Shown in pieces: positions 1-64,000 of a stretch of DNA of 64,000 nt; positions within the stretch are counted from its first letter, which is position 1, and every line of letters begins with the position of its first letter. The translations under genes and the position numbers were made by a program. The stretch comes from Rhodovulum kholense. GTDB taxonomy: Bacteria; Pseudomonadota; Alphaproteobacteria; Rhodobacterales; Rhodobacteraceae. Where the stretch lies: positions 1 to 64,000 of the forward strand of contig NZ_QAYC01000007.1 in the NCBI RefSeq assembly GCF_003053725.1, read 5' to 3'. The notes under the pieces are model-generated. The model made no database searches. It was not told the DNA's origin and worked only from the letters and a program-made list of their open reading frames with translations.

Positions 1-199
1 TGCCGGCCCCGGCTGTCATCGAAGGCCGTCCTGATGGCGGCCATGTCCAGCCGATCCTGCCTGGCGCGATCCGATGCCAAGTCCGGATCACGCTCCACGG
101 CCTTGAAGGCGTAATACGTCGAAGGTGCGATCCCCAGACCCCGGCAGATCGGCCCGACGCCAAAGACGCCACGTTGGCCTTCGAGAAATGCGATCACTT
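1..199 (-). CDS. IS3-family transposase OrfB (partial, runs off the window)
   Basis: The first about 65 residues of OrfB, the catalytic subunit, read in the -1 frame relative to orfA. Visible motifs are VIAFLEGQRGVFGV, GPICRGLGIAPSTYY and QDRLDMAAIRTAF, all standard for the region preceding the rve (DDE) integrase domain. The DDE residues lie beyond base 1. An internal GTG at 195-197 overlaps the orfA stop, but the active protein in this family is normally the frameshifted OrfAB fusion. Whether the element is intact cannot be judged here. Confidence 0.8.
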
Positions 200-550
200 G
201 CGAAACGGGCGATCGAGCTCCGCCGCCGCGAAATATGCGCTTGCCCTCTTCAGGATCTCATTGGCTTGGCGCAGATGACGAACCTCCTGCTCCAGCTCCT
301 TGAGCCGATCCTTCTCGGCACTCGTCGGGCCAACTCGCTGCCCGGCATCGCGCTCGGCCTGCTGAGACCTGACACGAAGGCTGTCGGGCGAACAGCCAAG
401 CTTGGGCGCGATTGCACGGTATGCCGCGCTGTCACTGGCATAATCAGCGCGGTTCTCCCGAAACAGCCGAACGCCACGCTCGCGTAGCTCAGCCGCATAG
501 GCGGGGTGAATCGTCTCGTCGTCATAGGGCTCATCCTTTGAGTGCTTCAC
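194..550 (-). CDS. IS3-family transposase OrfA
   Basis: A 118-residue OrfA, the DNA-binding half of an IS3-family transposase. It has an N-terminal helix-turn-helix region (about residues 10-65, including the motif KLGCSPDSLRVR) and a C-terminal leucine-zipper-like helix (about residues 78-102). The tail NEILKRASAYFAAAELDR is characteristic of IS3/IS51-type OrfA proteins. The start is GTG at 550, just inside the terminal repeat. The stop at 194-196 overlaps the orfB frame, which is consistent with production of an OrfAB fusion by -1 frameshifting. I see no classic A6G slippery run near the junction, so the slip site is not identified. Confidence 0.85.
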   Translation of the reverse strand: MKHSKDEPYDDETIHPAYAAELRERGVRLFRENRADYASDSAAYRAIAPKLGCSPDSLRVRSQQAERDAGQRVGPTSAEKDRLKELEQEVRHLRQANEILKRASAYFAAAELDRPFRK

Positions 551-575
551 TCTCCGCTAAACCCGGGGCGGTTCA

Positions 576-967
576 GTCCGGATCTTGCCCCCAGACTTCG
601 CGTTCCGCCATAATCGCCTCCGATCGCAGTTCGGATGCAGACTGGCAGACGAGAAGCGATCAAGTTGAGAGGGCAATCAGGGGGGCAGATGCAACGCTTG
701 CGACCGGGCGCCACCGCGTCCTTCGAAGACCGGAGCCGGGGGCGGCCGGAAATGTGGCAAGCTTGAGGGACGGCATTTGCCGCACGGCGCAGACGACAAG
801 CTCGACGATCCTGGGATTGGGATCGCGGGCGATCCGCGCCGCAGTTCGGATCTCAGAGCCCGCCGCGGGATCGGGCAATGGCTTTCCCTGCCCGTCGACG
901 GGCCGGGCAGGCCGGGACGAACGAACCGGGCGCCGGATTTCACCCGGCTCGCGGACAGGGACCGGTT
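576..967. other. Intergenic gap between the IS and the permease gene
   Basis: This stretch of 392 bases lies between the IS end and the stop codon of the ABC-2 permease. Open frames exist on both strands, but none has a convincing ribosome binding site or a recognisable domain. It may include the 3' untranslated end of the efflux operon. I see no tRNA or clear intrinsic terminator. Confidence 0.5.
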
Positions 968-2086
968 TCAGCCCGCCAGAACCTTGCGGAACCGGACCAG
1001 CACCACGGCCAGTGCCACCGCCGCCATCGCCGCCATCCGCAAAAGCTCGCCCGCGACCAGCGCAAGGCCCGCATCGCGGTAAAGGACCGATTGCGCGAAG
1101 GCCACGAAATGCGGCGCCGGGCTGACGATGCCGACGGCAACCTGCATCCAGTCCGGCATCGATTCCATCGGCGTCATGCCGCCCGACAACAGCAGCATGA
1201 CGATGATGACCGGAATGACCAGCAACCCGAACTGGCCCATGTTGCGCGTGAAAGTGGCCAGCAACAGCCCGATACTGCCCACCGAAATCACATAGACCGC
1301 AGCGCCCAGCGCATAGAGCCCCAGCGAGTCCGTCACCGGCACCCCAAGCCCCCAATGGATCACCGCCACAAGGCTGGAAATCGAGGCCAGCAGGATGACC
1401 AGACCGGTGGCCAGGATCTTCGACAGCACGATTTCGTGCGGGCGGACCGGCATCACCAGCACATGCTCGATGGTGCCCTGCTCGCGCTCGCGGATCATCG
1501 CGGCTCCCGAGAGGATCAGGGTCAGGATCGTCACGTTGTTCATCAGTTGCATGACCGAGGTGAACCAGGTTGCGGTCAGGTTCGGGTTGAAGCGGTTGCG
1601 GAACACCACATCGACCGGGTCCGAGGCGCCGCCGCCGGGATCGGCATAGCGCTGCAGTTCGTCCGCCAGAAGCCGCTGCAGGAAGGCCGCACCGTTGCCC
1701 GCCTGGGCCATGGCGGTGGCATCGACCAGCACCATCAGCGCGGGCGCCTGCCCCGCACGCAGATCGCGCTCGAACCCGGGCGGGATCGACAGCACCAGCA
1801 CATAGCGGCCCTCTTCCTGGGCGCGCGCCGCCTCGGCGGGGCTCAGCACCTCGGGTTCGGCGAAAAGCGGCGGCCGGATCGCGTCGGTCAGCCGGTGCGA
1901 CAGCGGGCTGCGATCCTCGTCGACCACGGCCACCGCCAGATCGCGGATCTCGGTCGAGGCCGCGTTCGACACCAGCCAGGTCGCCGCGGTGAAGACATAG
2001 ATGATCAGGACCACCATGACCCGGTCGCGACGGATCGCGCTCAGTTCTTTCAGGGTCAGGCGCAGGGTGTTCAGAAGGCTCCGCAT
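968..2086 (-). CDS. yhhJ: ABC-2 type permease, YhhJ-like
   Basis: A 372-residue inner-membrane permease of the ABC-2 family. One N-terminal membrane helix (about residues 23-42) is followed by a large periplasmic domain (about 45-170) and five or so C-terminal helices. The cytoplasmic motif AAMIREREQGTIEHVLVMP is the coupling region typical of YhhJ/YbhR/YbhS permeases. It is the last gene of a three-gene set: its start lies 4 bases after the stop of the fused ABC protein, which itself follows a HlyD-type adaptor. The same trio (yhiI-rbbA-yhhJ) exists in E. coli. The exported substrate is unknown. Assignment to the family is firm; the symbol rests on gene order and architecture. Confidence 0.85.
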   Translation of the reverse strand: MRSLLNTLRLTLKELSAIRRDRVMVVLIIYVFTAATWLVSNAASTEIRDLAVAVVDEDRSPLSHRLTDAIRPPLFAEPEVLSPAEAARAQEEGRYVLVLSIPPGFERDLRAGQAPALMVLVDATAMAQAGNGAAFLQRLLADELQRYADPGGGASDPVDVVFRNRFNPNLTATWFTSVMQLMNNVTILTLILSGAAMIREREQGTIEHVLVMPVRPHEIVLSKILATGLVILLASISSLVAVIHWGLGVPVTDSLGLYALGAAVYVISVGSIGLLLATFTRNMGQFGLLVIPVIIVMLLLSGGMTPMESMPDWMQVAVGIVSPAPHFVAFAQSVLYRDAGLALVAGELLRMAAMAAVALAVVLVRFRKVLAG

Positions 2087-2090
2087 GAGA

Positions 2091-4832
2091 TCAGGCCTCC
2101 TGCTTGCGCAATCCGAGGATCGCGAGCCCCAGATAGGCCAGACAGAACGCCGCCAGCACCGCCGCCGCGGGCGCGACCTCGGCCCAACCGAAGCCCTTGA
2201 GGAAGGTCCCCGAGGTCACCTGTTGATACCAGGCCGAGGGAAAGCCCTGCCCCACGGCGCGCCCCGCCGGATCGAGCGAGGAAACCGGCAGGATCAGGCC
2301 CGAGAAATTGACCGTCGGGATGATCGCCAGCACCGAGGTGGCAAAGACCGCCGCCACCTGGCTTCGGGTGAAGGATGAAATCAACTGGCCGAAGCCCGTG
2401 GTGGCGAAGACATAGAGGAAGGACACCGCCGCCAGCGCCCCGAGACTGCCCGTGAAGGGAACCCCGAAGACGCCGCGCCCGACCGCGAACAGCATCCAGA
2501 AACTGACCCAGGCGATGGCCAGGTAGGGCAGCTGCTTGCCCAGCAGGAATTCGGCCCGCGAGACCGGGGTCGCGCGAAAATTGGCAATGGTGCCGGTCTC
2601 CTTCTCGCGCACCACGCTGATCGCCGACATGATCGACGGGATCAGCATCAGGATCACCATCATCATCGAGGGCACCATGGCATGGGCGCTCTTGAAGGAC
2701 TGGTTGAAGAGAAAGCGGGTCTCGATGTTGACGCCGGCTTGCCCCGCACCCGACGCGGCGGCGTAATCCGACAGCACGCCCAGCGCATAGCTGCGCGCGG
2801 TCTCGGCCCGGAACGGCATCGCCCCGTCGATCCAGACCGAAATCTCGGGCCGGTCGCCCCGGGTGAGGTCGCGGCCGAAGCCGTCGGGAATTTCGAGCGC
2901 CACCGCCAGATCGCCCCTCCCCATCCGGGCGCGCAGATCCGCGATGCCGGTCAGCGGCGGGGTTTCCGCGAATTGCCGGATCGCGGTGAACTGTTCGGCC
3001 AGCGCGCGGCTTTCGGGGGTGCGGTCCTGATCGTGGACGGCAAAGCTCAGCCGGTCGACATCGAAGGAGATGCCGTAGCCCATGGTCAGCAGCAGGATCA
3101 CCGGCCCCGCGAGGGCAAAGAAGACCCGGATCGGATCGCGCGTCAGCTCCAGCATCTCGCGCCAGCATTGGGCCCAGAGCCGGGTCAGCCCGGCCAGCCG
3201 CGGCGCGGTCCCGGACGCCCCCGCCACGGGCAGGGCTGCGGGCGCGGCGGCCGGGGCCGGGTCGGGCGGCAGCTCGGCCTCGAGGCACGAGATGAAGGCC
3301 GCCTCGAGGCTGTCGGCGCCGTGCCGGGCCACGATCTCGGCCGGCGCCCCTACCTCCAGCACCCGGCCCGCATGCATCAGCGAAATCCGGTCGCAGCGTT
3401 CGGCCTCGTTCATGAAATGGGTCGAGACGAAGATCGTCACGCCCTTGTCGCGCGACAGTGACAGAAGCGTGTGCCAGAACCCGTCGCGGGCCACCGGATC
3501 GACCCCCGAGGTCGGCTCGTCGAGGATCAGCACCTGCGGGTCATGCAGCACCGCCACGGCCAGCTGCAGCCGCTGGCGCTGGCCCAGGGGCAGGTCCCAG
3601 GGCATGCGGTCGGCCAGCGGCGTCAGTTCGAAATCGTCCAGCACCTCGTCGACCCGCGCCTGACGGCGGTCGCGCGGCAGATGGTAAAGGTCGGCATGCA
3701 GCGCGAGGTTCTGCCGGACCGTCAGCTCGGAATACAGCGAAAAGCCCTGGGACATGTAGCCGATGCGCATCCGGCTTTCGATATCCGAGGCGCGCAGCGG
3801 CTGGCCGAAAAGTTCGGCCTCGCCCTCGCTCGGGTCGAGAAGCCCGGTCAGCATCTTCATCGTTGTGGACTTGCCGCAGCCGTTCGAGCCGAGAAAGCCG
3901 AAGATCTCGCCCTCGGGGATGGTGAAGCTGACGTCGTCGACCGCCGTGAAATCGCCGAAGCGCCGGGTCAGGTGGCTGGCCTTGATGGCGGTCCGGCCCC
4001 GGCCTGCGTCCAGCGGCCGGATGTCCAGCGGCGGGGCGGCCGGACGGTCGGGCAGCAGCCGCACGAAGGCGTCTTCAAGCGTCGCGGCCCCGGCCCGGGC
4101 CTTCAGTTCGGCCGGGCTGCCCGAGGAGATCACCCGGCCAGCATCCATCGCCGCGAGCCAGTCGAACCGGTCGGCCTCTTCCATATAGGCGGTCGCGACC
4201 AGCACGCTCATGCCAGGGGTGCCCTCGCGCACCCGGTCGATCAGGTCCCAGAACTGGCGTCGCGACAGCGGATCGACGCCGGTCGTGGGCTCGTCGAGGA
4301 TCAGCAATTCGGGGTCGTGGATCAGCGCCGAACAGAGGCTCAGCTTTTGCTTCATCCCGCCCGACAACTTGCCCGCCGGACGGTCGGGAAAGGGCGCAAG
4401 CCCGGTCGCCTCCAGCAGCATGTCGATCCGGCGGGCGCGGTCGGCCGCACCCTGCCCGAAGAGACGGCCGAAGAAATCGAGGTTCTCGCGGACCGACAGC
4501 GTGGGGTAGAGGTTCCGCCCCAGCCCCTGCGGCATGTAGGCCAGCCGGGGCGCGATCTCGCGCCGGGCGGCGGGGTCGGCCATGTCCCGGCCAAGGGTCG
4601 AAACCCGCCCCTCCTGCAGGCGCCGGACCCCGGCGATCAGCCCCAGAAGCGTCGACTTGCCGACCCCGTCGGGGCCGATCAGCCCGGCCATGCAGCCCGG
4701 GGGCACGGTCAGCTCGATGCCATCGAGCGCCGCCTTGCCGCCATAGCGGTGGGTCAGCCCGGCGATCTCGGCGGCCGCCCGGGGGGGGCCGGGCGGGTTC
4801 GGGCCGGGCGGGTTCGGGGAAACCGGCGCCAT
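2091..4832 (-). CDS. rbbA: Fused ABC transporter, RbbA/YhiH type (ATPase-ATPase-permease)
   Basis: A 913-residue protein with two ABC ATPase domains fused to an ABC-2 membrane domain, matching E. coli RbbA (about 911 residues) in length and order. Domain 1 has Walker A GPDGVGKST (residues 53-61), signature LSGGMKQK and Walker B LLILDEPTTGVDP. Domain 2 has Walker A GSNGCGKST, a degenerate signature (LPLGQRQR in place of LSGGQ) and Walker B VLILDEPTSGVDP. The last about 350 residues form the membrane part, with the coupling motif REKETGTIANFRATP. E. coli RbbA is described as a ribosome-associated ATPase, but the HlyD and permease partners here suggest tripartite export. The start lies 3 bases after the adaptor stop, and the N-terminus carries a short proline-rich PNPPGPNPPGPP stretch. 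Confidence 0.88.
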   Translation of the reverse strand: MAPVSPNPPGPNPPGPPRAAAEIAGLTHRYGGKAALDGIELTVPPGCMAGLIGPDGVGKSTLLGLIAGVRRLQEGRVSTLGRDMADPAARREIAPRLAYMPQGLGRNLYPTLSVRENLDFFGRLFGQGAADRARRIDMLLEATGLAPFPDRPAGKLSGGMKQKLSLCSALIHDPELLILDEPTTGVDPLSRRQFWDLIDRVREGTPGMSVLVATAYMEEADRFDWLAAMDAGRVISSGSPAELKARAGAATLEDAFVRLLPDRPAAPPLDIRPLDAGRGRTAIKASHLTRRFGDFTAVDDVSFTIPEGEIFGFLGSNGCGKSTTMKMLTGLLDPSEGEAELFGQPLRASDIESRMRIGYMSQGFSLYSELTVRQNLALHADLYHLPRDRRQARVDEVLDDFELTPLADRMPWDLPLGQRQRLQLAVAVLHDPQVLILDEPTSGVDPVARDGFWHTLLSLSRDKGVTIFVSTHFMNEAERCDRISLMHAGRVLEVGAPAEIVARHGADSLEAAFISCLEAELPPDPAPAAAPAALPVAGASGTAPRLAGLTRLWAQCWREMLELTRDPIRVFFALAGPVILLLTMGYGISFDVDRLSFAVHDQDRTPESRALAEQFTAIRQFAETPPLTGIADLRARMGRGDLAVALEIPDGFGRDLTRGDRPEISVWIDGAMPFRAETARSYALGVLSDYAAASGAGQAGVNIETRFLFNQSFKSAHAMVPSMMMVILMLIPSIMSAISVVREKETGTIANFRATPVSRAEFLLGKQLPYLAIAWVSFWMLFAVGRGVFGVPFTGSLGALAAVSFLYVFATTGFGQLISSFTRSQVAAVFATSVLAIIPTVNFSGLILPVSSLDPAGRAVGQGFPSAWYQQVTSGTFLKGFGWAEVAPAAAVLAAFCLAYLGLAILGLRKQEA

Positions 4833-4835
4833 GGC

Positions 4836-5888
4836 CTAGTCCGGCACGTTGACCTGAAGGTTTTCGGGCCAGGGCCGGTCCGGATCCGTGCGCACGAATC
4901 CCTGCCCGCGGACGCCGGTCTTGACCTTGTCCTCGAACTTCACCAGCAGATCGCGCGGGATGGTCAGCTTGACCCGGAACACCAGATCCTCGCGCTCGGA
5001 CAGGGTTTCGACGCTTTTCGGCGTGAACTGGCTTTCGGGCGAGATGAAGGTGACCCGCGCCGGCACGATGTAATCGGGGATCGGGTCGAGGATCAGCCGC
5101 GCCTCGTCATTGGCCGAAACGAGCCCGACGACCGGCGCGGGCAGGTAGATGTTCATGTAGACATCGGTCAGGTCCAGCAGGGTGACGACCGGCGTGCCCG
5201 CGGCCACCACCTCGCCCGGCTCGTGCAGGCGATACAGCACCCGGCCGCGGATCGGGGTCAGGATGGTCAGGTCGTCCAGCGCGATCTGCAGCCGTTCGAC
5301 CTCGGCATTGCTCGAGGCGATCAGTGCCTCGGCATCGCTGACCTGCGCCCGGGCCGAGGCCAGCGTCGCCTCGGCAGAGGTCAGGGCGTTGCGCGCATCG
5401 TCGAAGCTGCTGTCGCTGGCATGGCCGTCCTCATGCAGCCGCGCCACCCGGTCGCGATTGGTCCGCGCGACATCGAGCGCGCTTTGCGCCTGCATGACGG
5501 CGGCCTTTGCCACTTCCCTTGCGGCCTCTGCGCGCAGCACCGCCGCCTTCGCCCCCAAAAGCTGGGCCTGGGCGTCGCGGTCGTCGATCCGGGCGATCAC
5601 CTGTCCCGCCTCGACGGTGCTGCCCTCCTCGACCAGAACCTCGGCGATCCGGCCCGCATATTTGGTCGCGACCTCGACGCTTTGCGCCTCGATCCGGCCA
5701 TTCGAACTGGCGATCCCCTGGGTGTCGTCGCCGCCGAAAAGCCCCTGCCAGAAGGCCGCGAACCCGCCATCGGCCAGGGCCGGTCGGGCGCCGGGCGGCA
5801 GCGCGAGGCTCAGCCCCGCCGCCAGCAGGACAGCGCCCGCCCGGGCGGGACGTCTCGGAATTCGGGGGAAGATCGGTCGGTCGGTCAT
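4836..5888 (-). CDS. yhiI: HlyD-family membrane fusion adaptor, YhiI-like
   Basis: A 350-residue periplasmic adaptor (membrane fusion protein). It has an N-terminal hydrophobic segment (about residues 13-35), a lipoyl-like half motif (RIAEVLVEEGSTVEAGQVIA), a long alpha-helical hairpin (about residues 90-190, rich in Ala, Arg and Glu) and a beta-barrel region (LTILTPIRGRVLYRL). It would link the inner-membrane RbbA/YhhJ pair to an outer-membrane channel not encoded nearby. I chose ATG 5888 because GAAGGTGA precedes it at good spacing; the frame is open to 6020 but those extra 44 residues look like non-coding sequence. First gene of the operon with rbbA and yhhJ. Confidence 0.87.
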   Translation of the reverse strand: MTDRPIFPRIPRRPARAGAVLLAAGLSLALPPGARPALADGGFAAFWQGLFGGDDTQGIASSNGRIEAQSVEVATKYAGRIAEVLVEEGSTVEAGQVIARIDDRDAQAQLLGAKAAVLRAEAAREVAKAAVMQAQSALDVARTNRDRVARLHEDGHASDSSFDDARNALTSAEATLASARAQVSDAEALIASSNAEVERLQIALDDLTILTPIRGRVLYRLHEPGEVVAAGTPVVTLLDLTDVYMNIYLPAPVVGLVSANDEARLILDPIPDYIVPARVTFISPESQFTPKSVETLSEREDLVFRVKLTIPRDLLVKFEDKVKTGVRGQGFVRTDPDRPWPENLQVNVPD

Positions 5889-6044
5889 GGGATCACCTTC
5901 GCGCGGCCGCCGCTGGCCCGGACGGGTGGGCGCAAGTGGCCCACAGGCACGGGCGGCACCGGCCGCATGTCGCCTTTCGGGGTGGTGTCGCATGGCGGGT
6001 GGCCGGGGGCAAGGGATCACCTTGCGGCCGGTCGCGGCCCGCCC

Positions 6045-7733
6045 TCAGACCATGTCGTCGGGCTTCAGCGGCAGGTCGTCCCTCCGCGGCACGGTCTGCC
6101 GCTCGATCATCCGGCGGACCCGCGGCTTGCCCGCCCCCCGATGCAGCGCCAGCAGACGGTCGGAGACCTCGGCATCGGCCATGGTGCGGCGTTCGTGATG
6201 GCGCAGGTATTCGGCCCAGGTCGCGACGTGATAGCTTTCGGCCCAGACCGTCGGGCGTTCGAGATCCCTCAGCAGCACCCATTGCCGGGCTCCGTCGCGA
6301 ATGCGGATCCGGCGCCGTTCGGTCATCGCGGCCAGAAACGCGGTCACGTCCTCGGGCGCGATATCGTATTCGACGGTGATGACGATCGGCCCCGAGCGGG
6401 CGCGCAGATCGACGCCCAGCCGGGGCTCGACAAAGCGGCCCAGCGGCGCCAGATCGTCCGTGCCGAAATTCGGCAGCGGCAGGCGCAGCCCGACCAGCGC
6501 GCCCAGAACCAGCACCGCCGCAGCCGCCCAAAGCGCCTCGGCCAGCCCCGCCCGGCCTGCCACATGCCCCCAGAGGAAACTGCCCGTCGCCATGCCGCCG
6601 AAGGTGCAAGTCTGGTAAAGCGACAGCGCCCGTCCGACCACCCAGCGCGGGGTCGAAAGCTGCACCGACACGTTGAACAGCGACAGCGACAGCACCCAGG
6701 AGGCGCCCGCAGGCAGCAGCAACAGACCCGAGATCCAGAGATCGCGCGACAGAGACAGCCCCACCAGCGCCGCCCCGAAGCCCAGAAAGCCCGCGCGGAC
6801 GATGGTTTCATTGGCAAAGCGGTCGCGCAGCCGCGCCCCCGAGACCGCGCCGCCGATGGCGCCCGCGCCGAAACAGCCCAGCAGCAGGCCATAGGCGAAG
6901 GCGCCCCCGCCCAGCATGTCGCGCGCGACGATGGGCAAAAGCGCAAGCAGCCCGACCGCGGCCACCCCGAACAGGAAGCCGCGAAAGAGCACACGCAAGA
7001 GCACCGGCGACATCGAGACATAGCGCAGCCCCGCCGCCACCGCCGGTCCCAGCGCCTCGCGCGGCAGCCGCCGCTCGGGCAGGGCCGGACGCCAGAGATA
7101 AAGCGACAGCGAAAGCGGCAGGTAGCTTGCGGCATTGACCGCGAAGGCCGCCGCCGCCCCGCCTGCGGCGACGATCAGCCCGCCGACGGCCGGGCCCACG
7201 CTGCGCATCAGGTTGAACCCCATGCTGTTCAGCGCGACCGCCGCCGGAAGATCCGAGCGCGCCACGATATCGCCGACCGAGGCCTGCCAGGACGGGTTGT
7301 AAAGCGCCATCCCGAAGCCGATCAGGAAGGTGAACGCCAAAAGCAGCCAGGGCGTCAGCATGCCGGCGAAGGCCGCCGCCGCCAGGGCCGCCGAGACGAC
7401 CAGCATGAAGGTCTGCGCGCCCAGCATGATGCGGCGGCGGTTGTAGTTGTCGGCCAGGGCTCCGGCGATCAGCGAGACCAGCATGATCGGCAGGGTGTTC
7501 GAGGCCTGGACCATCGCCACCATGACCGGCGAATGGGTCAGCTCGGTCATCATCCAGCCCGCGCCGACCGTCTGCACCAGCCCCCCGAAATTCGACACGT
7601 TGGAGGCCAGCCAGAGATTGCGGAAAGTCGCCTTGCGGAACGGCGCGAGCGACGAGGGGCGGACGGGAACTGGGTCGGGCACGGAGCGGCTTTCGGGACG
7701 GTCGATGTCAAAGGGATAGGGCGCAGTCGCCAA
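6045..7733 (-). CDS. MFS transporter, MFS_3 (EntS-like) family with C-terminal soluble domain
   Basis: A 562-residue major facilitator protein of the MFS_3 ('transmembrane secretion effector') family. About twelve membrane helices span residues 30-415; GALADNYNRRRIML is the characteristic cytoplasmic loop motif between helices 2 and 3. A soluble C-terminal extension (about residues 425-540, with IVITVEYDIAPEDVTAFLAAM) looks like a ferredoxin-fold domain and is normal for this family. Relatives export siderophores or other small metabolites; the substrate here is unknown. The start is TTG at 7733, so the true start is uncertain. It lies 156 bases upstream of the HlyD gene on the same strand and may be co-transcribed with that efflux operon. 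Confidence 0.8.
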   Translation of the reverse strand: MATAPYPFDIDRPESRSVPDPVPVRPSSLAPFRKATFRNLWLASNVSNFGGLVQTVGAGWMMTELTHSPVMVAMVQASNTLPIMLVSLIAGALADNYNRRRIMLGAQTFMLVVSAALAAAAFAGMLTPWLLLAFTFLIGFGMALYNPSWQASVGDIVARSDLPAAVALNSMGFNLMRSVGPAVGGLIVAAGGAAAAFAVNAASYLPLSLSLYLWRPALPERRLPREALGPAVAAGLRYVSMSPVLLRVLFRGFLFGVAAVGLLALLPIVARDMLGGGAFAYGLLLGCFGAGAIGGAVSGARLRDRFANETIVRAGFLGFGAALVGLSLSRDLWISGLLLLPAGASWVLSLSLFNVSVQLSTPRWVVGRALSLYQTCTFGGMATGSFLWGHVAGRAGLAEALWAAAAVLVLGALVGLRLPLPNFGTDDLAPLGRFVEPRLGVDLRARSGPIVITVEYDIAPEDVTAFLAAMTERRRIRIRDGARQWVLLRDLERPTVWAESYHVATWAEYLRHHERRTMADAEVSDRLLALHRGAGKPRVRRMIERQTVPRRDDLPLKPDDMV

Positions 7734-7820
7734 CCGGCAAGGCAGCCCGGTACGGTCTGGCCCCCTGCGGCCGGTCCCTGCCGGTCTGGCGGGGCGTGGC
7801 CAGCCCCGACACCGAAGGCG

Positions 7821-9683
7821 CTACTTTTCCAGCGGCGGGCGCGCCGCGAACCAGTCGGCCAGCGCCGCGCGCTCGCTGTCGGTCAGACGCGCCGCGATGG
7901 CGGTCATCGGCGCCAGCACCTCGGGCGCCTTCTCTTCGGCGAAATAGTCCAGACGATCCTGCAGATACCCGGCGCGCTGCCCGTCGAGCCGCGGGATGAG
8001 CCCGATCGCCCCGGTCGGCGCCGCGCCGTGACAGCTCAGGCAGGCGGGGACCCCTCGGCCCGGATCGCCATCGCGCGCCAGCGCTCCAGCCTCGGAGAGT
8101 TCGAAATCGGGGGGCATACGGCGTTCCGGGTCGGGTCCCGAGAGGCTGGCATGGGCGGTCCCGAAGACTGCGGCCAGCGCCCCGATCTCGGTCTCGGTCA
8201 GTTCGTGGGCGGCCTGTTGCATGGTCGTCACCGGCCGCCGCCCGGAATCGAACAGCGCCATCTGATGGGCGATATAGGCGGGCGATTGCAGCGTCAGGTT
8301 GGGCGACAGATCCCGGTCGGCGCCCAGCGCAGGCCCGGGATCGTGGCAGGCGGTGCAGCTTTGGGCCAGCGCGATCGCCTTTTCCGTCGCCTGCTCAAGC
8401 CCCGGGGCCGCAGCGGCATCGGGCGACAGCGGATCGCCGGCCGGCAGAGCGGCCAGATAGGCCGCGACGGCGCTGCGGTCGGCGGGGCTCAGCGCGCGGG
8501 CGATGGCGGGCATCGGGTTCCAGCCGTCGCGGTCCGGCCCCTGCCCCGACGCGAAGCCGTCGAGACGCCGTTTCAGGAAGGCGGCGCCCTGCCCGGCCAG
8601 AGGCGGCACGCCCAGCCCCGCCTTTTCAGCACCGGTTCCGTGGCAAAGTCCGCAGGCGGGCAGCGCCTGGGCAAAGTCGCCATGCCGCACAAGCGCCGCC
8701 CCGCGTTCGGTATCTGCCTCTATGTCGGCCGAGGGCGGCACGCCAAGGGTCCGGTCGGGAAGCCCCGCGAAATGCTCGGCCAGCGCGTCGATCTGCGGCC
8801 CCGACAGGCTGGTGGCCACGGTCGCCATGATCCCGCTTTGACGAGCGCCGCTGGCATAGTCGCGCAACCGCGTGGCGATGGTGTCGGCATCGAGAATGGC
8901 CAGGTTGGGCGCCTGTCCGCCGGTTGGCGCGCCGGTGCCGTCGGTCCCGTGGCAGGCCACGCAATAACGCAAGGGCGTATCGCCAAGACCGATCGGGCGC
9001 CAGCCGGTCGAGGGCGCGGAATAGAGATAGTCCTCGAGCGGGTCGGCGCGGGCATGCAGCTTGAGTTCCATCGCCGCGCCCCGGCGGTCCCAGGCCATCG
9101 CGGGCAGCGCGGCCTCTGCGGCCCCCCGCGACGCCTCGGTGGCGTCGCGATAGGCGTCGGGCGTCATGTCGGGCAACTGGCGCAGAAAGGCGACCACTGC
9201 CCAGATCTCGCCGAAATTGCCATCGGCGGGCCAGCTTGGCATCGCGGTAAAGCGGACCCCGTCGCGCAGGATGACGTAAAGCTCTGTCTCGGAAAATTCG
9301 CCCACCACGGCGGGCAGGCTTTGCGGGCGGGGCCGCATCGACAGCGCGACCGGGCTTTGCCCCAGCCCCGGGCCGCCATGGCAGGAGGAACAGACCTGGT
9401 CGTAGTGCTGCGCGCCCAGCGCGATCAGCCCGGGATCGTCCAGATCGGGCACCTCCAGGCCCGCCTCGGTCAGCTGGCGGGCGCTTCGTTCGACCGAGGC
9501 GCGAAAGGTTTCGTGCAGCACGGCGGCGGTGGCGGCGGCATGGGGCGGGCGGGCCGAGACCGGCACCAGCCCGGCCTTGAGCGCCGCGGCGGCCCCCAGA
9601 ACCAGCGCGACAGCGACAGCGCCAAGACCGATCAGAAGGCGGGAGCGGCGCGGGTTTGAGAGGGACAGGCGGGGGCGGGACAA
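7821..9683 (-). CDS. Multi-domain c-type cytochrome with five haem-binding motifs
   Basis: A 620-residue periplasmic or membrane-anchored cytochrome. An N-terminal hydrophobic helix (about residues 15-36) acts as signal or anchor. Five CXXCH haem motifs occur: CSSCH (98-102), CVACH (241-245), CGLCH (344-348), CTACH (443-447) and CLSCH (548-552). Each sits in a roughly 100-residue class I cytochrome c unit, and candidate Met axial ligands follow most of them (for example FTAMPSWP and WNPMPAIA). The spacing suggests repeated duplication of one domain. Such proteins often carry electrons from a periplasmic dehydrogenase to an oxidase, but no obvious partner enzyme lies on this strand. The ATG at 9683 is preceded by GAAAGGAGACCC, a good ribosome binding site. 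Confidence 0.85.
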   Translation of the reverse strand: MSRPRLSLSNPRRSRLLIGLGAVAVALVLGAAAALKAGLVPVSARPPHAAATAAVLHETFRASVERSARQLTEAGLEVPDLDDPGLIALGAQHYDQVCSSCHGGPGLGQSPVALSMRPRPQSLPAVVGEFSETELYVILRDGVRFTAMPSWPADGNFGEIWAVVAFLRQLPDMTPDAYRDATEASRGAAEAALPAMAWDRRGAAMELKLHARADPLEDYLYSAPSTGWRPIGLGDTPLRYCVACHGTDGTGAPTGGQAPNLAILDADTIATRLRDYASGARQSGIMATVATSLSGPQIDALAEHFAGLPDRTLGVPPSADIEADTERGAALVRHGDFAQALPACGLCHGTGAEKAGLGVPPLAGQGAAFLKRRLDGFASGQGPDRDGWNPMPAIARALSPADRSAVAAYLAALPAGDPLSPDAAAAPGLEQATEKAIALAQSCTACHDPGPALGADRDLSPNLTLQSPAYIAHQMALFDSGRRPVTTMQQAAHELTETEIGALAAVFGTAHASLSGPDPERRMPPDFELSEAGALARDGDPGRGVPACLSCHGAAPTGAIGLIPRLDGQRAGYLQDRLDYFAEEKAPEVLAPMTAIAARLTDSERAALADWFAARPPLEK

Positions 9684-9852
9684 GAGCGGGTCTCCTTTCA
9701 GCGAACCCGCCGGAACCCGGCGGGTGGCATCCGCTCAACGCAGGCGCGCCATTCGGGTTCCGAACGCGCTTGCGCGGACCGGATCGGCGGCCCGCCGACT
9801 GTCGCGGCACGGCTTTCGGGAACCCGGAAGGGGCCTTCGGGCTTGTCCCGCA

Positions 9853-11559
9853 ATGGACCCTCAGATCGCCCCCACCGCACATCGCCCCGCCATGCCCCAC
9901 CAAAGCCCGCCGCTTCGCCTTGCCATCATCGGTCTCGGACCGCGCGGTCTGGGGGCGCTGGAAGCGCTTGCCGCCCGGCTGGCCGACACCGGCAGGCCGG
10001 TTGCCATCGACATCTTCGAACCCGGCCCCTGGCCCGGGGCCGGGCCGAATTTCGATCCCGCCCAGAGCCCCTTGATGCTTCTGAACATCCCGATCCGGGC
10101 CATCGACATCGACCCGCCCGCGCCAGCGCCGCGCCGGATCGCGTCTTTCGCCGCCTGGCTGATGTCGCCGCCCGATGGCGAGCGGTTTCCGGCGCGGGCC
10201 GAGCTTGGCGCCTATATGGCGGCACGTTTCCGGGCGCTGACCGCGAGCCTGCCCGAGGGCACCGAGCTGAGCCGCCATGAAACCGCCATCCGCCGGATCG
10301 AGGCCAGCGAGGCGGGCTGGCGGCTTGACGGCGCGGGGGCGCGTTTCGGCCCCTATGACGAGGTGCTGCTGGCGCCGGGCCAGCCCGCCACCCGGCCCGA
10401 CCCGCAACTGGCGCGCTGGCAGGACCATGCCCGGCGCTGCGGTGCCGAGCTTTTGCCCGCCTATCCCGCCGACCGCCTGCTGGAGGCGGCCGAGGGCTGG
10501 GCCGGCAAGGCGGTGGCGATCCGCGGGCTTGGGCTGTCGACGCTGGATGCGGTGCGGCTTCTGACGCTGGGTCTCGGCGGCCGGTTCGAGGACGATCGTT
10601 ACATTGCCTCGGGGCGCGAACCCGCGCGCCTCCTGCCCTTTTCGCTGAACGGCTTGCCGCCCTGGCCGAAACCGGCGAGCGAAGCCATCGACGCGCGCCT
10701 GGCCCCCCTGCCCGCCGAGACCCGCGCCTTTGAGGCGGCCTTGAGCCGGGCCCTGACCCAGCCGCCCGAGGCCGCGCTGGTCACCCTTTGCACCCCGCTC
10801 GCGCGGGCCGCCCGGCGGATGCTGGCGGCCACCGGCGCAGGGCCCGGTGGCGTCGAAGAGTGGCTGAGCGCAGAACGCGAGGCACCGGCCGCGCAGGAGG
10901 ACCCGAACCCGACCGCCCCCCTGCGGGACGGGCTGGCCATGGCGCGGGGCGTCCGCCCGCCCTCGCCAGGCTATGCCATCGGGCAGATCTGGCGGCACTG
11001 GCAGAATGCGCTGCGCCGGGGCGTGAACCCGGGCTCGGCCGCTCCGGGAACGGCCGAGGCGCTGATCGGCTTCGACGAGGGGCTGAAACGCTATTCCTAC
11101 GGCCCCCCCGCCGCCGCCGCCGAAGAGCTGTCGATCCTGATCGAGACCGGGATCGTCGATCTGCGCATTGTGGACGACCCCGACATCCTGCTGACCGACA
11201 ACGGCTGGCAACTGGTCGAGGGCGACGAGGGCGCCCGGGCCGAGGTTATGGTCGACGCGGTGCTGCCCTCGCCCGCCCTTCAGGGCATCGAGGCGCCGGT
11301 CATCGCCGCACTGAGGGACGAAGGCCGGATCGTGCCGGTGGCCAAGGGTCAGGGGGCGCGCATCCGCCCCGACGGCCAGCTGATCGGGGCCGACGGGCGG
11401 GTGCAGCCGGGGCTGGCGCTGCTGGGCCGGGCCGCGCTGGGCAGCGTGATCGCGGTCGACTCGATCCACGACTGTTTCGGCGCCTCGGCCGACCGCTGGG
11501 CCGAGGGCGTGTTGACCCGTGCAGCGCTTAGCGCTGCGCCTGCCGCCAGTCCGGGTTGA
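9853..11559 (+). CDS. FAD/NAD(P)-binding protein (NAD_binding_9 domain)
   Basis: A protein of about 568 residues with an N-terminal dinucleotide fold. The motif [18 protein letters not shown] is the GxGxxG loop, and [13 protein letters not shown] is the characteristic second strand of the NAD_binding_9 family. These proteins are flavin or nicotinamide oxidoreductases of poorly defined substrate, some near siderophore or amino-acid hydroxylation genes. Two in-frame ATGs, 9853 and 9892, are possible; neither has a strong ribosome binding site. The gene is divergent from the five-haem cytochrome (169 bases between starts), so the two could share regulation. Its 3' end overlaps the convergent betA gene by 32 bases. 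Function not assigned. Confidence 0.75.
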
Positions 11560-13183
11560 TCCAGGGGCCGCGCGTGTCGGCGGGCAGGCGGCGGCCGAGG
11601 ATGTGATCGGCTGCCTTCTCGCCCACCATGATCGAGGGCGCGTTGAGATTGCCGTTCGGGATGCGCGGAAAGACCGAGCTGTCGGCAAGCCTGAGCCCCT
11701 CGACCCCGATCACCCTCAGATCGGGATCGACCACCGCCATCGGATCGTCCGCAGCCCCCATCCGGGCGGTGCCGCAGGGATGATAGGCGCTTTCCACATG
11801 CTCGCGGATGAACCCGTTCAGTTCGTCGTCGGATTGAACCGCGGCGCCGGGCTGGATCTCGTGGCTGACGAAGGGAGCGAAGGCCTCTTGCGCGAAGATC
11901 TCGCGCGTGAGCCGGATGCAGGTCCGGAAATCCGCCCAGTCCTTCTCGTGGCTCATGTAGTTGAACAGGATCTTCGGCGGCTCGTTCGGATTGGCCGAGC
12001 CCAGCGTGACCGCGCCGCGCGACGGGCTGCGCATCGGGCCGACATGGGCCTGAAAGCCATGCCCCTCGGCCGCCGCCTGCCCGTCATAGCGCACCGCGAT
12101 GGGCAGGAAATGATACTGGATGTCGGGATAGTCGACGCCTGCACCCGACCGGAGGAAGGCTGCGCTTTCGAACTGGTTCGAGGCGCCGGGGCCGTCCCTC
12201 GTCAAGAGCCATTGCAGCCCCACCCGGGCCTTGCCCAGAAGGTTCCAGTACTTGAAGAGGCTGATCGGCTGGCTCGCCGCCATCTGCAGGTAGAGTTCCA
12301 GATGGTCCTGCAGGTTCTGACCCACGCCCGGACGGTCGGCCACGACGCCGATGCCATGGTCCGCCAGATGCGCGGCGGGGCCGATCCCGGACAGCATCAG
12401 AAGCTTCGGCGAGTTGATCGAGGACGCCGCCAGGATCACCTCGGCCCCGGCGCGGACGACTTCCGTAAAGCCGTCGCGGTCGATCTCGACGCCCGTGGCG
12501 CGGCCGTTCTCGATGACGACGCGGCGGGCAAACCCCCGGATCAGATCGCAATTGCGCCGCTTCAGCGCGGGCCGCAGATAGGCGCGCGCGGCGGACCAGC
12601 GCTCGCCCTTCCAGACGGTCATGTCATAGGGGCCGAAGCCCTCCTGCTGATGGCCGTTATAGTCCCTGGTCACGGGATAGCCCGCCTGACGCCCGGCCTC
12701 GACAAAGGCCTGCACCAGAGGGTTGTCGCGCCGCCCGCGGGTGACGTGCAGCGGCCCGCCCTGCCCGCGCCAGGCCGGATCGCCGCCATGCCCGCCCGGA
12801 TGCCAGTCCTCCATCCGCCGGAAATAGGGCAGCACGTCCGCATAGCCCCAGCCCTCCGCCCCCTGATCGCGCCAGTGGTCGTAGTCGCGGGCATGGCCAC
12901 GCACATAGACCATGCCGTTGATCGAGGAGGACCCGCCGATCACCTTGCCGCGCGGGGTCGCAAGACGCCGCCCGCCCAGATGCGGCTCCGGTTCCGTCCG
13001 GAAGCCCCAGTCATAGCGGGGCATGTTCATCGGATAGCTGAGCGCGCCCGGCATCCGGATCAGCGGCCCGGCATCGGAGCCGCCATGTTCGATCACCAGA
13101 ACCGACTTGCCGGCCTCGGCCAGACGGTAGGCGATGGCGCAACCGGCGCTGCCCGCGCCGACAATGACGTAATCGGCCTGCAT
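11528..13183 (-). CDS. betA: Choline dehydrogenase
   Basis: A 551-residue GMC-family flavoprotein oxidising choline to betaine aldehyde (and onward) with electrons passed to the respiratory chain. It shows the FAD motif [16 protein letters not shown] at the N-terminus, the GMC signature [15 protein letters not shown] (about residues 80-95), and near the C-terminus [10 protein letters not shown] with the conserved active-site His. Length agrees with BetA (about 550). Its ATG shares one base with the betB stop (TGATG), so translation is coupled. The stop lies inside the 3' end of the convergent FAD/NAD(P) gene. Confidence 0.95.
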
Positions 13184-14640
13184 CAGTAGGGGGCCTCCAC
13201 GTCGCCCATGCGCACATAGACGGATTTGAGCTGGCTGTAATGCTCGATCGCGGCCTTGGCGTTCTCGCGGCCGACGCCCGACATCCTGACGCCGCCGAAG
13301 GGCATCTCGACCGGCGCGTCATTGTAGGAATTGATGAAGCAGGTGCCCGCCTTCAGCGCGCCGATCACCCGGTGCGCCCGCGAGATGTCGCGGGTAAAGA
13401 CCCCGGCGGACAGCCCGAATTCGGTGGCATTGGCGCGCGCGACGGCCTCGTCCTCGTCCTCGAAATCGAAGACCGCCATCACCGGGCCGAAGATCTCTTC
13501 GCGGGCGATGGTCATGTCGTCGGTGACATCGGCAAAGACCGTGGGTTCGAGGAAGAAGCCCTCGCGATCCGCGCGCCTGCCCCCGGTGACAAGCCGCGCC
13601 CCCTCCTCGACGCCCTTCGCGATATAGCCCTCGACGATCTCAATCTGGCGCGCGCTGACCATCGGGCCGAAATTGGTGGCCTCGTCCAGCGGGTCGCCCA
13701 TCACGACGCCTTTCAGACGGTCGGTCAGGCGGGCGAGGAAGGCCTGCTTGACGCTTTTCTGAATGAAAACGCGGGTGCCGTTCGAACAGATCTGGCCCGA
13801 GGAGTAGAAATTCGCGAGGATGGCGCCGCTGACGGCGTTGTCGAGATCGGCATCCTCGAAGATCAGCAGGGGCGACTTGCCGCCCAGTTCCATCGTGACG
13901 TGTTTCATGTCGGCGGCGGCGGCGGCATAGACCTTGCGCCCCGTGGGCACCGATCCCGTCAACGACACCTTGGCCACGCGCGGATCGGAAATCAGCGCCT
14001 GTCCGGCCTCGCCCGCGCCCTGCACGACGTTGAAAAGCCCGGCGGGCGCACCGGCCTCGGTCAGGATCTCGGCCAATTTCAGCGCGCAAAGCGGCGTTAC
14101 TTCGGAGGGCTTGAAGACCATCGCATTGCCGCAGGCGAGCGCGGGCGCCGCCTTCCAGGCCGCGATCTGGGTCGGGTAGTTCCAGGCGCCGATGCCGACG
14201 CAGACGCCCAGCGGCTCGCGCATCGTATAGGCCCAGTCGCCGCCCAGGGGGATATGCTCGCCCGTCAGACTGCCCGCGAGCCCGCCGAAATATTCCAGCG
14301 CGTCGGCGGCAGAGGCGGCATCGGCCACCAGCGTTTCCTGCAAGGGTTTGCCGGTGTCGAAGGTTTCCAGAACCGACATCTCGCGGTTCCGCTCGCGCAG
14401 GATCTGCGCCGCGCGGATCAGCACCCGGCCCCGCTCGCGCCCCGGAAGGCGGGCCCAATCGGACTGGGCGCGCGCGGCGGCGGCCAGCGCCTTGTCGATC
14501 ACGGCGGGGGTCGCCGCGTGGACGGTCGCGATCCGCACGCCGGTCGCGGCATAGATCACCGGGATCGGTGTGCCGTCGGTATCTTCGAGATAGGCGCCGT
14601 CCACATAGTGGCTGGCGACGGGTTGGGTGTCTTGGGTCAT
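13183..14640 (-). CDS. betB: Betaine aldehyde dehydrogenase
   Basis: An aldehyde dehydrogenase of 485-487 residues that oxidises betaine aldehyde to glycine betaine with NAD(P)+. The catalytic Glu is in [10 protein letters not shown] and the catalytic Cys in [20 protein letters not shown] supplies the cofactor-binding loop. Two ATGs compete, 14646 and 14640; I prefer 14640 because CCGGAG stands seven bases ahead of it but only one base ahead of the other. It lies between betC (gap of about 10 bases) and betA (one-base overlap) in the betICBA operon. Confidence 0.95.
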
Positions 14641-14653
14641 TGTCATTCTCCGG

Positions 14654-16159
14654 TCATTCGCCGCGCGGGTAGCGCGCCCGGCCTTCGACCTCGTTCAGGT
14701 CCATGTGGTTGCGCATGAAGCGGTCGCTGGCGCGCTGCAGGGGCTGGTAATCCCAGGGGAAATAGGCGCCGTTCCGCAGCGCCTCGTAGACCACCCAGCG
14801 CCGGGCCTGGCTTTTGCGCACCTCGGCATCGAAGCGGTCCAGATCCCAGCGCGCCTCCGCCTCGGCCCGCAACCGGGCAAGGGGTTCGGCGCAAGCCGGG
14901 TCGGCGACAAGATCGATCAGCTCCTGGGGATCGGCCTTGAGATCGAAAAGCTGATCGGGGTCGAGCGCGCAGCGGGTCAGCTTGTAGCGCCCGTCGCGCA
15001 GCGCCACCAGCGGCGCATAGGACGCCTCGGCCGCGTATTCCATCGGCACCGGGCCGCGCGGCGCGCCGCCCGCGACCGGCAGCAGCGACTGGCCTTCGGT
15101 CCAGGGCACGACCTCGTCCATCGAGATCCCGGCCAGATCGCAAAGCGTCGGGCAGACATCGAGGGTCGAGACGGGCGTGTCGATCCGCCCCGGCGCAACG
15201 CCCGGCGCCGCGATCATCAGCGGCACCCGAGACGATCCCTCGTAGAAGGTCATCTTGAACCACAGCCCGCGCTCGCCCAGCATGTCGCCATGGTCCGACA
15301 CGAAGAGGATCGCGGCCTCCTGACCGGTCGCCTCGAGAATGTCGAGGAAGGCGCCGATCTTCTCGTCGAGATAGGAGATATTGGCGAAATAGGCCCGGCG
15401 CGACCGCCGGATGTCGTCCTCGGTGATGTCGAAGCTGCGCCAGTCGTTGGCGTCGAAGATCCGTTTCGAATGCGGGTCCTGATCGGCGTAGGGGATCGCC
15501 GGGACCTCGGGCAGCAGGTGGTCGCAGTCCTCGTAGAGGTCCCAGAACTTTTTGCGGGCCACGTAGGGATCGTGGGGATGGGTAAAGCTGACGGTCAGGC
15601 ACCAGGGCCGGTCATCCTTGCGGCGCGCCAGATCGTAAAGCTTCTGCCCGGCGCAATGGGCAACCTCGTCGTCATATTCCATCTGGTTGGTGATCTCGGC
15701 CACGCCCGCGCCGGTGACCGAGCCCATGTTGTGATACCACCAGTCGATCCGCTCGCCGGGCTTGCGGTAATCGGGCGTCCAGCCGAAATCGGCGGGGTAG
15801 ATGTCGGTGGTCAGCCGCTCCTCGAAGCCATGAAGCTGATCGGGGCCGACGAAATGCATCTTGCCGCTGAGGCAGGTATGATAGCCCGCCCGGCGCAGGT
15901 GATGGGCGAAGGTCGGCAGGTCCGAGGGAAACTCGGCCGCGTTGTCATAGACGCCGGTGACCGAGGGCAACTGCCCCGACATGAAGCTGGCCCGGCCCGG
16001 CGCGCAAAGCGGCGAGGCGGTGTAGCAGTTGGAAAACCGCGCCGACCGGGCGGCCAGCCGTTTCAGGTTCGGCGCGTGCAGCCAGTCGGCCGGGCCGTCG
16101 GGAAAGAGCGTCCCGTTCAGCTGGTCGACCATCAGGATCAGAAGATTGGGCTGTGTCAT
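14654..16159 (-). CDS. betC: Choline sulfatase
   Basis: A 501-residue type I sulfatase hydrolysing choline-O-sulfate to choline and sulfate. The activation motif C-A-P-G-R occurs in [14 protein letters not shown] (about residue 52), where Cys must become formylglycine; no maturation enzyme is encoded in this window. Metal-binding elements are [12 protein letters not shown] at the N-terminus and [14 protein letters not shown] in the middle. The C-terminal region ([16 protein letters not shown]) resembles the tail typical of choline sulfatases. Its ATG overlaps the betI stop by 4 bases. Presence of betC in the operon implies the cell uses choline sulfate as an osmoprotectant precursor or as a sulfur and carbon source. 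Confidence 0.94.
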
Positions 16160-16728
16160 GGCAGGGCCTTCAGTTCGGCATCGAGCGCCGCAAGGACATG
16201 GGCCGAGGCGCTGTCTTCGGCCTCGTCGCGAGGGAAATGCACGAATCGCAGGTAAAGCCCGTCGATCAGCGCCGCGAGCCTCCGCGCGATCTCGGGGGCG
16301 CGGGAGCCTGCCAGCGGGCGCAGGTCGTGAACGAGGTTCGCATGCAGCCGCCGGTGATAGACCCCCAACAGCCGCCGCGCCTCGTCCGACCGGTGCGCCA
16401 GCACATAGAAGTTCAGCCAGGCGGCGATCACGTCATGGCGGAAGCTCGTCTTGCTGAAACTGGCGCGGATCGTGCCGTCAAGTCGCTCACGGGGTGAGCC
16501 GGCCTCTTTCAGAGCGGCCCGGACCTCGGCGCCGTAGACCGCGAGGATATGGCGCATCGCGGCCAGGAACAGGCGGTCCTTGTCGCCGAAATAGTGGAAC
16601 GCCAGAGCCGACGAGACCCCGGCCCGCTTGGCGATCTGGCCCACTGTCACGCTGAGCGAGCCGGTCGCGCCGAGTTCCTGGATCGTCGCGTCGATCAGTT
16701 GCGCCTTGCGCTCGGGTTGGGCGGTCAT
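16156..16728 (-). CDS. betI: TetR-family repressor of choline oxidation genes
   Basis: A TetR-family regulator of 190 residues from ATG 16728. The N-terminal helix-turn-helix (VTVGQIAKRAGVSSALAFHYFGDKDRLF) is close to the BetI pattern, and length matches BetI (about 195). BetI-type proteins repress the bet genes and release DNA in response to choline. An in-frame TTG at 16758 would add ten residues, but a candidate promoter for this strand (-35 TTGACC, -10 ATTATC at 16765) would start transcription near it, so I favour the ATG. The gene is divergent from choX and overlaps betC by 4 bases. Confidence 0.9.
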   Translation of the reverse strand: MTAQPERKAQLIDATIQELGATGSLSVTVGQIAKRAGVSSALAFHYFGDKDRLFLAAMRHILAVYGAEVRAALKEAGSPRERLDGTIRASFSKTSFRHDVIAAWLNFYVLAHRSDEARRLLGVYHRRLHANLVHDLRPLAGSRAPEIARRLAALIDGLYLRFVHFPRDEAEDSASAHVLAALDAELKALP

Positions 16729-16764
16729 CTGGGGCGTTTCCCGAAAAAGTGGTTGCAAACCGGA

Positions 16765-16792
16765 GATAATCAGGCACTGTTTGACTGGTCAA
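16765..16792. promoter_or_regulatory. Candidate BetI operator and betICBA promoter
   Basis: The 102 bases between betI and choX are AT-rich compared with the flanks. TTGACTGGTCAA at 16781-16792 has 5-base arms TTGAC/GTCAA, a plausible TetR-type operator half-site pair. On the minus strand TTGACC (16787-16792), a 16-base spacer and ATTATC (16765-16770) form a sigma-70-like promoter for betICBA, so the repeat would overlap its -35. The choX promoter is less clear. Inference from sequence only. Confidence 0.5.
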
Positions 16793-16830
16793 TCAATAAA
16801 TCTGCAACTCAAGTCGATCAGGGAATTGCC

Positions 16831-17745
16831 ATGAAACTGACTTCTGCCGTCGCTGCCGTTGCCATGCTGGCCGCGGGCGCGGCATTCGCCGATTGCGATT
16901 CTGTCGTGATGTCCGATGTCGGCTGGACCGACATCACCACCACCACCGCCACCGCCCGCCATGTGCTGGAAGGGCTGGGCTACAAGGTCGACGTCAAGGT
17001 GCTGTCGGTGCCGGTGACCTTCGCCTCGCTCGACAGTGACGACGTGGACGTGTTCCTCGGCAACTGGATGCCGGCGCAGGCGGGTGCCATCGGCCCCTAT
17101 CTCGACAGTGGCGAGATCGAGGATATCAACGTCAACCTCGAAGGCACCAAATACACGCTGGCCACGCCCACCTATGCCTGGGAGGCCGGGCTGAAAAGCT
17201 ATGCCGACATCGCCAAGTTCGCCGATGAGCTGGACCACAAGATCTACGGGATCGAGCCCGGCAACGAGGGCAACGCCTATCTCGTCGGCCTGACCGAGGA
17301 AGACAAGTTCGGGCTGGGCGACTTCAAGATCGTCGAAAGCTCGGAACAGGGCATGCTGGCCCAGGTCGCGCGGTTCTACCGCAAGCAGGAACCGGTGGTG
17401 TTCCTCGGCTGGGAACCGCACCCGATGAACGCCAATTTCGACCTGAAATACCTGCCCGGCGGCGAGGATTTCTTTGGCGGCGAGGGCGTCGTGCATACGG
17501 TGACCCGCAAGGGCTATTCGGCGGAATGCCCGAACCTCGGCAAGCTTTTCGCCAACATGGATTTCAGCCTCGATATGGAAAACAAGATCATGGGCGAGAT
17601 CCTCGACGACGGCGCCGATCCGGCCGAGGCGACCGAAGCCTGGCTGAAGGAGAACCCGCAGGTTCTCGACACCTGGCTTGCGGGCGTGACAACCAGGGAC
17701 GGCGGCGACGGCCTGGCCGCGGTCAGGCAAAGCCTCGGGCTCTAG
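16831..17745 (+). CDS. choX: Choline ABC transporter substrate-binding protein
   Basis: A 304-residue periplasmic binding protein of the ProX/OpuAC family. A signal peptide (residues 1 to about 20, cleavage near AFA-DCD) precedes the mature domain. Aromatic residues in DVGWTD, LGNWMP, PTYAWE and LGWEPHPMN lie where choline-binding proteins build an aromatic cage for the trimethylammonium group. The first Cys after the signal (DCDSVVM) is conserved in ChoX-type proteins. ATG 16831 directly precedes the signal peptide. It opens choXWV, divergent from betICBA, so import and oxidation are genetically linked. Confidence 0.93.
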   Translation: MKLTSAVAAVAMLAAGAAFADCDSVVMSDVGWTDITTTTATARHVLEGLGYKVDVKVLSVPVTFASLDSDDVDVFLGNWMPAQAGAIGPYLDSGEIEDINVNLEGTKYTLATPTYAWEAGLKSYADIAKFADELDHKIYGIEPGNEGNAYLVGLTEEDKFGLGDFKIVESSEQGMLAQVARFYRKQEPVVFLGWEPHPMNANFDLKYLPGGEDFFGGEGVVHTVTRKGYSAECPNLGKLFANMDFSLDMENKIMGEILDDGADPAEATEAWLKENPQVLDTWLAGVTTRDGGDGLAAVRQSLGL

Positions 17746-17753
17746 TCCCGGCC

Positions 17754-17780
17754 GGACCGCCCGCCCGGCGCGGGCGGTCC
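17754..17780 (+). terminator. Intercistronic stem-loop after choX
   Basis: A perfect 11-base stem (GGACCGCCCGC and its complement) with a 5-base loop, starting 9 bases after the choX stop. No U-tract follows, so it is more likely an mRNA-stabilising or attenuating hairpin between binding protein and permease than a full terminator. Confidence 0.7.
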
Positions 17781-17841
17781 CCGGCGGCGGTCCCGCCGCC
17801 CTGCCCCGTTCCAGACCGTCAATGCAGGAGGGAGTGCCGCC

Positions 17842-18678
17842 GTGGAGTGGCTGACCGATCACAAGATTCCCGTGGGCCATGTCGCCAGCACGATCTTCGA
17901 CTGGCTCAGGGACAATGCCGAGGTCGTGCTGGACGCCATCGCCGCGGTGATGGAGGCGATGATCGACGCGATCCTCTGGGTGCTGCAGACGCCGCATCCG
18001 GCAGTGGTCACGCTGGGGTTCGTCGCGCTGACCTATGCGCTGCAGCGCAGCTGGAAGACCTGCCTTGCGGTGGCGCTGGGCTTTCTCTTCATCCTCAACC
18101 AGGGCTATTGGGAAGAGACCACCGAAAGCCTGACGCTGGTGCTGTCGGCCTGCGTGGTCTGCATGGCGATCGGGGTACCCATCGGCATCGGCGCGGCGCA
18201 CCGGCCGAAGCTTTACACCTATCTGCGGCCGATCCTCGATCTGATGCAGACCCTGCCGACCTTCGTCTACCTGATCCCGGCCATCGTCTTCTTCGGTATC
18301 GGCATGGTGCCGGGGCTGATCGCCACGGTGATCTTCGTGCTGCCCGCGCCGATCCGGCTGACCTATCTGGGGGTGTCCTCGACGCCGAAGGCCCTGCTGG
18401 AAGCCGCGACCGCCTTTGGCGCCACGCGCGGGCAGACGCTGTTCAAGGTCGAGCTGCCCTATGCCTTTCCGCAGATCATGGCGGGGCTCAACCAGACCAT
18501 CATGCTGTCGCTGTCGATGGTGGTGGTCGCGGCCCTGGTCGGCGCCGACGGGCTGGGCGTGCCGGTGGTGCGCGCGCTCAATCAGGTCAACACCGCGCTT
18601 GGCTTCGAATCCGGCTTCGTGATCGTCGTGGTGGCGATCATGCTCGACCGCATCCTGCATGTGAGGGCGCGCAAATGA
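17842..18678 (+). CDS. choW: Choline ABC transporter permease
   Basis: A 278-residue inner-membrane permease of the ProW/OpuAB class. About six to seven hydrophobic helices are visible, and the EAA-type cytoplasmic loop is LLEAATAFGATRGQTLFKVELP (about residues 186-207). The start is GTG 17842, supported by GGAGGGAG 7 bases upstream. The stop overlaps the choV start (ATGA), so the two are translationally coupled. Together with ChoX and ChoV it forms the high-affinity choline importer. Confidence 0.93.
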   Translation: MEWLTDHKIPVGHVASTIFDWLRDNAEVVLDAIAAVMEAMIDAILWVLQTPHPAVVTLGFVALTYALQRSWKTCLAVALGFLFILNQGYWEETTESLTLVLSACVVCMAIGVPIGIGAAHRPKLYTYLRPILDLMQTLPTFVYLIPAIVFFGIGMVPGLIATVIFVLPAPIRLTYLGVSSTPKALLEAATAFGATRGQTLFKVELPYAFPQIMAGLNQTIMLSLSMVVVAALVGADGLGVPVVRALNQVNTALGFESGFVIVVVAIMLDRILHVRARK

Positions 18679-19703
18679 CCCCGACCGCGCTTCGTATCGA
18701 CAACGTCTCGATCGTCTTCGGGTCCCATCCCGACCGCGCCCTGCCGCTGATGGACCAGGGCAAGACCCGGGCCGAGGTGCAGGCCGCGACCGGCCAGGTG
18801 CTGGGGGTGCACGATTGCAGCCTGACCGTCGAGACCGGCGAGATCCTGGTGCTGATGGGGCTTTCGGGGTCCGGCAAGTCGACGCTTCTGCGCGCGGTGA
18901 ACGGGCTGAACCCCGTCGTGCGCGGCAAGGTCGAGGTCAATGACGGCACCGGCATGGTCGACGTGACCCATGCCGATGCCGCCACCCTGCGCCGCATCCG
19001 CATGCATCACGTCGCGATGGTCTTCCAGCAATTCGGCCTGCTGCCCTGGCGCACGGTACGCGAGAATGTGGGGCTCGGGCTCGAATTGTCGGGGGTCGGG
19101 CGCCGCGAGGCGCGCGAGCGGATCGACGAGCAGCTGTCGCTGGTCGGGCTGGCCGACTGGGGCGACCGCCGCGTGGGCGAGCTGTCGGGCGGCATGCAAC
19201 AGCGCGTGGGGCTTGCCCGCGCCTTCGTCACCCAGGCGCCGATCCTGCTGATGGACGAACCGTTCTCGGCGCTCGATCCGCTGATCCGGGCCAAGCTGCA
19301 GGACGAGTTGCTGGAGCTGCAGCAGCGGCTGAAGCGCACCATCCTTTTCGTCAGCCACGATCTCGACGAGGCGTTCAAGCTGGGCAACCACATCTCGATC
19401 ATGGAGGGCGGCCGGATCGTCCAGACCGGCGCCCCGCCCGAGATCTTCCGCGACCCGAAGAACGACTATGTCGCCGATTTCGTCCAGCACATGAACCCGC
19501 TGGGCGTGCTGCGCGCGCGCGATCTGATGCAGCCCGCGACCGGCAGCCCCGAGGTCACCATCGAGGCCGACGCGCTGATCCGCGACGGCATGGACCGGCT
19601 GATCGGCGCGACCGTCCCGCTGGGCGTGGTCGAGGACGGCCGCCTGATCGGCCAGATCGGCAAGGACGACGTGCTGCGCGGGCTCTGCCGGCCCGCCGTC
19701 TAG
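18675..19703 (+). CDS. choV: Choline ABC transporter ATP-binding protein
   Basis: A 342-residue ATPase of the ProV/OpuAA type. Walker A is GLSGSGKST, the signature LSGGMQQRVG and Walker B ILLMDEPFSALDP; the H-loop is FVSHD. A C-terminal extension after about residue 275 (DALIRDGMDRLIG to IGKDDVLRGL) is a shortened CBS-like segment, as in other glycine-betaine or choline importers where it can sense ionic strength. The N-terminus has the ProV-like insertion (ALPLMDQGKTRAEVQAATG) before the ATPase core. Last gene of choXWV. Confidence 0.93.
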   Translation: MTPTALRIDNVSIVFGSHPDRALPLMDQGKTRAEVQAATGQVLGVHDCSLTVETGEILVLMGLSGSGKSTLLRAVNGLNPVVRGKVEVNDGTGMVDVTHADAATLRRIRMHHVAMVFQQFGLLPWRTVRENVGLGLELSGVGRREARERIDEQLSLVGLADWGDRRVGELSGGMQQRVGLARAFVTQAPILLMDEPFSALDPLIRAKLQDELLELQQRLKRTILFVSHDLDEAFKLGNHISIMEGGRIVQTGAPPEIFRDPKNDYVADFVQHMNPLGVLRARDLMQPATGSPEVTIEADALIRDGMDRLIGATVPLGVVEDGRLIGQIGKDDVLRGLCRPAV

Positions 19704-20176
19704 CGCCTGCGGTCCAGCGCCCGGCGTCTGGACCCCATCCAGCCATCCCCCGTCCGGCGCCGGCCTGACGCGGCAAGGCCCTGTCCGGTCCGCCGGGCGG
19801 GGCCGATGCGCCATCGGCCGACGCCCGACAGGGTCCGATACATCGGCCACACCCGGGTTCCCCCGGGCACGGTCATCTTTTTTCACTTTTTTCGGAACCG
19901 GGCGCCCCCGGCTGCGTTTACCAACCACAGGTGGCGCGCCGTGGGCGGAGACCGGCCTGCGGGGGATCGCGAGGAGACCCCCCGCAGGCCTGCGTTTTCC
20001 CGGCTTGCCCGGGGCGCGGGTCCAGGACCGGCCCCGGGATGGTGCGTTTCCGGGGGCTGCGGCCGCTTCGGCCGCGCGAAGGTGCCACCCTGGCGCCGTA
20101 TCTCTCCCGGATCACCGACAGCCCCGAAGGTTCGGGCCGTTGCGGCCCGTGCGCAAGCAACCAGAGGAGACCGTCC
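19704..20176 (+). other. Intergenic region between choV and the TRAP operon
   Basis: These 473 bases have no convincing gene. After the choV stop there is a 7-base stem (GGTCCAG/CTGGACC, 19711-19734) and, further on, CCCGGG arms (about 19853-19868) followed within about ten bases by two T-rich runs (19876-19889). These could end choXWV transcription. The right half contains a strong hairpin described separately and the ribosome binding site of the TRAP binding-protein gene. Confidence 0.5.
19954..19990 (+). terminator. Strong stem-loop with short T-run upstream of the TRAP operon
   Basis: A perfect 12-base stem (GGCCTGCGGGGG and its complement) with a 13-base loop, followed by TGCGTTTTCC. 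It stands 187 bases before the TRAP binding-protein start. It could be a terminator for read-through from choV or, if the TRAP promoter is upstream, a leader attenuator. Confidence 0.6.
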
Positions 20177-21199
20177 ATGAGTTTCAAGACCCGCGTGCTG
20201 ACCCTGTCCGTCGCCGCCTTCGCGCTTGGCGCAGGCATGGCCCAGGCCGATACATGGCGCTATGCCTTCGAGGAGGCGCTGGACGAGGTGCAGGGCATCT
20301 ATGCCCAGAAGTTCAAGGAAGAGATCGAGGCCAATACCGATCACGAGATCCAGCTTTTCCCCTATGGCACGCTCGGCGAATCCGCCGACATCATGGAACA
20401 GGCGCAGGACGGCATCCTGCAATTCGTCGACCAGTCGCCGGGGTTCACCGGTTCGCTGATCCCCGAGGCGCAAGTCTTCTTCGTGCCCTACCTGCTGCCG
20501 CAGGAGCCTGAAACGCTGGCCAGCTTCTTCAAGAATTCGAAGGCCATCAACGAGATGTTCCCCAAGCTTTACGCGGATCAGGGGCTGGAGCTTCTGACCA
20601 TGTTCCCCGAGGGCGAGGTGGCGATCACCACCAAGGAGCCGTTCAAGACGCCCGAGGATCTGGACGAGGTCAAGGTCCGCACGATGACCAACCCGCTTCT
20701 GGTGGAAAGCTACAAGGCCTTCGGTGCGACGCCGACGCCGCTGCCCTGGGGCGAGGTTTATGGCGCGCTGCAGACCAATATCATCCAGGGCCAGGAAAAC
20801 CCGATGTTCTTCATCGAGTCGACGAAGATGTACGAGGTCACCGATTACGTGACCCGGATCGGGCATAACAACTTCACGACCGCGGTGATGGCCAACAAGG
20901 ACTTCTTCGAGGACCTTTCGGATGAGGACCGGCAGGCGATCCGCGACGCGGCCGACGCCGCCTTCGCCCATATCATCGACTATCAGAAGGGCCTGACCGA
21001 AGCCTCGGTCGAGAAGATCAAGGAGGCCAAGCCTTCGATGACCTTCACCACGCTGTCCGAGGAAGAGCGCCAGCCCTTCAAGGACGCGGCCGGCGAGGTC
21101 GAGGCCAAGTTCCTCGAAATGACCGGCGACAGCGGCAAGGAGATCCTCGATCAGATGAAAGAGGACCTGAAGACCGCCGAGGACGCCACCCAGAGCTGA
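20177..21199 (+). CDS. TRAP transporter substrate-binding protein (DctP family)
   Basis: A 340-residue periplasmic solute receptor. The signal peptide ends near GMAQA-DTW (residue 24). The family's conserved binding Arg is in [12 protein letters not shown] (about residue 165), and [20 protein letters not shown] is the usual downstream block. ATG 20177 is supported by AGAGGAGA upstream. The following genes give DctP-DctQ-DctM-UspA order, the same as TeaABCD (ectoine and hydroxyectoine uptake) of Halomonas, and the locus adjoins choline/betaine genes. An osmolyte substrate is therefore possible, but no ectoine catabolic gene is present, so the substrate is left open. Confidence 0.88.
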
Positions 21200-21214
21200 T
21201 CCCACGGTCACCGA

Positions 21215-21240
21215 AGCGCGCGGGCCGCATCCCGCGCGCT
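21215..21240 (+). terminator. Intercistronic stem-loop after the TRAP binding-protein gene
   Basis: A perfect 10-base stem (AGCGCGCGGG and its complement) with a 6-base loop, 15 bases after the stop codon. No U-tract follows. Position and form match the hairpins after the other two binding-protein genes in this window. Confidence 0.7.
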
Positions 21241-21314
21241 CCGGCCATTTCCCCGCCCCTTGCCCGCCCCGCACCCGGCACCCGCCCGCAGGGAGGAACG
21301 GAAGGAAGCTGCCC

Positions 21315-21974
21315 TTGTCCTCGGACCAATCGCTTCGCGCCCAGGTCAGCCCTGCTCAGGGCCCCACGCAGGCCCAGTCCCAGACCGACACCACCGCCGC
21401 CGACGATCCCGACGAGGTGGCCTATGTCTCGAGCCTCCCCGGGGTTCTGGGGACGATCGACGCGGCCATCGCCCGGGCCGAATCCGCGCTGCTGGCGGCG
21501 GGCGTCCTGTTGATGGCGCTGAACACGGTCGCCAATGTGGTCGGCCGCTACCTCTTCCAGTCCAGCCTCTTCTTCACCGAGGAACTGAACCGCATCCTGA
21601 TCGTGGTGATCACCTTCGCGGGCATCAGCTATGCCGCGCGCCAGGGCCGCCATATCCGGATGTCGGCGATCTACGATGCGCTGCCGCCGAGGGCGCGCAA
21701 GATCCTGATGATCGCCATCGCGCTGATCACGGCGGCGCTGATGTTCGGCCTGTGCTGGTTCGCGGTCGCGTATCTGCTGACCCAGGCGGGGCGCGGCCGG
21801 GTGCTGCCGGCGTTGCAGATCCCGGTCTGGACGACGCTGGTGATCGTGCCCATCGGCCTTTTCATGACCGGCATGCAATACCTGCTGACCGCGGTGAAGA
21901 ACGCGATCTCGCGCGATGTCTATCTCTCGACGGTCGTGCTGGAAGGCTATGACGACGAAGAGACGGAGGTCTGA
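21315..21974 (+). CDS. TRAP transporter small permease (DctQ family)
   Basis: A 219-residue membrane protein with four hydrophobic helices (about residues 58-78, 92-112, 130-150 and 168-190) after an N-terminal hydrophilic stretch of about 50 residues. The motif [28 protein letters not shown] is the DctQ family hallmark. The start is TTG 21315, with GGAAGGA upstream; a shorter start cannot be excluded because the N-terminal Ser/Gln-rich region is poorly conserved in the family. It partners the large permease 3 bases downstream. Confidence 0.87.
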
Positions 21975-21977
21975 GCG

Positions 21978-23273
21978 ATGGCGGCTGCAATCTTCTCGAT
22001 CATGATCGTGCTGCTTTTGCTGGGCTTTCCGATGATGGTTCCGCTGATCGCGGGGGCGCTGGTAGGGTTCGTGACGCTGTTCGGCGGTCTCGGCCAGCTC
22101 GAGACCATGATCCAGCAGATGATGGCGGGCATCCGTCCCGCCTCGCTGATCGCGGTGCCGATGTTCATCTTCGCCGCCGACATCATGACCCGCGGGCAAT
22201 CGGCGGGACGGCTTATCGACATGGTGATGGCCTTTGTCGGGCATCTGAAGGGTGGGCTCGCGATCTCGACCGCCGCCGCCTGCACGATGTTCGGCGCGGT
22301 CTCGGGCTCGACCCAGGCCACCGTGGTGGCCATCGGCGGCCCGCTGCGCCCCCGGATGCAGAAGGCAGGCTATGGCGACAGCTTCATCCTGGCACTCATC
22401 GTCAATGCCTCGGACATCGCCTTCCTGATCCCGCCCTCGATCGGGATGATCATCTATGGCGTGGTCTCGAACACCTCGATTGCCGAGCTGTTCATCGCGG
22501 GTATCGGGCCGGGGCTGCTGATCCTCGTGCTGTTCGCGGTCTATTCCTGGGCCTATGCGGTCCGGAACGGGGTCCCGACCGAACCCCGCGCGAGTTGGGG
22601 CGAGCGTCTGCGCGCGGTCCGGGCCGCGCTCTGGCCGCTGGGCTTTCCGGTGATCATCATCGGCGGCATCTATGGCGGGATCTTCAGCCCGACCGAGGCG
22701 GCCGCGGCCTGCGTGCTCTATGCGCTGATCCTCGAAACCCTCGTCTTCCGCGAAATGGGCCTGCGCGACATCTACCGCACCGCCAAGTCGACCGGGCTGA
22801 TCACCGGGGTCGTCTTCATCCTGGTGGCGGCAGGCGCGGCCTTTTCCTGGGTGATCTCCTTCGCCCAGATCCCGCAGGCCATCCTGTCGGGCGCGGGCAT
22901 CGACCAGATGGGCCAGATCGGCGTGCTCTTCGCGATCTCGATCGCCTTCTTCATCGGCTGCATGTTCGTCGACCCGATCGTGGTGATCCTGATCCTGGTG
23001 CCGATCTTCGCGCCGGTCGTCGCCGATGTCGGGCTCGATCCCGTTCTGGTCGGCACGCTGATCACGCTGCAGGTTGCCATCGGCTCGGCCACGCCGCCCT
23101 TCGGCTGCGATATCTTCACCGCCATCGCCGTCTTCAAGCGCCCCTACATGGAGGTCATCCGGGGCACGCCGCCCTTCATCCTGATCCTGCTCGGCGTCTC
23201 GGTGGCGCTGATCTTCTTCCCCCAGATCGCGCTGTTCTTCCGCGATCTCGCCTTCCCCGGCGAGGCCGGGTGA
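21978..23273 (+). CDS. TRAP transporter large permease (DctM family)
   Basis: A 431-residue membrane protein with about twelve helices that performs sodium-coupled transport together with DctQ. Family motifs visible are GGLAISTAAACTMFGAVSGSTQATVVAIG (residues about 92-120), LIPPSIGMIIYG and FGCDIFTAIAVFKRP near the C-terminus. It starts 3 bases after the dctQ-type gene and is followed 19 bases later by a UspA gene. Length is normal for DctM (about 425-435). Confidence 0.9.
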   Translation: MAAAIFSIMIVLLLLGFPMMVPLIAGALVGFVTLFGGLGQLETMIQQMMAGIRPASLIAVPMFIFAADIMTRGQSAGRLIDMVMAFVGHLKGGLAISTAAACTMFGAVSGSTQATVVAIGGPLRPRMQKAGYGDSFILALIVNASDIAFLIPPSIGMIIYGVVSNTSIAELFIAGIGPGLLILVLFAVYSWAYAVRNGVPTEPRASWGERLRAVRAALWPLGFPVIIIGGIYGGIFSPTEAAAACVLYALILETLVFREMGLRDIYRTAKSTGLITGVVFILVAAGAAFSWVISFAQIPQAILSGAGIDQMGQIGVLFAISIAFFIGCMFVDPIVVILILVPIFAPVVADVGLDPVLVGTLITLQVAIGSATPPFGCDIFTAIAVFKRPYMEVIRGTPPFILILLGVSVALIFFPQIALFFRDLAFPGEAG

Positions 23274-23292
23274 GGGCCGAAAGGAGACCGGT

Positions 23293-23730
23293 TTGTTCAA
23301 GTCGATCCTCGTTCCCTATGACGGCTCGGCCGGCGCCGAGCGCGCGCTGCGCCAGGCGGTCGGGCTGGCCAGGCTGTGCGACGCCCAGCTGTCGGTGCTG
23401 ACCGTGTTCCGGCATCATTCGATGCTGGAGGCCTCGCTCTCGATGGTCCGGAAGGACGAGCCGGGCCCCGTTGACGACGCGATGCGCGGCTATGCTCGCG
23501 AGGTGGCGGAATACGCCAAGCGGCTCGCGCGCGAGGCCGGGGCCGAGGGGGCGCGCGCCTTCATCAAGGCCGGGCCGCCCGCCCGCACCATCGTCCGCTT
23601 TGCCCGCGAGCACGGGAACGACCTGATCGTGATCGGCAGCCGCGGGCTCGGCTCGGTCGAGAACTACCTGCTGGGCAGCGTCTCGCACAAGGTCACGGGG
23701 CTCGCGGACTGCCCGGTTCTGGTGGTCTGA
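23293..23730 (+). CDS. Universal stress protein (UspA family), TRAP-associated
   Basis: A 145-residue UspA-fold protein. The ATP-binding signature GSRGLGSVENYLLGSVSHKV (G-2X-G-9X-G-S) lies near the C-terminus, so it is probably of the nucleotide-binding class. Start TTG 23293 with AAGGAGACC upstream. In TeaABCD the equivalent protein (TeaD) modulates transporter activity; the same role is likely here by gene order. It ends 10 bases before the convergent hutC stop. Confidence 0.87.
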   Translation: MFKSILVPYDGSAGAERALRQAVGLARLCDAQLSVLTVFRHHSMLEASLSMVRKDEPGPVDDAMRGYAREVAEYAKRLAREAGAEGARAFIKAGPPARTIVRFAREHGNDLIVIGSRGLGSVENYLLGSVSHKVTGLADCPVLVV

Positions 23731-23740
23731 GCCGCAGCGC

Positions 23741-24445
23741 TCAGAGCCCGAGGCACAGCCGGTAGCTTTGCGCGAAATGCTCGCGCGCATAGGTGATCGG
23801 CGCCTCGTGCAGCCAGGTCTGCCGCTCCATCACCAGGACCGGATCGGTGGGCGAACAGCCCAGCGCGGCGGCGGCGGCGCCCGCGGGTTCGGCGTGAAAC
23901 TCCATCCCGCCATGGGTATAGGGCGCCTCGCGCACCAGCCATTCATTCGGGTTGACCGCCGCAAGATCCGCCGCAGCAATGGCAGGCACCGTCCGCAACA
24001 CCACCCAGCGCCGTTCGAACATGTGGGGGGCGCCATCCGCGAGATGCAGGCTTTCCAGATAAAGCGTCTCTTCCACCTCAGGCAGCCTCAGCCGCGCGCG
24101 CACATCCTCCGGCGCGGGGCCGGTCGCGCGCGCCAGCAGCCGGTAGCCATAGGCCTGCCCGCGCGCCTCGACCTCGCGGCGGATCTGCGGAATGTCCAGC
24201 GTCGCCTTGCGCTGCGGTGCCTCGATCACCCGGGTTCCGGCCTTGCGGCGCCGGTCGAGGAACCCCGCCTCGGCCAGGTCGCGCAGTGCGCGGTTCACCG
24301 TCGCCCGGGCACAGCCGAATTCGGTTGCGATGTCGGCCTCGTTCGGGATCAGCTCGCCCGGCGGATAGGTCCGGTCGCGGATCCGCAGCATGATGGTGTC
24401 GCGGATCGACTGCCACGAGGCGGCCCGGTCCCCGGCCATGCTCAC
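23741..24445 (-). CDS. hutC: Histidine utilisation repressor (GntR/HutC family)
   Basis: A 234-residue GntR-family regulator of the HutC subfamily. The winged helix-turn-helix occupies about residues 8-75 (YPPGELIPNEADIATEFGCARATVNRAL). A UTRA ligand-binding domain follows (about 90-230, containing NEWLVREAPYTHGG and RQTWL...PITYAREHF). In the family the inducer is urocanate. The GTG at 24445 overlaps the hutF stop by 4 bases; an in-frame ATG at 24439 is also possible. Its likely operator is the inverted repeat between hutF and hutI, so it would repress both arms of the locus and itself. Confidence 0.92.
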   Translation of the reverse strand: MSMAGDRAASWQSIRDTIMLRIRDRTYPPGELIPNEADIATEFGCARATVNRALRDLAEAGFLDRRRKAGTRVIEAPQRKATLDIPQIRREVEARGQAYGYRLLARATGPAPEDVRARLRLPEVEETLYLESLHLADGAPHMFERRWVVLRTVPAIAAADLAAVNPNEWLVREAPYTHGGMEFHAEPAGAAAAALGCSPTDPVLVMERQTWLHEAPITYAREHFAQSYRLCLGL

Positions 24446-25812
24446 AGCCCGTCCCGCAGACGGCGCATCGCGGCCGCGTAGCCCGCCACGATCTCGTCAC
24501 GCCGGACATGCCGCCCGCCCTGTACCACATGGCGCCCGGCCGACCAGACATCGCTGACGGCGCGGTCGTCGCCCGCGAAGATCCAGGTATCGAGCAGCAG
24601 ATCGCCCTGCCGCCCGATCCCGTCGGGCCCCATGTCGCCCAGCGCCAGCAGATCGGCCCAGTTGCCAACCGCAAGCCCGCCGCTGGCCCGCCCCGCCGCC
24701 TGCGCCCCGCCCTCGACCGCGCCCTGAAAGAGCACCCTCCCGGTCGAGCGGTCTTCGGAGGCCAGCGCCGCGCGGGTCCGGTCGCGCAGCCGCTGCGAAT
24801 AGTCGAGCGTGCGCAGCTCTTCGCTCAGCGAGATCCGGATATTGCTGTCCGAACCGACGCCGAAACGACCGCCCGCCTGCACCCAGCGCACCCCGTCGAA
24901 GATGCCGTCGCCAAGGCTCGATTCGGTGATCGGGCAAAGCCCCGCGACCGCGCCGGTGGCGGCCAGCGCCAGCGTCTCGGCAGGCTCCATTTGCGTCGCG
25001 TGGATCGGGCACCAGCGGGCATCGACAGGCGCGTTCTCCAGCAACCATTCGACCGGACGCCGGCCGGTCGCGGCCAGCACCTCGTCGACCTCGGCCTGCT
25101 GCTCGGCGATATGGATATGGATCGGTCCGTCGGGCGCCAGGGCCTCGGCCGCCGCCAGCCCCGCCGCATCGACCGCGCGCAGTGAATGCGGCGCGACGCC
25201 CATCCGGCAATCGGGGGCCAGGGCCGCGACATGGGTCGCCGCGCCCTCGAAAAGCCGCGCGAACCGGTCGGGATCGTTGCCGAAGCGGTCCTGCCCCGCG
25301 ACCAGCGCCCGCCGGTCGAGCCCGCCATAGGTGTAAAGCACCGGCAGCAGCGTCAGACCGATGCCCGAGACAGCCGCCGCCGCCGCGATCCGGCCCGACA
25401 TCTCGGCCGGATCGGCATAGGGCGCGCCGCCGGGGCCATGATGCAGGTAGTGGAACTCGACATTGGCGGCATAGCCCGCCTCCAGCATCTCCATCTGCAC
25501 GAAGGCGGCGATGGCCTCGACATCCTCGGGGCCGAGCCGGTCGAGAAAACGGTACATCAGCCGCCGCCAGGTCCAGAAACTGTCGCGCGGATCGGGACCG
25601 CGGGATTCGGTCAGCCCCGCCATCGCCCGCTGAAAGGCATGGCTGTGCAGGTTCGCGGGCGCGGGCAGAAGCGTCTCGACAACCGTCGCACCGGGCGGAC
25701 AGGGCGCGTTTTCACGCAATTCCGCGATCTTTCCGCCGCTTTCGACGGCGATTTCCACATTTTCCGCCCAGGAATTCATCACAAGCGCATGGCGCGCCCA
25801 GACCCGTTGCAT
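24442..25812 (-). CDS. hutF: Formimidoylglutamate deiminase
   Basis: A 456-residue amidohydrolase converting N-formimidoylglutamate to N-formylglutamate and ammonia, the step before HutG in the five-step histidine pathway. The metal-binding H-x-H is in [13 protein letters not shown]; further ligands lie in IHIHIAEQQ and in [12 protein letters not shown] (Asp). ATG 25812 is chosen because GGAGG stands 8 bases ahead; the frame stays open to 27045 only because it runs antisense to hutI. It is the first gene of the leftward hutF-hutC unit. Confidence 0.93.
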
Positions 25813-25828
25813 CGCCTGATCCTCCGCG

Positions 25829-25869
25829 TTGACTTGATTATTATGTGCAGACATATACCCTGCAATCAA
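25829..25869. promoter_or_regulatory. Divergent hut promoters with candidate HutC operator
   Basis: The 72 bases between hutF and hutI are AT-rich. Rightward: TTGACT (25829-25834), 17 bases, CATATA (25852-25857). Leftward: TTGATT (25864-25869 complement), 18 bases, CATAAT (25840-25845 complement). Between them the inverted repeat TATGT-GCAG-ACATA (25842-25855) overlaps both -10 regions and resembles GntR/HutC half-sites (GT...AC). A single bound repressor would block both promoters. Inference; not experimentally known. Confidence 0.6.
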
Positions 25870-25884
25870 GGAGGAGGCGATACC

Positions 25885-27068
25885 ATGACTGATCTCACCC
25901 TTGCCAATGCGGCGTTGCTGCCACTCGGGCAGGACGGCCCGCGGCGGATCGAACGGGGCTGGCTCAGGATCGAAAACGACCGCATCGCGGCGCTCGGCGA
26001 GGGCCCGGCCCCCGAGGGCGGCGCGATCGAGGATCTGGGCGGCCGTCTGATCACGCCCGCGCTGGTCGATTGCCACACCCATCTGGTCTATGGCGGCAGC
26101 CGCGCCCGCGAATTCGAGATGCGGCTGGAAGGCGCCAGCTATGAAGAGATCGCCCGGGCGGGCGGCGGGATTCTTGCGACCGTCACCGCGACACGCGCCG
26201 CCTCCGAGGACGATCTGGTGGCCTCGGCCCTGCCCCGGCTGGATTGCCTGCTGGCCGAGGGCGCGGGTACGGTCGAGGTCAAGTCGGGCTACGGGCTGAC
26301 CGTCGAGGACGAGCTGAAGATGCTGCGCGCGGCACGGCGGCTGGGCCGCGAACGCCCGGTGCGCATCGTCACCAGCTGGCTCGCGGCCCATGCCCTGCCG
26401 CCCGAATACACGGGCCGCGCCGAGGCCTATATCGACGAGGTCGCGATTGCCGGGCTGCGCGCCGCGCATGCCGAGGGACTGGTCGATGCGGTCGACGGCT
26501 TCTGCGAGGGCATCGCCTTCTCGCCCGCACAAATGGCGCGGATCTTCGATGTCGCGGCCGAGCTGGGCCTGCCGGTCAAGCTGCATGCCGAGCAGCTCTC
26601 GCATCTGGGAGGCAGCCAGTTGGTGGCCGAACGCGGAGGGCTCTCGGCCGATCATGTCGAGCATGCCGATGCCGCCGATGCCGCGGCGCTCGCGCGCGCG
26701 GGCGCGGCCGCAGTGCTGCTGCCCGGCGCCTTCTATACGCTCCGCGAGACGCAGATGCCTCCCGTCGCCGCCTTCCGCGAGGCGGGCACCGCGATGGCGC
26801 TGGCGACCGACTGCAACCCCGGCACCTCGCCGCTGACCTCGCTTCTGCTGACCATGAACATGGCCGCGACGCTGTTCCGGCTGACCCCCGACGAATGCCT
26901 GCGCGGGGTCACGGCGAACGGCGCCCAGGCGCTGGGGCTTGCCGATTGCGGTCGGCTTGAGCCCGGGATGCGCGCCGATCTTGCCGTCTGGGACATCGCC
27001 CAACCCGCCGAACTGACCTACCGGATCGGCTTCAACCCGCTTCACGCCCGTTATTTTGAGGGACGCAA

Positions 27069-27075
<7 letters not shown>
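25885..27075 (+). CDS. hutI: Imidazolonepropionase
   Basis: A 396-residue amidohydrolase that opens imidazolone-5-propanoate to N-formimidoylglutamate. It has the metal-binding motif [20 protein letters not shown] (about residues 60-80), followed by the family block [12 protein letters not shown]. Further His ligands occur in [10 protein letters not shown], and the metal Asp in [14 protein letters not shown] 25885 has an excellent GGAGGAGG site. It heads the rightward operon and its stop overlaps the hutH start by 7 bases. Confidence 0.95.
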
Positions 27076-28585
<1,510 letters not shown>

Positions 28586-28589
<4 letters not shown>

Positions 28590-29380
28590 GCCCCGTCGAC
28601 GTGACCCGGGGCGACAGCCCCGTCATCCTCGGACTGCCCCATACCGGCACCCATGTGCCTTCGGATATCCTTGCCCGGCTGAATGACCGGGGGCGCGAGC
28701 TGACCGATACCGACTGGCATGTGCACGAGCTGTATGCCGACCTCCTGCCCGGGGCGACAACGGTGCGCGCCACCTTCCACCGCTACGTGATCGACGCGAA
28801 CCGCCCGCCCGAAGATGAAAGCCTCTATCCCGGGCAGAACACCACCGGTCTGGTGCCGCTGACCGATTTCGACGGCGAACCGATCTGGGAAACCGCCCCC
28901 GACGCGGCCGAGACCGCCCGGCGGCTCGCAGCCTTCCACGCCCCCTACCACGCCGCCCTTGCGGCCGAGATCGAGCGCGTCCGCGCCCGCCATGGCGTCG
29001 CGATCCTCTATGACTGCCACTCGATCCGCTCGGTCATTCCCTATCTCTTCAAGGGCACCCTGCCCGATTTCAACATCGGCACCGCCAATGGCACGACCTG
29101 CGCGCCCGGGATCGCCGAGGCCGTTGCAGATGCCTGCGCCAGGGCCGAGGGCTATACCCATGTGCAGAACGGCCGTTTCAAGGGCGGCTGGACCACGCGC
29201 CATTACGGGCGGCCCGAGACCGGGGTTCACGCGATCCAGATGGAACTGGCGCAATCGACCCATCTGACCGCCGAGGCCGCGCCCTTCGCGCTCGACCCCG
29301 ACAAGGCCGCGCGGCTGCGCCCGCATCTGGCCGGGATCCTTGCCCGGATCGAGGCGCTGACGCCGGAGCTGGCCCTGTGA
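28586..29380 (+). CDS. hutG: N-formylglutamate deformylase
   Basis: A 264-residue hydrolase releasing formate and L-glutamate from N-formylglutamate. The motif [11 protein letters not shown] and the central [16 protein letters not shown] block are typical of the N-formylglutamate amidohydrolase family, and [22 protein letters not shown] supplies later conserved residues. The ATG at 28586 overlaps the hutH stop. With hutF present, the cell uses the deiminase/deformylase branch rather than formiminoglutamase. Its stop overlaps the GTG of the CoA transferase. Confidence 0.94.
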
Positions 29381-30573
29381 AGCCGCTGGAAGGCCTCCGC
29401 ATCCTCGATCTGACCCGGGTTCTCGCAGGGCCCTTCGCGACCGCGATCCTTGCCGATCTGGGCGCCGAGGTGATCAAGATCGAGCCGCCCCGGGGGGACG
29501 AATACCGCCATATCGGCCCCTTCCGCGACGGCGAATCCGCGCTGTTCTCGCTGAGCAATCGCGGCAAGCACTCGGTCGTTCTGGACCTCAAGGCGCCCGA
29601 GGGGCAGGCCCTGGCGCGTCGGCTCGCCGCCGGCTGCGACGTGGTGGTCGAGAATTTCCGCCCCGGCGTCGCCGCAAGGCTGGGGCTTGGCGCCGAGGAT
29701 CTGCGCCGCGACAATCCCGGCCTCGTCCATTGCGCGATTTCGGGTTTCGGGCAATCGGGGCCCGCGGCGGACCTGCCCGCCTATGACATCGTCGTGCAGG
29801 CGATGTCGGGATGGATGGCCGCGACCGGCGAGGAAGGCGGCGCGCCCCTGAAGGTGGGCGAGGCGCTGGGCGATGTCGCGGCCGGGCTTTACGCCGTCAT
29901 CGCGATCCTCGCGGCGCTGGTCGGCCGGGGCCGCAGCGGCAAGGGCGCGACGCTCGATGTCGCGATGCTCGATTGTCTGGTGGCGATGCTGCCGACGAGC
30001 CACGCGCTTCATCTTTACGCGAATGCCCCGGTGCCCCGCGTCGGCAACCGCCATCCGTTCTCGACCCCCTTCGGCGCCTTCCGCACCGCCGACGGCCATG
30101 TCGTCATCGCCGTGCTGAGCCCGCGCCAGTTCGCGGGGCTTTGTGCCGCGATCGGCCGGCCCGAAGCGGCCGAGGATCCGCGCTTTGCCACCGACGAACT
30201 GCGCACCGCGCATGAGCCCGAGATCCGCGCCATGATCGAGGCCTGGACCGGCCCCCTCCCTGCCGCCGAAGCGGTCGCAGCGCTGTCGGCCGCCAAGGTG
30301 CCTGCCGCGCCGATCCTGACGCTGGCCGATCAGCTCGGCTCGGATCATGCCGCAGCGCGCGGGCTGGTGAGCGAGCTGCCCCATCCCCGGCTGGGCAAGG
30401 CCCCGGTGGTGGGCCAGCCGGTCCGCTTCGACGGGCAGGCGCCGCGGGCCGGGACCGGCGCGCCCGCACTGGGCAGCGGCACCCGCGCGGTGCTGGAAGG
30501 GCTCGGGCTCGATCGGGACCAGATCGCGGGGCTCGTGGCCGCCGGAATTGTCAGGGAGTATGAGGATGCGTGA
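29377..30573 (+). CDS. Class III CoA transferase (CaiB/BaiF family) inside the hut operon
   Basis: A 398-residue family III CoA transferase. These enzymes move CoA between carboxylic acids through an aspartyl-CoA intermediate; the catalytic Asp is probably D166 in ALGDVAAGLYAVI. Other family blocks are LDLTRVLAGPFATAILADLGAEVIKIE at the N-terminus and NRHPFSTPFGAFRTADG (about residues 223-239). The start GTG overlaps the hutG stop (GTGA) and the stop overlaps the next start, so it is fully embedded in the hut operon. It has no role in the standard histidine pathway. Its substrate is unknown; see the findings for an inferred role on an imidazole acid. Confidence 0.9.
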   Translation: MKPLEGLRILDLTRVLAGPFATAILADLGAEVIKIEPPRGDEYRHIGPFRDGESALFSLSNRGKHSVVLDLKAPEGQALARRLAAGCDVVVENFRPGVAARLGLGAEDLRRDNPGLVHCAISGFGQSGPAADLPAYDIVVQAMSGWMAATGEEGGAPLKVGEALGDVAAGLYAVIAILAALVGRGRSGKGATLDVAMLDCLVAMLPTSHALHLYANAPVPRVGNRHPFSTPFGAFRTADGHVVIAVLSPRQFAGLCAAIGRPEAAEDPRFATDELRTAHEPEIRAMIEAWTGPLPAAEAVAALSAAKVPAAPILTLADQLGSDHAAARGLVSELPHPRLGKAPVVGQPVRFDGQAPRAGTGAPALGSGTRAVLEGLGLDRDQIAGLVAAGIVREYEDA

Positions 30574-31708
30574 GTTCGACCATCTGCTGAGCGCCGAGGA
30601 ATGCCAGTTCCTCGACATGCTGGAGAGGTTTGCCGCCGAGGTGCTGACCCCGCAGGCGGGCGAGACCGACCGCACGGGCGCCTTCGTCCATGCCCAGCTG
30701 GCGGCGCTGGCCGAGACCGGAATGATGGGCGCGAACGTGCCAGAGCGCTGGGGCGGTGCCGACATCTCGGCCCATGCCCTGTTCGAGGCGGTCGCGGCGG
30801 TCGCGGGCGGCTGCGGCTCGACGGTCTCGGCGCTGACCGCGCATTACCTCGCGACCGACAGCCTGCTGCTGGGCGGCGATGACGCGATCCGCGCGCGCTT
30901 CCTTCCGGCGGCGGCCGAGGGCCGGATGCTGGGCGCCTTCGGGCTGACCGAACCCAATGCCGGCTCGGACCCGGCCGACATGCGCAGCCGCGCCACGCGG
31001 GACGGCGAGAGCTGGCATATCAAGGGCCGGAAGTGCTTCATCTCGAATGGCGGCGTTGCCGATTTCGTCGTCGTCTTCTGCGTGACCGACCCCGAGGCGG
31101 GCCATCGCGGGATCTCGGCCTTCGTGGTCGAGAAGGGCACGCCCGGACTGGTGCCCGGCCGGGTCGAGCAGACCATGGGGCTGAAGGGCGGCCATGTCTG
31201 GGAACTCGATCTCGACGTGACCGTGCCCGATGCCAACCGCGTCGGCCCCGAGGGCTCGGGCTTCAAGACCGCGATGAAGGTGCTCGACAACGGCCGGACC
31301 GAGGTCGCGGCCATGGCCGTCGGCATCGCCCGCGCGGCCCTCGCCGAGGCCCGCGACTGGGCGAAGACCCGCATCATCGGCGGCGAGCCGCTCGCCAGCC
31401 GGCAGGGCATCCAGTGGATGCTGGCCGACATGGCGACCGAACTGTCGGCGGCCGAGCTTCTGGGCCACGAGGCCGCCCGGCAGCGGCAGGCGGGGCTGCG
31501 CTTCACCACCGCCGCCTCGAAGGCCAAGCTCTACGCCTCCGAGGCCGCCGGCCGGATCGCCGATACCGCGCTCCAGATCCATGGCGGCTATGGCTTCACC
31601 CACGATTTCCCGCTCGAACGTCATGCCCGCGACCTGCGCATCATGCGCATCTACGAGGGCTCGTCCGAAATTCAGCGCAACATCATTGCCGGCCGTCTTC
31701 TGGCCTGA
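30566..31708 (+). CDS. Acyl-CoA dehydrogenase inside the hut operon
   Basis: A 380-residue acyl-CoA dehydrogenase, the usual length of short/medium-chain members. FAD/substrate blocks LGAFGLTEPNAGSDPADM and HIKGRKCFISNGG lie in the middle; the C-terminal block is IHGGYGFTHDFPLERHARD, and the catalytic Glu is in RIYEGSSEIQRN. ATG 30566 is preferred (AGGGAG seven bases ahead); ATG 30560 is in frame. It overlaps the CoA transferase by 8 bases and lies 21 bases before hutU. Paired with a CaiB-type transferase it resembles the CaiA/CaiB pair of carnitine metabolism. Specificity is not deducible from sequence by eye. Confidence 0.9.
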   Translation: MREFDHLLSAEECQFLDMLERFAAEVLTPQAGETDRTGAFVHAQLAALAETGMMGANVPERWGGADISAHALFEAVAAVAGGCGSTVSALTAHYLATDSLLLGGDDAIRARFLPAAAEGRMLGAFGLTEPNAGSDPADMRSRATRDGESWHIKGRKCFISNGGVADFVVVFCVTDPEAGHRGISAFVVEKGTPGLVPGRVEQTMGLKGGHVWELDLDVTVPDANRVGPEGSGFKTAMKVLDNGRTEVAAMAVGIARAALAEARDWAKTRIIGGEPLASRQGIQWMLADMATELSAAELLGHEAARQRQAGLRFTTAASKAKLYASEAAGRIADTALQIHGGYGFTHDFPLERHARDLRIMRIYEGSSEIQRNIIAGRLLA

Positions 31709-31729
31709 GCTTCCGAAAGGACCCGATCC

Positions 31730-33424
31730 ATGACCAATCCGCGCCACAATACCCGCGACATCTTCCCGCCGACGGGGCCCGAGATCACCGCGAAGAGCTG
31801 GCAGACCGAGGCCCCGATGCGGATGCTGATGAACAACCTGCATCCCGACGTGGCCGAGAACCCGCATGAGCTGGTGGTCTATGGCGGCATCGGCCGCGCC
31901 GCGCGCACCTGGCAGGATTTCGACCTGATGGTCGAGACCCTGAAATCGCTCGAGGACGACCAGACCATGCTGGTGCAGTCGGGCAAGCCCGTGGGCGTCT
32001 TCCGCACCCATCGCGACGCCCCGCGCGTGCTGATCGCCAACTCGAACCTCGTGCCGCACTGGGCCACCTGGGAGCATTTCAACGAGCTCGACCGCAAGGG
32101 CCTGGCGATGTACGGCCAGATGACGGCCGGGTCCTGGATCTATATCGGCGCGCAGGGCATCGTGCAGGGCACCTACGAGACCTTCGCCGAGGCCGGGCGC
32201 CAGCATTATGACGGCGATCTCAAGGGCAAATGGATCCTCACGGGCGGTCTTGGCGGTATGGGCGGCGCGCAGCCGCTGGCCGCGGTGATGGCAGGGGCCT
32301 GTTGTCTGGCGGTCGAATGCGACGAGGATCATGCCGATTTCCGCATCCGCACCCGCTATTGCGACGAGAAGACCCACAGCCTTGACGAGGCGCTGGCGAT
32401 GATCGGGCGCTGGACCGAAGCGGGCGAGGCCAAGTCGGTCGCGCTGATCGGCAATGCCGCCGATGTCTTCCCCGAGATCCTGCGCCGGATGAAGGCGGGC
32501 GAGGCGCTGCCGAACGGGCGCCCCGACATCGTCACCGACCAGACCTCGGCGCATGACCCGTTCCACGGCTACCTGCCCAAGGGCTGGACCGTGGCCGAGT
32601 GGCGCGCCAGGCAGGAGAGCGACCCGAAGGGCGTCGCCAAGGCAGCGCGGGCCAGCATGAAGGAGCATGTCGCCGCGATGGTGGGGTTCTGGAACGCGGG
32701 CATCCCGACCCTCGATTACGGCAACAACATCCGCCAGATGGCGCTGGAAGAGGGGCTCGAGGATGCCTTCGCCTTCCCGGGCTTCGTGCCGGCCTATATC
32801 CGCCCGCTCTTCTGCCGCGGCGTGGGGCCGTTCCGCTGGGCGGCGCTGTCGGGCGATCCCGAGGACATCTACAAGACCGACGCCAAGATGAAGGAGCTGT
32901 TCCCGGAAAATGCCGGGCTGCATCGCTGGCTCGACATGGCGCGCGAGCGGATCGCCTTCCAGGGCCTGCCCGCGCGGATCATGTGGATCGGGCTTGGCGA
33001 CCGCCACCGGGCGGGGCTTGCGATCAACGAGATGGTGCGCAATGGCGAGCTGAAGGCCCCCGTCGTGATCGGCCGCGACCATCTAGACAGCGGCTCGGTC
33101 GCCTCGCCCAACCGCGAGACCGAGGCGATGAAGGACGGCTCGGACGCGGTCAGCGACTGGCCGCTCCTGAACGCGCTGCTCAATACCGCCTCGGGCGCTA
33201 CCTGGGTGTCGCTGCATCATGGCGGCGGCGTCGGCATGGGGTTCAGCCAGCATGCGGGCATGGTGATCTGCTGCGATGGCACGGAAGAGGCCGACCGCAG
33301 GCTTGAACGCGTGCTCTGGAACGACCCGGCGACCGGCGTCATGCGCCATGCCGATGCGGGCTATGAGATCGCGATCGACTGCGCGCGCGAGCACGGGCTG
33401 ACCCTGCCGGGCATCCTGAAATGA
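31730..33424 (+). CDS. hutU: Urocanate hydratase
   Basis: A 564-residue enzyme converting urocanate to 4-imidazolone-5-propanoate using tightly bound NAD+ as an electrophile. The Rossmann loop is [19 protein letters not shown] (about residues 170-190) and the conserved active-site Cys is in [15 protein letters not shown] (about residue 363 of this frame). The N-terminal block [23 protein letters not shown] is diagnostic. Start ATG has AAAGGACC upstream. Stop overlaps hutD by 4 bases. Confidence 0.96.
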
Positions 33425-33969
33425 GGCAGATCCGCCGCAGCGATCTGACGCCCGCGCCCTGGAAGAACGGGGGCGGGCTGACCTGGGAACTGGCCGCCTT
33501 CCCCGAAGGCGCGGGCTTTCCGGACATGCTGTGGCGGATGAGCCTGGCCGAGGTCGCCTCTGACGGCCCGTTCTCGGCCTTTCCCGGGATCGACCGCACC
33601 CTGACGGTGCTGTCCGGGCAGGGCATGGTCCTTGATTTCGGCGGGGGCAGCGTGACGCTGGGCGAAGACTCGGGCCCGCTGTCCTTCCCGGGCGAGGCAC
33701 CGGTGACGGCCCGGCTGGGCGCCGGACCGATCCTCGATTTCAACGTGATGACCCGGCGCGGCCGGGCCGCGCATGCGGTTATTGCCGTTTCGGCAGGCGT
33801 TCCGGCCCCGCCGGACACGCGCGCGTTGATCGCACGGCAAAAGGCCGTGACGGTCGCCGGTTTTGCCCTTGCACCCGGCGAGGCGCTCATGTCCGATCCG
33901 GGCCGGGACCTGGGCGGCACTGCCGGAGACGGGCCGATGCTTGCCATCTGCCTGCGCATGACGCCATGA
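33421..33969 (+). CDS. hutD: HutD cupin-like protein
   Basis: A 182-residue HutD-family protein with a bicupin-like fold. The N-terminal [16 protein letters not shown] block and the [19 protein letters not shown] stretch are typical. HutD is found in many hut operons; work in Pseudomonas suggests it moderates hut expression, possibly by binding urocanate or formylglutamate. It is coupled to hutU by an ATGA overlap. Confidence 0.88.
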
Positions 33970-33973
33970 ACCG

Positions 33974-34000
33974 CCCGGTGCCGGCTTTTCCGGCGCCGGG
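33974..34000 (+). terminator. Stem-loop between hutD and the importer genes
   Basis: An 11-base stem (CCCGGTGCCGG paired with CCGGCGCCGGG, one G-T wobble) with loop CTTTT, 5 bases after the hutD stop. There is no U-tract, so read-through to the importer genes is likely, perhaps reduced. Confidence 0.55.
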
Positions 34001-34070
34001 CCAGACCTTTCCGGCGCCCTCGGGGCGGGACGCCGGCCAACGCGACCAGCCCCGCCAACAGGAGAGAATC

Positions 34071-34883
34071 ATGACGCTTCGTCTTTCGCTGAAATCCGCC
34101 CTTTTCGGGCTCAGCGCCCTGGCTCTGACCGCGTCGGGCGCGCTGGCCGACCAGCTGTCCGACATCAAGGCCGCGGGCAAGATCGTCGCCGCGACCGAGA
34201 TGCACTATGCCCCCTTCGACATGCTGGAGAAGGGCGAATATGTGGGCTTCGACCGCGACCTCTTCGACGAGATCGCCAAGGAACTGGGCGTCACCCCCGA
34301 ATATCAGGACCTGCCCTGGACCTCGATCCTGCCGGGCCTCGAGGTCAACAAGTTCGATTTCGTGCTGGCCCCGGTGACGATGACGGCCGAGCGCGCCGAA
34401 CGCTATGCCTTCACCCTGCCGATCTCGGATTCGACCGTGGCCTTCGTGCAGCGCACCGGCGGCGACATGACCGCGCCCGAAGACGCCAAGGGCAAGACCG
34501 TGGGCGTGCAGAAGGGCACCGCCCAACAGGCCCAGCTTGAGGCCTATGGCGAAAAGATCGGCGGCATCAAGATCAAGGAATACGGCACCCCCGACGAGGC
34601 CTATGCCGACCTGATGACCGGCCGTCTCGACGCGGTGGCGGGCTCGGCGCCGCTTCTGGACTATATGGCCAAGTCCCGTCCGGAACAGTTCTCGGTCGTC
34701 AAGCCGCCCTTCGGCAAGCCCACCTATTTCGCCTGGGTCGCGCGCAAGGGCGAGGGCGACAGCCTCGTCGCCGCGGTCAACGAGGCGCTGATCAAGATCC
34801 AGGATGACGGCCGCATGGCCGCGCTGCAGGAGAAATGGTTCGGCGCCGCAACCGAGCTGCCGCAGGAAATGCCCGAGCTTTGA
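34071..34883 (+). CDS. ABC transporter substrate-binding protein, amino-acid (family 3) type
   Basis: A 270-residue periplasmic binding protein. The signal peptide is about residues 1-23 (cleavage near GALA-DQL). Family 3 features include MHYAPFDMLEKGEYVGFDRDL and LLAPVTMTAERAERYAFTLPI. ATG 34071 follows AGGAGAGA. Because it directly follows hutD and is on the same strand, the ligand is likely histidine, urocanate or a related imidazole acid, but the pocket cannot be read reliably by eye. Confidence 0.87.
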   Translation: MTLRLSLKSALFGLSALALTASGALADQLSDIKAAGKIVAATEMHYAPFDMLEKGEYVGFDRDLFDEIAKELGVTPEYQDLPWTSILPGLEVNKFDFVLAPVTMTAERAERYAFTLPISDSTVAFVQRTGGDMTAPEDAKGKTVGVQKGTAQQAQLEAYGEKIGGIKIKEYGTPDEAYADLMTGRLDAVAGSAPLLDYMAKSRPEQFSVVKPPFGKPTYFAWVARKGEGDSLVAAVNEALIKIQDDGRMAALQEKWFGAATELPQEMPEL

Positions 34884-34909
34884 GGCGCACCGCGTCTGAC
34901 GCGACCGAT

Positions 34910-34934
34910 GCGGGCCGGATCGCTTCCGGCCCGC
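34910..34934 (+). terminator. Intercistronic stem-loop after the amino-acid binding-protein gene
   Basis: A perfect 10-base stem (GCGGGCCGGA and its complement) with a 5-base loop, 26 bases after the stop codon, without a U-tract. It matches in form and place the hairpins after choX and the TRAP receptor gene. Confidence 0.7.
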
Positions 34935-34959
34935 CCACCAGACAGGGAGCGGCCCGCCC

Positions 34960-35607
34960 GTGTTTTCCTTTCAGACCATCGTCGAGAACCTGCCGACGCT
35001 TCTGGGCGCCGCGCGCTACACGCTGCTGATTTCCGTGCTCGGCTGTGCACAGGGGCTGATCCTCGGCGCGCTGCTTTGCGCGGCGGCGCTGTCGAAACGG
35101 ACCGCGCTGCGCCGGGCCGCCGGGCTTTACGTCAGCTTCTTTCGCGGCGTGCCGCTGCTGATCCAGCTGCTGGTGGCCTATTACCTGCTGCCGGTCGTGG
35201 GCATCAACGTGCCGCCGCTGGCCGCCGCCGTTCTGACCGTCGGGCTTTGCGCGGCCGCCTATCTATCCGAGGTACTGCGCGGGTCCATCAACGCGATCCC
35301 GAAAGGCCAGGCCGAAGCCGCGCTGGCCATCGGCATGACGCCCCGCGATCTCTGGGTCCGGGTCTTGCTGCCGCAGGCGCTGAAGATCGGCCTGCCCGCC
35401 ATCGTCAACGAGCTGATCCTGCTTGTGAAGGCCAGTTCGCTGGTGACCGTCGTCGGCATCGTCGAAATCACCCGGATGAGCCAGTCGATCGCCTCCTCGA
35501 CCTATCGATACCTCGAAATCTACCTGGCCGCCGCCTTCCTCTATCTCGCGATCAACCTGGTGATCGCCGCGGCCGGGCGGCTTCTGGAACGGAGGCTGAC
35601 GGTCTGA
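34960..35607 (+). CDS. Amino-acid-type ABC transporter permease (first)
   Basis: A 215-residue permease of the HisMQ/GlnP family with about five helices. The EAA loop is AEAALAIGMTPRDLWVRVLLPQ (about residues 117-138), and the N-terminal block SFFRGVPLLIQLLVAYYLLP is typical. Start GTG 34960 with GGGAGCGG upstream. The stop overlaps the next permease start by one base (TGATG). The two permeases would form a heterodimer. Confidence 0.9.
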   Translation: MFSFQTIVENLPTLLGAARYTLLISVLGCAQGLILGALLCAAALSKRTALRRAAGLYVSFFRGVPLLIQLLVAYYLLPVVGINVPPLAAAVLTVGLCAAAYLSEVLRGSINAIPKGQAEAALAIGMTPRDLWVRVLLPQALKIGLPAIVNELILLVKASSLVTVVGIVEITRMSQSIASSTYRYLEIYLAAAFLYLAINLVIAAAGRLLERRLTV

Positions 35608-36269
35608 TGCTGGAGATGCTGCACCGCTACGGCCCCGACCTGTTGACCGGCTTCGGGCTGACGCTTCTGACCTGGATGCTGGGCACCGCGGGCGGGCTCG
35701 TGCTTGGGTTCCTGCTGGAAATGGCCCGGCGCTTCGGACCCCGGTTCTGGGTCGGCTGGCCGATCCGGGCCTATGTCGAATTCATCCGCGGCACGCCCTT
35801 CCTCGTCCAGCTTTTCGTGCTGTACTACGGCGGACCGCTGATCGGACTGAGGCTCGACGCGCTGCCCGCGGGCGTGCTGGGCCTGTCGCTTTACGGCGCC
35901 GCCTATTTCACCGAGATCCTGCGCGCGGGCTTCGATGCGGTCCCGAAGGGCCAGATCGAGGCGGCCCGCGCCATCGGCCTGCCCGGGCGCACCATCGTCT
36001 GGCGCATCATGCTGCCGGTGATGATGGTCTCGGCCCTGCCCGCGCTGGTGAATTTCGCGATCATCCTGACCAAGGAAACCGTCATCCTGTCGATGATCAC
36101 CGTGCCCGAGATCATGTTCCAGACCCAGACGATGATGAGCGAGACCTTCGAATTCGTCCTGCCGATCCTGATCCTCGCGCTGTTCTTCTGGGGCTTCGTC
36201 GAGGTGATTTCGCGGTTCGGCCGCCGCCTCGAACGCCGCTTCACCCACTATCTTCTCGAAGAAAGCTGA
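35607..36269 (+). CDS. Amino-acid-type ABC transporter permease (second)
   Basis: A 220-residue permease homologous to the preceding one. Its EAA loop is IEAARAIGLPGRTIVWRIMLP, and YVEFIRGTPFLVQLFVLYYGG is the matching N-terminal block. ATG 35607 shares a base with the upstream stop; the open frame extends further upstream but that part overlaps the first permease. The ATPase gene starts 3 bases after its stop. Confidence 0.9.
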   Translation: MLEMLHRYGPDLLTGFGLTLLTWMLGTAGGLVLGFLLEMARRFGPRFWVGWPIRAYVEFIRGTPFLVQLFVLYYGGPLIGLRLDALPAGVLGLSLYGAAYFTEILRAGFDAVPKGQIEAARAIGLPGRTIVWRIMLPVMMVSALPALVNFAIILTKETVILSMITVPEIMFQTQTMMSETFEFVLPILILALFFWGFVEVISRFGRRLERRFTHYLLEES

Positions 36270-36272
36270 CCG

Positions 36273-37067
<795 letters not shown>

Positions 37068-37075
37068 ACCGCGCC

Positions 37076-37112
37076 GCGCGCGACCCACGGGACTCCCCTG
37101 TGGGCCGCGCGC
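37076..37112. terminator. Bidirectional stem-loop between convergent genes
   Basis: GCGCGCG-A-CCCAC pairs with GTGGG-C-CGCGCGC (one mismatch) around an 11-base loop in the 57 bases between the ABC ATPase and the RTX gene. No T-run is present on either side, so termination strength is uncertain. Confidence 0.55.
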
Positions 37113-37124
37113 CCGTCCGCGGCC

Positions 37125-38465
37125 TCAGAGGAAGTCAAGCTGGGTGTCGAGCATGTGGTCGAGGGCGTGGGCGCTGACGCCAAGGAAGAAGATCCCGTTG
37201 CCCGCGCCCAGATCGAGATAGCTGCCGACCGGCGTCGCGGTGATCCGTGCCTCCAGATCGGCGGCGTCGAAATCGCCGAGCCCGTTGATCCCCTGCTGGA
37301 TATGCAGCCGGTCAGTGGCGCCGAAATCGGCGATGGTGTCGACCCCGGAGGCGCCGCGAAACTCGAACACATCGGCCCCCGGGCCCCCGATCAGCAGATC
37401 GCGCCCGGCGCCGCCGTTCAGCCGGTCGTTGCCGGACCCGCCCGACAGCTTGTCGTCACCCCGCCCGCCATGGATCCAGTCATTGCCGGCCCCGCCATAG
37501 ATCTGGTCGTCGCCACGCCCGAAGTCGTCGCTCGCGGCCACGAAATCGTCGCCCGCGCCCAGCATCACCACGTCGTCGCCCGCACCCGGATCGACCCAGT
37601 CATTGCCGGACCCGGCCATGATATGATCGTTGCCGTTGCCGCCATAAATCACGTCGCGGCCGGCGCCACCATCGATCTCGTCATCGCCGTTGCCCGCCTC
37701 GATCCGGTCCTCGCCCGCGCCGCCCTCGAGCGTGTCGTCGCCGAGATTGCCGCTGAGCGTGTCGCGCCCGTCGCCGCCCGCCAGCCGGTCGTTGCCATTG
37801 TCGCCGGTCAGCCAGTCGTCACCCGCGCCGCCCACCAGCAAGTCGTCGCCGTCCCAGCCGCGCAGCACGTCGTTGCCCGCGTCGCCGTAAAGCCGGTCGT
37901 CGCCATACGAGCTGTCCAGCGTGTCGTTGCCCGCACCCCCGAAAAGCACATCGCCCGCGGCAAGCTTGCCCGCGCGGAAGGCGGCCCAGTCGCTTTGGCC
38001 GGGGGCAAGCTGCGATCCGGAGCGGGTGTCGAGCACGTCGTCGCCGTCGCCGCCGCTCAGCAGGTTGGCCCCGGCCCCGCCGACCAGAAGATCGTTGCCC
38101 CCGCCGCCGAACAGCACGTCATTGCCGTCGCCGCCATAAAGCACGTCATCGTCGTCGCCGCCCGCCAGGGAGTCGTCGCCGCCCATACCGCAGATCCGGT
38201 CGCGATCGCCATTCCCGAACAGGACATCGGCGCCCCAGCCACCGGTGATCGTGTCATCGCCGTCGTTCATCCAGGCAAAGTACGCCGGAAAATAGGCGTT
38301 GGGGATCACGAGAAAATTGTTGGGCCCGTCGTAGCCCACGCTGAATGCCCCGGTTTCGGCAAGCTGGACCGGCGCTGCGGGCAAGGAGCGACCGATAGCG
38401 CGGAATTCGGCCGCAAGCTCGGCCAGAAGATAGGGATAGTCCTTGTCGGAGCGGAAATATGCCAT
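37125..38465 (-). CDS. RTX (haemolysin-type calcium-binding) repeat protein
   Basis: A 446-residue acidic protein. After about 70 unique residues, residues 70-385 are built of many GGxGxDxLx-type nonapeptides (for example GGDGNDVLFGGGGNDLL), which form a calcium-binding parallel beta-roll. The C-terminal DTIADFGATDRLHI and following region resemble the usual RTX end and type I secretion signal; there is no N-terminal signal peptide. A repeat-free insert (TRSGSQLAPGQSDWAAFRAGKLAAG) interrupts the array. No enzyme domain is recognisable and no type I secretion genes are in the window. Probably a secreted surface or matrix protein. Confidence 0.85.
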   Translation of the reverse strand: MAYFRSDKDYPYLLAELAAEFRAIGRSLPAAPVQLAETGAFSVGYDGPNNFLVIPNAYFPAYFAWMNDGDDTITGGWGADVLFGNGDRDRICGMGGDDSLAGGDDDDVLYGGDGNDVLFGGGGNDLLVGGAGANLLSGGDGDDVLDTRSGSQLAPGQSDWAAFRAGKLAAGDVLFGGAGNDTLDSSYGDDRLYGDAGNDVLRGWDGDDLLVGGAGDDWLTGDNGNDRLAGGDGRDTLSGNLGDDTLEGGAGEDRIEAGNGDDEIDGGAGRDVIYGGNGNDHIMAGSGNDWVDPGAGDDVVMLGAGDDFVAASDDFGRGDDQIYGGAGNDWIHGGRGDDKLSGGSGNDRLNGGAGRDLLIGGPGADVFEFRGASGVDTIADFGATDRLHIQQGINGLGDFDAADLEARITATPVGSYLDLGAGNGIFFLGVSAHALDHMLDTQLDFL

Positions 38466-38823
38466 GGTTTGCCCTTGGGCCCGGATGTTGCGCGAAGAGG
38501 CCCCCGCCCCCGCCGGCGCCCCGGGCGGCAGATTTGGTCAACATTCCTTGCCAGCCGGTTAAACCCGATGCCGCGACACGGTCCTGAATGCGGCGAATTC
38601 TTGAACACCTCGACCGAAGCGGGTCCCTGCGGCGCCCGAACAGTGCCGGAACGATGCCCGGAGCGTGCCCGGAGCATGCCCGGAGCATGCCCGGAGCATG
38701 TCGGTGCGCCCCACGTCCGCCCCGGTCCGCAGGACCGGCCCCGCCACGATCCGCAGGCCCCGGACAGCTGCTGCCCGGCAGTCGGTCCCGGCGAAACGGC
38801 AGGGCCCCGGGGCTGACAGCCCG
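38466..38823. other. Intergenic region upstream of the RTX gene
   Basis: 358 bases between the RTX start and the stop of the cysteine-rich gene. It holds the RTX upstream region and a short tandem array of an 11-base unit (separate entry). No convincing gene is seen. Confidence 0.5.
38654..38697 (+). repeat. Tandem 11-base repeat, four copies
   Basis: Four adjacent copies of ATGCCCGGAGC (the second begins GTG). A degenerate copy may precede them. The unit is not a multiple of three, and no gene is assigned here. Confidence 0.85.
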
Positions 38824-39177
38824 TCAGTCGCCGGCGTCCTCGCCAGCGCCGCCCTGGGGGCGCGGGCGGCGCATCGGCGGATCGGTCTGCGGCTTGCCCG
38901 ACCAGGGCTGCGGATATTCCAGCCAGCGCTGGATGAAACCCCACGACTGCCGGTAGCCGTCATGGGGCAGCGTGCAGGCCGAACAGTCCTTGCGCGTCAG
39001 CCCGTTGGCATCGGTGTAGACCTGATACGGCCCGGGACACTCGTAGGCGATCAGCGGGCAGTAGCAGAACAGGCAGTTGAATTCGCGCTCGACGCCCGGA
39101 TGGCAGGGCAGGAACGGGCATTGGGTATTGGTGAAGCCCTTGAAGGCCTCGTTCGAGGTCAGGTCCTTGGGTTGCAC
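38824..39177 (-). CDS. Cysteine-rich small domain protein under B12 riboswitch
   Basis: A 117-residue protein of the cysteine-rich small domain family. Cysteines cluster in TQCPFLPCHPG, FNCLFCYCPL, YECPG and KDCSACTLPH, suggesting one or two metal sites (Zn or Fe-S). In other genomes this domain is linked to cobalamin or corrinoid genes, sometimes fused to them. Start GTG 39177 is chosen for AAGGAG seven bases ahead. A B12 riboswitch lies about 195 bases upstream on the same strand. The C-terminus is a Pro/Gly/Arg tail. Biochemical role unknown. Confidence 0.82.
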   Translation of the reverse strand: MQPKDLTSNEAFKGFTNTQCPFLPCHPGVEREFNCLFCYCPLIAYECPGPYQVYTDANGLTRKDCSACTLPHDGYRQSWGFIQRWLEYPQPWSGKPQTDPPMRRPRPQGGAGEDAGD

Positions 39178-39370
39178 GGCGCAACTCCTTCCGGTCGGCA
39201 CCCCTGGCCGGGCCCGCCCCGGGCCGGTCAGGGACAAGGTGAAGGCCGCGCCCCATGTCGCAGGCAAAACGCGGCCACTGGCCCCGAGGGCATCGGCGGG
39301 CCGACAGGCAAGGGGCGCATGACAGATGCGCCCGGCCTCCGGACCCGCCGCCCGGGGGGCGGTTCGGCGC

Positions 39371-39546
39371 GCTGGCAGGTCTCCTGGCTTGCGGGTCTCG
39401 GCCGATCCGCCCGCCTTCCCGGCCGGGCGGATGCCGGGGCCGGTGGCGGTTCGGGGCGGGGGCTCGCCGCTGACAGTTGCGGGGGCAGCGCCGGACTTGC
39501 ACCGGCTTCCCTTTTCACTCCCTCGCGGGAGCACCAGAACGCCTCT
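39371..39546 (-). ncRNA. Cobalamin (B12) riboswitch
   Basis: On the minus strand the sequence contains the B12 box CCGGTGCAAGTCCGGC (39490-39505) followed by GCTGCCCCCGCAACTGT, and ends with GCCAGGAGACCTGCC (39373-39387), both hallmarks of cobalamin riboswitches. It lies in the leader of the cysteine-rich small domain gene, which it should shut off when adenosyl- or methylcobalamin is abundant. The aptamer limits are approximate. Within the 497 bases between 39178 and 39674 this is the only element I can support. Confidence 0.92.
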
Positions 39547-39674
39547 CATCAATGGGGACCGCGCCCGCCGCTGTCAATGCATCGCCCAAGGGGCGGCCGC
39601 GCGCCGAGGCCCTTGCCAGCGCCCCCGGCGCGGCGCTATCCCGTGACGATGAGGTCCTTTTCCCCAGACGCCAG

Positions 39675-40718
39675 ATGACCCCGCGCGAGGGCTTCACGCT
39701 TGGCAACGCAACCGTGCCGCCGGGCACCCGCCGCACGGTGGACCTGCCAGTATCGGTGCTGTCGGACCATACCCCCGTCACCATGTCGGCCCATGTCGTG
39801 CATGGCCGCCGCCCCGGCCCCGCGATGTTCGTGACCGCGGGCGTGCATGGCGACGAGGTGATCGGGGTCGAGATCGTCCGGCGGCTTCTGAGCCTGCCCG
39901 CGCTCGGGGCGCTGCGCGGCACGCTGATCGCCATTCCCATCGTCAATGCCTTCGGCTTTCTCAACCTGTCGCGCTACCTGCCCGACCGGCGCGACCTCAA
40001 CCGCTGCTTTCCCGGGTCGTCGGGCGGCTCGATGGCCTCGCGGCTGGCGCATCTTCTGGTCGACGAGGTGGTCGCGCGCTGCGAAATCGGCATCGACCTG
40101 CATTCGGCCGCGGTGCATCGCACGAACCTGCCGCAGGTCCGCGTGGTGCCGGACGATCCCGAGCTGACCCGGCTGGCCCGGGTTTTCGCGGCGCCGGTGG
40201 TGCTGACCTCTGCGGCGCGGCATGGCTCGCTGCGCGAGACGGCGGCGCGGATGGGCGTGCAGATGCTGCTGTATGAGGGCGGCGAGGGGCTGCGCTTCGA
40301 CGAGGTCGCGGTCCGGGCCGGTCTGTCGGGCGTGCTGCGGGTGATGTTCGACCGGGGCATGATCCCGGCCAAGGGCGTGCCGAAGGCGCGGCGCGCGCCG
40401 CTGGACTGCCGGGTGTCGCGCTGGCTCAGGGCGCCGCAGGGCGGCTTGCTGCGCACCTACCGGTCCGAAGGCGACGTCGTCGAGGCGGGCGAGCTGCTGG
40501 CCGTGGTCTCGGACCCGTTCGGCGAGATCGAGGCCGAGATCCGCGCCGCCGAACCCGGCATCATCGTCGGCCGCGCCATCCTGCCGGTGGTGAACGAGGG
40601 CAATGCGGTCTTTCACCTGGCCGCGATCGCGGCTGCCGACCGGGCCGAAGACCGGATCGGCACCTGGGCCAGCGAGGTCGCGGCCGAGCCGCTGTTTGAC
40701 GAGGACGAGATCCTCTAG
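39675..40718 (+). CDS. AstE/AspA-family zinc hydrolase
   Basis: A 347-residue protein of the succinylglutamate desuccinylase/aspartoacylase family. Zinc ligands are visible as H-x-x-E in TAGVHGDEVIGVE and the later His in GIDLHSAAVHR; a C-terminal beta domain (about residues 255-330, GGLLRTYRSEGDVVEAGELLA) resembles a lipoyl-type sandwich. The family removes acyl groups from N-acyl amino acids; members with this layout are often of unknown substrate. Start ATG 39675 is a choice among open-frame options and lacks a strong ribosome binding site. Convergent with the MATE gene. Confidence 0.8.
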   Translation: MTPREGFTLGNATVPPGTRRTVDLPVSVLSDHTPVTMSAHVVHGRRPGPAMFVTAGVHGDEVIGVEIVRRLLSLPALGALRGTLIAIPIVNAFGFLNLSRYLPDRRDLNRCFPGSSGGSMASRLAHLLVDEVVARCEIGIDLHSAAVHRTNLPQVRVVPDDPELTRLARVFAAPVVLTSAARHGSLRETAARMGVQMLLYEGGEGLRFDEVAVRAGLSGVLRVMFDRGMIPAKGVPKARRAPLDCRVSRWLRAPQGGLLRTYRSEGDVVEAGELLAVVSDPFGEIEAEIRAAEPGIIVGRAILPVVNEGNAVFHLAAIAAADRAEDRIGTWASEVAAEPLFDEDEIL

Positions 40719-40721
40719 TCC

Positions 40722-40738
40722 GACGGCATCGGGCCGTC
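40722..40738. terminator. Short stem-loop between convergent genes
   Basis: GACGGC-ATCGG-GCCGTC fills the 18-base gap between the AstE-family and MATE genes. It could terminate both transcripts but has no T-run. Confidence 0.4.
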
Positions 40739-42092
40739 AGGCCGCCTGCCGGCTTCGCGCCGCGGCCTCGAGCGCCGGATAGCGCAGCCCCAGCGTGACG
40801 CCGCGCGCGACATAGGACAGCAAAAGCGCGAGCCACAGCCCGTGATTGCCAAAAAGCGGCAACAGCAGGGCTACGGCGGCGGCATAGATCGCGGCCGAGA
40901 TCACCATCATGTTGCGCATGTCCGCGGTCCGGGTGGCGCCAATGAAGATGCCGTCAAGCATCCAGGCGCCGATGCCTGCGACCGGGACGGCCACCATATA
41001 GGGCAGGAACACCCGCGCCTCGGCCCGGACCTCGGGCGCGGTCGTCATCAGATCGACGATGGCGCCGCCCCATCCGGCGAAGACCGCGGCCAGAACGACG
41101 ACCGACAGCAGGCCCCAGAGGCTGGTCAGCACCGCGCTTCGGCGCAGCGCCAACACCGATGCCGCGCCCATCGCCTGGCCGACCAGCGACTCGGCAGCAA
41201 AGGCGAACCCGTCCAGCGCATAGGAGGTGATGTTCAGAAACTGCAGCAACACCTGATTGGCCGCCAGCGACACGTCGCCGAAGCCCGCCCCGAGGAAGAG
41301 GAAGGACAGCACGATCCCCTGCAGCAGCAGCGACCGGATCAGGATGTCGCTATTCACCCCGGCGATATGGCGCAGCCGCGCCCGGTCGAACACCCGCGCC
41401 CAGGCCCGCCAGGCGGTGCCGCGAAACGCGTCTCGGCAGAACCAGAGCCCCAGCGCAAGGCCCGACCATTCGGCCAGGAAAGTCGCCAGTGCAACGCCCG
41501 GCACTCCCCAGCCCAGCGTCAGCACGAAAAGCAGGTCGAGCCCGACATTGAGCCCGTTCATCCAGAGCTGGATCGCCAGAACCGCGCGGGTGCGTTCCTG
41601 CCCGATCAGCCAGCCATTGATGCCGTAAAGCGCGATGGTGGCCGGGGCCGACCAGATCCGGATCGCCATATACTGGCGGGCCATGTCCTCGACCTCGGCG
41701 CTGGCGGGGGCGAGGCCCAGCGCGGCGGCGATCAGCGGCATCTGCAGGGCCATCAGGGCAAGTCCCGCGACCAGCCCGATCATCAGCACGCGCGACAGCA
41801 TCGCGGCAACCTCGGCCGCATCGCCCGCGCCCCGCGCCTGGGCGGTCAGTCCGGTCGTGCCCATGCGCAGGAAACCGAACACCCAGTAGACCGAGGCCAG
41901 CGCCACCGCGCCCACGCCGACCGCGCCGATCGGGGCCGCCGCGCCGATCTGACCGACCACGGCGGTATCGACCGCGCCAAGGATCGGAACGGTCAGGTTC
42001 GACAGCACGATGGGCAGCGCGATGGCCAGCACCCGGCGATGGCCGAGATCCGCGATCGCGTCCCGGTCCGGGCGCAGCACCGCCTCAGTCAT
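40737..42092 (-). CDS. MATE-family efflux transporter (DinF-like)
   Basis: A 451-residue membrane protein with about twelve helices in two homologous halves. The N-terminal LALPIVLSNLTVPILGAVDTAVVGQIG block and the central VNSDILIRSLLLQG and YALDGFAFAAESLVGQAMGA blocks match the DinF-like branch of MATE transporters. It would export organic cations or other compounds by H+ or Na+ antiport. The start overlaps the upstream thioesterase stop by 8 bases, so the three leftward genes are one operon. Confidence 0.9.
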   Translation of the reverse strand: MTEAVLRPDRDAIADLGHRRVLAIALPIVLSNLTVPILGAVDTAVVGQIGAAAPIGAVGVGAVALASVYWVFGFLRMGTTGLTAQARGAGDAAEVAAMLSRVLMIGLVAGLALMALQMPLIAAALGLAPASAEVEDMARQYMAIRIWSAPATIALYGINGWLIGQERTRAVLAIQLWMNGLNVGLDLLFVLTLGWGVPGVALATFLAEWSGLALGLWFCRDAFRGTAWRAWARVFDRARLRHIAGVNSDILIRSLLLQGIVLSFLFLGAGFGDVSLAANQVLLQFLNITSYALDGFAFAAESLVGQAMGAASVLALRRSAVLTSLWGLLSVVVLAAVFAGWGGAIVDLMTTAPEVRAEARVFLPYMVAVPVAGIGAWMLDGIFIGATRTADMRNMMVISAAIYAAAVALLLPLFGNHGLWLALLLSYVARGVTLGLRYPALEAAARSRQAA

Positions 42093-42594
42093 CGCGCGGC
42101 GGCATCAGGAAATGGCCGGTCGCCTGCGCAAAAATCCGGGCGCGGTTGTCCTGCCAGGCCTCGACATGGACGCTGGCATAACGCCGCCCCGACCGGTTGA
42201 CGCGGGCCCTCGCATAGGCGTCGCGCGGCAGGCCGGGCCGCAGGTAATCGACGGTGAAGTCGATGGTCTTTGGCAGCCGCGGCAGGGTTTCGGGGGTCAG
42301 CGTCGCGGCATCGAGCATCCCGCGTTCGAGATCGTCCCAGATCATCGCCCAGGACAGCCCGACAATGGCCGTGACCTCCAGAAAGGCGGCGGTCGCGCCG
42401 CCATGGAGCGCCGGCAGTTCGGGATTGCCGATCAGGGCCTCGTGAAACCCCAGAACGCCGGTCAGCTCGTCGCCGCGCCGGTCGAACGAGATCCCGAGGA
42501 AGCGCGCATAGGGCAGCCCGTCGACCAGCGCCGACAGCGCGGCGTCGCGCCGCTGCTTGACGACCTGAACGGGTTCGGGCGCGGCGCGGCTCAT
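42085..42594 (-). CDS. Hot-dog fold thioesterase (PaaI-like)
   Basis: A 169-residue hot-dog protein. The LHGGATAAFLEVTAIVG block is the hallmark of PaaI/YdiI-type acyl-CoA thioesterases (HGG loop followed by the central helix). It overlaps another thioesterase upstream by 4 bases and a MATE gene downstream by 8. Acyl specificity unknown. Confidence 0.85.
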   Translation of the reverse strand: MSRAAPEPVQVVKQRRDAALSALVDGLPYARFLGISFDRRGDELTGVLGFHEALIGNPELPALHGGATAAFLEVTAIVGLSWAMIWDDLERGMLDAATLTPETLPRLPKTIDFTVDYLRPGLPRDAYARARVNRSGRRYASVHVEAWQDNRARIFAQATGHFLMPPRDD

Positions 42595-43079
42595 TCGGCG
42601 CCTCCATCGGCGGTGAAGGTGCCGGTCGCAGTCGCCACCGGATGGCCGCGGTCGTCATCGGTCGCGGTCGCCCGCACGAAGGCCACCGAGCGGGTCACAT
42701 GATAGCATTCCGCCCGCGCCACCAGCCGCTGACCCGGGGTCGCGGCGCGCATGTAGTCGATCCGCAGCGAAATCGTCGCCGTCTGCGCCGGCCCTTCGGG
42801 ATGGCTGAGAACGGCAGTGCCGCCGCAGGTGTCCAGAAGCGCCGAAACCGCGCCGCCGTGGATCACCCCGTTGCGCGGGTCGCCCACCAGGCGCGAATCG
42901 TAGGGCATCGACAGTTCGGCCCGGCCGTCGCCCAGCTGATCGACCCGCATCGACAGCGCATGGGCATGGGGGATCTGCTCGATGAACCGCCGCGCCACAT
43001 CCGCCTTTGCCCCTGCCGCCATATCTTCGGTGGCATCCCGCGCCCCTTCGGGCGCCGCGTCCGAGCCGGTGTCGCTCAC
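42591..43079 (-). CDS. Hot-dog fold thioesterase (PaaI family)
   Basis: A hot-dog thioesterase of about 162 residues from GTG 43079 (AGGGAG upstream). The motif NGVIHGGAVSALLDTCGGTAVL is typical, and TISLRIDYMRAA forms the next strand. The first about 20 residues are low-complexity, and an ATG at 43022 could be the real start. It is the first gene of the thioesterase-thioesterase-MATE operon. Two adjacent paralogues suggest duplication or heteromer formation. Confidence 0.82.
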   Translation of the reverse strand: MSDTGSDAAPEGARDATEDMAAGAKADVARRFIEQIPHAHALSMRVDQLGDGRAELSMPYDSRLVGDPRNGVIHGGAVSALLDTCGGTAVLSHPEGPAQTATISLRIDYMRAATPGQRLVARAECYHVTRSVAFVRATATDDDRGHPVATATGTFTADGGAE

Positions 43080-43462
43080 CTCTGTCTCCCTCTGGTCATC
43101 GCCCCGGTTATTGGGTCTGCCCTCCCTGCCCTGCAAGTGTAAAAATCCGCGGGCTGTCGCTAATTGGCGACACCCGTCCGGCACGGGGACCGCAGGGTGG
43201 ACAGCCCGCCCCGGATTGCCCGCGTTTTCCGGGACTTCGCCGTCCTTCTGCCGCTATTTCGGGCAGAGATGAGACCCATCCGCAGCCCGGCAGGATGTCA
43301 CTCGTTCCGGTTTTCGGAACCTTCGGAAGCGACCTGCCGCTACGGAACCACCATTTTTGGCGGTGCGTCAAAAAACAAGCCTTATGAAGCATATAACCGA
43401 ATTGATCCGCCCCCCGGATTTGCCTTAGCTAGTAGCACGGAAGTGGCTGGTAGTTTTAGGCG
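43080..43462. other. Intergenic region between thioesterase and MerR genes
   Basis: 383 bases between divergent genes. It contains a long-armed inverted repeat (separate entry) and several small hairpins such as TTCCG-GTTTT-CGGAA near 43306. The right end (43381-43462) is AT-richer and likely holds the promoter of the first MerR gene. No coding region is supported. Confidence 0.5.
43149..43209. repeat. Inverted repeat with internal stems
   Basis: Perfect 10-base arms GCGGGCTGTC (43149-43158) and GACAGCCCGC (43200-43209) enclose 41 bases containing CACCC/GGGTG and CCCGT-CCGGC-ACGGG as alternative inner stems. It could be a folded leader or small RNA, or a regulator site. Confidence 0.5.
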
Positions 43463-43831
43463 ATGGCGGACGAACGTCTGAATTTCAAGGAGATGTGCGC
43501 CCGGTTCGATGTGACTCCGCGCACGTTGCGGTACTACGAATACATCGAACTGCTGAGCCCCACCAAGGACGGACGCGCCCGCTTCTATGGTCCGCGGGAA
43601 GTGGCCCGCATGACTCTGATCCTCCGGGCACGCCGCTTCGGCTTCAGCCTCGAGGAAATCCGGCAATGGCTGCTGATCTATGACGAGAAAGGCAGCGCGG
43701 CGCAGATGGCCGCTCTGGTCCAGATGGCCGACCGCCAGCTCGGGGTCCTCAGGGAACAGCGCGACCAGCTCGACAGCTCGATCGAAGAGCTGCGGACCCT
43801 GCGCGACGCCGCATCCGCCGGCAAGATCTGA
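43463..43831 (+). CDS. MerR-family regulator (first of a tandem pair)
   Basis: A 122-residue MerR-family protein. The winged helix (residues 8-75) reads FKEMCARFDVTPRTLRYYEYIELL followed by YGPREVARMTLILRARRFGFSLEEI, and a dimerisation coiled coil covers about 85-115. No cysteine cluster for metal or Fe-S sensing is visible at the C-terminus, so it is probably of the acyl-CoA or organic effector type. Weak ribosome binding site (TTTTAGG). It precedes another MerR gene and the beta-oxidation genes. Confidence 0.88.
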   Translation: MADERLNFKEMCARFDVTPRTLRYYEYIELLSPTKDGRARFYGPREVARMTLILRARRFGFSLEEIRQWLLIYDEKGSAAQMAALVQMADRQLGVLREQRDQLDSSIEELRTLRDAASAGKI

Positions 43832-43868
43832 CCCGTCTTACCATCTCGACATTTCGCGACGCAGCGTT

Positions 43869-43884
43869 ACGTTTACGTAAACGT
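43869..43884. promoter_or_regulatory. Perfect 16-base palindrome, candidate MerR-type operator
   Basis: ACGTTTACGTAAACGT lies in the 121 bases between the two MerR genes. It is a perfect palindrome and resembles the TTTACGT-type sites reported for LiuR-like MerR regulators of acyl-CoA genes in proteobacteria. It is placed to control the second regulator and the downstream fad genes. Inference. Confidence 0.65.
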
Positions 43885-43952
43885 CAGCGGGCCTTGTCTT
43901 GCCGTCCGAAAGGGCGCAGGTCTGAGGTCTGAGTGACGTATCCGGACGACCA

Positions 43953-44354
43953 ATGACCGACGAGTTAATGACTATTCGCCAGATGTGCGATGCTTTCGAA
44001 GTGACCGCGCGTACCTTGCGGTTCTACGAGTCCAAGGAGTTGATCTCCCCCCTGCGCGACGGCCAGCGGCGGCTTTACGGCCGGCGCGACCGGGCCAGGC
44101 TCAAGCTGATCCTGCGCGGCAAGCGCTTCGGCTTCAGCCTCGAGGAGATCCGGCAGATGCTGGACCTTTACGATCTTGACGACGGACAGGAGACACAATT
44201 CCGCCGCACCTGCGAGCTGGCCCGGGAACGGCTGGCGGTCATGGAACGGCAGCGTCTGGAACTGGACGACGCCATTGCAGAACTGAGAGGCCAGATCTCC
44301 TGGGGAGAGAGGAAGCTGGCCGATTTCGACAAGAGGAAACCCGCCGCCGAGTAA
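43953..44354 (+). CDS. MerR-family regulator (second), LiuR-like
   Basis: A 133-residue MerR-family protein similar to its upstream neighbour (shared FGFSLEEIRQ and TLRFYESKELISPLRDGQRRLYGRRDRARLKLILRGKRF). The C-terminal half is a coiled coil (about 80-115) without sensing cysteines. MerR regulators of this class (LiuR type) control acyl-CoA degradation genes; the following gene is an acyl-CoA dehydrogenase 36 bases downstream, supporting that role. Starts ATG 43953. Confidence 0.88.
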   Translation: MTDELMTIRQMCDAFEVTARTLRFYESKELISPLRDGQRRLYGRRDRARLKLILRGKRFGFSLEEIRQMLDLYDLDDGQETQFRRTCELARERLAVMERQRLELDDAIAELRGQISWGERKLADFDKRKPAAE

Positions 44355-44390
44355 CCGATGCGGTTGGGATGACGTTCAAGGGAGGAACGC

Positions 44391-46169
44391 ATGCCGATCT
44401 ACACCCCACCGACCGAGGACATGCAGTATCTGCTGCATGACGTGCTGAAGATCAGCGCGTCCGACATCCCCGGTTATGCCGAGCTTGACCCTGATTTCAC
44501 CGGGGCGATCCTGGGCGAGGCCGGCAAGCTCGCCGCCGAAGTGCTGGCGCCGCTGAACGCGACCGGCGACGCCGAGGGCTGCCACTGGGACAATGGCGTC
44601 GTGCGCACGCCCAAGGGCTTCAAGGACGCCTACGACCAGATCTGCGCGGGCGGCTGGATCGGGCTCGACATGCCCGGAGAGGTCGGCGGCCAGAACATGC
44701 CCTACCTGATCAATTCGGCGGTCGGCGAGTTGTTCGTTTCGGCCAACATGGCCTTCAACATGTATCAGGGGCTGAGCCACGGCGCGATGTCGGCGATCCT
44801 CGCCCATGGCTCGGACCAGCAGAAGGCAACCTATGTGCCCAAGATGGTCGCGGGCACCTGGTCGGGCACGATGAACCTGACCGAGCCGCAATGCGGCACC
44901 GATCTGGGCCTGATCCGGACCAGGGCCGAGCCGCAGGTCGATGGCAGCTATGCGATCACCGGCACCAAGATCTGGATCTCGGCGGGCGAACACGACCTGA
45001 CCGAGAACATCGTCCATCTGGTGCTGGCGCGCATCCCCGGCGGACCCGAGGGCATCAAGGGCATCTCGCTCTTCATCGTGCCGAAATTCCTGCCCGACGA
45101 GGACGGCAATCCGGGCCGGCGCAACGCCCTGATGTGCGGCGGGCTGGAACACAAGATGGGCATCCATGCCAACGCCACCTGCGTGATGAACTACGACGGC
45201 GCGACCGGCTTCCTCGTCGGCGAGGAACACAAGGGCATGCGCGCCATGTTCACCATGATGAACGAGGCCCGGCTGGGCGTGGGCCTGCAGGGCTATGCGC
45301 AAGGGGCGGTCGCGTATCAAAACGCGCTGGCCTTCGCGCAGGAGCGGCTGCAGGGCCGGGCGCTGGGCGATCCATCGAACCCCGAAGGCCCGGCCGACCC
45401 GATCCTCGTGCACCCCGACGTGCGGCGCAACCTGATGGATCAGAAAAGCTTCGTCGAGGGCGCCCGGGCGCTGACCTTCTGGGGCGCGCAGATGATCGAC
45501 CGCGCCCACCGGATGCAGGACCCTGACGCCGAGGCGATGATCTCGCTTCTGACCCCTGTCATCAAGGGCTTCCTGACCGACAAGGGGTTCGAGACGACGG
45601 TTCTGGCGCAGCAGACCTATGGCGGCACCGGTTTCACCCGCGCGGCGGGCGCCGAACAGTTCGTGCGCGATGCCAGGATCACCATGATCTACGAAGGCAC
45701 CAACGGGGTGCAGTCTCTGGATCTGGTCGGCCGCAAGATCGGGCAGAATGGCGGCAAGGCGCTGATGGCCTTCTTCGACATGGTCAAGAGCTTCGCCAAG
45801 GCGCACGAGGCCGACGAGGCGCTGAAAGAGGGCTTCCTCGATCCGCTGAAGGCGGCCTCGAAGGACCTGCAGGCGGCGGCGATGTATTTCATGGCCGAAG
45901 GCATGAAATCCCCGGCCAACGCGCTCGCGGGAAGCTACGACTTCATGCATCTCTTCGGCCATGTCTGCCTTGGGCTCATGTGGTCGAAGATGGCCGTGGC
46001 CTCGCAGGCGGCACTGGCCGCGGGCGACGATCCCCGCGCCTTCCACGAGGCGAAGCTGGCGACCGGGCGTTATTACATGGCGCGGCAACTGCCCGCCACG
46101 GCGCTGCACCTTGCGCGCATCCGCAGCGGGGCAGAGCCGGTCATGGCGCTCGACGCGGCGAACTTCTAG
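44391..46169 (+). CDS. Long acyl-CoA dehydrogenase (FadE/DmdC type)
   Basis: A 592-residue acyl-CoA dehydrogenase, longer than the classic 380-residue enzymes and with an extra C-terminal helical domain (about residues 470-590). Core motifs are [35 protein letters not shown] and [24 protein letters not shown]; the catalytic Glu is likely in [15 protein letters not shown]. Enzymes of this shape include long-chain FadE-like proteins and DmdC (3-methylmercaptopropionyl-CoA dehydrogenase of DMSP demethylation). Context with fadA and fadB favours fatty acid oxidation. Confidence 0.88.
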
Positions 46170-46196
46170 GGGGTGCGGCCCTTCGGGGCCGTCCCC
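46170..46196 (+). terminator. Stem-loop after the acyl-CoA dehydrogenase gene
   Basis: CGGCCC-TTCG-GGGCCG-type stem with outer GGGG/CCCC pairs directly after the stop codon. It probably ends or attenuates transcription before the inverted-repeat element. No T-run. Confidence 0.5.
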
Positions 46197-46310
46197 TCCC
46201 GCATCATCGGACACGGATCATCGGATCACGGACATGCAGACGCGTCTTTGCCCGCGCCTTCCCGTCCTGCCCTGCCCGGACGACGACTGCCGGGTGGCAG
46301 GCGATGCGTC

Positions 46311-46525
46311 ATGGGTATTTTCACCAAGAAGAAAATGCAGGGTCAGCCCTCCATCCCCGCGGCGCCCCCGGGCGGCCCCGGAGGGTAGGCGCGGGATGGA
46401 GGGCCTTCTCCTTGGGCGGTCATCGGCTCCCCAGCCTGTACCGCGCGCCCAGATTGCCCGAAGCCTCCCTAACGCCCGGTTATCCATAACGGCGTTTCGG
46501 GCTTCTTCTTGGAAAAAATACCCAT
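46311..46525. repeat. Intergenic element bounded by 23-base inverted repeats
   Basis: The left arm (46311-46333) begins ATGGGTATTTT and ends CCAAGAAGAA; the right arm (46503-46525) is its inverted copy, 21 of 23 bases identical. Inside, GCCCTCCATCCC (46346-46357) and GGGATGGAGGGC (46393-46404) form a perfect 12-base stem. It fills most of the gap (46170-46595) between the dehydrogenase and GST genes. It looks like a small mobile or folded repeat element with no coding content. Confidence 0.7.
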
Positions 46526-46595
46526 TGCCCGACAGGACGAACAGGCGCGGCGCCCGGTCGGCCCGCCCCCTCAAGACAAGAAGGACGCGCGGAAA

Positions 46596-47231
46596 ATGAT
46601 GATCAAGCTCTATTGCTTCGGGGAAAGCGGCAATGCCTACAAGGCGGCGCTGACCTTGACCCTCGCCGGGCTCGACTGGACGCCCGTCTATGTCGACTTC
46701 TTCAATGGCGGCGCGCGAAGCCCAGAGTTTCTGGCCCTGAACCCGATGGGCGAGGTGCCGGTGATGGTGGCGGACGATCTGGTTCTCAGCCAGTCGGGCG
46801 TGATGCAGACCTGGGTCACAGAAACCACCGGCCGGTTCGGCGGGCGCGACACGGCCGAGGCGCGCGAGGTGCTGCGCTGGATGTTCTGGGACAATCACAA
46901 GATGTCGGGCCAGGCCGGAAGCCTGCGCTTCATGATGAACTTCCTGCCCGAGGAGAAACGCCCGCAAGAGGCGATCCGCTGGCTGTCCGGCCGGGTGAAG
47001 GCCTCGTTGCAGACGCTCGAGCGGGTCTTGCGGGACCGCGACTGGCTGGTGGGCGACGGCCCCACCACGGCCGATTTCGCCTGCTGCGGCTATCTGTTCT
47101 ATCCCGAGCCCTTCGGCTTCGACCGCCGGGCCCTGCCGGCCATCGACGCCTGGCTCGGCCGGATCGAGGCGCTGCCCGGCTGGAAACACCCCTATGACAT
47201 GATGCCCGGCTCGCCCGCCGACCGGGCCTGA
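46596..47231 (+). CDS. Glutathione S-transferase family protein
   Basis: A 211-residue GST-fold protein. The thioredoxin-like N-terminal domain (residues 1-80) has LYCFGESGNAYKAALTL with a possible active Ser and the conserved cis-Pro region GEVPVMVADDLVLSQSGVM; the all-helical C-terminal domain contains WLVGDGPTTADFACCGYLF. Start ATG 46596 (or the next ATG 46599). It lies between a dehydrogenase gene and fadA on the same strand, so it may protect against reactive acyl intermediates. Substrate unknown. Confidence 0.85.
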   Translation: MMIKLYCFGESGNAYKAALTLTLAGLDWTPVYVDFFNGGARSPEFLALNPMGEVPVMVADDLVLSQSGVMQTWVTETTGRFGGRDTAEAREVLRWMFWDNHKMSGQAGSLRFMMNFLPEEKRPQEAIRWLSGRVKASLQTLERVLRDRDWLVGDGPTTADFACCGYLFYPEPFGFDRRALPAIDAWLGRIEALPGWKHPYDMMPGSPADRA

Positions 47232-47251
47232 AAGTTTGACGAGGAGGACAT

Positions 47252-48463
47252 ATGACAGACGCTTTCATCTACGACGCCGTCCGCACCCCGCGCGGCAAGG
47301 GCCGCAAGGACGGCAGCCTGCACGAAGTGACCTCGCTGCGGCTGTCGGCGGTGGTTCTGGACGCGCTGAAGGACCGGAACGGGCTCGAGGGCCATGCGGT
47401 CGAGGACGTGATCTGGGGCAACGCGACCCAGGTCGGCGAACAGGGCGGCTGCCTTGCGCGCAGCGCGGTGCTGGCCTCCGGGCTCGATGAATCGATCCCG
47501 GGGCTGTCGATCAACCGCTTCTGCGCCAGCGGGCTCGAGGCGGTGAACCTTGCCGCCAACCAGGTGCAGGGTGGTGCGGGCCACGCCTATATCGCGGGCG
47601 GGGTCGAGATGATGGGCCGGGTCGCCATGGGCAGCGACGGGGCCGCCATCGCCGTCGACCCGAGCCTGGCGATGAAGACCTATTTCGTCCCCCAAGGCAT
47701 CTCGGCCGACATCATCGCGACCGAATATGGGTTCTCGCGCGACGATGTCGACGGGCTGGCTGTCGAAAGCCAGAAGCGGGCGGCGCGGTCCTGGGAGGAG
47801 GACCGCTTTGCCCGCTCGATCGTGCCGGTGAAGGACGTGAACGGGCTGACCATCCTCGGGCGCGACGAATACATGCGCCCGGGCACCGACATGCAGACGT
47901 TGGGCGCACTGAAACCCTCGTTCAAGGACATGGGCGAGATGATGCCCGGCTTCGATCAGCTGGCGCTGATGAAATACCCGCATCTTGAACGGATCGAACA
48001 TGTGCATCATGCGGGCAACTCGTCAGGCATCGTCGATGGCGCGGCGGGCATCCTGATCGGCAGCGCCGAGTTCGGTCAGGCGCACGGGCTGAAACCCCGG
48101 GCGCGGATCCGGGCCACCTGCAAGATCGGCACCGATCCGACCATCATGCTGACCGGCCCCGTGCCCGCGACGCAGAAGATCCTCAAGGATGCGGGCATGC
48201 AGATTTCCGACATCGACCTGTTCGAAGTGAACGAAGCCTTCGCGGCCGTCGTCTTGCGCTTTATGCAGGCCTTCGATGTGGACCCGAGCGTGGTGAACCC
48301 CTGCGGCGGGGCCATCGCGCTGGGTCACCCGCTGGGCGCGACCGGGTCGATCATCCTCGGCACGCTGCTCGACGAGCTCGAGCGGACCGGCAAGGGCACC
48401 GGGCTGGCGACGCTTTGCGTGGCCTCCGGCATGGGCGCCGCAACCATCATCGAACGGGTCTGA
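47252..48463 (+). CDS. fadA: Acetyl-CoA C-acyltransferase (3-ketoacyl-CoA thiolase)
   Basis: A 403-residue thiolase, last step of beta-oxidation. The nucleophilic Cys is in INRFCASGLEAVN (about residue 90), the His in GGAIALGHPLGATGS and the second Cys in TLCVASGMGAATI. EVNEAFAAVVL is the other active-site block. Start ATG with GAGGAGGAC upstream. It is 11 bases ahead of the fadB-type gene, giving fadA-fadB order. Confidence 0.92.
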   Translation: MTDAFIYDAVRTPRGKGRKDGSLHEVTSLRLSAVVLDALKDRNGLEGHAVEDVIWGNATQVGEQGGCLARSAVLASGLDESIPGLSINRFCASGLEAVNLAANQVQGGAGHAYIAGGVEMMGRVAMGSDGAAIAVDPSLAMKTYFVPQGISADIIATEYGFSRDDVDGLAVESQKRAARSWEEDRFARSIVPVKDVNGLTILGRDEYMRPGTDMQTLGALKPSFKDMGEMMPGFDQLALMKYPHLERIEHVHHAGNSSGIVDGAAGILIGSAEFGQAHGLKPRARIRATCKIGTDPTIMLTGPVPATQKILKDAGMQISDIDLFEVNEAFAAVVLRFMQAFDVDPSVVNPCGGAIALGHPLGATGSIILGTLLDELERTGKGTGLATLCVASGMGAATIIERV

Positions 48464-48474
48464 GGGAGGCGAGA

Positions 48475-50664
48475 ATGGCTGAATTTCACTTTGCGACCGA
48501 CGCGGACGGCATCGCCACGATCACCTGGGACGTGCCCGGCAAAAGCATGAACGTGCTTAGCTTTACCGGCATCGAAGAGCTGAACGCCCATATCGACAGC
48601 GCGTTGGCCGACGAGGCCGTGAAGGGCGTGGTCATCACCTCGGGCAAGAAGGACTTCGCGGGCGGGATGGACCTGAATGTCATCGCCCGGATGAAAGAGG
48701 AGGCAGGCGACGACCCGGCGCGCGGGCTTTTCGAGGGCACCATGCGGCTGCACGGCCTGCTTCGAAAGATCGAGCGGGCGGGCATGGATGATCGCAACAA
48801 GGGCGGCAAGCCGATTGCCGCCGCCCTGCCCGGCACCGCGCTGGGGATCGGGCTGGAACTGCCGCTGGCCTGTCACCGGATCTTTGCCGCCGACAATCCC
48901 AAGGCCAAGATCGGCCTGCCCGAAATCATGGTCGGCATCTTCCCGGGCGGCGGCGGCACCACGCGGCTGGTGCGCAAGCTGGGCGCGATGGGCGCCTCGT
49001 CCTTCCTGCTGGAGGGCAAGCTGTCGGACCCGAAGAAGGCAAAGGCCGCGGGCCTGATCGACGAGGTGGCCGAAGACCCGGTGGCCGCGGCCCGCGCCTG
49101 GGTCTTGTCCGAACCGAACATCGTCAAGCCCTGGGACGAGAAGGGCTACAAGATGCCGGGCGGCGCGCCCTATCACCCGGCGGGCTTCATGACCTTCGTC
49201 GGCGCCTCTGCCATGGTGCATGGCAAGACCAAGGGGGTCTATCCGGCCGCCAAGGCCCTGTTGTCGGCGGTCTATGAAGGCGCGCTTGTGCCCTTCGACA
49301 CCGCGCTGAAGATCGAGGCGCGCTGGTTCACCCATGTGCTGATGAACCCGTCCTCATCGGCGATGATCCGGTCGCTCTTCATCAACAAGGAGGCGCTGGA
49401 AAAGGGCGCGGTGCGCCCTGAGGGCGTGCCCGATCAGTCGGTGAAGAAGCTCGGCATCCTCGGCGCGGGGATGATGGGTGCGGGCATCGCGCTGGTCTCG
49501 GCCCAGGCCGGGATCGAGGTGGTGCTGGTCGATCAGAGCCAGGAGGCCGCCGACAAGGGCCGCGCCTATACCGAATCCTACATGGACAAGGGCATCAAGC
49601 GCGGCAAGGCAACCCCCGAGAAGAAGGCCGAGATCCTCGGTCGCATCACCGCAACCACCGATTATGACGCGCTGAAAGGCGCCGATCTGATCGTCGAGGC
49701 GGTGTTCGAGGACCCGGGCATCAAGGCCGAGGTCACGAAGAAGGTGCAGGCCGTGGTGGGCGAGAATTGCATCATTGCAACCAACACCTCGACCCTGCCG
49801 ATCACCGATCTGGCCAAGGCGGCGGACCGGCCCGAGGACTTCATCGGCATCCACTTCTTCAGCCCGGTCGAAAAGATGCTGTTGGTCGAGATCATCAAGG
49901 GCAAGGCCACGGGCGACCGGGCCGTGGCCAAGGCGCTCGATTTCGTGCGCCAGATCCGCAAGACCCCCATCGTGGTCAACGATGCGCGCTTCTTCTACGC
50001 CAACCGCTGCATCATCCCCTATCTCAACGAAGGGATCCGCATGGTGGCCGAAGGCGTCTCGCCCGCGCTGATCGAGAACGCGGCCAAGCTCGTGGGCATG
50101 CCGCTGGGGCCGCTGCAACTGGTCGACGAGACCTCGATCGATCTGGGCGTGAAGATCGCGAAGGCCACGAAGGCCGCGATGGGCGAGGCCTATCCCGACG
50201 GGGCGGTGGACGAGGTGATCTTCTGGCTGGCCGACGAGGGACGCCTGGGCCGGAAGGCCAAGGCGGGCTTTTATGCCTATGACGAGGCGGGCAAGCGGAC
50301 CGGGCTTTGGGACGGGCTATCGTCGAAATTCCCGCCCGCGGAGGATCAGCCGGATGTGCACGAGGTGCAGCACCGTCTTCTCTTCGCGCAAGTGCTGGAG
50401 GCGGTGCGAGCGCTTCAGGAGGGCGTACTGATGGACATTCGCGAAGGCGATGTCGGGGCGATCCTTGGCTGGGGCTTTGCGCCCTGGTCGGGCGGGCCGT
50501 TGTCCTGGCTCGATATGATCGGGGCCGCAAAAGCGGTCACGCTCTGCGAGGACCTGGCCCAGCGCCATGGCGACCGCTTTGCCCCGCCCGCCCTGCTGCG
50601 CGAGATGGCAGAGGCGGGCGAAAGCTTCTATGCGCGCTTCGCGCCCGACGCTCAGGCGGCGTGA
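48475..50664 (+). CDS. fadB: Beta-oxidation multifunctional protein: enoyl-CoA hydratase / 3-hydroxyacyl-CoA dehydrogenase
   Basis: A 729-residue FadB/FadJ-type protein. The N-terminal crotonase domain (about 1-190) has FAGGMDLNVIARM and GLPEIMVGIFPGGGGTTRL with a catalytic Glu. The NAD-binding domain begins at LGILGAGMMGAGIALVSAQAG (about residue 325), and IGIHFFSPVEKMLLVEIIKG holds the catalytic His. Two C-terminal 3HCDH domains follow. ATG 48475 follows GGGAGGCGA. Its stop lies within 13 bases of overlap with the convergent Hint gene. FadJ is an equally good name by sequence alone. Confidence 0.92.
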   Translation: MAEFHFATDADGIATITWDVPGKSMNVLSFTGIEELNAHIDSALADEAVKGVVITSGKKDFAGGMDLNVIARMKEEAGDDPARGLFEGTMRLHGLLRKIERAGMDDRNKGGKPIAAALPGTALGIGLELPLACHRIFAADNPKAKIGLPEIMVGIFPGGGGTTRLVRKLGAMGASSFLLEGKLSDPKKAKAAGLIDEVAEDPVAAARAWVLSEPNIVKPWDEKGYKMPGGAPYHPAGFMTFVGASAMVHGKTKGVYPAAKALLSAVYEGALVPFDTALKIEARWFTHVLMNPSSSAMIRSLFINKEALEKGAVRPEGVPDQSVKKLGILGAGMMGAGIALVSAQAGIEVVLVDQSQEAADKGRAYTESYMDKGIKRGKATPEKKAEILGRITATTDYDALKGADLIVEAVFEDPGIKAEVTKKVQAVVGENCIIATNTSTLPITDLAKAADRPEDFIGIHFFSPVEKMLLVEIIKGKATGDRAVAKALDFVRQIRKTPIVVNDARFFYANRCIIPYLNEGIRMVAEGVSPALIENAAKLVGMPLGPLQLVDETSIDLGVKIAKATKAAMGEAYPDGAVDEVIFWLADEGRLGRKAKAGFYAYDEAGKRTGLWDGLSSKFPPAEDQPDVHEVQHRLLFAQVLEAVRALQEGVLMDIREGDVGAILGWGFAPWSGGPLSWLDMIGAAKAVTLCEDLAQRHGDRFAPPALLREMAEAGESFYARFAPDAQAA

Positions 50665-51386
50665 ATCAGAAGCGCGTCGAGCAGAGGAACGGTCTGCACC
50701 ATCGGCAGCCGGGGCGGAGTGGCCGCCCCGGCATGCGCGCTTTCCAGCGCCGCGACGATGCGGCGGGCATCGTCCAGCGTGGGGATGACGCCGCAGGTCA
50801 GCGACTCGAGGTGAAGTTCGTGCAGGCGGTCGATGGACACCGTCTCGCCCACCTTGCGCGACGGGCAATGCACCAGGGCCGCGCCATTGGCATAGACGAT
50901 CTCGGGCGACTCGAACGCGATCGAGACGACCGGCACCGACGATCCCAGAAGCGGCGCCGTCCGCCGGATGCCCAGCACGCCGTCGAGGATGCTGGCCGGA
51001 AGAAGAACGAACGGATCGCCGTAAATCTCTTCGGCGAGATCGGACTCAATCAACAGGGTCTGTTCGGGCAAGAGCATCAGCGGCTGCGTGTTGTCGAGCA
51101 CGCCCTGCGGCACTTCGAGCGGCCAGAGCGGCAGAGGGCAGGCCGTGGGACCGCGCCACAGGAAGCCGCGCTCGACCGACCGGATCGGCTGCGAGCCGCG
51201 GTCGAAGGTCAGCACCATGTCTCCGGGCACAAGCGCCTCGACCGGGCGCCAGCCGTCGCGGGTCGCAAGCCGCGTGCCCGCGCTGAACCCGCAGGCAAGC
51301 CCGGCCAGGGGCTGCGAGGACGGGTCCGCAAGCCCGCCCTCTTCGGGGACCGGCTGGCTGCCATGAAAGTTGATTCTGAATCCCAT
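50652..51386 (-). CDS. Hint (Hedgehog/intein) domain protein
   Basis: A 244-residue protein with a Hint_2-type domain common in Rhodobacteraceae. The core CGFSAGTRLATRDGWRPVEALVPGDMVLTFD (about residues 34-64) is the N-terminal splicing-type block. The expected C-terminal His-Asn splice junction is not evident, so self-splicing is unlikely; many such proteins are secreted or linked to RTX proteins. ATG 51386 has a GGGGGAG site; the frame extends further to 51464. It overlaps fadB at the 3' end. Confidence 0.8.
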   Translation of the reverse strand: MGFRINFHGSQPVPEEGGLADPSSQPLAGLACGFSAGTRLATRDGWRPVEALVPGDMVLTFDRGSQPIRSVERGFLWRGPTACPLPLWPLEVPQGVLDNTQPLMLLPEQTLLIESDLAEEIYGDPFVLLPASILDGVLGIRRTAPLLGSSVPVVSIAFESPEIVYANGAALVHCPSRKVGETVSIDRLHELHLESLTCGVIPTLDDARRIVAALESAHAGAATPPRLPMVQTVPLLDALLIHAA

Positions 51387-51741
51387 TGCGGTTACTCCCC
51401 CTTTCTGGGCGGCCGTGTTGCCAAGGGTTTGGGCAGCGTCGTCACGCCGCCGATGCGGCGCCAATCCGCGAGCGCCATTTGAGTTATTCTAAAGTGCAAT
51501 GCCGTCCCCAATTGGGCTCGATCCCGACGGCAATGCGGCACATCCCATCGGTCCGGCGGCCAATTTCCTGCTCCGCCCAAGACTTGTGACCGGACACGAA
51601 CGAAGGCCGAACGGGAAGATCCCGGTCCGCGCGCAGAAAAACGCGCATCGACTCGCCCGTCGAGACGCTGCCCCCTTCCCTCCGACGGCGGCTCTGGCCA
51701 AGATCGGGCCGGGAAATCGTATCGAGCGAGGGAGGTGGGCC
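51387..51741. other. Intergenic region between the Hint and acyl-CoA ligase genes
   Basis: 355 bases between divergent starts. A locally AT-rich stretch near 51479-51500 (TTGAGTTATTCTAAAGTGC) could contain a promoter for either gene, but I cannot assign -35 and -10 boxes with confidence. GGGAGGTGGG just before 51742 is the ligase ribosome binding site. Confidence 0.45.
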
Positions 51742-53373
51742 ATGGGATGGCTGTCCGATGAAACCGGTCTGGAGAAATGCGCGGCGAACTACGTTCCGCT
51801 GACGCCGCTGTCCTTTCTGAAACGCGCGGTGCGGGTCTTTCCCGACCGGGTGGCGCTGGTCTATGGCCAGCGTCGCTATACCTACCGGCAGTACCATGAC
51901 CGGGTGACCCGGCTGGCCTCGGCGCTGGCGGCCATGGGGGTCAAACCCGGCGACGTGGTGGCGACGCTGCTGCCCAACGTGCCCGCGCAGGCAGAGGCGA
52001 CCTGGGCCGTGCCCGCCTGCGGGGCGGTGCTGAACACCATCAACATCCGACTCGACGCCAATACGGTCAGCTACATTCTCGATCATGGCGGCGCCAAGGT
52101 GCTGCTGGTCGATCCGCAATTCCTGCCGCTCGCGGCCGACGCGCTGGAGGATATGGAGGGCGAGCGTCCCCTGATCATCGAGGTCGGCGACGACCCCGAG
52201 GGGGTGCACGACTTCGGCGACTTCCCGGAATACGAGGACATCCTGGCCGAGGCCGATCCCGATTTCGAGTGGATCCTGCCCGAGGACGAATGGGAAAGCC
52301 TCGCGCTGAACTATACCTCGGGCACCACCGGGCGCCCCAAGGGCGTGGTCTATCACCATCGCGGCGCCTATCTGAACGCGATGGGCCAGATCGTGAGCTG
52401 GCGTCTGGTGATGCACCCGGTCTATCTGACCATCGTGCCGCTGTTTCACTGCAACGGCTGGTGCCACACCTGGATGGTTCCGGCGCTGGGCGGCACTGTC
52501 GTCTGCTGCCGCGACATCACGCCCAAAGCCATCTACGACGCCATCGCCGACGAGGGCGTGACCCATTTCGGCGGCGCCCCCATCGTGATGAACATGATCG
52601 TCAACGCGAAGGACGAGGACCGGCGCGACTTCAAGCACACCGTCGAGGTCTTTACCGCCGGCGCCCCGCCCGCCGCCGCGACGCTGGCCGCGATCGAGCC
52701 GCTGGGCTTCAACATCACCCATGTCTACGGGCTGACCGAAACCTACGGTCCCGCCACCGAATGCACCTGGAATGCCGAAGCCTGGGACGACCTGCCGACC
52801 GAGGAACGTGCCCGGATGAAGGCGCGTCAGGGCGTGGCCATGCCGTTCATGGAAGAGGTGACCGTGCTCGACCCCAAAAGCCTCGACCAGGTGCCTATGG
52901 ACGGCCAGCATCAGGGCGAGATCATGTTCCGCGGCAACGGGGTGATGAAGGGCTATCTCAAGAATCCCCGTGCCACCCGCGAAAGCTTTCAGGGCGGCTG
53001 GTTCCATTCGGGCGATCTGGCTCATCAATACGACGACGGCTATTTCGAGATCGCCGACCGCGCCAAGGACATCATCATCTCGGGCGGCGAGAATGTCAGT
53101 TCGGTCGAGGTCGAGGGTGTCCTGATGCACCATCCCGACGTGCTGTTGTGCGCGGTGGTGGCCAAGCCCGATGAAAAATGGGGCGAGGTGCCCTGTGCCT
53201 TCGTCGAATTGAAGGACGGCCATTCGGTCGATGGCGACGCGCTGATCGCCTTCGCCCGCGAACGGCTCGCGGGCTTCAAGACGCCCAAGCGGGTGGTGTT
53301 TCAGGACCTGCCCAAGACCTCGACCGGCAAGATCCAGAAATTCGAGTTGAGGAAGATCGCCAAGGCGCTGTGA
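51742..53373 (+). CDS. Acyl-CoA ligase (AMP-forming)
   Basis: A 543-residue adenylate-forming ligase. Motifs: A3 loop LNYTSGTTGRPKGVV (about residues 190-204), YGLTETYGPATECTWN (about 333-348), HSGDLAHQYDDGYFEI and the C-terminal Lys in KTSTGKIQKFELRK. It activates a carboxylic acid to its CoA thioester. The protein closely resembles medium-chain acyl-CoA ligases and DmdB (methylmercaptopropionate-CoA ligase). With the nearby dehydrogenase, FadA and FadB it would complete a beta-oxidation set; a DMSP role is possible but not shown. Confidence 0.9.
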   Translation: MGWLSDETGLEKCAANYVPLTPLSFLKRAVRVFPDRVALVYGQRRYTYRQYHDRVTRLASALAAMGVKPGDVVATLLPNVPAQAEATWAVPACGAVLNTINIRLDANTVSYILDHGGAKVLLVDPQFLPLAADALEDMEGERPLIIEVGDDPEGVHDFGDFPEYEDILAEADPDFEWILPEDEWESLALNYTSGTTGRPKGVVYHHRGAYLNAMGQIVSWRLVMHPVYLTIVPLFHCNGWCHTWMVPALGGTVVCCRDITPKAIYDAIADEGVTHFGGAPIVMNMIVNAKDEDRRDFKHTVEVFTAGAPPAAATLAAIEPLGFNITHVYGLTETYGPATECTWNAEAWDDLPTEERARMKARQGVAMPFMEEVTVLDPKSLDQVPMDGQHQGEIMFRGNGVMKGYLKNPRATRESFQGGWFHSGDLAHQYDDGYFEIADRAKDIIISGGENVSSVEVEGVLMHHPDVLLCAVVAKPDEKWGEVPCAFVELKDGHSVDGDALIAFARERLAGFKTPKRVVFQDLPKTSTGKIQKFELRKIAKAL

Positions 53374-53495
53374 CGCCGCATTCGGTCCGCGGCGGCCACA
53401 GGCCGCAAGCGGGCGTTGTCTCATTGTGGGCGGCGGCCGGGTCGGCTATCGTCCGCCCGCAAACCCAGAGAACGTGCAGGCAAGACCGGCCGCCC

Positions 53496-54512
53496 ATGAC
53501 GGCGCTCAAGAAATTCCAACGCCTCGAAAGCCCTGGCCTCTGGCGCGAAAGCCCCACTGCCCAGCGGCGCGACGTGATCCTGTCCTTCGGCGACGCCTCG
53601 CTGGTGGTGTCGGACAGCGCCGAACGGGTGCTGACGCACTGGTCGCTGGCCGCGCTCGAGCGACTGAACCCCGGCCAGTTGCCGGCGCTTTATTCGCCGG
53701 GCGCCGATAGCGGCGAAACGCTCGAGATCGACGACGACCTGATGGTCGAGGCGCTTGAAACGGTGCGCCGGGCCATCGGCCGGGCGCGGCCGCGTCCGGG
53801 GCGGCTGCGGATCTGGATCGTCGCGGGGACGCTGGCGGGCCTTGCGGCGCTGGCGGTGTTCTGGCTGCCCGGGGCGCTGGTGCGCCAGACCGTGGCGGTC
53901 GCGCCGCCCGAGGTGCGCGCCGAGATCGGTCAGGCGTTGCTGGCCCGGATGGCCGACGCGGCCGGAACCCCCTGCGACCGGCCCGGCGGGCAGCGCGCGC
54001 TGGACCGGCTGGCCGCGCGGCTGCTGCCCGGCACGGCGCGGACGGTGCGGGTCCTGCCCGGCGGCCTGCCGCGTGCGCTGCATCTGCCCGGCGGGGTGAT
54101 CCTCCTGAACCGGGCACTGGTCGAGGATTACGAGGACGTCGCCGCCGTGGCGGGCTTCATCCTGGCCGAGGATGCGCGCGCCGCCCGCTCGGACCCGCTG
54201 GCCGATCTGCTGCGCGCCGCCGGGCCCCTGGCCACCTTCCGCCTTCTGACCACCGGCACTCTGCCAGACAGGGCGCTGTCGGCCTATGCCCATGACGTGC
54301 TGGTGGCGCCCGAAGCCCCGCTGCCCGAGGCCGACCTGCTGGCGCGCTTCGCGGCCGCCGGTCTGCCCTCGACGCCTTACGCGCTGGCCCGGGACGTGAC
54401 CGGCGACAGCGTGCGCGGGCTGATCCAGAATGACCCGTTGCAGGGACGCGAGACCGATGCGCCAATCTCCGATGGCGACTGGCTGAGGCTGCAGGCAATC
54501 TGCGGCGGCTGA
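53496..54512 (+). CDS. Membrane protein resembling M48 peptidases but without HExxH
   Basis: A 338-residue protein with one membrane helix (about residues 105-128, IWIVAGTLAGLAALAVFWLP). The following domain has ALHLPGGVILLNRALVEDYEDVAAVAGFILAEDARA, laid out like the M48 peptidase core, but where HExxH is expected it reads AEDARA. If the resemblance is real, this is an inactive relative. The first 100 residues are cytoplasmic (VILSFGDASLVVSD). Start ATG 53496 lacks a strong ribosome binding site. Function unknown; the M48 similarity is judged by eye. Confidence 0.7.
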   Translation: MTALKKFQRLESPGLWRESPTAQRRDVILSFGDASLVVSDSAERVLTHWSLAALERLNPGQLPALYSPGADSGETLEIDDDLMVEALETVRRAIGRARPRPGRLRIWIVAGTLAGLAALAVFWLPGALVRQTVAVAPPEVRAEIGQALLARMADAAGTPCDRPGGQRALDRLAARLLPGTARTVRVLPGGLPRALHLPGGVILLNRALVEDYEDVAAVAGFILAEDARAARSDPLADLLRAAGPLATFRLLTTGTLPDRALSAYAHDVLVAPEAPLPEADLLARFAAAGLPSTPYALARDVTGDSVRGLIQNDPLQGRETDAPISDGDWLRLQAICGG

Positions 54513-54537
54513 CAGGGGGCGCCCCCGAAAGGCGCTC

Positions 54538-55065
54538 TCAGCGCTTGGAGGACACGGGCGTATAGCCCGCCCGCCTCAAGACGCTTTGCGCGCGGCCATG
54601 GCTTTCGCGGTCGGCGAAGGGACCTGCGAAGATCACCGTCACCAGGTCTCCGTCCGCCATCACCCGGCCCTGTCGTACCGGCAGACCCAGACGGCGCAGA
54701 TCGGCCACCGCATCGCCCGCCGCATCGGCCTCGGTGAAGGCGCCGACCTGAATATACCGGCTGCCCGCCGAGGGCGGCACCGCGACGGGCGCAACCGCTT
54801 GGGGCGGCCGAAGCGCCGGATCGACCAGGCGTTGCGGTACGCGCTCGGTCCAGACCGTCCGCATCTGGGCATCGCCCCAGTCGGTCCTGCGGCCCCGCAG
54901 CGGATTGAGCCGGTCGTCTTCCCAGACCGCGCGATAGCCCGGCAGCACCTGAAGCGGCACCGCGCCAACGGGGGCGGACTCGGCCCGGACCGGCGCGGCA
55001 CCGGGACACCCGAGTCCCAGCGCCAGAACCGCGGCCACGGCCAGACGATATCGCTGATACGGCAT
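54538..55065 (-). CDS. SPOR-domain periplasmic protein
   Basis: A 175-residue exported protein. A signal peptide (about residues 1-29, cleavage near PVRA-ESA) precedes a Pro-rich linker and a C-terminal SPOR domain (about 100-172, YIQVGAFTEADAAGDAVADL to AGPFADRESHGRAQSVL). SPOR domains bind peptidoglycan stripped of peptides at division sites. ATG 55065 is preferred for AGGTGAGG upstream; a GTG at 55098 is in frame. It follows upp on the same strand by 63 bases and may be co-transcribed. Confidence 0.85.
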   Translation of the reverse strand: MPYQRYRLAVAAVLALGLGCPGAAPVRAESAPVGAVPLQVLPGYRAVWEDDRLNPLRGRRTDWGDAQMRTVWTERVPQRLVDPALRPPQAVAPVAVPPSAGSRYIQVGAFTEADAAGDAVADLRRLGLPVRQGRVMADGDLVTVIFAGPFADRESHGRAQSVLRRAGYTPVSSKR

Positions 55066-55128
55066 GGCACCCTCACCTTTTCGCAAAAAGCGTGACACCG
55101 CACCCGGAGGGTGTAAAGACGAAAACCG

Positions 55129-55761
55129 CTACCGCGTGCCGAACATCCGGTCGCCCGCGTCACCCAGCCCGGGCACGATATAGCCCTGCTCGTTCAGCCG
55201 CTCGTCGATCGAGGCGGTGACGATCGGCACATCGGGATGGGCCTCCTTCATCCGGGCAACGCCCTCGGGCGCGGCCAGAAGGCACATGAAGCGGATGTCG
55301 TTGGCGCCCGCCTTTTTCAAAAGCTCGACCGCGGCGGCCGAGGAATTGCCGGTGGCCAGCATCGGGTCGACCACGATCACCAGCCGGTCCTTCAGATCCT
55401 GCGGCACCTTGAAATAATACTGCACCGGCTCCAGCGTGGTCTCGTCGCGATAAAGCCCGACAAAGCCGACCCGGGCCGAGGGCACCAGCTCCAGCACGCC
55501 GTCCAGCAAGCCGTTGCCCGCGCGCAGGATCGAGACCAGCACCAGCTTCTTGCCCTCCAGCACCGGCGCGTCCATCGTGCAGAGCGGGGTTTCGATCCGG
55601 CGGGTGGTCATTTCCAGCTCGCGGGTGATCTCGTAGGCCAAAAGCTGGCTGATCTCGCGCAGCAGCTGCCGGAACCCGGCGGTCGAGGTGTCCTTGTCCC
55701 GCATCAGCGTCAGCTTGTGCTGCACCAGCGGGTGGGTGACGACGGTCAGATGGTCATACAT
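55129..55761 (-). CDS. upp: Uracil phosphoribosyltransferase
   Basis: A 210-residue enzyme forming UMP from uracil and PRPP, exactly the usual UPRT length. The PRPP loop is [20 protein letters not shown] (about 128-147), and the C-terminal [18 protein letters not shown] binds uracil. The N-terminal [15 protein letters not shown] block is diagnostic. ATG 55761 lies inside the end of add (8-base overlap), so it is coupled to it. Confidence 0.95.
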
Positions 55762-56737
55762 CGGCGGCCTCCAGGCGGGTCTTGAGCTTTGCGCGGGTTT
55801 CCGCATCGCAGAAGGCGGCGTCAAGGGCCACCCGGTTCATCGCGGCAAAATCGCTGTCCTCCCAGCCGAAGGTTTCGGCCAGCCGGGCATATTCGCGCCG
55901 CATCGTGGTATGAAAGAAGGGCGGGTCGTCGGTCGAAACCGTCAGCTTGACGCCAGCGCGCCTCAGCCGGTCGATCGGATGAGCCGCCAGCGACGGGTAA
56001 AGACCCAGCGCGACGTTGGAGCCGGGGCAGACCTCCAGCACGGTCCCCGTCTCGGCCAGATGCTCGACGAGCCCCGGGTCCTCGATGGCGCGCACGCCAT
56101 GGCCGATGCGGTCGACCCGAAGATCCGACAGCGCCTCGCGCACCGAGGCCGGGCCGCTCCATTCGCCGGCATGGACCGTCAGCCCGAGACCGGCCTCGCG
56201 CGCCATGTCGAAGGCATAGGCAAAATCGCGCAGCCGCCCGCGGCGCTCGTCCCCCGCCATGCCGAAGCCCACGACGAAATCGCCCGCTGTCTCGGCCGCA
56301 CAGCGCGCGGCCTCGCGCGCCCGGTCGGGGCCCAGATGGCGGATGCAGGTGACGGTGGCGCGCAGCAGGATGCCATCGCCTTCGGCGCGCTCCGCCGCCT
56401 CGCGGATCGCCTCGAGATGCTCGACCCAGGCCGCCAGATCGCAGCCGCCGCAAAAGTCGGGAGACAGGAAGGTTTCTAGGTAGATCACGCCTTCGGACGC
56501 CGTCTCTTCCAGCACGGCCGCGGTCAGGCGGGCATAATCCTCGGGCGTTGTCAGCGCCGAAGATGCCGCCTCGTAGATATCGAGAAACTGCAAGAACTCC
56601 GCGGAATAATAGGCCCCATCGGCATCGAAAATGCGGGAAATGTCCAAGTTTCGTGCCCGGGCCATATCGCGGATCAAGGCCGGAGGCGCGGCGCCCTCCA
56701 GATGGTGATGCAATTCGATCTTGGGCAGGTCGGTCAC
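55754..56737 (-). CDS. add: Adenosine deaminase
   Basis: A 327-residue deaminase converting adenosine and deoxyadenosine to inosine forms. Zinc ligands are in [10 protein letters not shown] (residues about 8-17), the active-site block LTVHAGEW and RIGHGVRA follow, and the metal Asp is in [10 protein letters not shown]. Start GTG 56737 is chosen for GGAG six bases ahead and for its 4-base overlap with the deoB stop. Part of cdd-deoA-deoB-add-upp. Confidence 0.94.
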
Positions 56738-57945
56738 AGAAAACTCCGTCCGGGGCCTTGGGAGGGAACGCCGAGATGCGCCGCCACGCTGGCGCCGATA
56801 TCGGCAAAGGCGCGAAGACCGGCCGCCCGCGCGCCGACCCCGGCACCGATGACCGGCACCCGTTCGCGGGTATGGTCGGTGCCGGTCCAGGTCGGATCGT
56901 TGCCATGATCGGCGGTGATCAGCACCAGATCGCCGGGCCGCATCCGCGCCAGAACGGGCGGCAGCGCCGCGTCGAACCATTCGAGCGCCCGGGCATAGCC
57001 CGCAACGTCGCGGCGGTGGCCATAGAGGCTGTCGAACTCGACGAAATTGGCGAAGGTCAGGCTGCCGTCGGGGGCCTCGTCCATCAGGTCGGTCCAATGC
57101 GCCATCAGCTCGGCATCGGGGCCGGTGCGGACCTCGTCGATGCCGCGCATCGAGAAGATGTCGCCGATCTTGCCGATGGCCTGCACCCGCCGCCCGGCCC
57201 CCTGAACCCAGTCGCACAGCGTCGGCGCGGGCGGCGTCATGGCATAGTCGTGCCGGCGCGGCGTCCGGACGAAGCCAGTTTCGGCCGCGCCGGTGAAAGG
57301 CCGCGCGATAACCCGGCCGATGCGCATCGCATGAAGCCGCGGCGCGATGCCAGCGCAGAGTGCATAAAGCCGGTCGAGCCCAAAGGCCTCTTCATGCGCC
57401 GCGATCTGAAAGACGCTGTCGGCCGAGGTGTAAAGGATCGGCCAGCCGGTCCGCAGATGCTCGGCCCCAAGCCGGGCGACGATTTCGGTGCCGGAGGCAT
57501 GGCAATTGCCCAGCGTGCCGTCGGTGCCTGCAAGATGGCGGATCTCGGCAAGAAGATCCTCGGGGAAGGCGGGAAGCTCGCGCGGGAAATAGGTCCAGTC
57601 CCAGGGCACCGGGACGCCCGCCAGTTCCCAATGCCCAGAGGGCGTGTCCTTGCCGCGCGACACCTCGGTCGCGGCGCCCCACAGCCCCTGCGGCGCGGCC
57701 CCAAGCCCGGGCGCGGTCTGGCCCGAGGCCAGACGAATGGCGGCCCCCAGACCCAGATTGTCGATATTGTGCAATTTCAATGGCCCGCACCGCCCCGAAT
57801 CCGCCCGACCTTCGGCACAGGCCTGTGCGATATGGACAAGTGTGTTCGCGCCGGTATCGGGCCGGTCCTCGTTGAAGAACCCGTCGGCATCGGGCGCACC
57901 GCCGCAGCCGACGGAATCCATCACCACGAGGAAGGCCCGGCTCAT
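56734..57945 (-). CDS. deoB: Phosphopentomutase
   Basis: A 403-residue enzyme interconverting (deoxy)ribose 1-phosphate and 5-phosphate. The metal Asp is in [14 protein letters not shown] at the N-terminus; the phosphorylated Thr is in [14 protein letters not shown] (about residue 97), and [11 protein letters not shown] supplies further metal ligands. ATG 57945 overlaps the deoA stop by 4 bases. The frame extends upstream inside deoA, but that is antisense-type read-through of open frame. Confidence 0.95.
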
Positions 57946-59252
57946 CGCAGAACCCTCCGCTGCACCAGCGGCGGGATCTCGGGCGCGGTGTCGCCCAGGC
58001 GGAAGGCCCCCCGCACCCGCGCCGCCACCGCGTCGGCATCGGTGTCGCTGGCCGCGTGGACAATGGCCAGCGGCTCGCCCGGCGCGATCCGGTCGCCCAG
58101 CGCCGCCATCTCGGCCAGCCCGACCGCCGGGTTGATGCGGTCGCCCTCGCGCCGCCGCCCGCCGCCAAGGGCCACCACCGCAAGGCCCAGCGCCTCGCCG
58201 TCGATGGCCTGAACGATACCGCCCTCGGGCGCCGTCACCTCGCACAGCACCGGCGCGGCGGGCAGCCGGTCGGGCCAGCGCTCGACGAAATCGGCCGGGC
58301 CGCCAAGCTCGGCCACCATCTCGCCGAACTTGAGCGCGGCCTCGCCCGACTCGAGCGCCCGGGCGATCCTGAGCGCGCCGTCGGCCGCATCATCGGCCAG
58401 ACCGCCCAGCGCCAGCACCTCGCCGCCCAGCGCGCAGGTCAGATCCCAGAGCGCAGGCGTGACCCCGGTGCCGGTCAGCGTCTCCATCACTTCGATCACC
58501 TCGAGCGCATTGCCCGCCGCGCCGACCAGCGGCTGGGACATGTCGGTGATCAGCGCGCTCGTCATGCAGCCCGCCCCCTGCGCGGTCGCGACCAGCGCCC
58601 GGGCCAGATCCTCGGCCTCTTCCATGTCCTTCATGAAAGCGCCCGAGCCGACCTTGACGTCCAGCACCAGCGCCTCAAGCCCGGCCGCCAGCTTCTTGGA
58701 CAGGATCGAGGCGGTGATCAGGTCGATGCTCTCGACCGTGCCCGAGACATCGCGGATCGCGTAAAGCCGCCGGTCGGCGGGGGCGATGTCGCCCGAGGCG
58801 CCGACAATGGCACAGCCCACCTGAGCGGTGATCTCCTTGAGGGTCGAGACCGGCACCTCGCTGCGATAGCCAGGGATCGATTCGAGCTTGTCGAGCGTCC
58901 CGCCGGTATGGCCAAGCCCGCGCCCCGAGATCATCGGCACGAAGGCGCCGCAGGCGGCAAGCGCGGGCGCCAGCGCCAGCGACACGCAATCGCCGATGCC
59001 GCCCGTGGAATGCTTGTCGAGCACCGGCCCCGGCAGGTCCCAGTCGAGCACCTTGCCGCTGTCGCGCATCGCGCGGGTCAGCCCGACCCTCTCGGGGTTG
59101 GTCAGCCCGTTCAAAAGCACGGCCATGGCGAAGGCCCCGGCCTGGGCATCCGTGACCGCGCCGGTGGCGAGGCCCTCGGCGAACCAGTGCAGATCCGCGT
59201 CGGTCAGGGCCTCGTCATCGCGGACCCGCGCGATAATGCTGCGGGCATCCAT
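57942..59252 (-). CDS. deoA: Thymidine phosphorylase
   Basis: A 436-residue enzyme phosphorolysing thymidine to thymine and deoxyribose 1-phosphate. The signature [18 protein letters not shown] (about residues 80-97) binds phosphate; [21 protein letters not shown] follows. Length agrees with DeoA (about 440). Its ATG lies one base after the cdd stop, and it overlaps deoB by 4 bases. Confidence 0.95.
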
Positions 59253-59253
59253 G

Positions 59254-59643
59254 TCAGTTGTCCATATGGGCGGGCGTGAAGGCCCCGGGCAGCAGATCGG
59301 CCAGGGTTGCGACCCGGGTGGCGCCGCCGGTCGTGGCCAGCGTCACCGGGACCCCGGGCGCAGCGAACTCGGCCAGCTTCTGGCGGCAGCCGCCGCAGGG
59401 CGGCACCGGATCGGGACTGTCGGCGATCACCGCCACCTCGCGGATCTCGCGGCAGCCCGCAGCCACCATCGCGGCAATCGCGCCGGCCTCGGCGCAGGTG
59501 CCTTCGGGATAGGCCGCGTTCTCGACATTGCAGCCGGAATAGATCTGCCCGTCCGCCCCCAGGATCGCCGCCCCGACCTTGAAGTTCGAATAGGGGGCAT
59601 AGGCGTTTTCGCGCACCGCGCGGGCAGCGGTCAGTAGCGGCAT
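59254..59643 (-). CDS. cdd: Cytidine deaminase
   Basis: A 129-residue homotetrameric-type cytidine deaminase. Zinc motif: Cys and catalytic Glu in GTCAEAGAIAAM, and PCGGCRQKLAEF supplies two further Cys. NVENAAYPEG binds the ribose. ATG 59643 follows GGGAGGACC. First gene of the cdd-deoA-deoB-add-upp unit, which takes nucleosides to bases and pentose phosphate. Confidence 0.95.
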   Translation of the reverse strand: MPLLTAARAVRENAYAPYSNFKVGAAILGADGQIYSGCNVENAAYPEGTCAEAGAIAAMVAAGCREIREVAVIADSPDPVPPCGGCRQKLAEFAAPGVPVTLATTGGATRVATLADLLPGAFTPAHMDN

Positions 59644-59771
59644 GGGGTCCTCCCGTTTCCCGGACAATCTGCGGCGCCGGTGCGGCCGATGCAAGCCCAC
59701 CCGAAATCGCGACGAATTGGCGCGGCGGGCGGGCGATTGCGCTAACATTCATTCGAGATGGAGTTTCTATC

Positions 59772-59817
59772 TTGCGCAACTTCAACTCCCTGCGTAACAG
59801 AATTGCGCCAGTTACGC
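59772..59817 (+). promoter_or_regulatory. Inverted repeats upstream of prpE, candidate regulator sites
   Basis: TTGCGCAA (59772-59779) is a perfect palindrome. GCGTAAC (59792-59798) and GTTACGC (59811-59817) are perfect 7-base arms separated by 12 bases, with another TTGCGC between them. They lie directly upstream of prpE (59834). TTGCGCAA-like sites are known for short-chain fatty acid regulators of the ScfR/PrpQ kind in related bacteria; matching to a particular regulator is inference. Confidence 0.5.
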
Positions 59818-59833
59818 GGAGGGAAGGAAAGTC

Positions 59834-61729
59834 ATGTCATATGCCGAGGTCTACGAACGCTGGAAGGCGGACCCCAACGGCTTCTGGATGGAAGCCGCGG
59901 AGGCGATCGACTGGGTGGAAAAACCCTCCAAGGCGCTGTTCGACGAGAATGCGCCCCATTACGAATGGTTCAGCGACGGCATGGTCAACACCTGCTGGAA
60001 CGCGGTCGACCGTCATGTGGAACAGGGCCGCGGCGAACAGGTCGCGATCATCTATGACAGCCCGATCACCCATACCAAGCGCGAGATCACCTATGTGGAA
60101 CTGCGCAACCGCGTGGCGACGCTGGCGGGGGCCCTGCGCGACAAGGGCGTGACCAAGGGCGACCGGGTCATCATCTACATGCCGATGATCGTCGAGGCGC
60201 TGGAAGCGATGCTGGCCTGCGCGCGTCTGGGCGCGATCCATTCGGTGGTGTTCGGCGGCTTCGCCGCGCACGAACTGGCCGTCCGGATCGACGACGCCAA
60301 GCCGAAATGCATCATGGCCGCCTCCTGCGGGATCGAGCCGGGCCGTCTGGTCCACTACAAGCCCCTGCTGGACGGCGCCATCGAGCAGGCCAAGCACAAG
60401 CCCGAATTCTGCGTGATCTACCAGCGCGAACAGGAAGTGGCCCAACTGACCGAGGGCCGCGACGTCAACTGGCACGGCTTCCAGTATGGCGTGCAACCGG
60501 CAGAATGCGTCCCGGTCGAAGGCAACCACCCAGCCTATATCCTTTATACCTCGGGCACCACCGGCCAGCCCAAGGGCGTGGTCCGTCCGACCGGCGGCCA
60601 TCTGGTGGCGCTGAACTGGACGATGAAGAACATCTACAACCTCGAGCCGGGCGATGTGTTCTGGGCGGCCTCGGACGTGGGCTGGGTCGTGGGGCACAGC
60701 TATATCTGCTATGCGCCGCTGATCCACGGTAACACCACCATCGTTTTCGAGGGCAAGCCCGTGGGCACCCCCGATGCGGGCGTCTTCTGGCGGGTGATCT
60801 CGGAACACAAGGTGAAAAGCTTCTTCACCGCGCCGACCGCCTTCCGCGCCATCAAGCGCGAGGACCCGAACGGCGAATATGTCAACAAGTACGACCTGAC
60901 CGGACTGAAGGCTCTGTATCTCGCGGGCGAACGCGCCGATCCCGACACCATCAAATGGGCCCAGCGCATGCTGGGTGTGCCGGTGATCGACCACTGGTGG
61001 CAGACCGAAACCGGCTGGGCCATCGCGGGCAACCCGCTGGGGATCGAGAAACTGCCGGTCAAGATCGGCTCGCCCTCGGTGCCGATGCCGGGCTATGACG
61101 TACATATCCTCGACGAGGGCGGGCACGAGGTCGGGGCGAACACGCTGGGCGCCATTGCGATCAAGCTGCCGCTGCCTCCGGGCACGCTGCCGACCTTGTG
61201 GAACGCGCCCGAGCGGTTCGAGAAATCCTATCTCAGCCACTTCCCCGGCTACTATGAGACCGGCGATGCGGGCTACAAGGACGAGGACGGCTATCTTTAC
61301 ATCATGGCGCGGACCGATGACGTCATCAACGTCGCGGGCCACCGGCTGTCGACCGGCGCCATGGAAGAGGTGCTGGCCAGCCATCCCGACGTTGCCGAAT
61401 GCGCGGTGATCGGCGTCGCGGACGAGCTGAAGGGGCAATTGCCGATGGGCTTCCTGTGCCTCAACGCGGGCTGCACCCGCGACCATGGCGAAATCGTCCG
61501 CGACTGCGTCAAGCTGGTGCGCGACCAGATCGGCCCGGTCGCGGCCTTCAAGCTTGCCTGCGTCGTCGACCGCCTGCCCAAGACCCGCTCGGGCAAGATC
61601 CTGCGCGGGACCATGGCCAAGATCGCCGACGGGCTGGACTTCAAGATGCCCGCGACCATCGACGACCCGGCGATCCTTGACGAGATCGCCGATGCGGTGA
61701 AGCGGCTGGGCTACCCGCAGGCGGCCTGA
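59834..61729 (+). CDS. prpE: Propionyl-CoA synthetase
   Basis: A 631-residue AMP-forming ligase of the PrpE subfamily, activating propionate (and probably acetate). A3 loop YTSGTTGQPKGVVRPTGG (about residues 237-254), DHWWQTETGWAI and the acetylatable Lys motif PKTRSGKILRGTM are present. Length agrees with PrpE (about 630). ATG 59834 follows GGAGGGAAGG. It is monocistronic, with a strong terminator 57 bases after the stop, and divergent from cdd by 190 bases. Confidence 0.93.
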   Translation: MSYAEVYERWKADPNGFWMEAAEAIDWVEKPSKALFDENAPHYEWFSDGMVNTCWNAVDRHVEQGRGEQVAIIYDSPITHTKREITYVELRNRVATLAGALRDKGVTKGDRVIIYMPMIVEALEAMLACARLGAIHSVVFGGFAAHELAVRIDDAKPKCIMAASCGIEPGRLVHYKPLLDGAIEQAKHKPEFCVIYQREQEVAQLTEGRDVNWHGFQYGVQPAECVPVEGNHPAYILYTSGTTGQPKGVVRPTGGHLVALNWTMKNIYNLEPGDVFWAASDVGWVVGHSYICYAPLIHGNTTIVFEGKPVGTPDAGVFWRVISEHKVKSFFTAPTAFRAIKREDPNGEYVNKYDLTGLKALYLAGERADPDTIKWAQRMLGVPVIDHWWQTETGWAIAGNPLGIEKLPVKIGSPSVPMPGYDVHILDEGGHEVGANTLGAIAIKLPLPPGTLPTLWNAPERFEKSYLSHFPGYYETGDAGYKDEDGYLYIMARTDDVINVAGHRLSTGAMEEVLASHPDVAECAVIGVADELKGQLPMGFLCLNAGCTRDHGEIVRDCVKLVRDQIGPVAAFKLACVVDRLPKTRSGKILRGTMAKIADGLDFKMPATIDDPAILDEIADAVKRLGYPQAA

Positions 61730-61785
61730 GAGGCGGTCCGCGGGGCCCGGCGTCGGGCCCCCGCCTAAAAAAAGCACCTGGATTA

Positions 61786-61828
61786 GAGCCGACGCAGAGA
61801 CAATCTTGCGTCGGCTCGCGTTTTTTTT
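61786..61828 (+). terminator. Rho-independent terminator after prpE
   Basis: A perfect 11-base stem (GAGCCGACGCA and its complement) with a 10-base loop, followed by GCG and eight Ts (61821-61828). This is the clearest intrinsic terminator in the window; an A-run upstream (61767-61773) makes weak reverse activity possible. Confidence 0.92.
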
Positions 61829-61940
61829 ACCTTTTGGGTGCTTTTTTCCCCGATCCTGGCCGGACCTGACGAATAGACAGGTTGGTGCTTGGCCGCAGGC
61901 GCGATAGTAAGATGGCAATGCAACCCATGCGAGTGTAGTG

Positions 61941-63533
61941 ATGTTGCCGATCCCGGAACGCACCGCCAGTGGGACTGTCGGCGGGGACGAAGACTTCGGC
62001 CCGGCCGGTCGGGGCATGCTCGCAGAGCCGAGTTTCGCCGGGCGCGGGGCACAGAAACGCGCGGCCATGCTGGGCCACGACATGCGGGCCGCGATCTCGG
62101 ATATTCTCGGCGGACTGTCTCTGGCCGATCTCGGTCCGCTCGACGCCGATTCCCGGTTACAGCTCAAGCGGGTCCAAAGCGCGGCCGAACAGCTTGCCCG
62201 GCTGACCGACGAGACCGTCGCGCTGATGTCTGGCGACGAGGTCGACCGGGCCGAAGTGCCGGTCCATACCCAGTTGCGCCCGTTCCTCGACCGGATCGCC
62301 AGCCGCTGGCGCGCCCATGCCGACGAGCACGGGCTGAGCTTCGCGCTCGATGCCGATGGCGACCTGCCCGGCATCGTCGGAACCGACCCCGCCGCGCTGG
62401 AACGGATCCTGGCGAACGTGATCGGCAATGCGATGAAGTATTCCCCGACCGGAACGGTGCGGCTGCGGGTCCATATGGGTCCGCAGGAATCGCTGTGCCT
62501 GCGGGTGCGCGACACCGGCCCCGGCTTTTCCGAGGCGGCGCTGGCGCGGCTTTTCGAATTCGCCGGACGGCCGGTCGAAAGCAGCCGCCCCGGCACCGGG
62601 CTGGGGCTTCATATCGTGCGCGATCTGGCACGGCGGGTGCGCGGTCAGCTTCAGGTCGTGAATCTGGCCGAGGGCGGGGCCGAGGTTTCGGTCATCCTGC
62701 CGCGCAGCGCCTGGGCGCCAGGAGTGCATGCGCCGGGCGATCTGCATGACCTGCCCGATCTGTCCCGCTGCGACGTGCTGCTGGCCGAGGACAACCCCAC
62801 GAACCAGCTTCTCATGCGGCAGATGCTGGAAACCCTTGGCGCGCGCTGCACGCTGGTCAAGGACGGACAGGCCGCGGCCGAGCTTCTGGCCGCGCGCCGC
62901 TTCGATATTGCGCTGATCGACATCGAAATGCCGCGCCTGTCGGGCATCGACGTGATCCGGCGCCTGCGCACGTCCGAAGGCGACGGCCCCGGTACCGCGG
63001 TGCTGGCGGTGACGGCCTTCGTGCTGTCGGCCAATCGCGACCAGATCTATGCCGCCGGCGCCGACGGGATCCTCGCCAAGCCGATCCTCAGCCTCGATTC
63101 CTTCGGCGAGGCCATCCTGCGGGTGTTGCGCAAGCGGCCCTGCGGCTGCATGCTGGTTCCGTCCCATGACGCCGCGCCCTTCGACGCACTGCATCTCGAC
63201 CGGTTGCTGGCGCTGGCGGGGCCTGAGGACGGGCGCGAGCTTCTGACACGGATGCGCGACGATCTCGAAACCGTGCGCGCCGGCCTCACCGAAGCCCTCG
63301 CCCAGGGCGACCGCGCGAAGCTGCGCTCGCAGACCCATGTGCTGATCTCGCTGGCGGGCGCGGTCGGCAATGGCGCCCTGCAGGCGCTGGCCGAAAACCT
63401 CAATTCCGCTGCGCGCCTGCCGGACGAGGCCGAAATCGCGCGGCTCTGCCCAAGCACCATCGCCAGCATCGGGGATCTGTGCACCGCCCTTCGGGCCGAA
63501 TTCGACAGCCGTTACAGCAAGGCAGGCGCATGA
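61941..63533 (+). CDS. Hybrid histidine kinase with receiver and Hpt domains, no sensor domain
   Basis: A 530-residue cytoplasmic hybrid kinase. A HisKA-like segment has the phospho-His in AAMLGHDMRAAISDIL (about residue 46). The ATPase domain has NVIGNAMKYSPTG, DTGPGFSEAAL and GTGLGLHIVRDLA. A receiver follows (about 272-395; LLAEDNPTNQLL, phospho-Asp in ALIDIEMPRLSG, Lys in GILAKPI). The C-terminus resembles an Hpt domain (His in RSQTHVLISLAGAVGN). No PAS, membrane or other input domain is visible in the first 40 residues. It overlaps the next response regulator by 4 bases, so the pair is a phosphorelay. Start ATG 61941 (GTG 61938 also in frame). Confidence 0.88.
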   Translation: MLPIPERTASGTVGGDEDFGPAGRGMLAEPSFAGRGAQKRAAMLGHDMRAAISDILGGLSLADLGPLDADSRLQLKRVQSAAEQLARLTDETVALMSGDEVDRAEVPVHTQLRPFLDRIASRWRAHADEHGLSFALDADGDLPGIVGTDPAALERILANVIGNAMKYSPTGTVRLRVHMGPQESLCLRVRDTGPGFSEAALARLFEFAGRPVESSRPGTGLGLHIVRDLARRVRGQLQVVNLAEGGAEVSVILPRSAWAPGVHAPGDLHDLPDLSRCDVLLAEDNPTNQLLMRQMLETLGARCTLVKDGQAAAELLAARRFDIALIDIEMPRLSGIDVIRRLRTSEGDGPGTAVLAVTAFVLSANRDQIYAAGADGILAKPILSLDSFGEAILRVLRKRPCGCMLVPSHDAAPFDALHLDRLLALAGPEDGRELLTRMRDDLETVRAGLTEALAQGDRAKLRSQTHVLISLAGAVGNGALQALAENLNSAARLPDEAEIARLCPSTIASIGDLCTALRAEFDSRYSKAGA

Positions 63534-64000
63534 GTGTTCCCCCGCTTCTGATGATCGAGGACACGCCGTCCCTGCAGATGATCTACGAGACGGTGCTGCG
63601 CAATGCCGGCTACAAGGTGGTGTCCGCCTCGACCGCGGAAGAAGGGCTGGCGGCCTTCCGCGAACTCAAGCCGCCGGTCGTGCTGCTGGATCTGATGCTG
63701 CCCGATCGTCCGGGGCAGGAGTTGTTGCAGGAGTTTCTGGCCCTGGCACCCGAAACCCGGGTGATCGTGGTCACCGCCAACGGCTCGATCAACCGCGCGG
63801 TCGAGGCGATGCGGGCCGGGGCCTATGAATTCCTGCTCAAGCCCTTCAACGAACAGCGTTTCCTGCACGCGGTCGAAACCGCGCTGGCCGAGCGCGGCGC
63901 GGCCAACGAACCACCGGCCCCCGCCCCGCCGGTCCGGACAACCCCGGAACCGCCGACGGGTTTTGTCGGCAGTTCGCCGCAGATGGTGGCGGTCTACGAC
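63530..64000 (+). CDS. Sigma-54-type response regulator (partial, runs off the window)
   Basis: The first 157 residues of an NtrC/LuxO-type response regulator. The receiver (about 5-120) has the acidic pair in MIEDTPSLQ, the phospho-Asp in VVLLDLMLPDRPGQ and the Lys in FLLKPF. After a Pro-rich linker the sequence GFVGSSPQMVAVYD starts what looks like the AAA+ sigma-54 interaction domain; the rest is beyond base 64000. ATG 63530 overlaps the kinase stop (ATGA), indicating that the kinase is its partner. Confidence 0.88.
   Translation, partial: MSVPPLLMIEDTPSLQMIYETVLRNAGYKVVSASTAEEGLAAFRELKPPVVLLDLMLPDRPGQELLQEFLALAPETRVIVVTANGSINRAVEAMRAGAYEFLLKPFNEQRFLHAVETALAERGAANEPPAPAPPVRTTPEPPTGFVGSSPQMVAVYD

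Follow-up and report, generated by a model that had tools for sequence, protein, structure and literature searches.

A CoA-transferase/acyl-CoA dehydrogenase pair inside a hut operon as a candidate route from imidazole propionate to urocanate

Results

Gene content of the hut locus

The window, by which we mean the whole stretch of 64,000 nucleotides from Rhodovulum kholense that was analysed, holds a complete hut operon with the five-step pathway and its regulator, and inside it lie the genes of a class III CoA-transferase and an acyl-CoA dehydrogenase (ACAD; Table 1). While hutI, hutH, hutG, hutU, hutF and hutC all score above their NCBIfam cut-offs, the hutD-like gene stays below its own and is named after its position. 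The genes around the pair are tightly packed: the GTG start of the transferase at 29377 and the TGA stop of hutG at 29378-29380 form a 4-base overlap (GTGA), the ATG of the ACAD at 30566 (with an alternative in-frame ATG at 30560) gives an 8-base overlap with the transferase end, and hutU begins with ATG at 31730, after the ACAD end at 31708. Coordinates and Pfam domains thus agree with the preliminary description, which placed a class III CoA-transferase and an ACAD with overlapping ends between hutG and hutU. The ABC importer set that closes the operon also follows hutU in loci L105-L107, L109, L133 and L134. About 15 kb downstream of the pair, a run at 47252-53373 was read by eye as a thiolase, a FadB-type enzyme and a CoA ligase, a point against the reading proposed in the Discussion.

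Table 1. The hut operon of the window, with the CoA-transferase/ACAD pair and flanking features
Feature	Position	Strand	Assignment and remarks
hutC, GntR/UTRA-type repressor of histidine utilisation, divergent	23741..24439	-	TIGR02018, 247.6 bits (cut-off 220)
hutF, formimidoylglutamate deiminase, divergent	24442..25854	-	TIGR02022, 560.6 bits (cut-off 413.05)
hutI, imidazolonepropionase	25885..27075	+	TIGR01224, 428.6 bits (cut-off 298.15); start from gene call
hutH, histidine ammonia-lyase	27069..28589	+	TIGR01225, 683.9 bits (cut-off 539.15)
hutG, N-formylglutamate deformylase	28586..29380	+	TIGR02017, 370.0 bits (cut-off 278.75)
Class III (CaiB/BaiF) CoA-transferase, proposed imidazole propionate/urocanate CoA-transferase	29377..30573	+	398 aa; PF02515
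ACAD, proposed imidazolepropionyl-CoA dehydrogenase	30566..31708	+	380 aa; PF02771/PF02770/PF00441
hutU, urocanate hydratase, proposed consumer of the pair's product	31730..33424	+	TIGR01228, 933.0 bits (cut-off 375)
hutD-like (HutD/Ves)	33421..33969	+	NF008488, 68 bits (under cut-off of 292)
Amino-acid-type ABC importer, operon end	34071..37067	+	PF00497, PF00528, PF00005; gene calls
Importer binding protein	34071-34883	+	
Importer permeases	34960-35607, 35607-36269	+	
Importer ATPase	36273-37067	+	

Family assignment of the two proteins

The transferase belongs to the CaiB/BaiF class III family (PF02515, 431.7 bits against a cut-off of 23.3, residues 4-367). All 61 aligned rows share its Asp166, and Asp137 is equally conserved; Asp166 may be the catalytic position, corresponding to that of Frc/CaiB (Asp169 in Frc). 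The N-terminal, middle and C-terminal domains of the ACAD (PF02771, PF02770, PF00441) are all over cut-off, and Glu364 near its C terminus (R-I-Y/F-E-G), the catalytic Glu, occurs in 61 of 62 rows, the remaining row being truncated. Several further ACAD residues, such as Cys83, Thr86, Asp98 and Trp284, are almost invariant in the clade (60-62 of 62 rows) yet uncommon among 14 other ACADs, and would be expected in the wall of the acyl pocket if they read the imidazole ring.

Neither protein reaches any NCBIfam cut-off. The best match of the transferase is NF052585 (succinate-glutarate CoA-transferase; 311.7 against 750), and it falls short as an L-carnitine CoA-transferase CaiB (NF002914, 142.1 against 413) and as a formyl-CoA or oxalate CoA-transferase (TIGR03253, 245.1 against 504.2; NF008511, 275.1 against 522). 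The ACAD comes closest to NF042972 (acryloyl-CoA reductase AcrC; 357.4 against 640) and is likewise below the thresholds for the crotonobetainyl-CoA dehydrogenase (reductase) CaiA (NF002885, 142.4 against 540) and glutaryl-CoA dehydrogenase (NF045552, 215.8 against 470), and since no curated cut-off is reached, we reject the carnitine, oxalate, glutarate, mesaconate and acryloyl-CoA systems. In both trees, which were built by a quick method, have long outgroup branches and leave the fine placement unsure, transferase and ACAD group with relatives linked to urocanate-type hydratases. The transferase alignment and midpoint-rooted tree hold the window and 60 of the 61 loci described below (L135, with a stop in frame, was left out), and the tree was made without L050-L086 of the 80 genome-contig loci. 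A clear placement of both enzymes with a substrate of another kind, carnitine or branched-chain acids for example, would have spoken against the earlier reading; it was looked for in these scores and trees and not found.

Conservation of the pair and its linkage to hut genes

The ACAD clade spans Alpha-, Beta- and Gammaproteobacteria, and the transferase lies directly upstream of the clade ACAD in 61 of 61 loci examined, 47 of 47 when the ACAD alone was the query; for 11 family loci (L105-L115) and three genome-contig loci the query was the transferase, and pairing there is not independent. A hut catabolic gene occurs within the fetched stretch (at most about 11 kb per side; 7 of 61 stretches have less than 6 kb on one side, and L110 and L211 run into a contig end) in 34 of the 61 loci, in several gene orders. 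In 22 of the 61, HutU directly adjoins the pair on the same strand, and each of the four larger subclades in the ACAD tree includes loci with hut linkage. The control set comprised 80 loci of related CoA-transferases on genome contigs, of which 48 had complete flanks: the three that have a clade ACAD all have hut genes, as against 2 of the other 77. Pairing and hut linkage in the 61 loci, together with the control loci, rule out a chance insertion of the pair. Plasmid records with the ACAD number 14, of which nine are in the locus table; L232, a plasmid record read later and outside the counts, also carries a hut operon. In Paracoccus aminophilus JCM 7686, plasmid pAMI6 has the pair between hutG and hutU.

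Co-occurrence of the pair with hutU in other genomes, which the preliminary description had put forward as a check, was found: of 53 genomes carrying the pair, 51 have a HutU. Of the 27 loci whose fetched stretch lacks hut catabolic genes, the majority carry a divergent LysR gene and give no direct hint of the substrate; the searchable whole genomes of such loci nearly all encode HutU elsewhere. Within one family, HutU is widespread in any case, occurring in 146 of 200 genomes and in 15 of 15 with the pair (hypergeometric 0.007, kinship uncorrected). Eighteen family genomes contain the transferase at E <= 1e-100, with the clade ACAD missing in 6. Genus g675 has a second HutU in 7 of 7 pair genomes but in none of the 15 other genomes for which HutU was listed, an association that, with kinship uncorrected, is suggestive only; at the three g675 loci read, the second hutU is not adjacent to the pair. 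On the ACAD tree, the hut link changes 9 times with the outgroup and 8 times within the clade, at least 7 of these changes being forced by starred branches, and the counts fit gain or loss of the link alike. A 633-aa gene 3' of the pair in L007, L158 and L205, considered as a CoA ligase, reads by eye as a RecQ-like helicase.

Cassettes and electron acceptors

In family f187, the pair sits within a GntR-hutU-caiB-acad-permease cassette. Of its 14 loci, nine are hutU-caiB-acad-NCS1-like cassettes that stand alone, and neither hutH nor hutI occurs within the stretch covered (in L210 and L216 the contig breaks off at hutU); all nine genomes have two HutU matches. Four further loci are surrounded by other hut genes, their genomes having a single HutU, and the last is cut. 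Since the free-standing cassettes bring a second hutU with no visible hutH, the product of the pair should be urocanate, the substrate of HutU. A cassette in Providencia, whose HutU scores 974.5 bits with TIGR01228, additionally encodes ETF beta, ETF alpha and the only ETF:quinone oxidoreductase (ETF-QO) match of that genome, which argues for oxidation as the direction. ETF-QO is found in 53 of 53 pair genomes versus 3 of 14 control genomes.

Seven queries for beta-oxidation neighbours (two CoA ligases, a thiolase, a FadB-type enzyme, a hydroxyacyl-CoA dehydrogenase and two enoyl-CoA hydratases; E <= 1e-8, at which distant or unrelated ligases would escape) gave matches in only 2 of 61 stretches, a thiolase-like one 10 kb away in L113 and a hydratase-like one 4.4 kb away in L156. 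As ligases, hydratases and thiolases were almost never found nearby, a single desaturation followed by release of the free acid fits.

Discussion

We consider it quite likely, judging from sequence and gene neighbourhood, that the pair turns imidazole propionate (dihydrourocanate) into urocanate and thereby feeds the hut pathway. After an initial priming with CoA, perhaps from succinyl-CoA, the transferase would put CoA on imidazole propionate, and the FAD-dependent ACAD would take two hydrogens from the CoA ester to give urocanyl-CoA, passing the electrons via ETF and ETF-QO to the respiratory chain. The transferase would then shift CoA from urocanyl-CoA onto the next imidazole propionate, and the freed urocanate would proceed through HutU, HutI, HutF and HutG. 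The earlier reading of the pair as an entry to the hut pathway at urocanate is supported by the hutU co-occurrence and the trees, while substrate, direction and CoA recycling are what we infer from genomic linkage. By itself, the ACAD sequence does not fix the direction, as its best NCBIfam match is a reductase scoring under cut-off.

Could the pair instead use another saturated acid, such as an aryl propionate, a methylated imidazole propionate or a short acyl group, its hut placement reflecting co-regulation only? The 27 loci with no hut gene in the stretch would accord with this, as would the transferase relatives that adjoin other lyases and the Gemmobacter and Mesorhizobium loci, in which the pair adjoins a Rieske oxygenase, a HisC-type aminotransferase and a GlcD-like oxidase. 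However, the hutU-only cassettes require a product usable by HutU, and the hutU link is kept across subclades although the gene order around hutU varies, which makes such a substrate unlikely. We regard it as very improbable that the pair runs in reverse, loading CoA onto urocanate and reducing it to imidazole propionate as an electron sink: the acryloyl-CoA reductase match of the ACAD points this way, but the ETF-QO in every pair genome and the Providencia cassette fit oxidation into the quinone pool, and further genes of the operon lead from urocanate on to glutamate. Least probable to us is the recycling of a side product or isomer, for example cis-urocanate, in place of an external carbon source. 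The packing of the pair between hut enzymes and an amino-acid-type importer in the window's family would suit it, whereas the free-standing cassettes own a permease or a regulator (LysR or GntR), as expected for an imported substrate.

Set against known systems, the proposed conversion of imidazole propionate would add an entry at urocanate to the HutH-HutU-HutI-HutF-HutG pathway with HutC and HutD that the window holds; to our knowledge, no textbook hut enzyme is a CoA-transferase or an ACAD, and no such route to urocanate showed up among the papers listed in literature searches. In the carnitine system, the L-carnitine CoA-transferase CaiB and the crotonobetainyl-CoA reductase CaiA cycle CoA between substrate and product; there, too, a class III transferase stands beside an ACAD-fold enzyme, but the redox direction proposed here is the opposite. 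Urocanate reductase UrdA is a flavoprotein that converts free urocanate to imidazole propionate and thus shares both metabolites with the pair, yet works in the reverse direction with a different fold and no CoA ester.

Imidazole propionate is a product of gut microbes. It is raised in prediabetes and diabetes (PMC7676231) and associated with heart failure and mortality (PMC12512386), and a 2025 review terms it non-metabolizable (PMC11872695). The pair, which adjoins urocanate-hydratase genes in distantly related bacteria too, probably lets the cell convert imidazole propionate back to urocanate and feed on it. If so, a two-gene route would make bacterial removal of imidazole propionate directly testable, and the pair would serve to recognise, from their genomes, bacteria capable of destroying it. 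It would also offer candidate genes for an old observation: by its title, the study of Coote and Hassall (1973) concerns degradation of the same compound, imidazolylpropionate, by Pseudomonas testosteroni (now Comamonas testosteroni).

Beyond the pair, two other groups in the transferase superclade have members adjoining urocanate-type hydratases. In L118, L120 and L121 a transferase relative lies beside HutU and an MDR oxidoreductase, and in L116, L009 and plasmid pAMI4 of Paracoccus aminophilus a relative with two ACAD genes lies beside a hydratase passing NF058530 (thiourocanate hydratase); L117 and L119 have no hydratase within the stretch. Ergothioneine/thiourocanate catabolism (NF058530, DUF917/S-Me-THD-like), represented by the latter arrangement, thus resembles the window's pair in having a relative of the transferase, but differs in its thio-analogue and two-gene ACAD. 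The thiourocanate hydratase neighbours suggest a wider transferase family for (thio)imidazole acids. Tentatively, and at slightly less than even odds, we could see the superclade as specialising in imidazole acrylates and propionates, its members combining with one or another exchangeable redox module: a single ETF-linked ACAD beside HutU, as in the window, an MDR oxidoreductase beside HutU, or a two-gene ACAD beside thiourocanate hydratase. Such a superclade would provide CoA-catalytic routes by which imidazole propionate and its thio-analogue, the saturated acids at which histidine and ergothioneine breakdown comes to a dead end, re-enter degradation. Relatives in Rhizobium and Sodalis occur with an ammonia-lyase, an enoyl-CoA hydratase and a hydroxyacyl-CoA dehydrogenase, neighbourhoods that imply further acid substrates within the wider transferase family. 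TRAP genes are present in L116 and near the thiourocanate-type locus in pAMI4.

The pair within the hut operon

The hut genes of the window form a compact plus-strand operon in the order hutI, hutH, hutG, CoA-transferase, acyl-CoA dehydrogenase (ACAD), hutU and hutD-like gene, closing with an amino-acid-type ABC importer of four genes; hutC and hutF lie beside it on the minus strand, in divergent orientation. The positions and overlaps of the transferase and ACAD genes are as the preliminary description had them (Table), and hutU starts 21 bases past the end of the ACAD gene. In a profile search, hutI, hutH, hutG, hutU, hutF and hutC each passed a curated cut-off; neither the transferase nor the ACAD reached any NCBIfam cut-off, including those of the carnitine, oxalate, glutarate, mesaconate and acryloyl-CoA enzyme models. 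Among solved structures, the transferase comes closest to succinate-hydroxymethylglutarate transferases and those of the formyl-CoA type, and the ACAD to general ACADs. Asp166 of the transferase, the presumed catalytic Asp, is conserved in 61 of 61 aligned rows; in the ACAD, the catalytic Glu364 is present in 61 of 62, the remaining row being truncated.

Table. Coordinates of the features discussed. L-numbers denote loci from other genomes or plasmids.
Feature	Locus	Position	Strand	Remark
hut/ABC importer operon	window	~25885-37067	+	
Class III CoA-transferase	window	29377-30573	+	4-base overlap at start
Acyl-CoA dehydrogenase	window	30566-31708	+	8-base overlap with transferase gene
Thiolase, FadB-type enzyme, CoA ligase	window	47252-53373	+	names read by eye
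RTX-repeat protein	window	37125-38465	-	
ARAGORN tRNA call	window	19619-19707	+	overlaps end of predicted gene 18675-19703
MDR (quinone oxidoreductase-like) locus	L118	7262-11941		
MDR locus	L120	3230-7922		
MDR locus	L121	3545-8222		
MDR locus	L008	9051-11176		
Transferase relative, two ACADs, thiourocanate hydratase	L116	1031-12633		
Same set	L009	1022-13501		
Same set	L225	4031-14281		
Pair beside Rieske oxygenase	L132	2881-10137		
Pair beside Rieske oxygenase	L140	7829-16146		VanA-type
hutU after pair	L232	13163-14853		two overlapping frames

Conservation of the pair and its linkage to hut genes

In all, 61 loci carried an ACAD from the clade of the window's protein: three from genome contigs, 11 from the window's family, nine of 14 plasmid records and 38 from samples of the class, the phylum and three additional families. 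The transferase lies directly upstream of the ACAD on the same strand in all 61, and in all 47 of those retrieved with the ACAD alone as query, which makes the latter a fair count of pairing. In 34 of the 61 loci the fetched stretch (up to about 11 kb per side) holds at least one hut catabolic gene (40% identity or more to HutU, H, I, G or F), and in 22 HutU directly adjoins the pair on the same strand, which bears out the co-occurrence with hutU that the preliminary description had proposed as a check. Among 80 related transferase loci picked by transferase similarity only (full flanks in 48), hut genes occurred in 3/3 with a clade ACAD vs 2/77 without one. HutU was matched in 51 of 53 genomes carrying the pair, the two exceptions being a genome that is 73% complete and a draft assembly in which a contig end cuts the cassette; since HutU is common anyway in family f209 (146/200 genomes), co-occurrence alone is weak, and it is adjacency that carries the argument.

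The module is rare, being found in 9 of 398 genomes sampled across the phylum, 5 of 337 across the class, and 15/200, 4/200 and 14/198 in three families that were chosen because a member had it. In the ACAD tree, the 62 rows of the clade are set apart from 14 other ACADs by a fully supported branch. Each of the clade's four larger subclades contains hut-linked rows, and the hut label requires eight changes within the clade (nine with the outgroup; at least seven changes are forced by well-supported branches), indicating that the hut link was kept or rebuilt repeatedly. The original finding stands, and more strongly than the window alone could have revealed.

Gene orders around the pair

The pair (caiB-acad) occurs in several arrangements. 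The window's family and Paracoccus plasmids have hutH(-hutG)-caiB-acad-hutU (L105-L109, L111, L133, L134, and L110, cut inside acad). In family f187 (L157, L206-L218; L211 cut at a contig end), the order is hutU-caiB-acad-NCS1-like permease; a GntR gene usually precedes it, and hutI-hutG is present in some loci and absent in others. Providencia burhodogranariea (L011) has this order followed by ETF beta, ETF alpha and ETF:quinone oxidoreductase genes. A LysR gene divergent from caiB-acad marks 32 of 61 loci, some near hut genes (e.g. L007, L012, L115, L153, L155, L158, L190, L205) and others free-standing. Among six f209 loci (L197-L202; the L200 stretch ends early), five have ETF genes and five the NCS1-like permease, four having both.

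In L190 and L193, a FAD oxidase, a 2OG-Fe(II) oxygenase (family-tested in L190), LysR, caiB-acad and an ABC importer share a cluster with a HisC-type aminotransferase, HutC, HutH and HutU, suggestive of a combined set for imidazole lactate and imidazole propionate. In L132 and L140, the pair sits beside a Rieske oxygenase and reductase, with a HisC-type aminotransferase and a GlcD-like FAD oxidase alongside, a possible entry for imidazole lactate or N-methyl-histidine. On a Thioclava plasmid (L232), the hutU that follows the pair matches in two overlapping frames and may be frameshifted.

Proposed reaction

Acyl-CoA dehydrogenases introduce an alpha,beta double bond into a CoA ester and pass the electrons to ETF; class III transferases move CoA between acids. 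ETF:quinone oxidoreductase is present in all 53 pair genomes, and in Providencia the genome's sole match lies inside the pair cassette. Queries with two CoA ligases, a thiolase, a FadB-type enzyme, a hydroxyacyl-CoA dehydrogenase and two enoyl-CoA hydratases matched in just two of 61 stretches, neither match adjoining the pair; forming the double bond therefore seems to be all that the pair is for, and the product is expected to be let go as the free acid. Of the 14 f187 loci, nine are free-standing, in genomes with two HutU matches; four sit amid other hut genes and come from genomes with a single match, and one is cut. The free-standing cassettes show hutU and, within the fetched stretch, neither hutH nor hutI, and two of the nine (L210, L216) end at hutU. 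Because the ETF link, the scarcity of beta-oxidation genes and the hutU-only cassettes all fit, the product of the pair would be urocanate and its substrate the dihydro form, imidazole propionate. We infer this chemistry with confidence; that the transferase recycles the CoA is less sure, and we regard it as an even call.

In genus g675, all seven pair genomes have two HutU matches vs none of the 15 others listed with HutU. The three second copies read (L219, L221, L222) follow a GntR gene and precede MFS transporter and arginase-family genes, assignments tested in L219.

Coote and Hassall (1973), cited in PMC9157411 and PMC3953581, by its title concerns bacterial degradation of imidazolylpropionate, and a passage of a 2025 review (PMC11872695) calls the compound non-metabolizable. 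Passages of a 2026 preprint (PMC13320830) treat its production by UrdA and the competing hut route, and none of these concerned its degradation. In a searched literature that leaves out most subscription papers, no title or abstract opening among the matches listed (the best 9 to 30 of any larger result) described a CoA-dependent imidazole propionate route, and the CoA esters of the proposed route (six names) were not mentioned.

Related transferases in other clusters

In a midpoint-rooted tree of 113 transferases, those of the pair share a superclade with two further groups (support 90, not starred). The first (L118, L120, L121, L008 and L010, the last on a 3.5-kb contig) has an MDR oxidoreductase in place of the ACAD where visible. 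The transferase lies beside a HutU passing TIGR01228 in L118, L120 and L121, and near hutF and hutI in L008, a betaproteobacterial MAG. IclR and TRAP genes accompany transferase-MDR-HutU in L118, L120 and L121, all from the window's family.

The second group (L116, L009, L117, L119) has two ACAD genes. Thiourocanate hydratase scored above its cut-off of 930 in L116 (975.8) and L009 (966.1), and none was found in the fetched stretches of L117 or L119. L116 also holds an S-methyl-thiohydantoin-type DUF917 enzyme, an amidohydrolase, an M20 hydrolase and TRAP genes, which we take to be an ergothioneine-type cluster. Its arrangement is repeated on Paracoccus aminophilus pAMI4 (L225; hydratase 1033.4 against 930), and L116, L009 and L225, with this hydratase and other ergothioneine-type catabolic genes, possibly encode a thio-imidazole propionate route. 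Nine plasmid records carry a hydratase with 70% identity or more to the L116 protein; of these, pAMI4 is the only one with such a transferase nearby among the 30 records listed, so the transferase is optional there, just as it is in hut operons.

Further relatives at 47-50% identity, left out of the tree, occur on Rhizobium, Agrobacterium, Sodalis and Neorhizobium plasmids (L226, L227, L228 and L229), where an ABC importer (named osmoprotectant-type in one record), a HutH-like lyase, the CoA-transferase, a hydroxyacyl-CoA dehydrogenase and an enoyl-CoA hydratase resemble a beta-oxidation pathway for the side chain of an aromatic or imidazole betaine. What unites the transferase relatives may be the transfer of CoA to acrylic acids such as ammonia-lyases produce.

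Other features of the window

The genes read as thiolase, FadB-type enzyme and ligase lie about 15 kb downstream of the pair, outside the hut operon. The ARAGORN tRNA call, of undetermined type, is probably false. Just after the hut/ABC operon, a minus-strand gene encodes a protein containing ten stretches of RTX calcium-binding repeats (PF00353).
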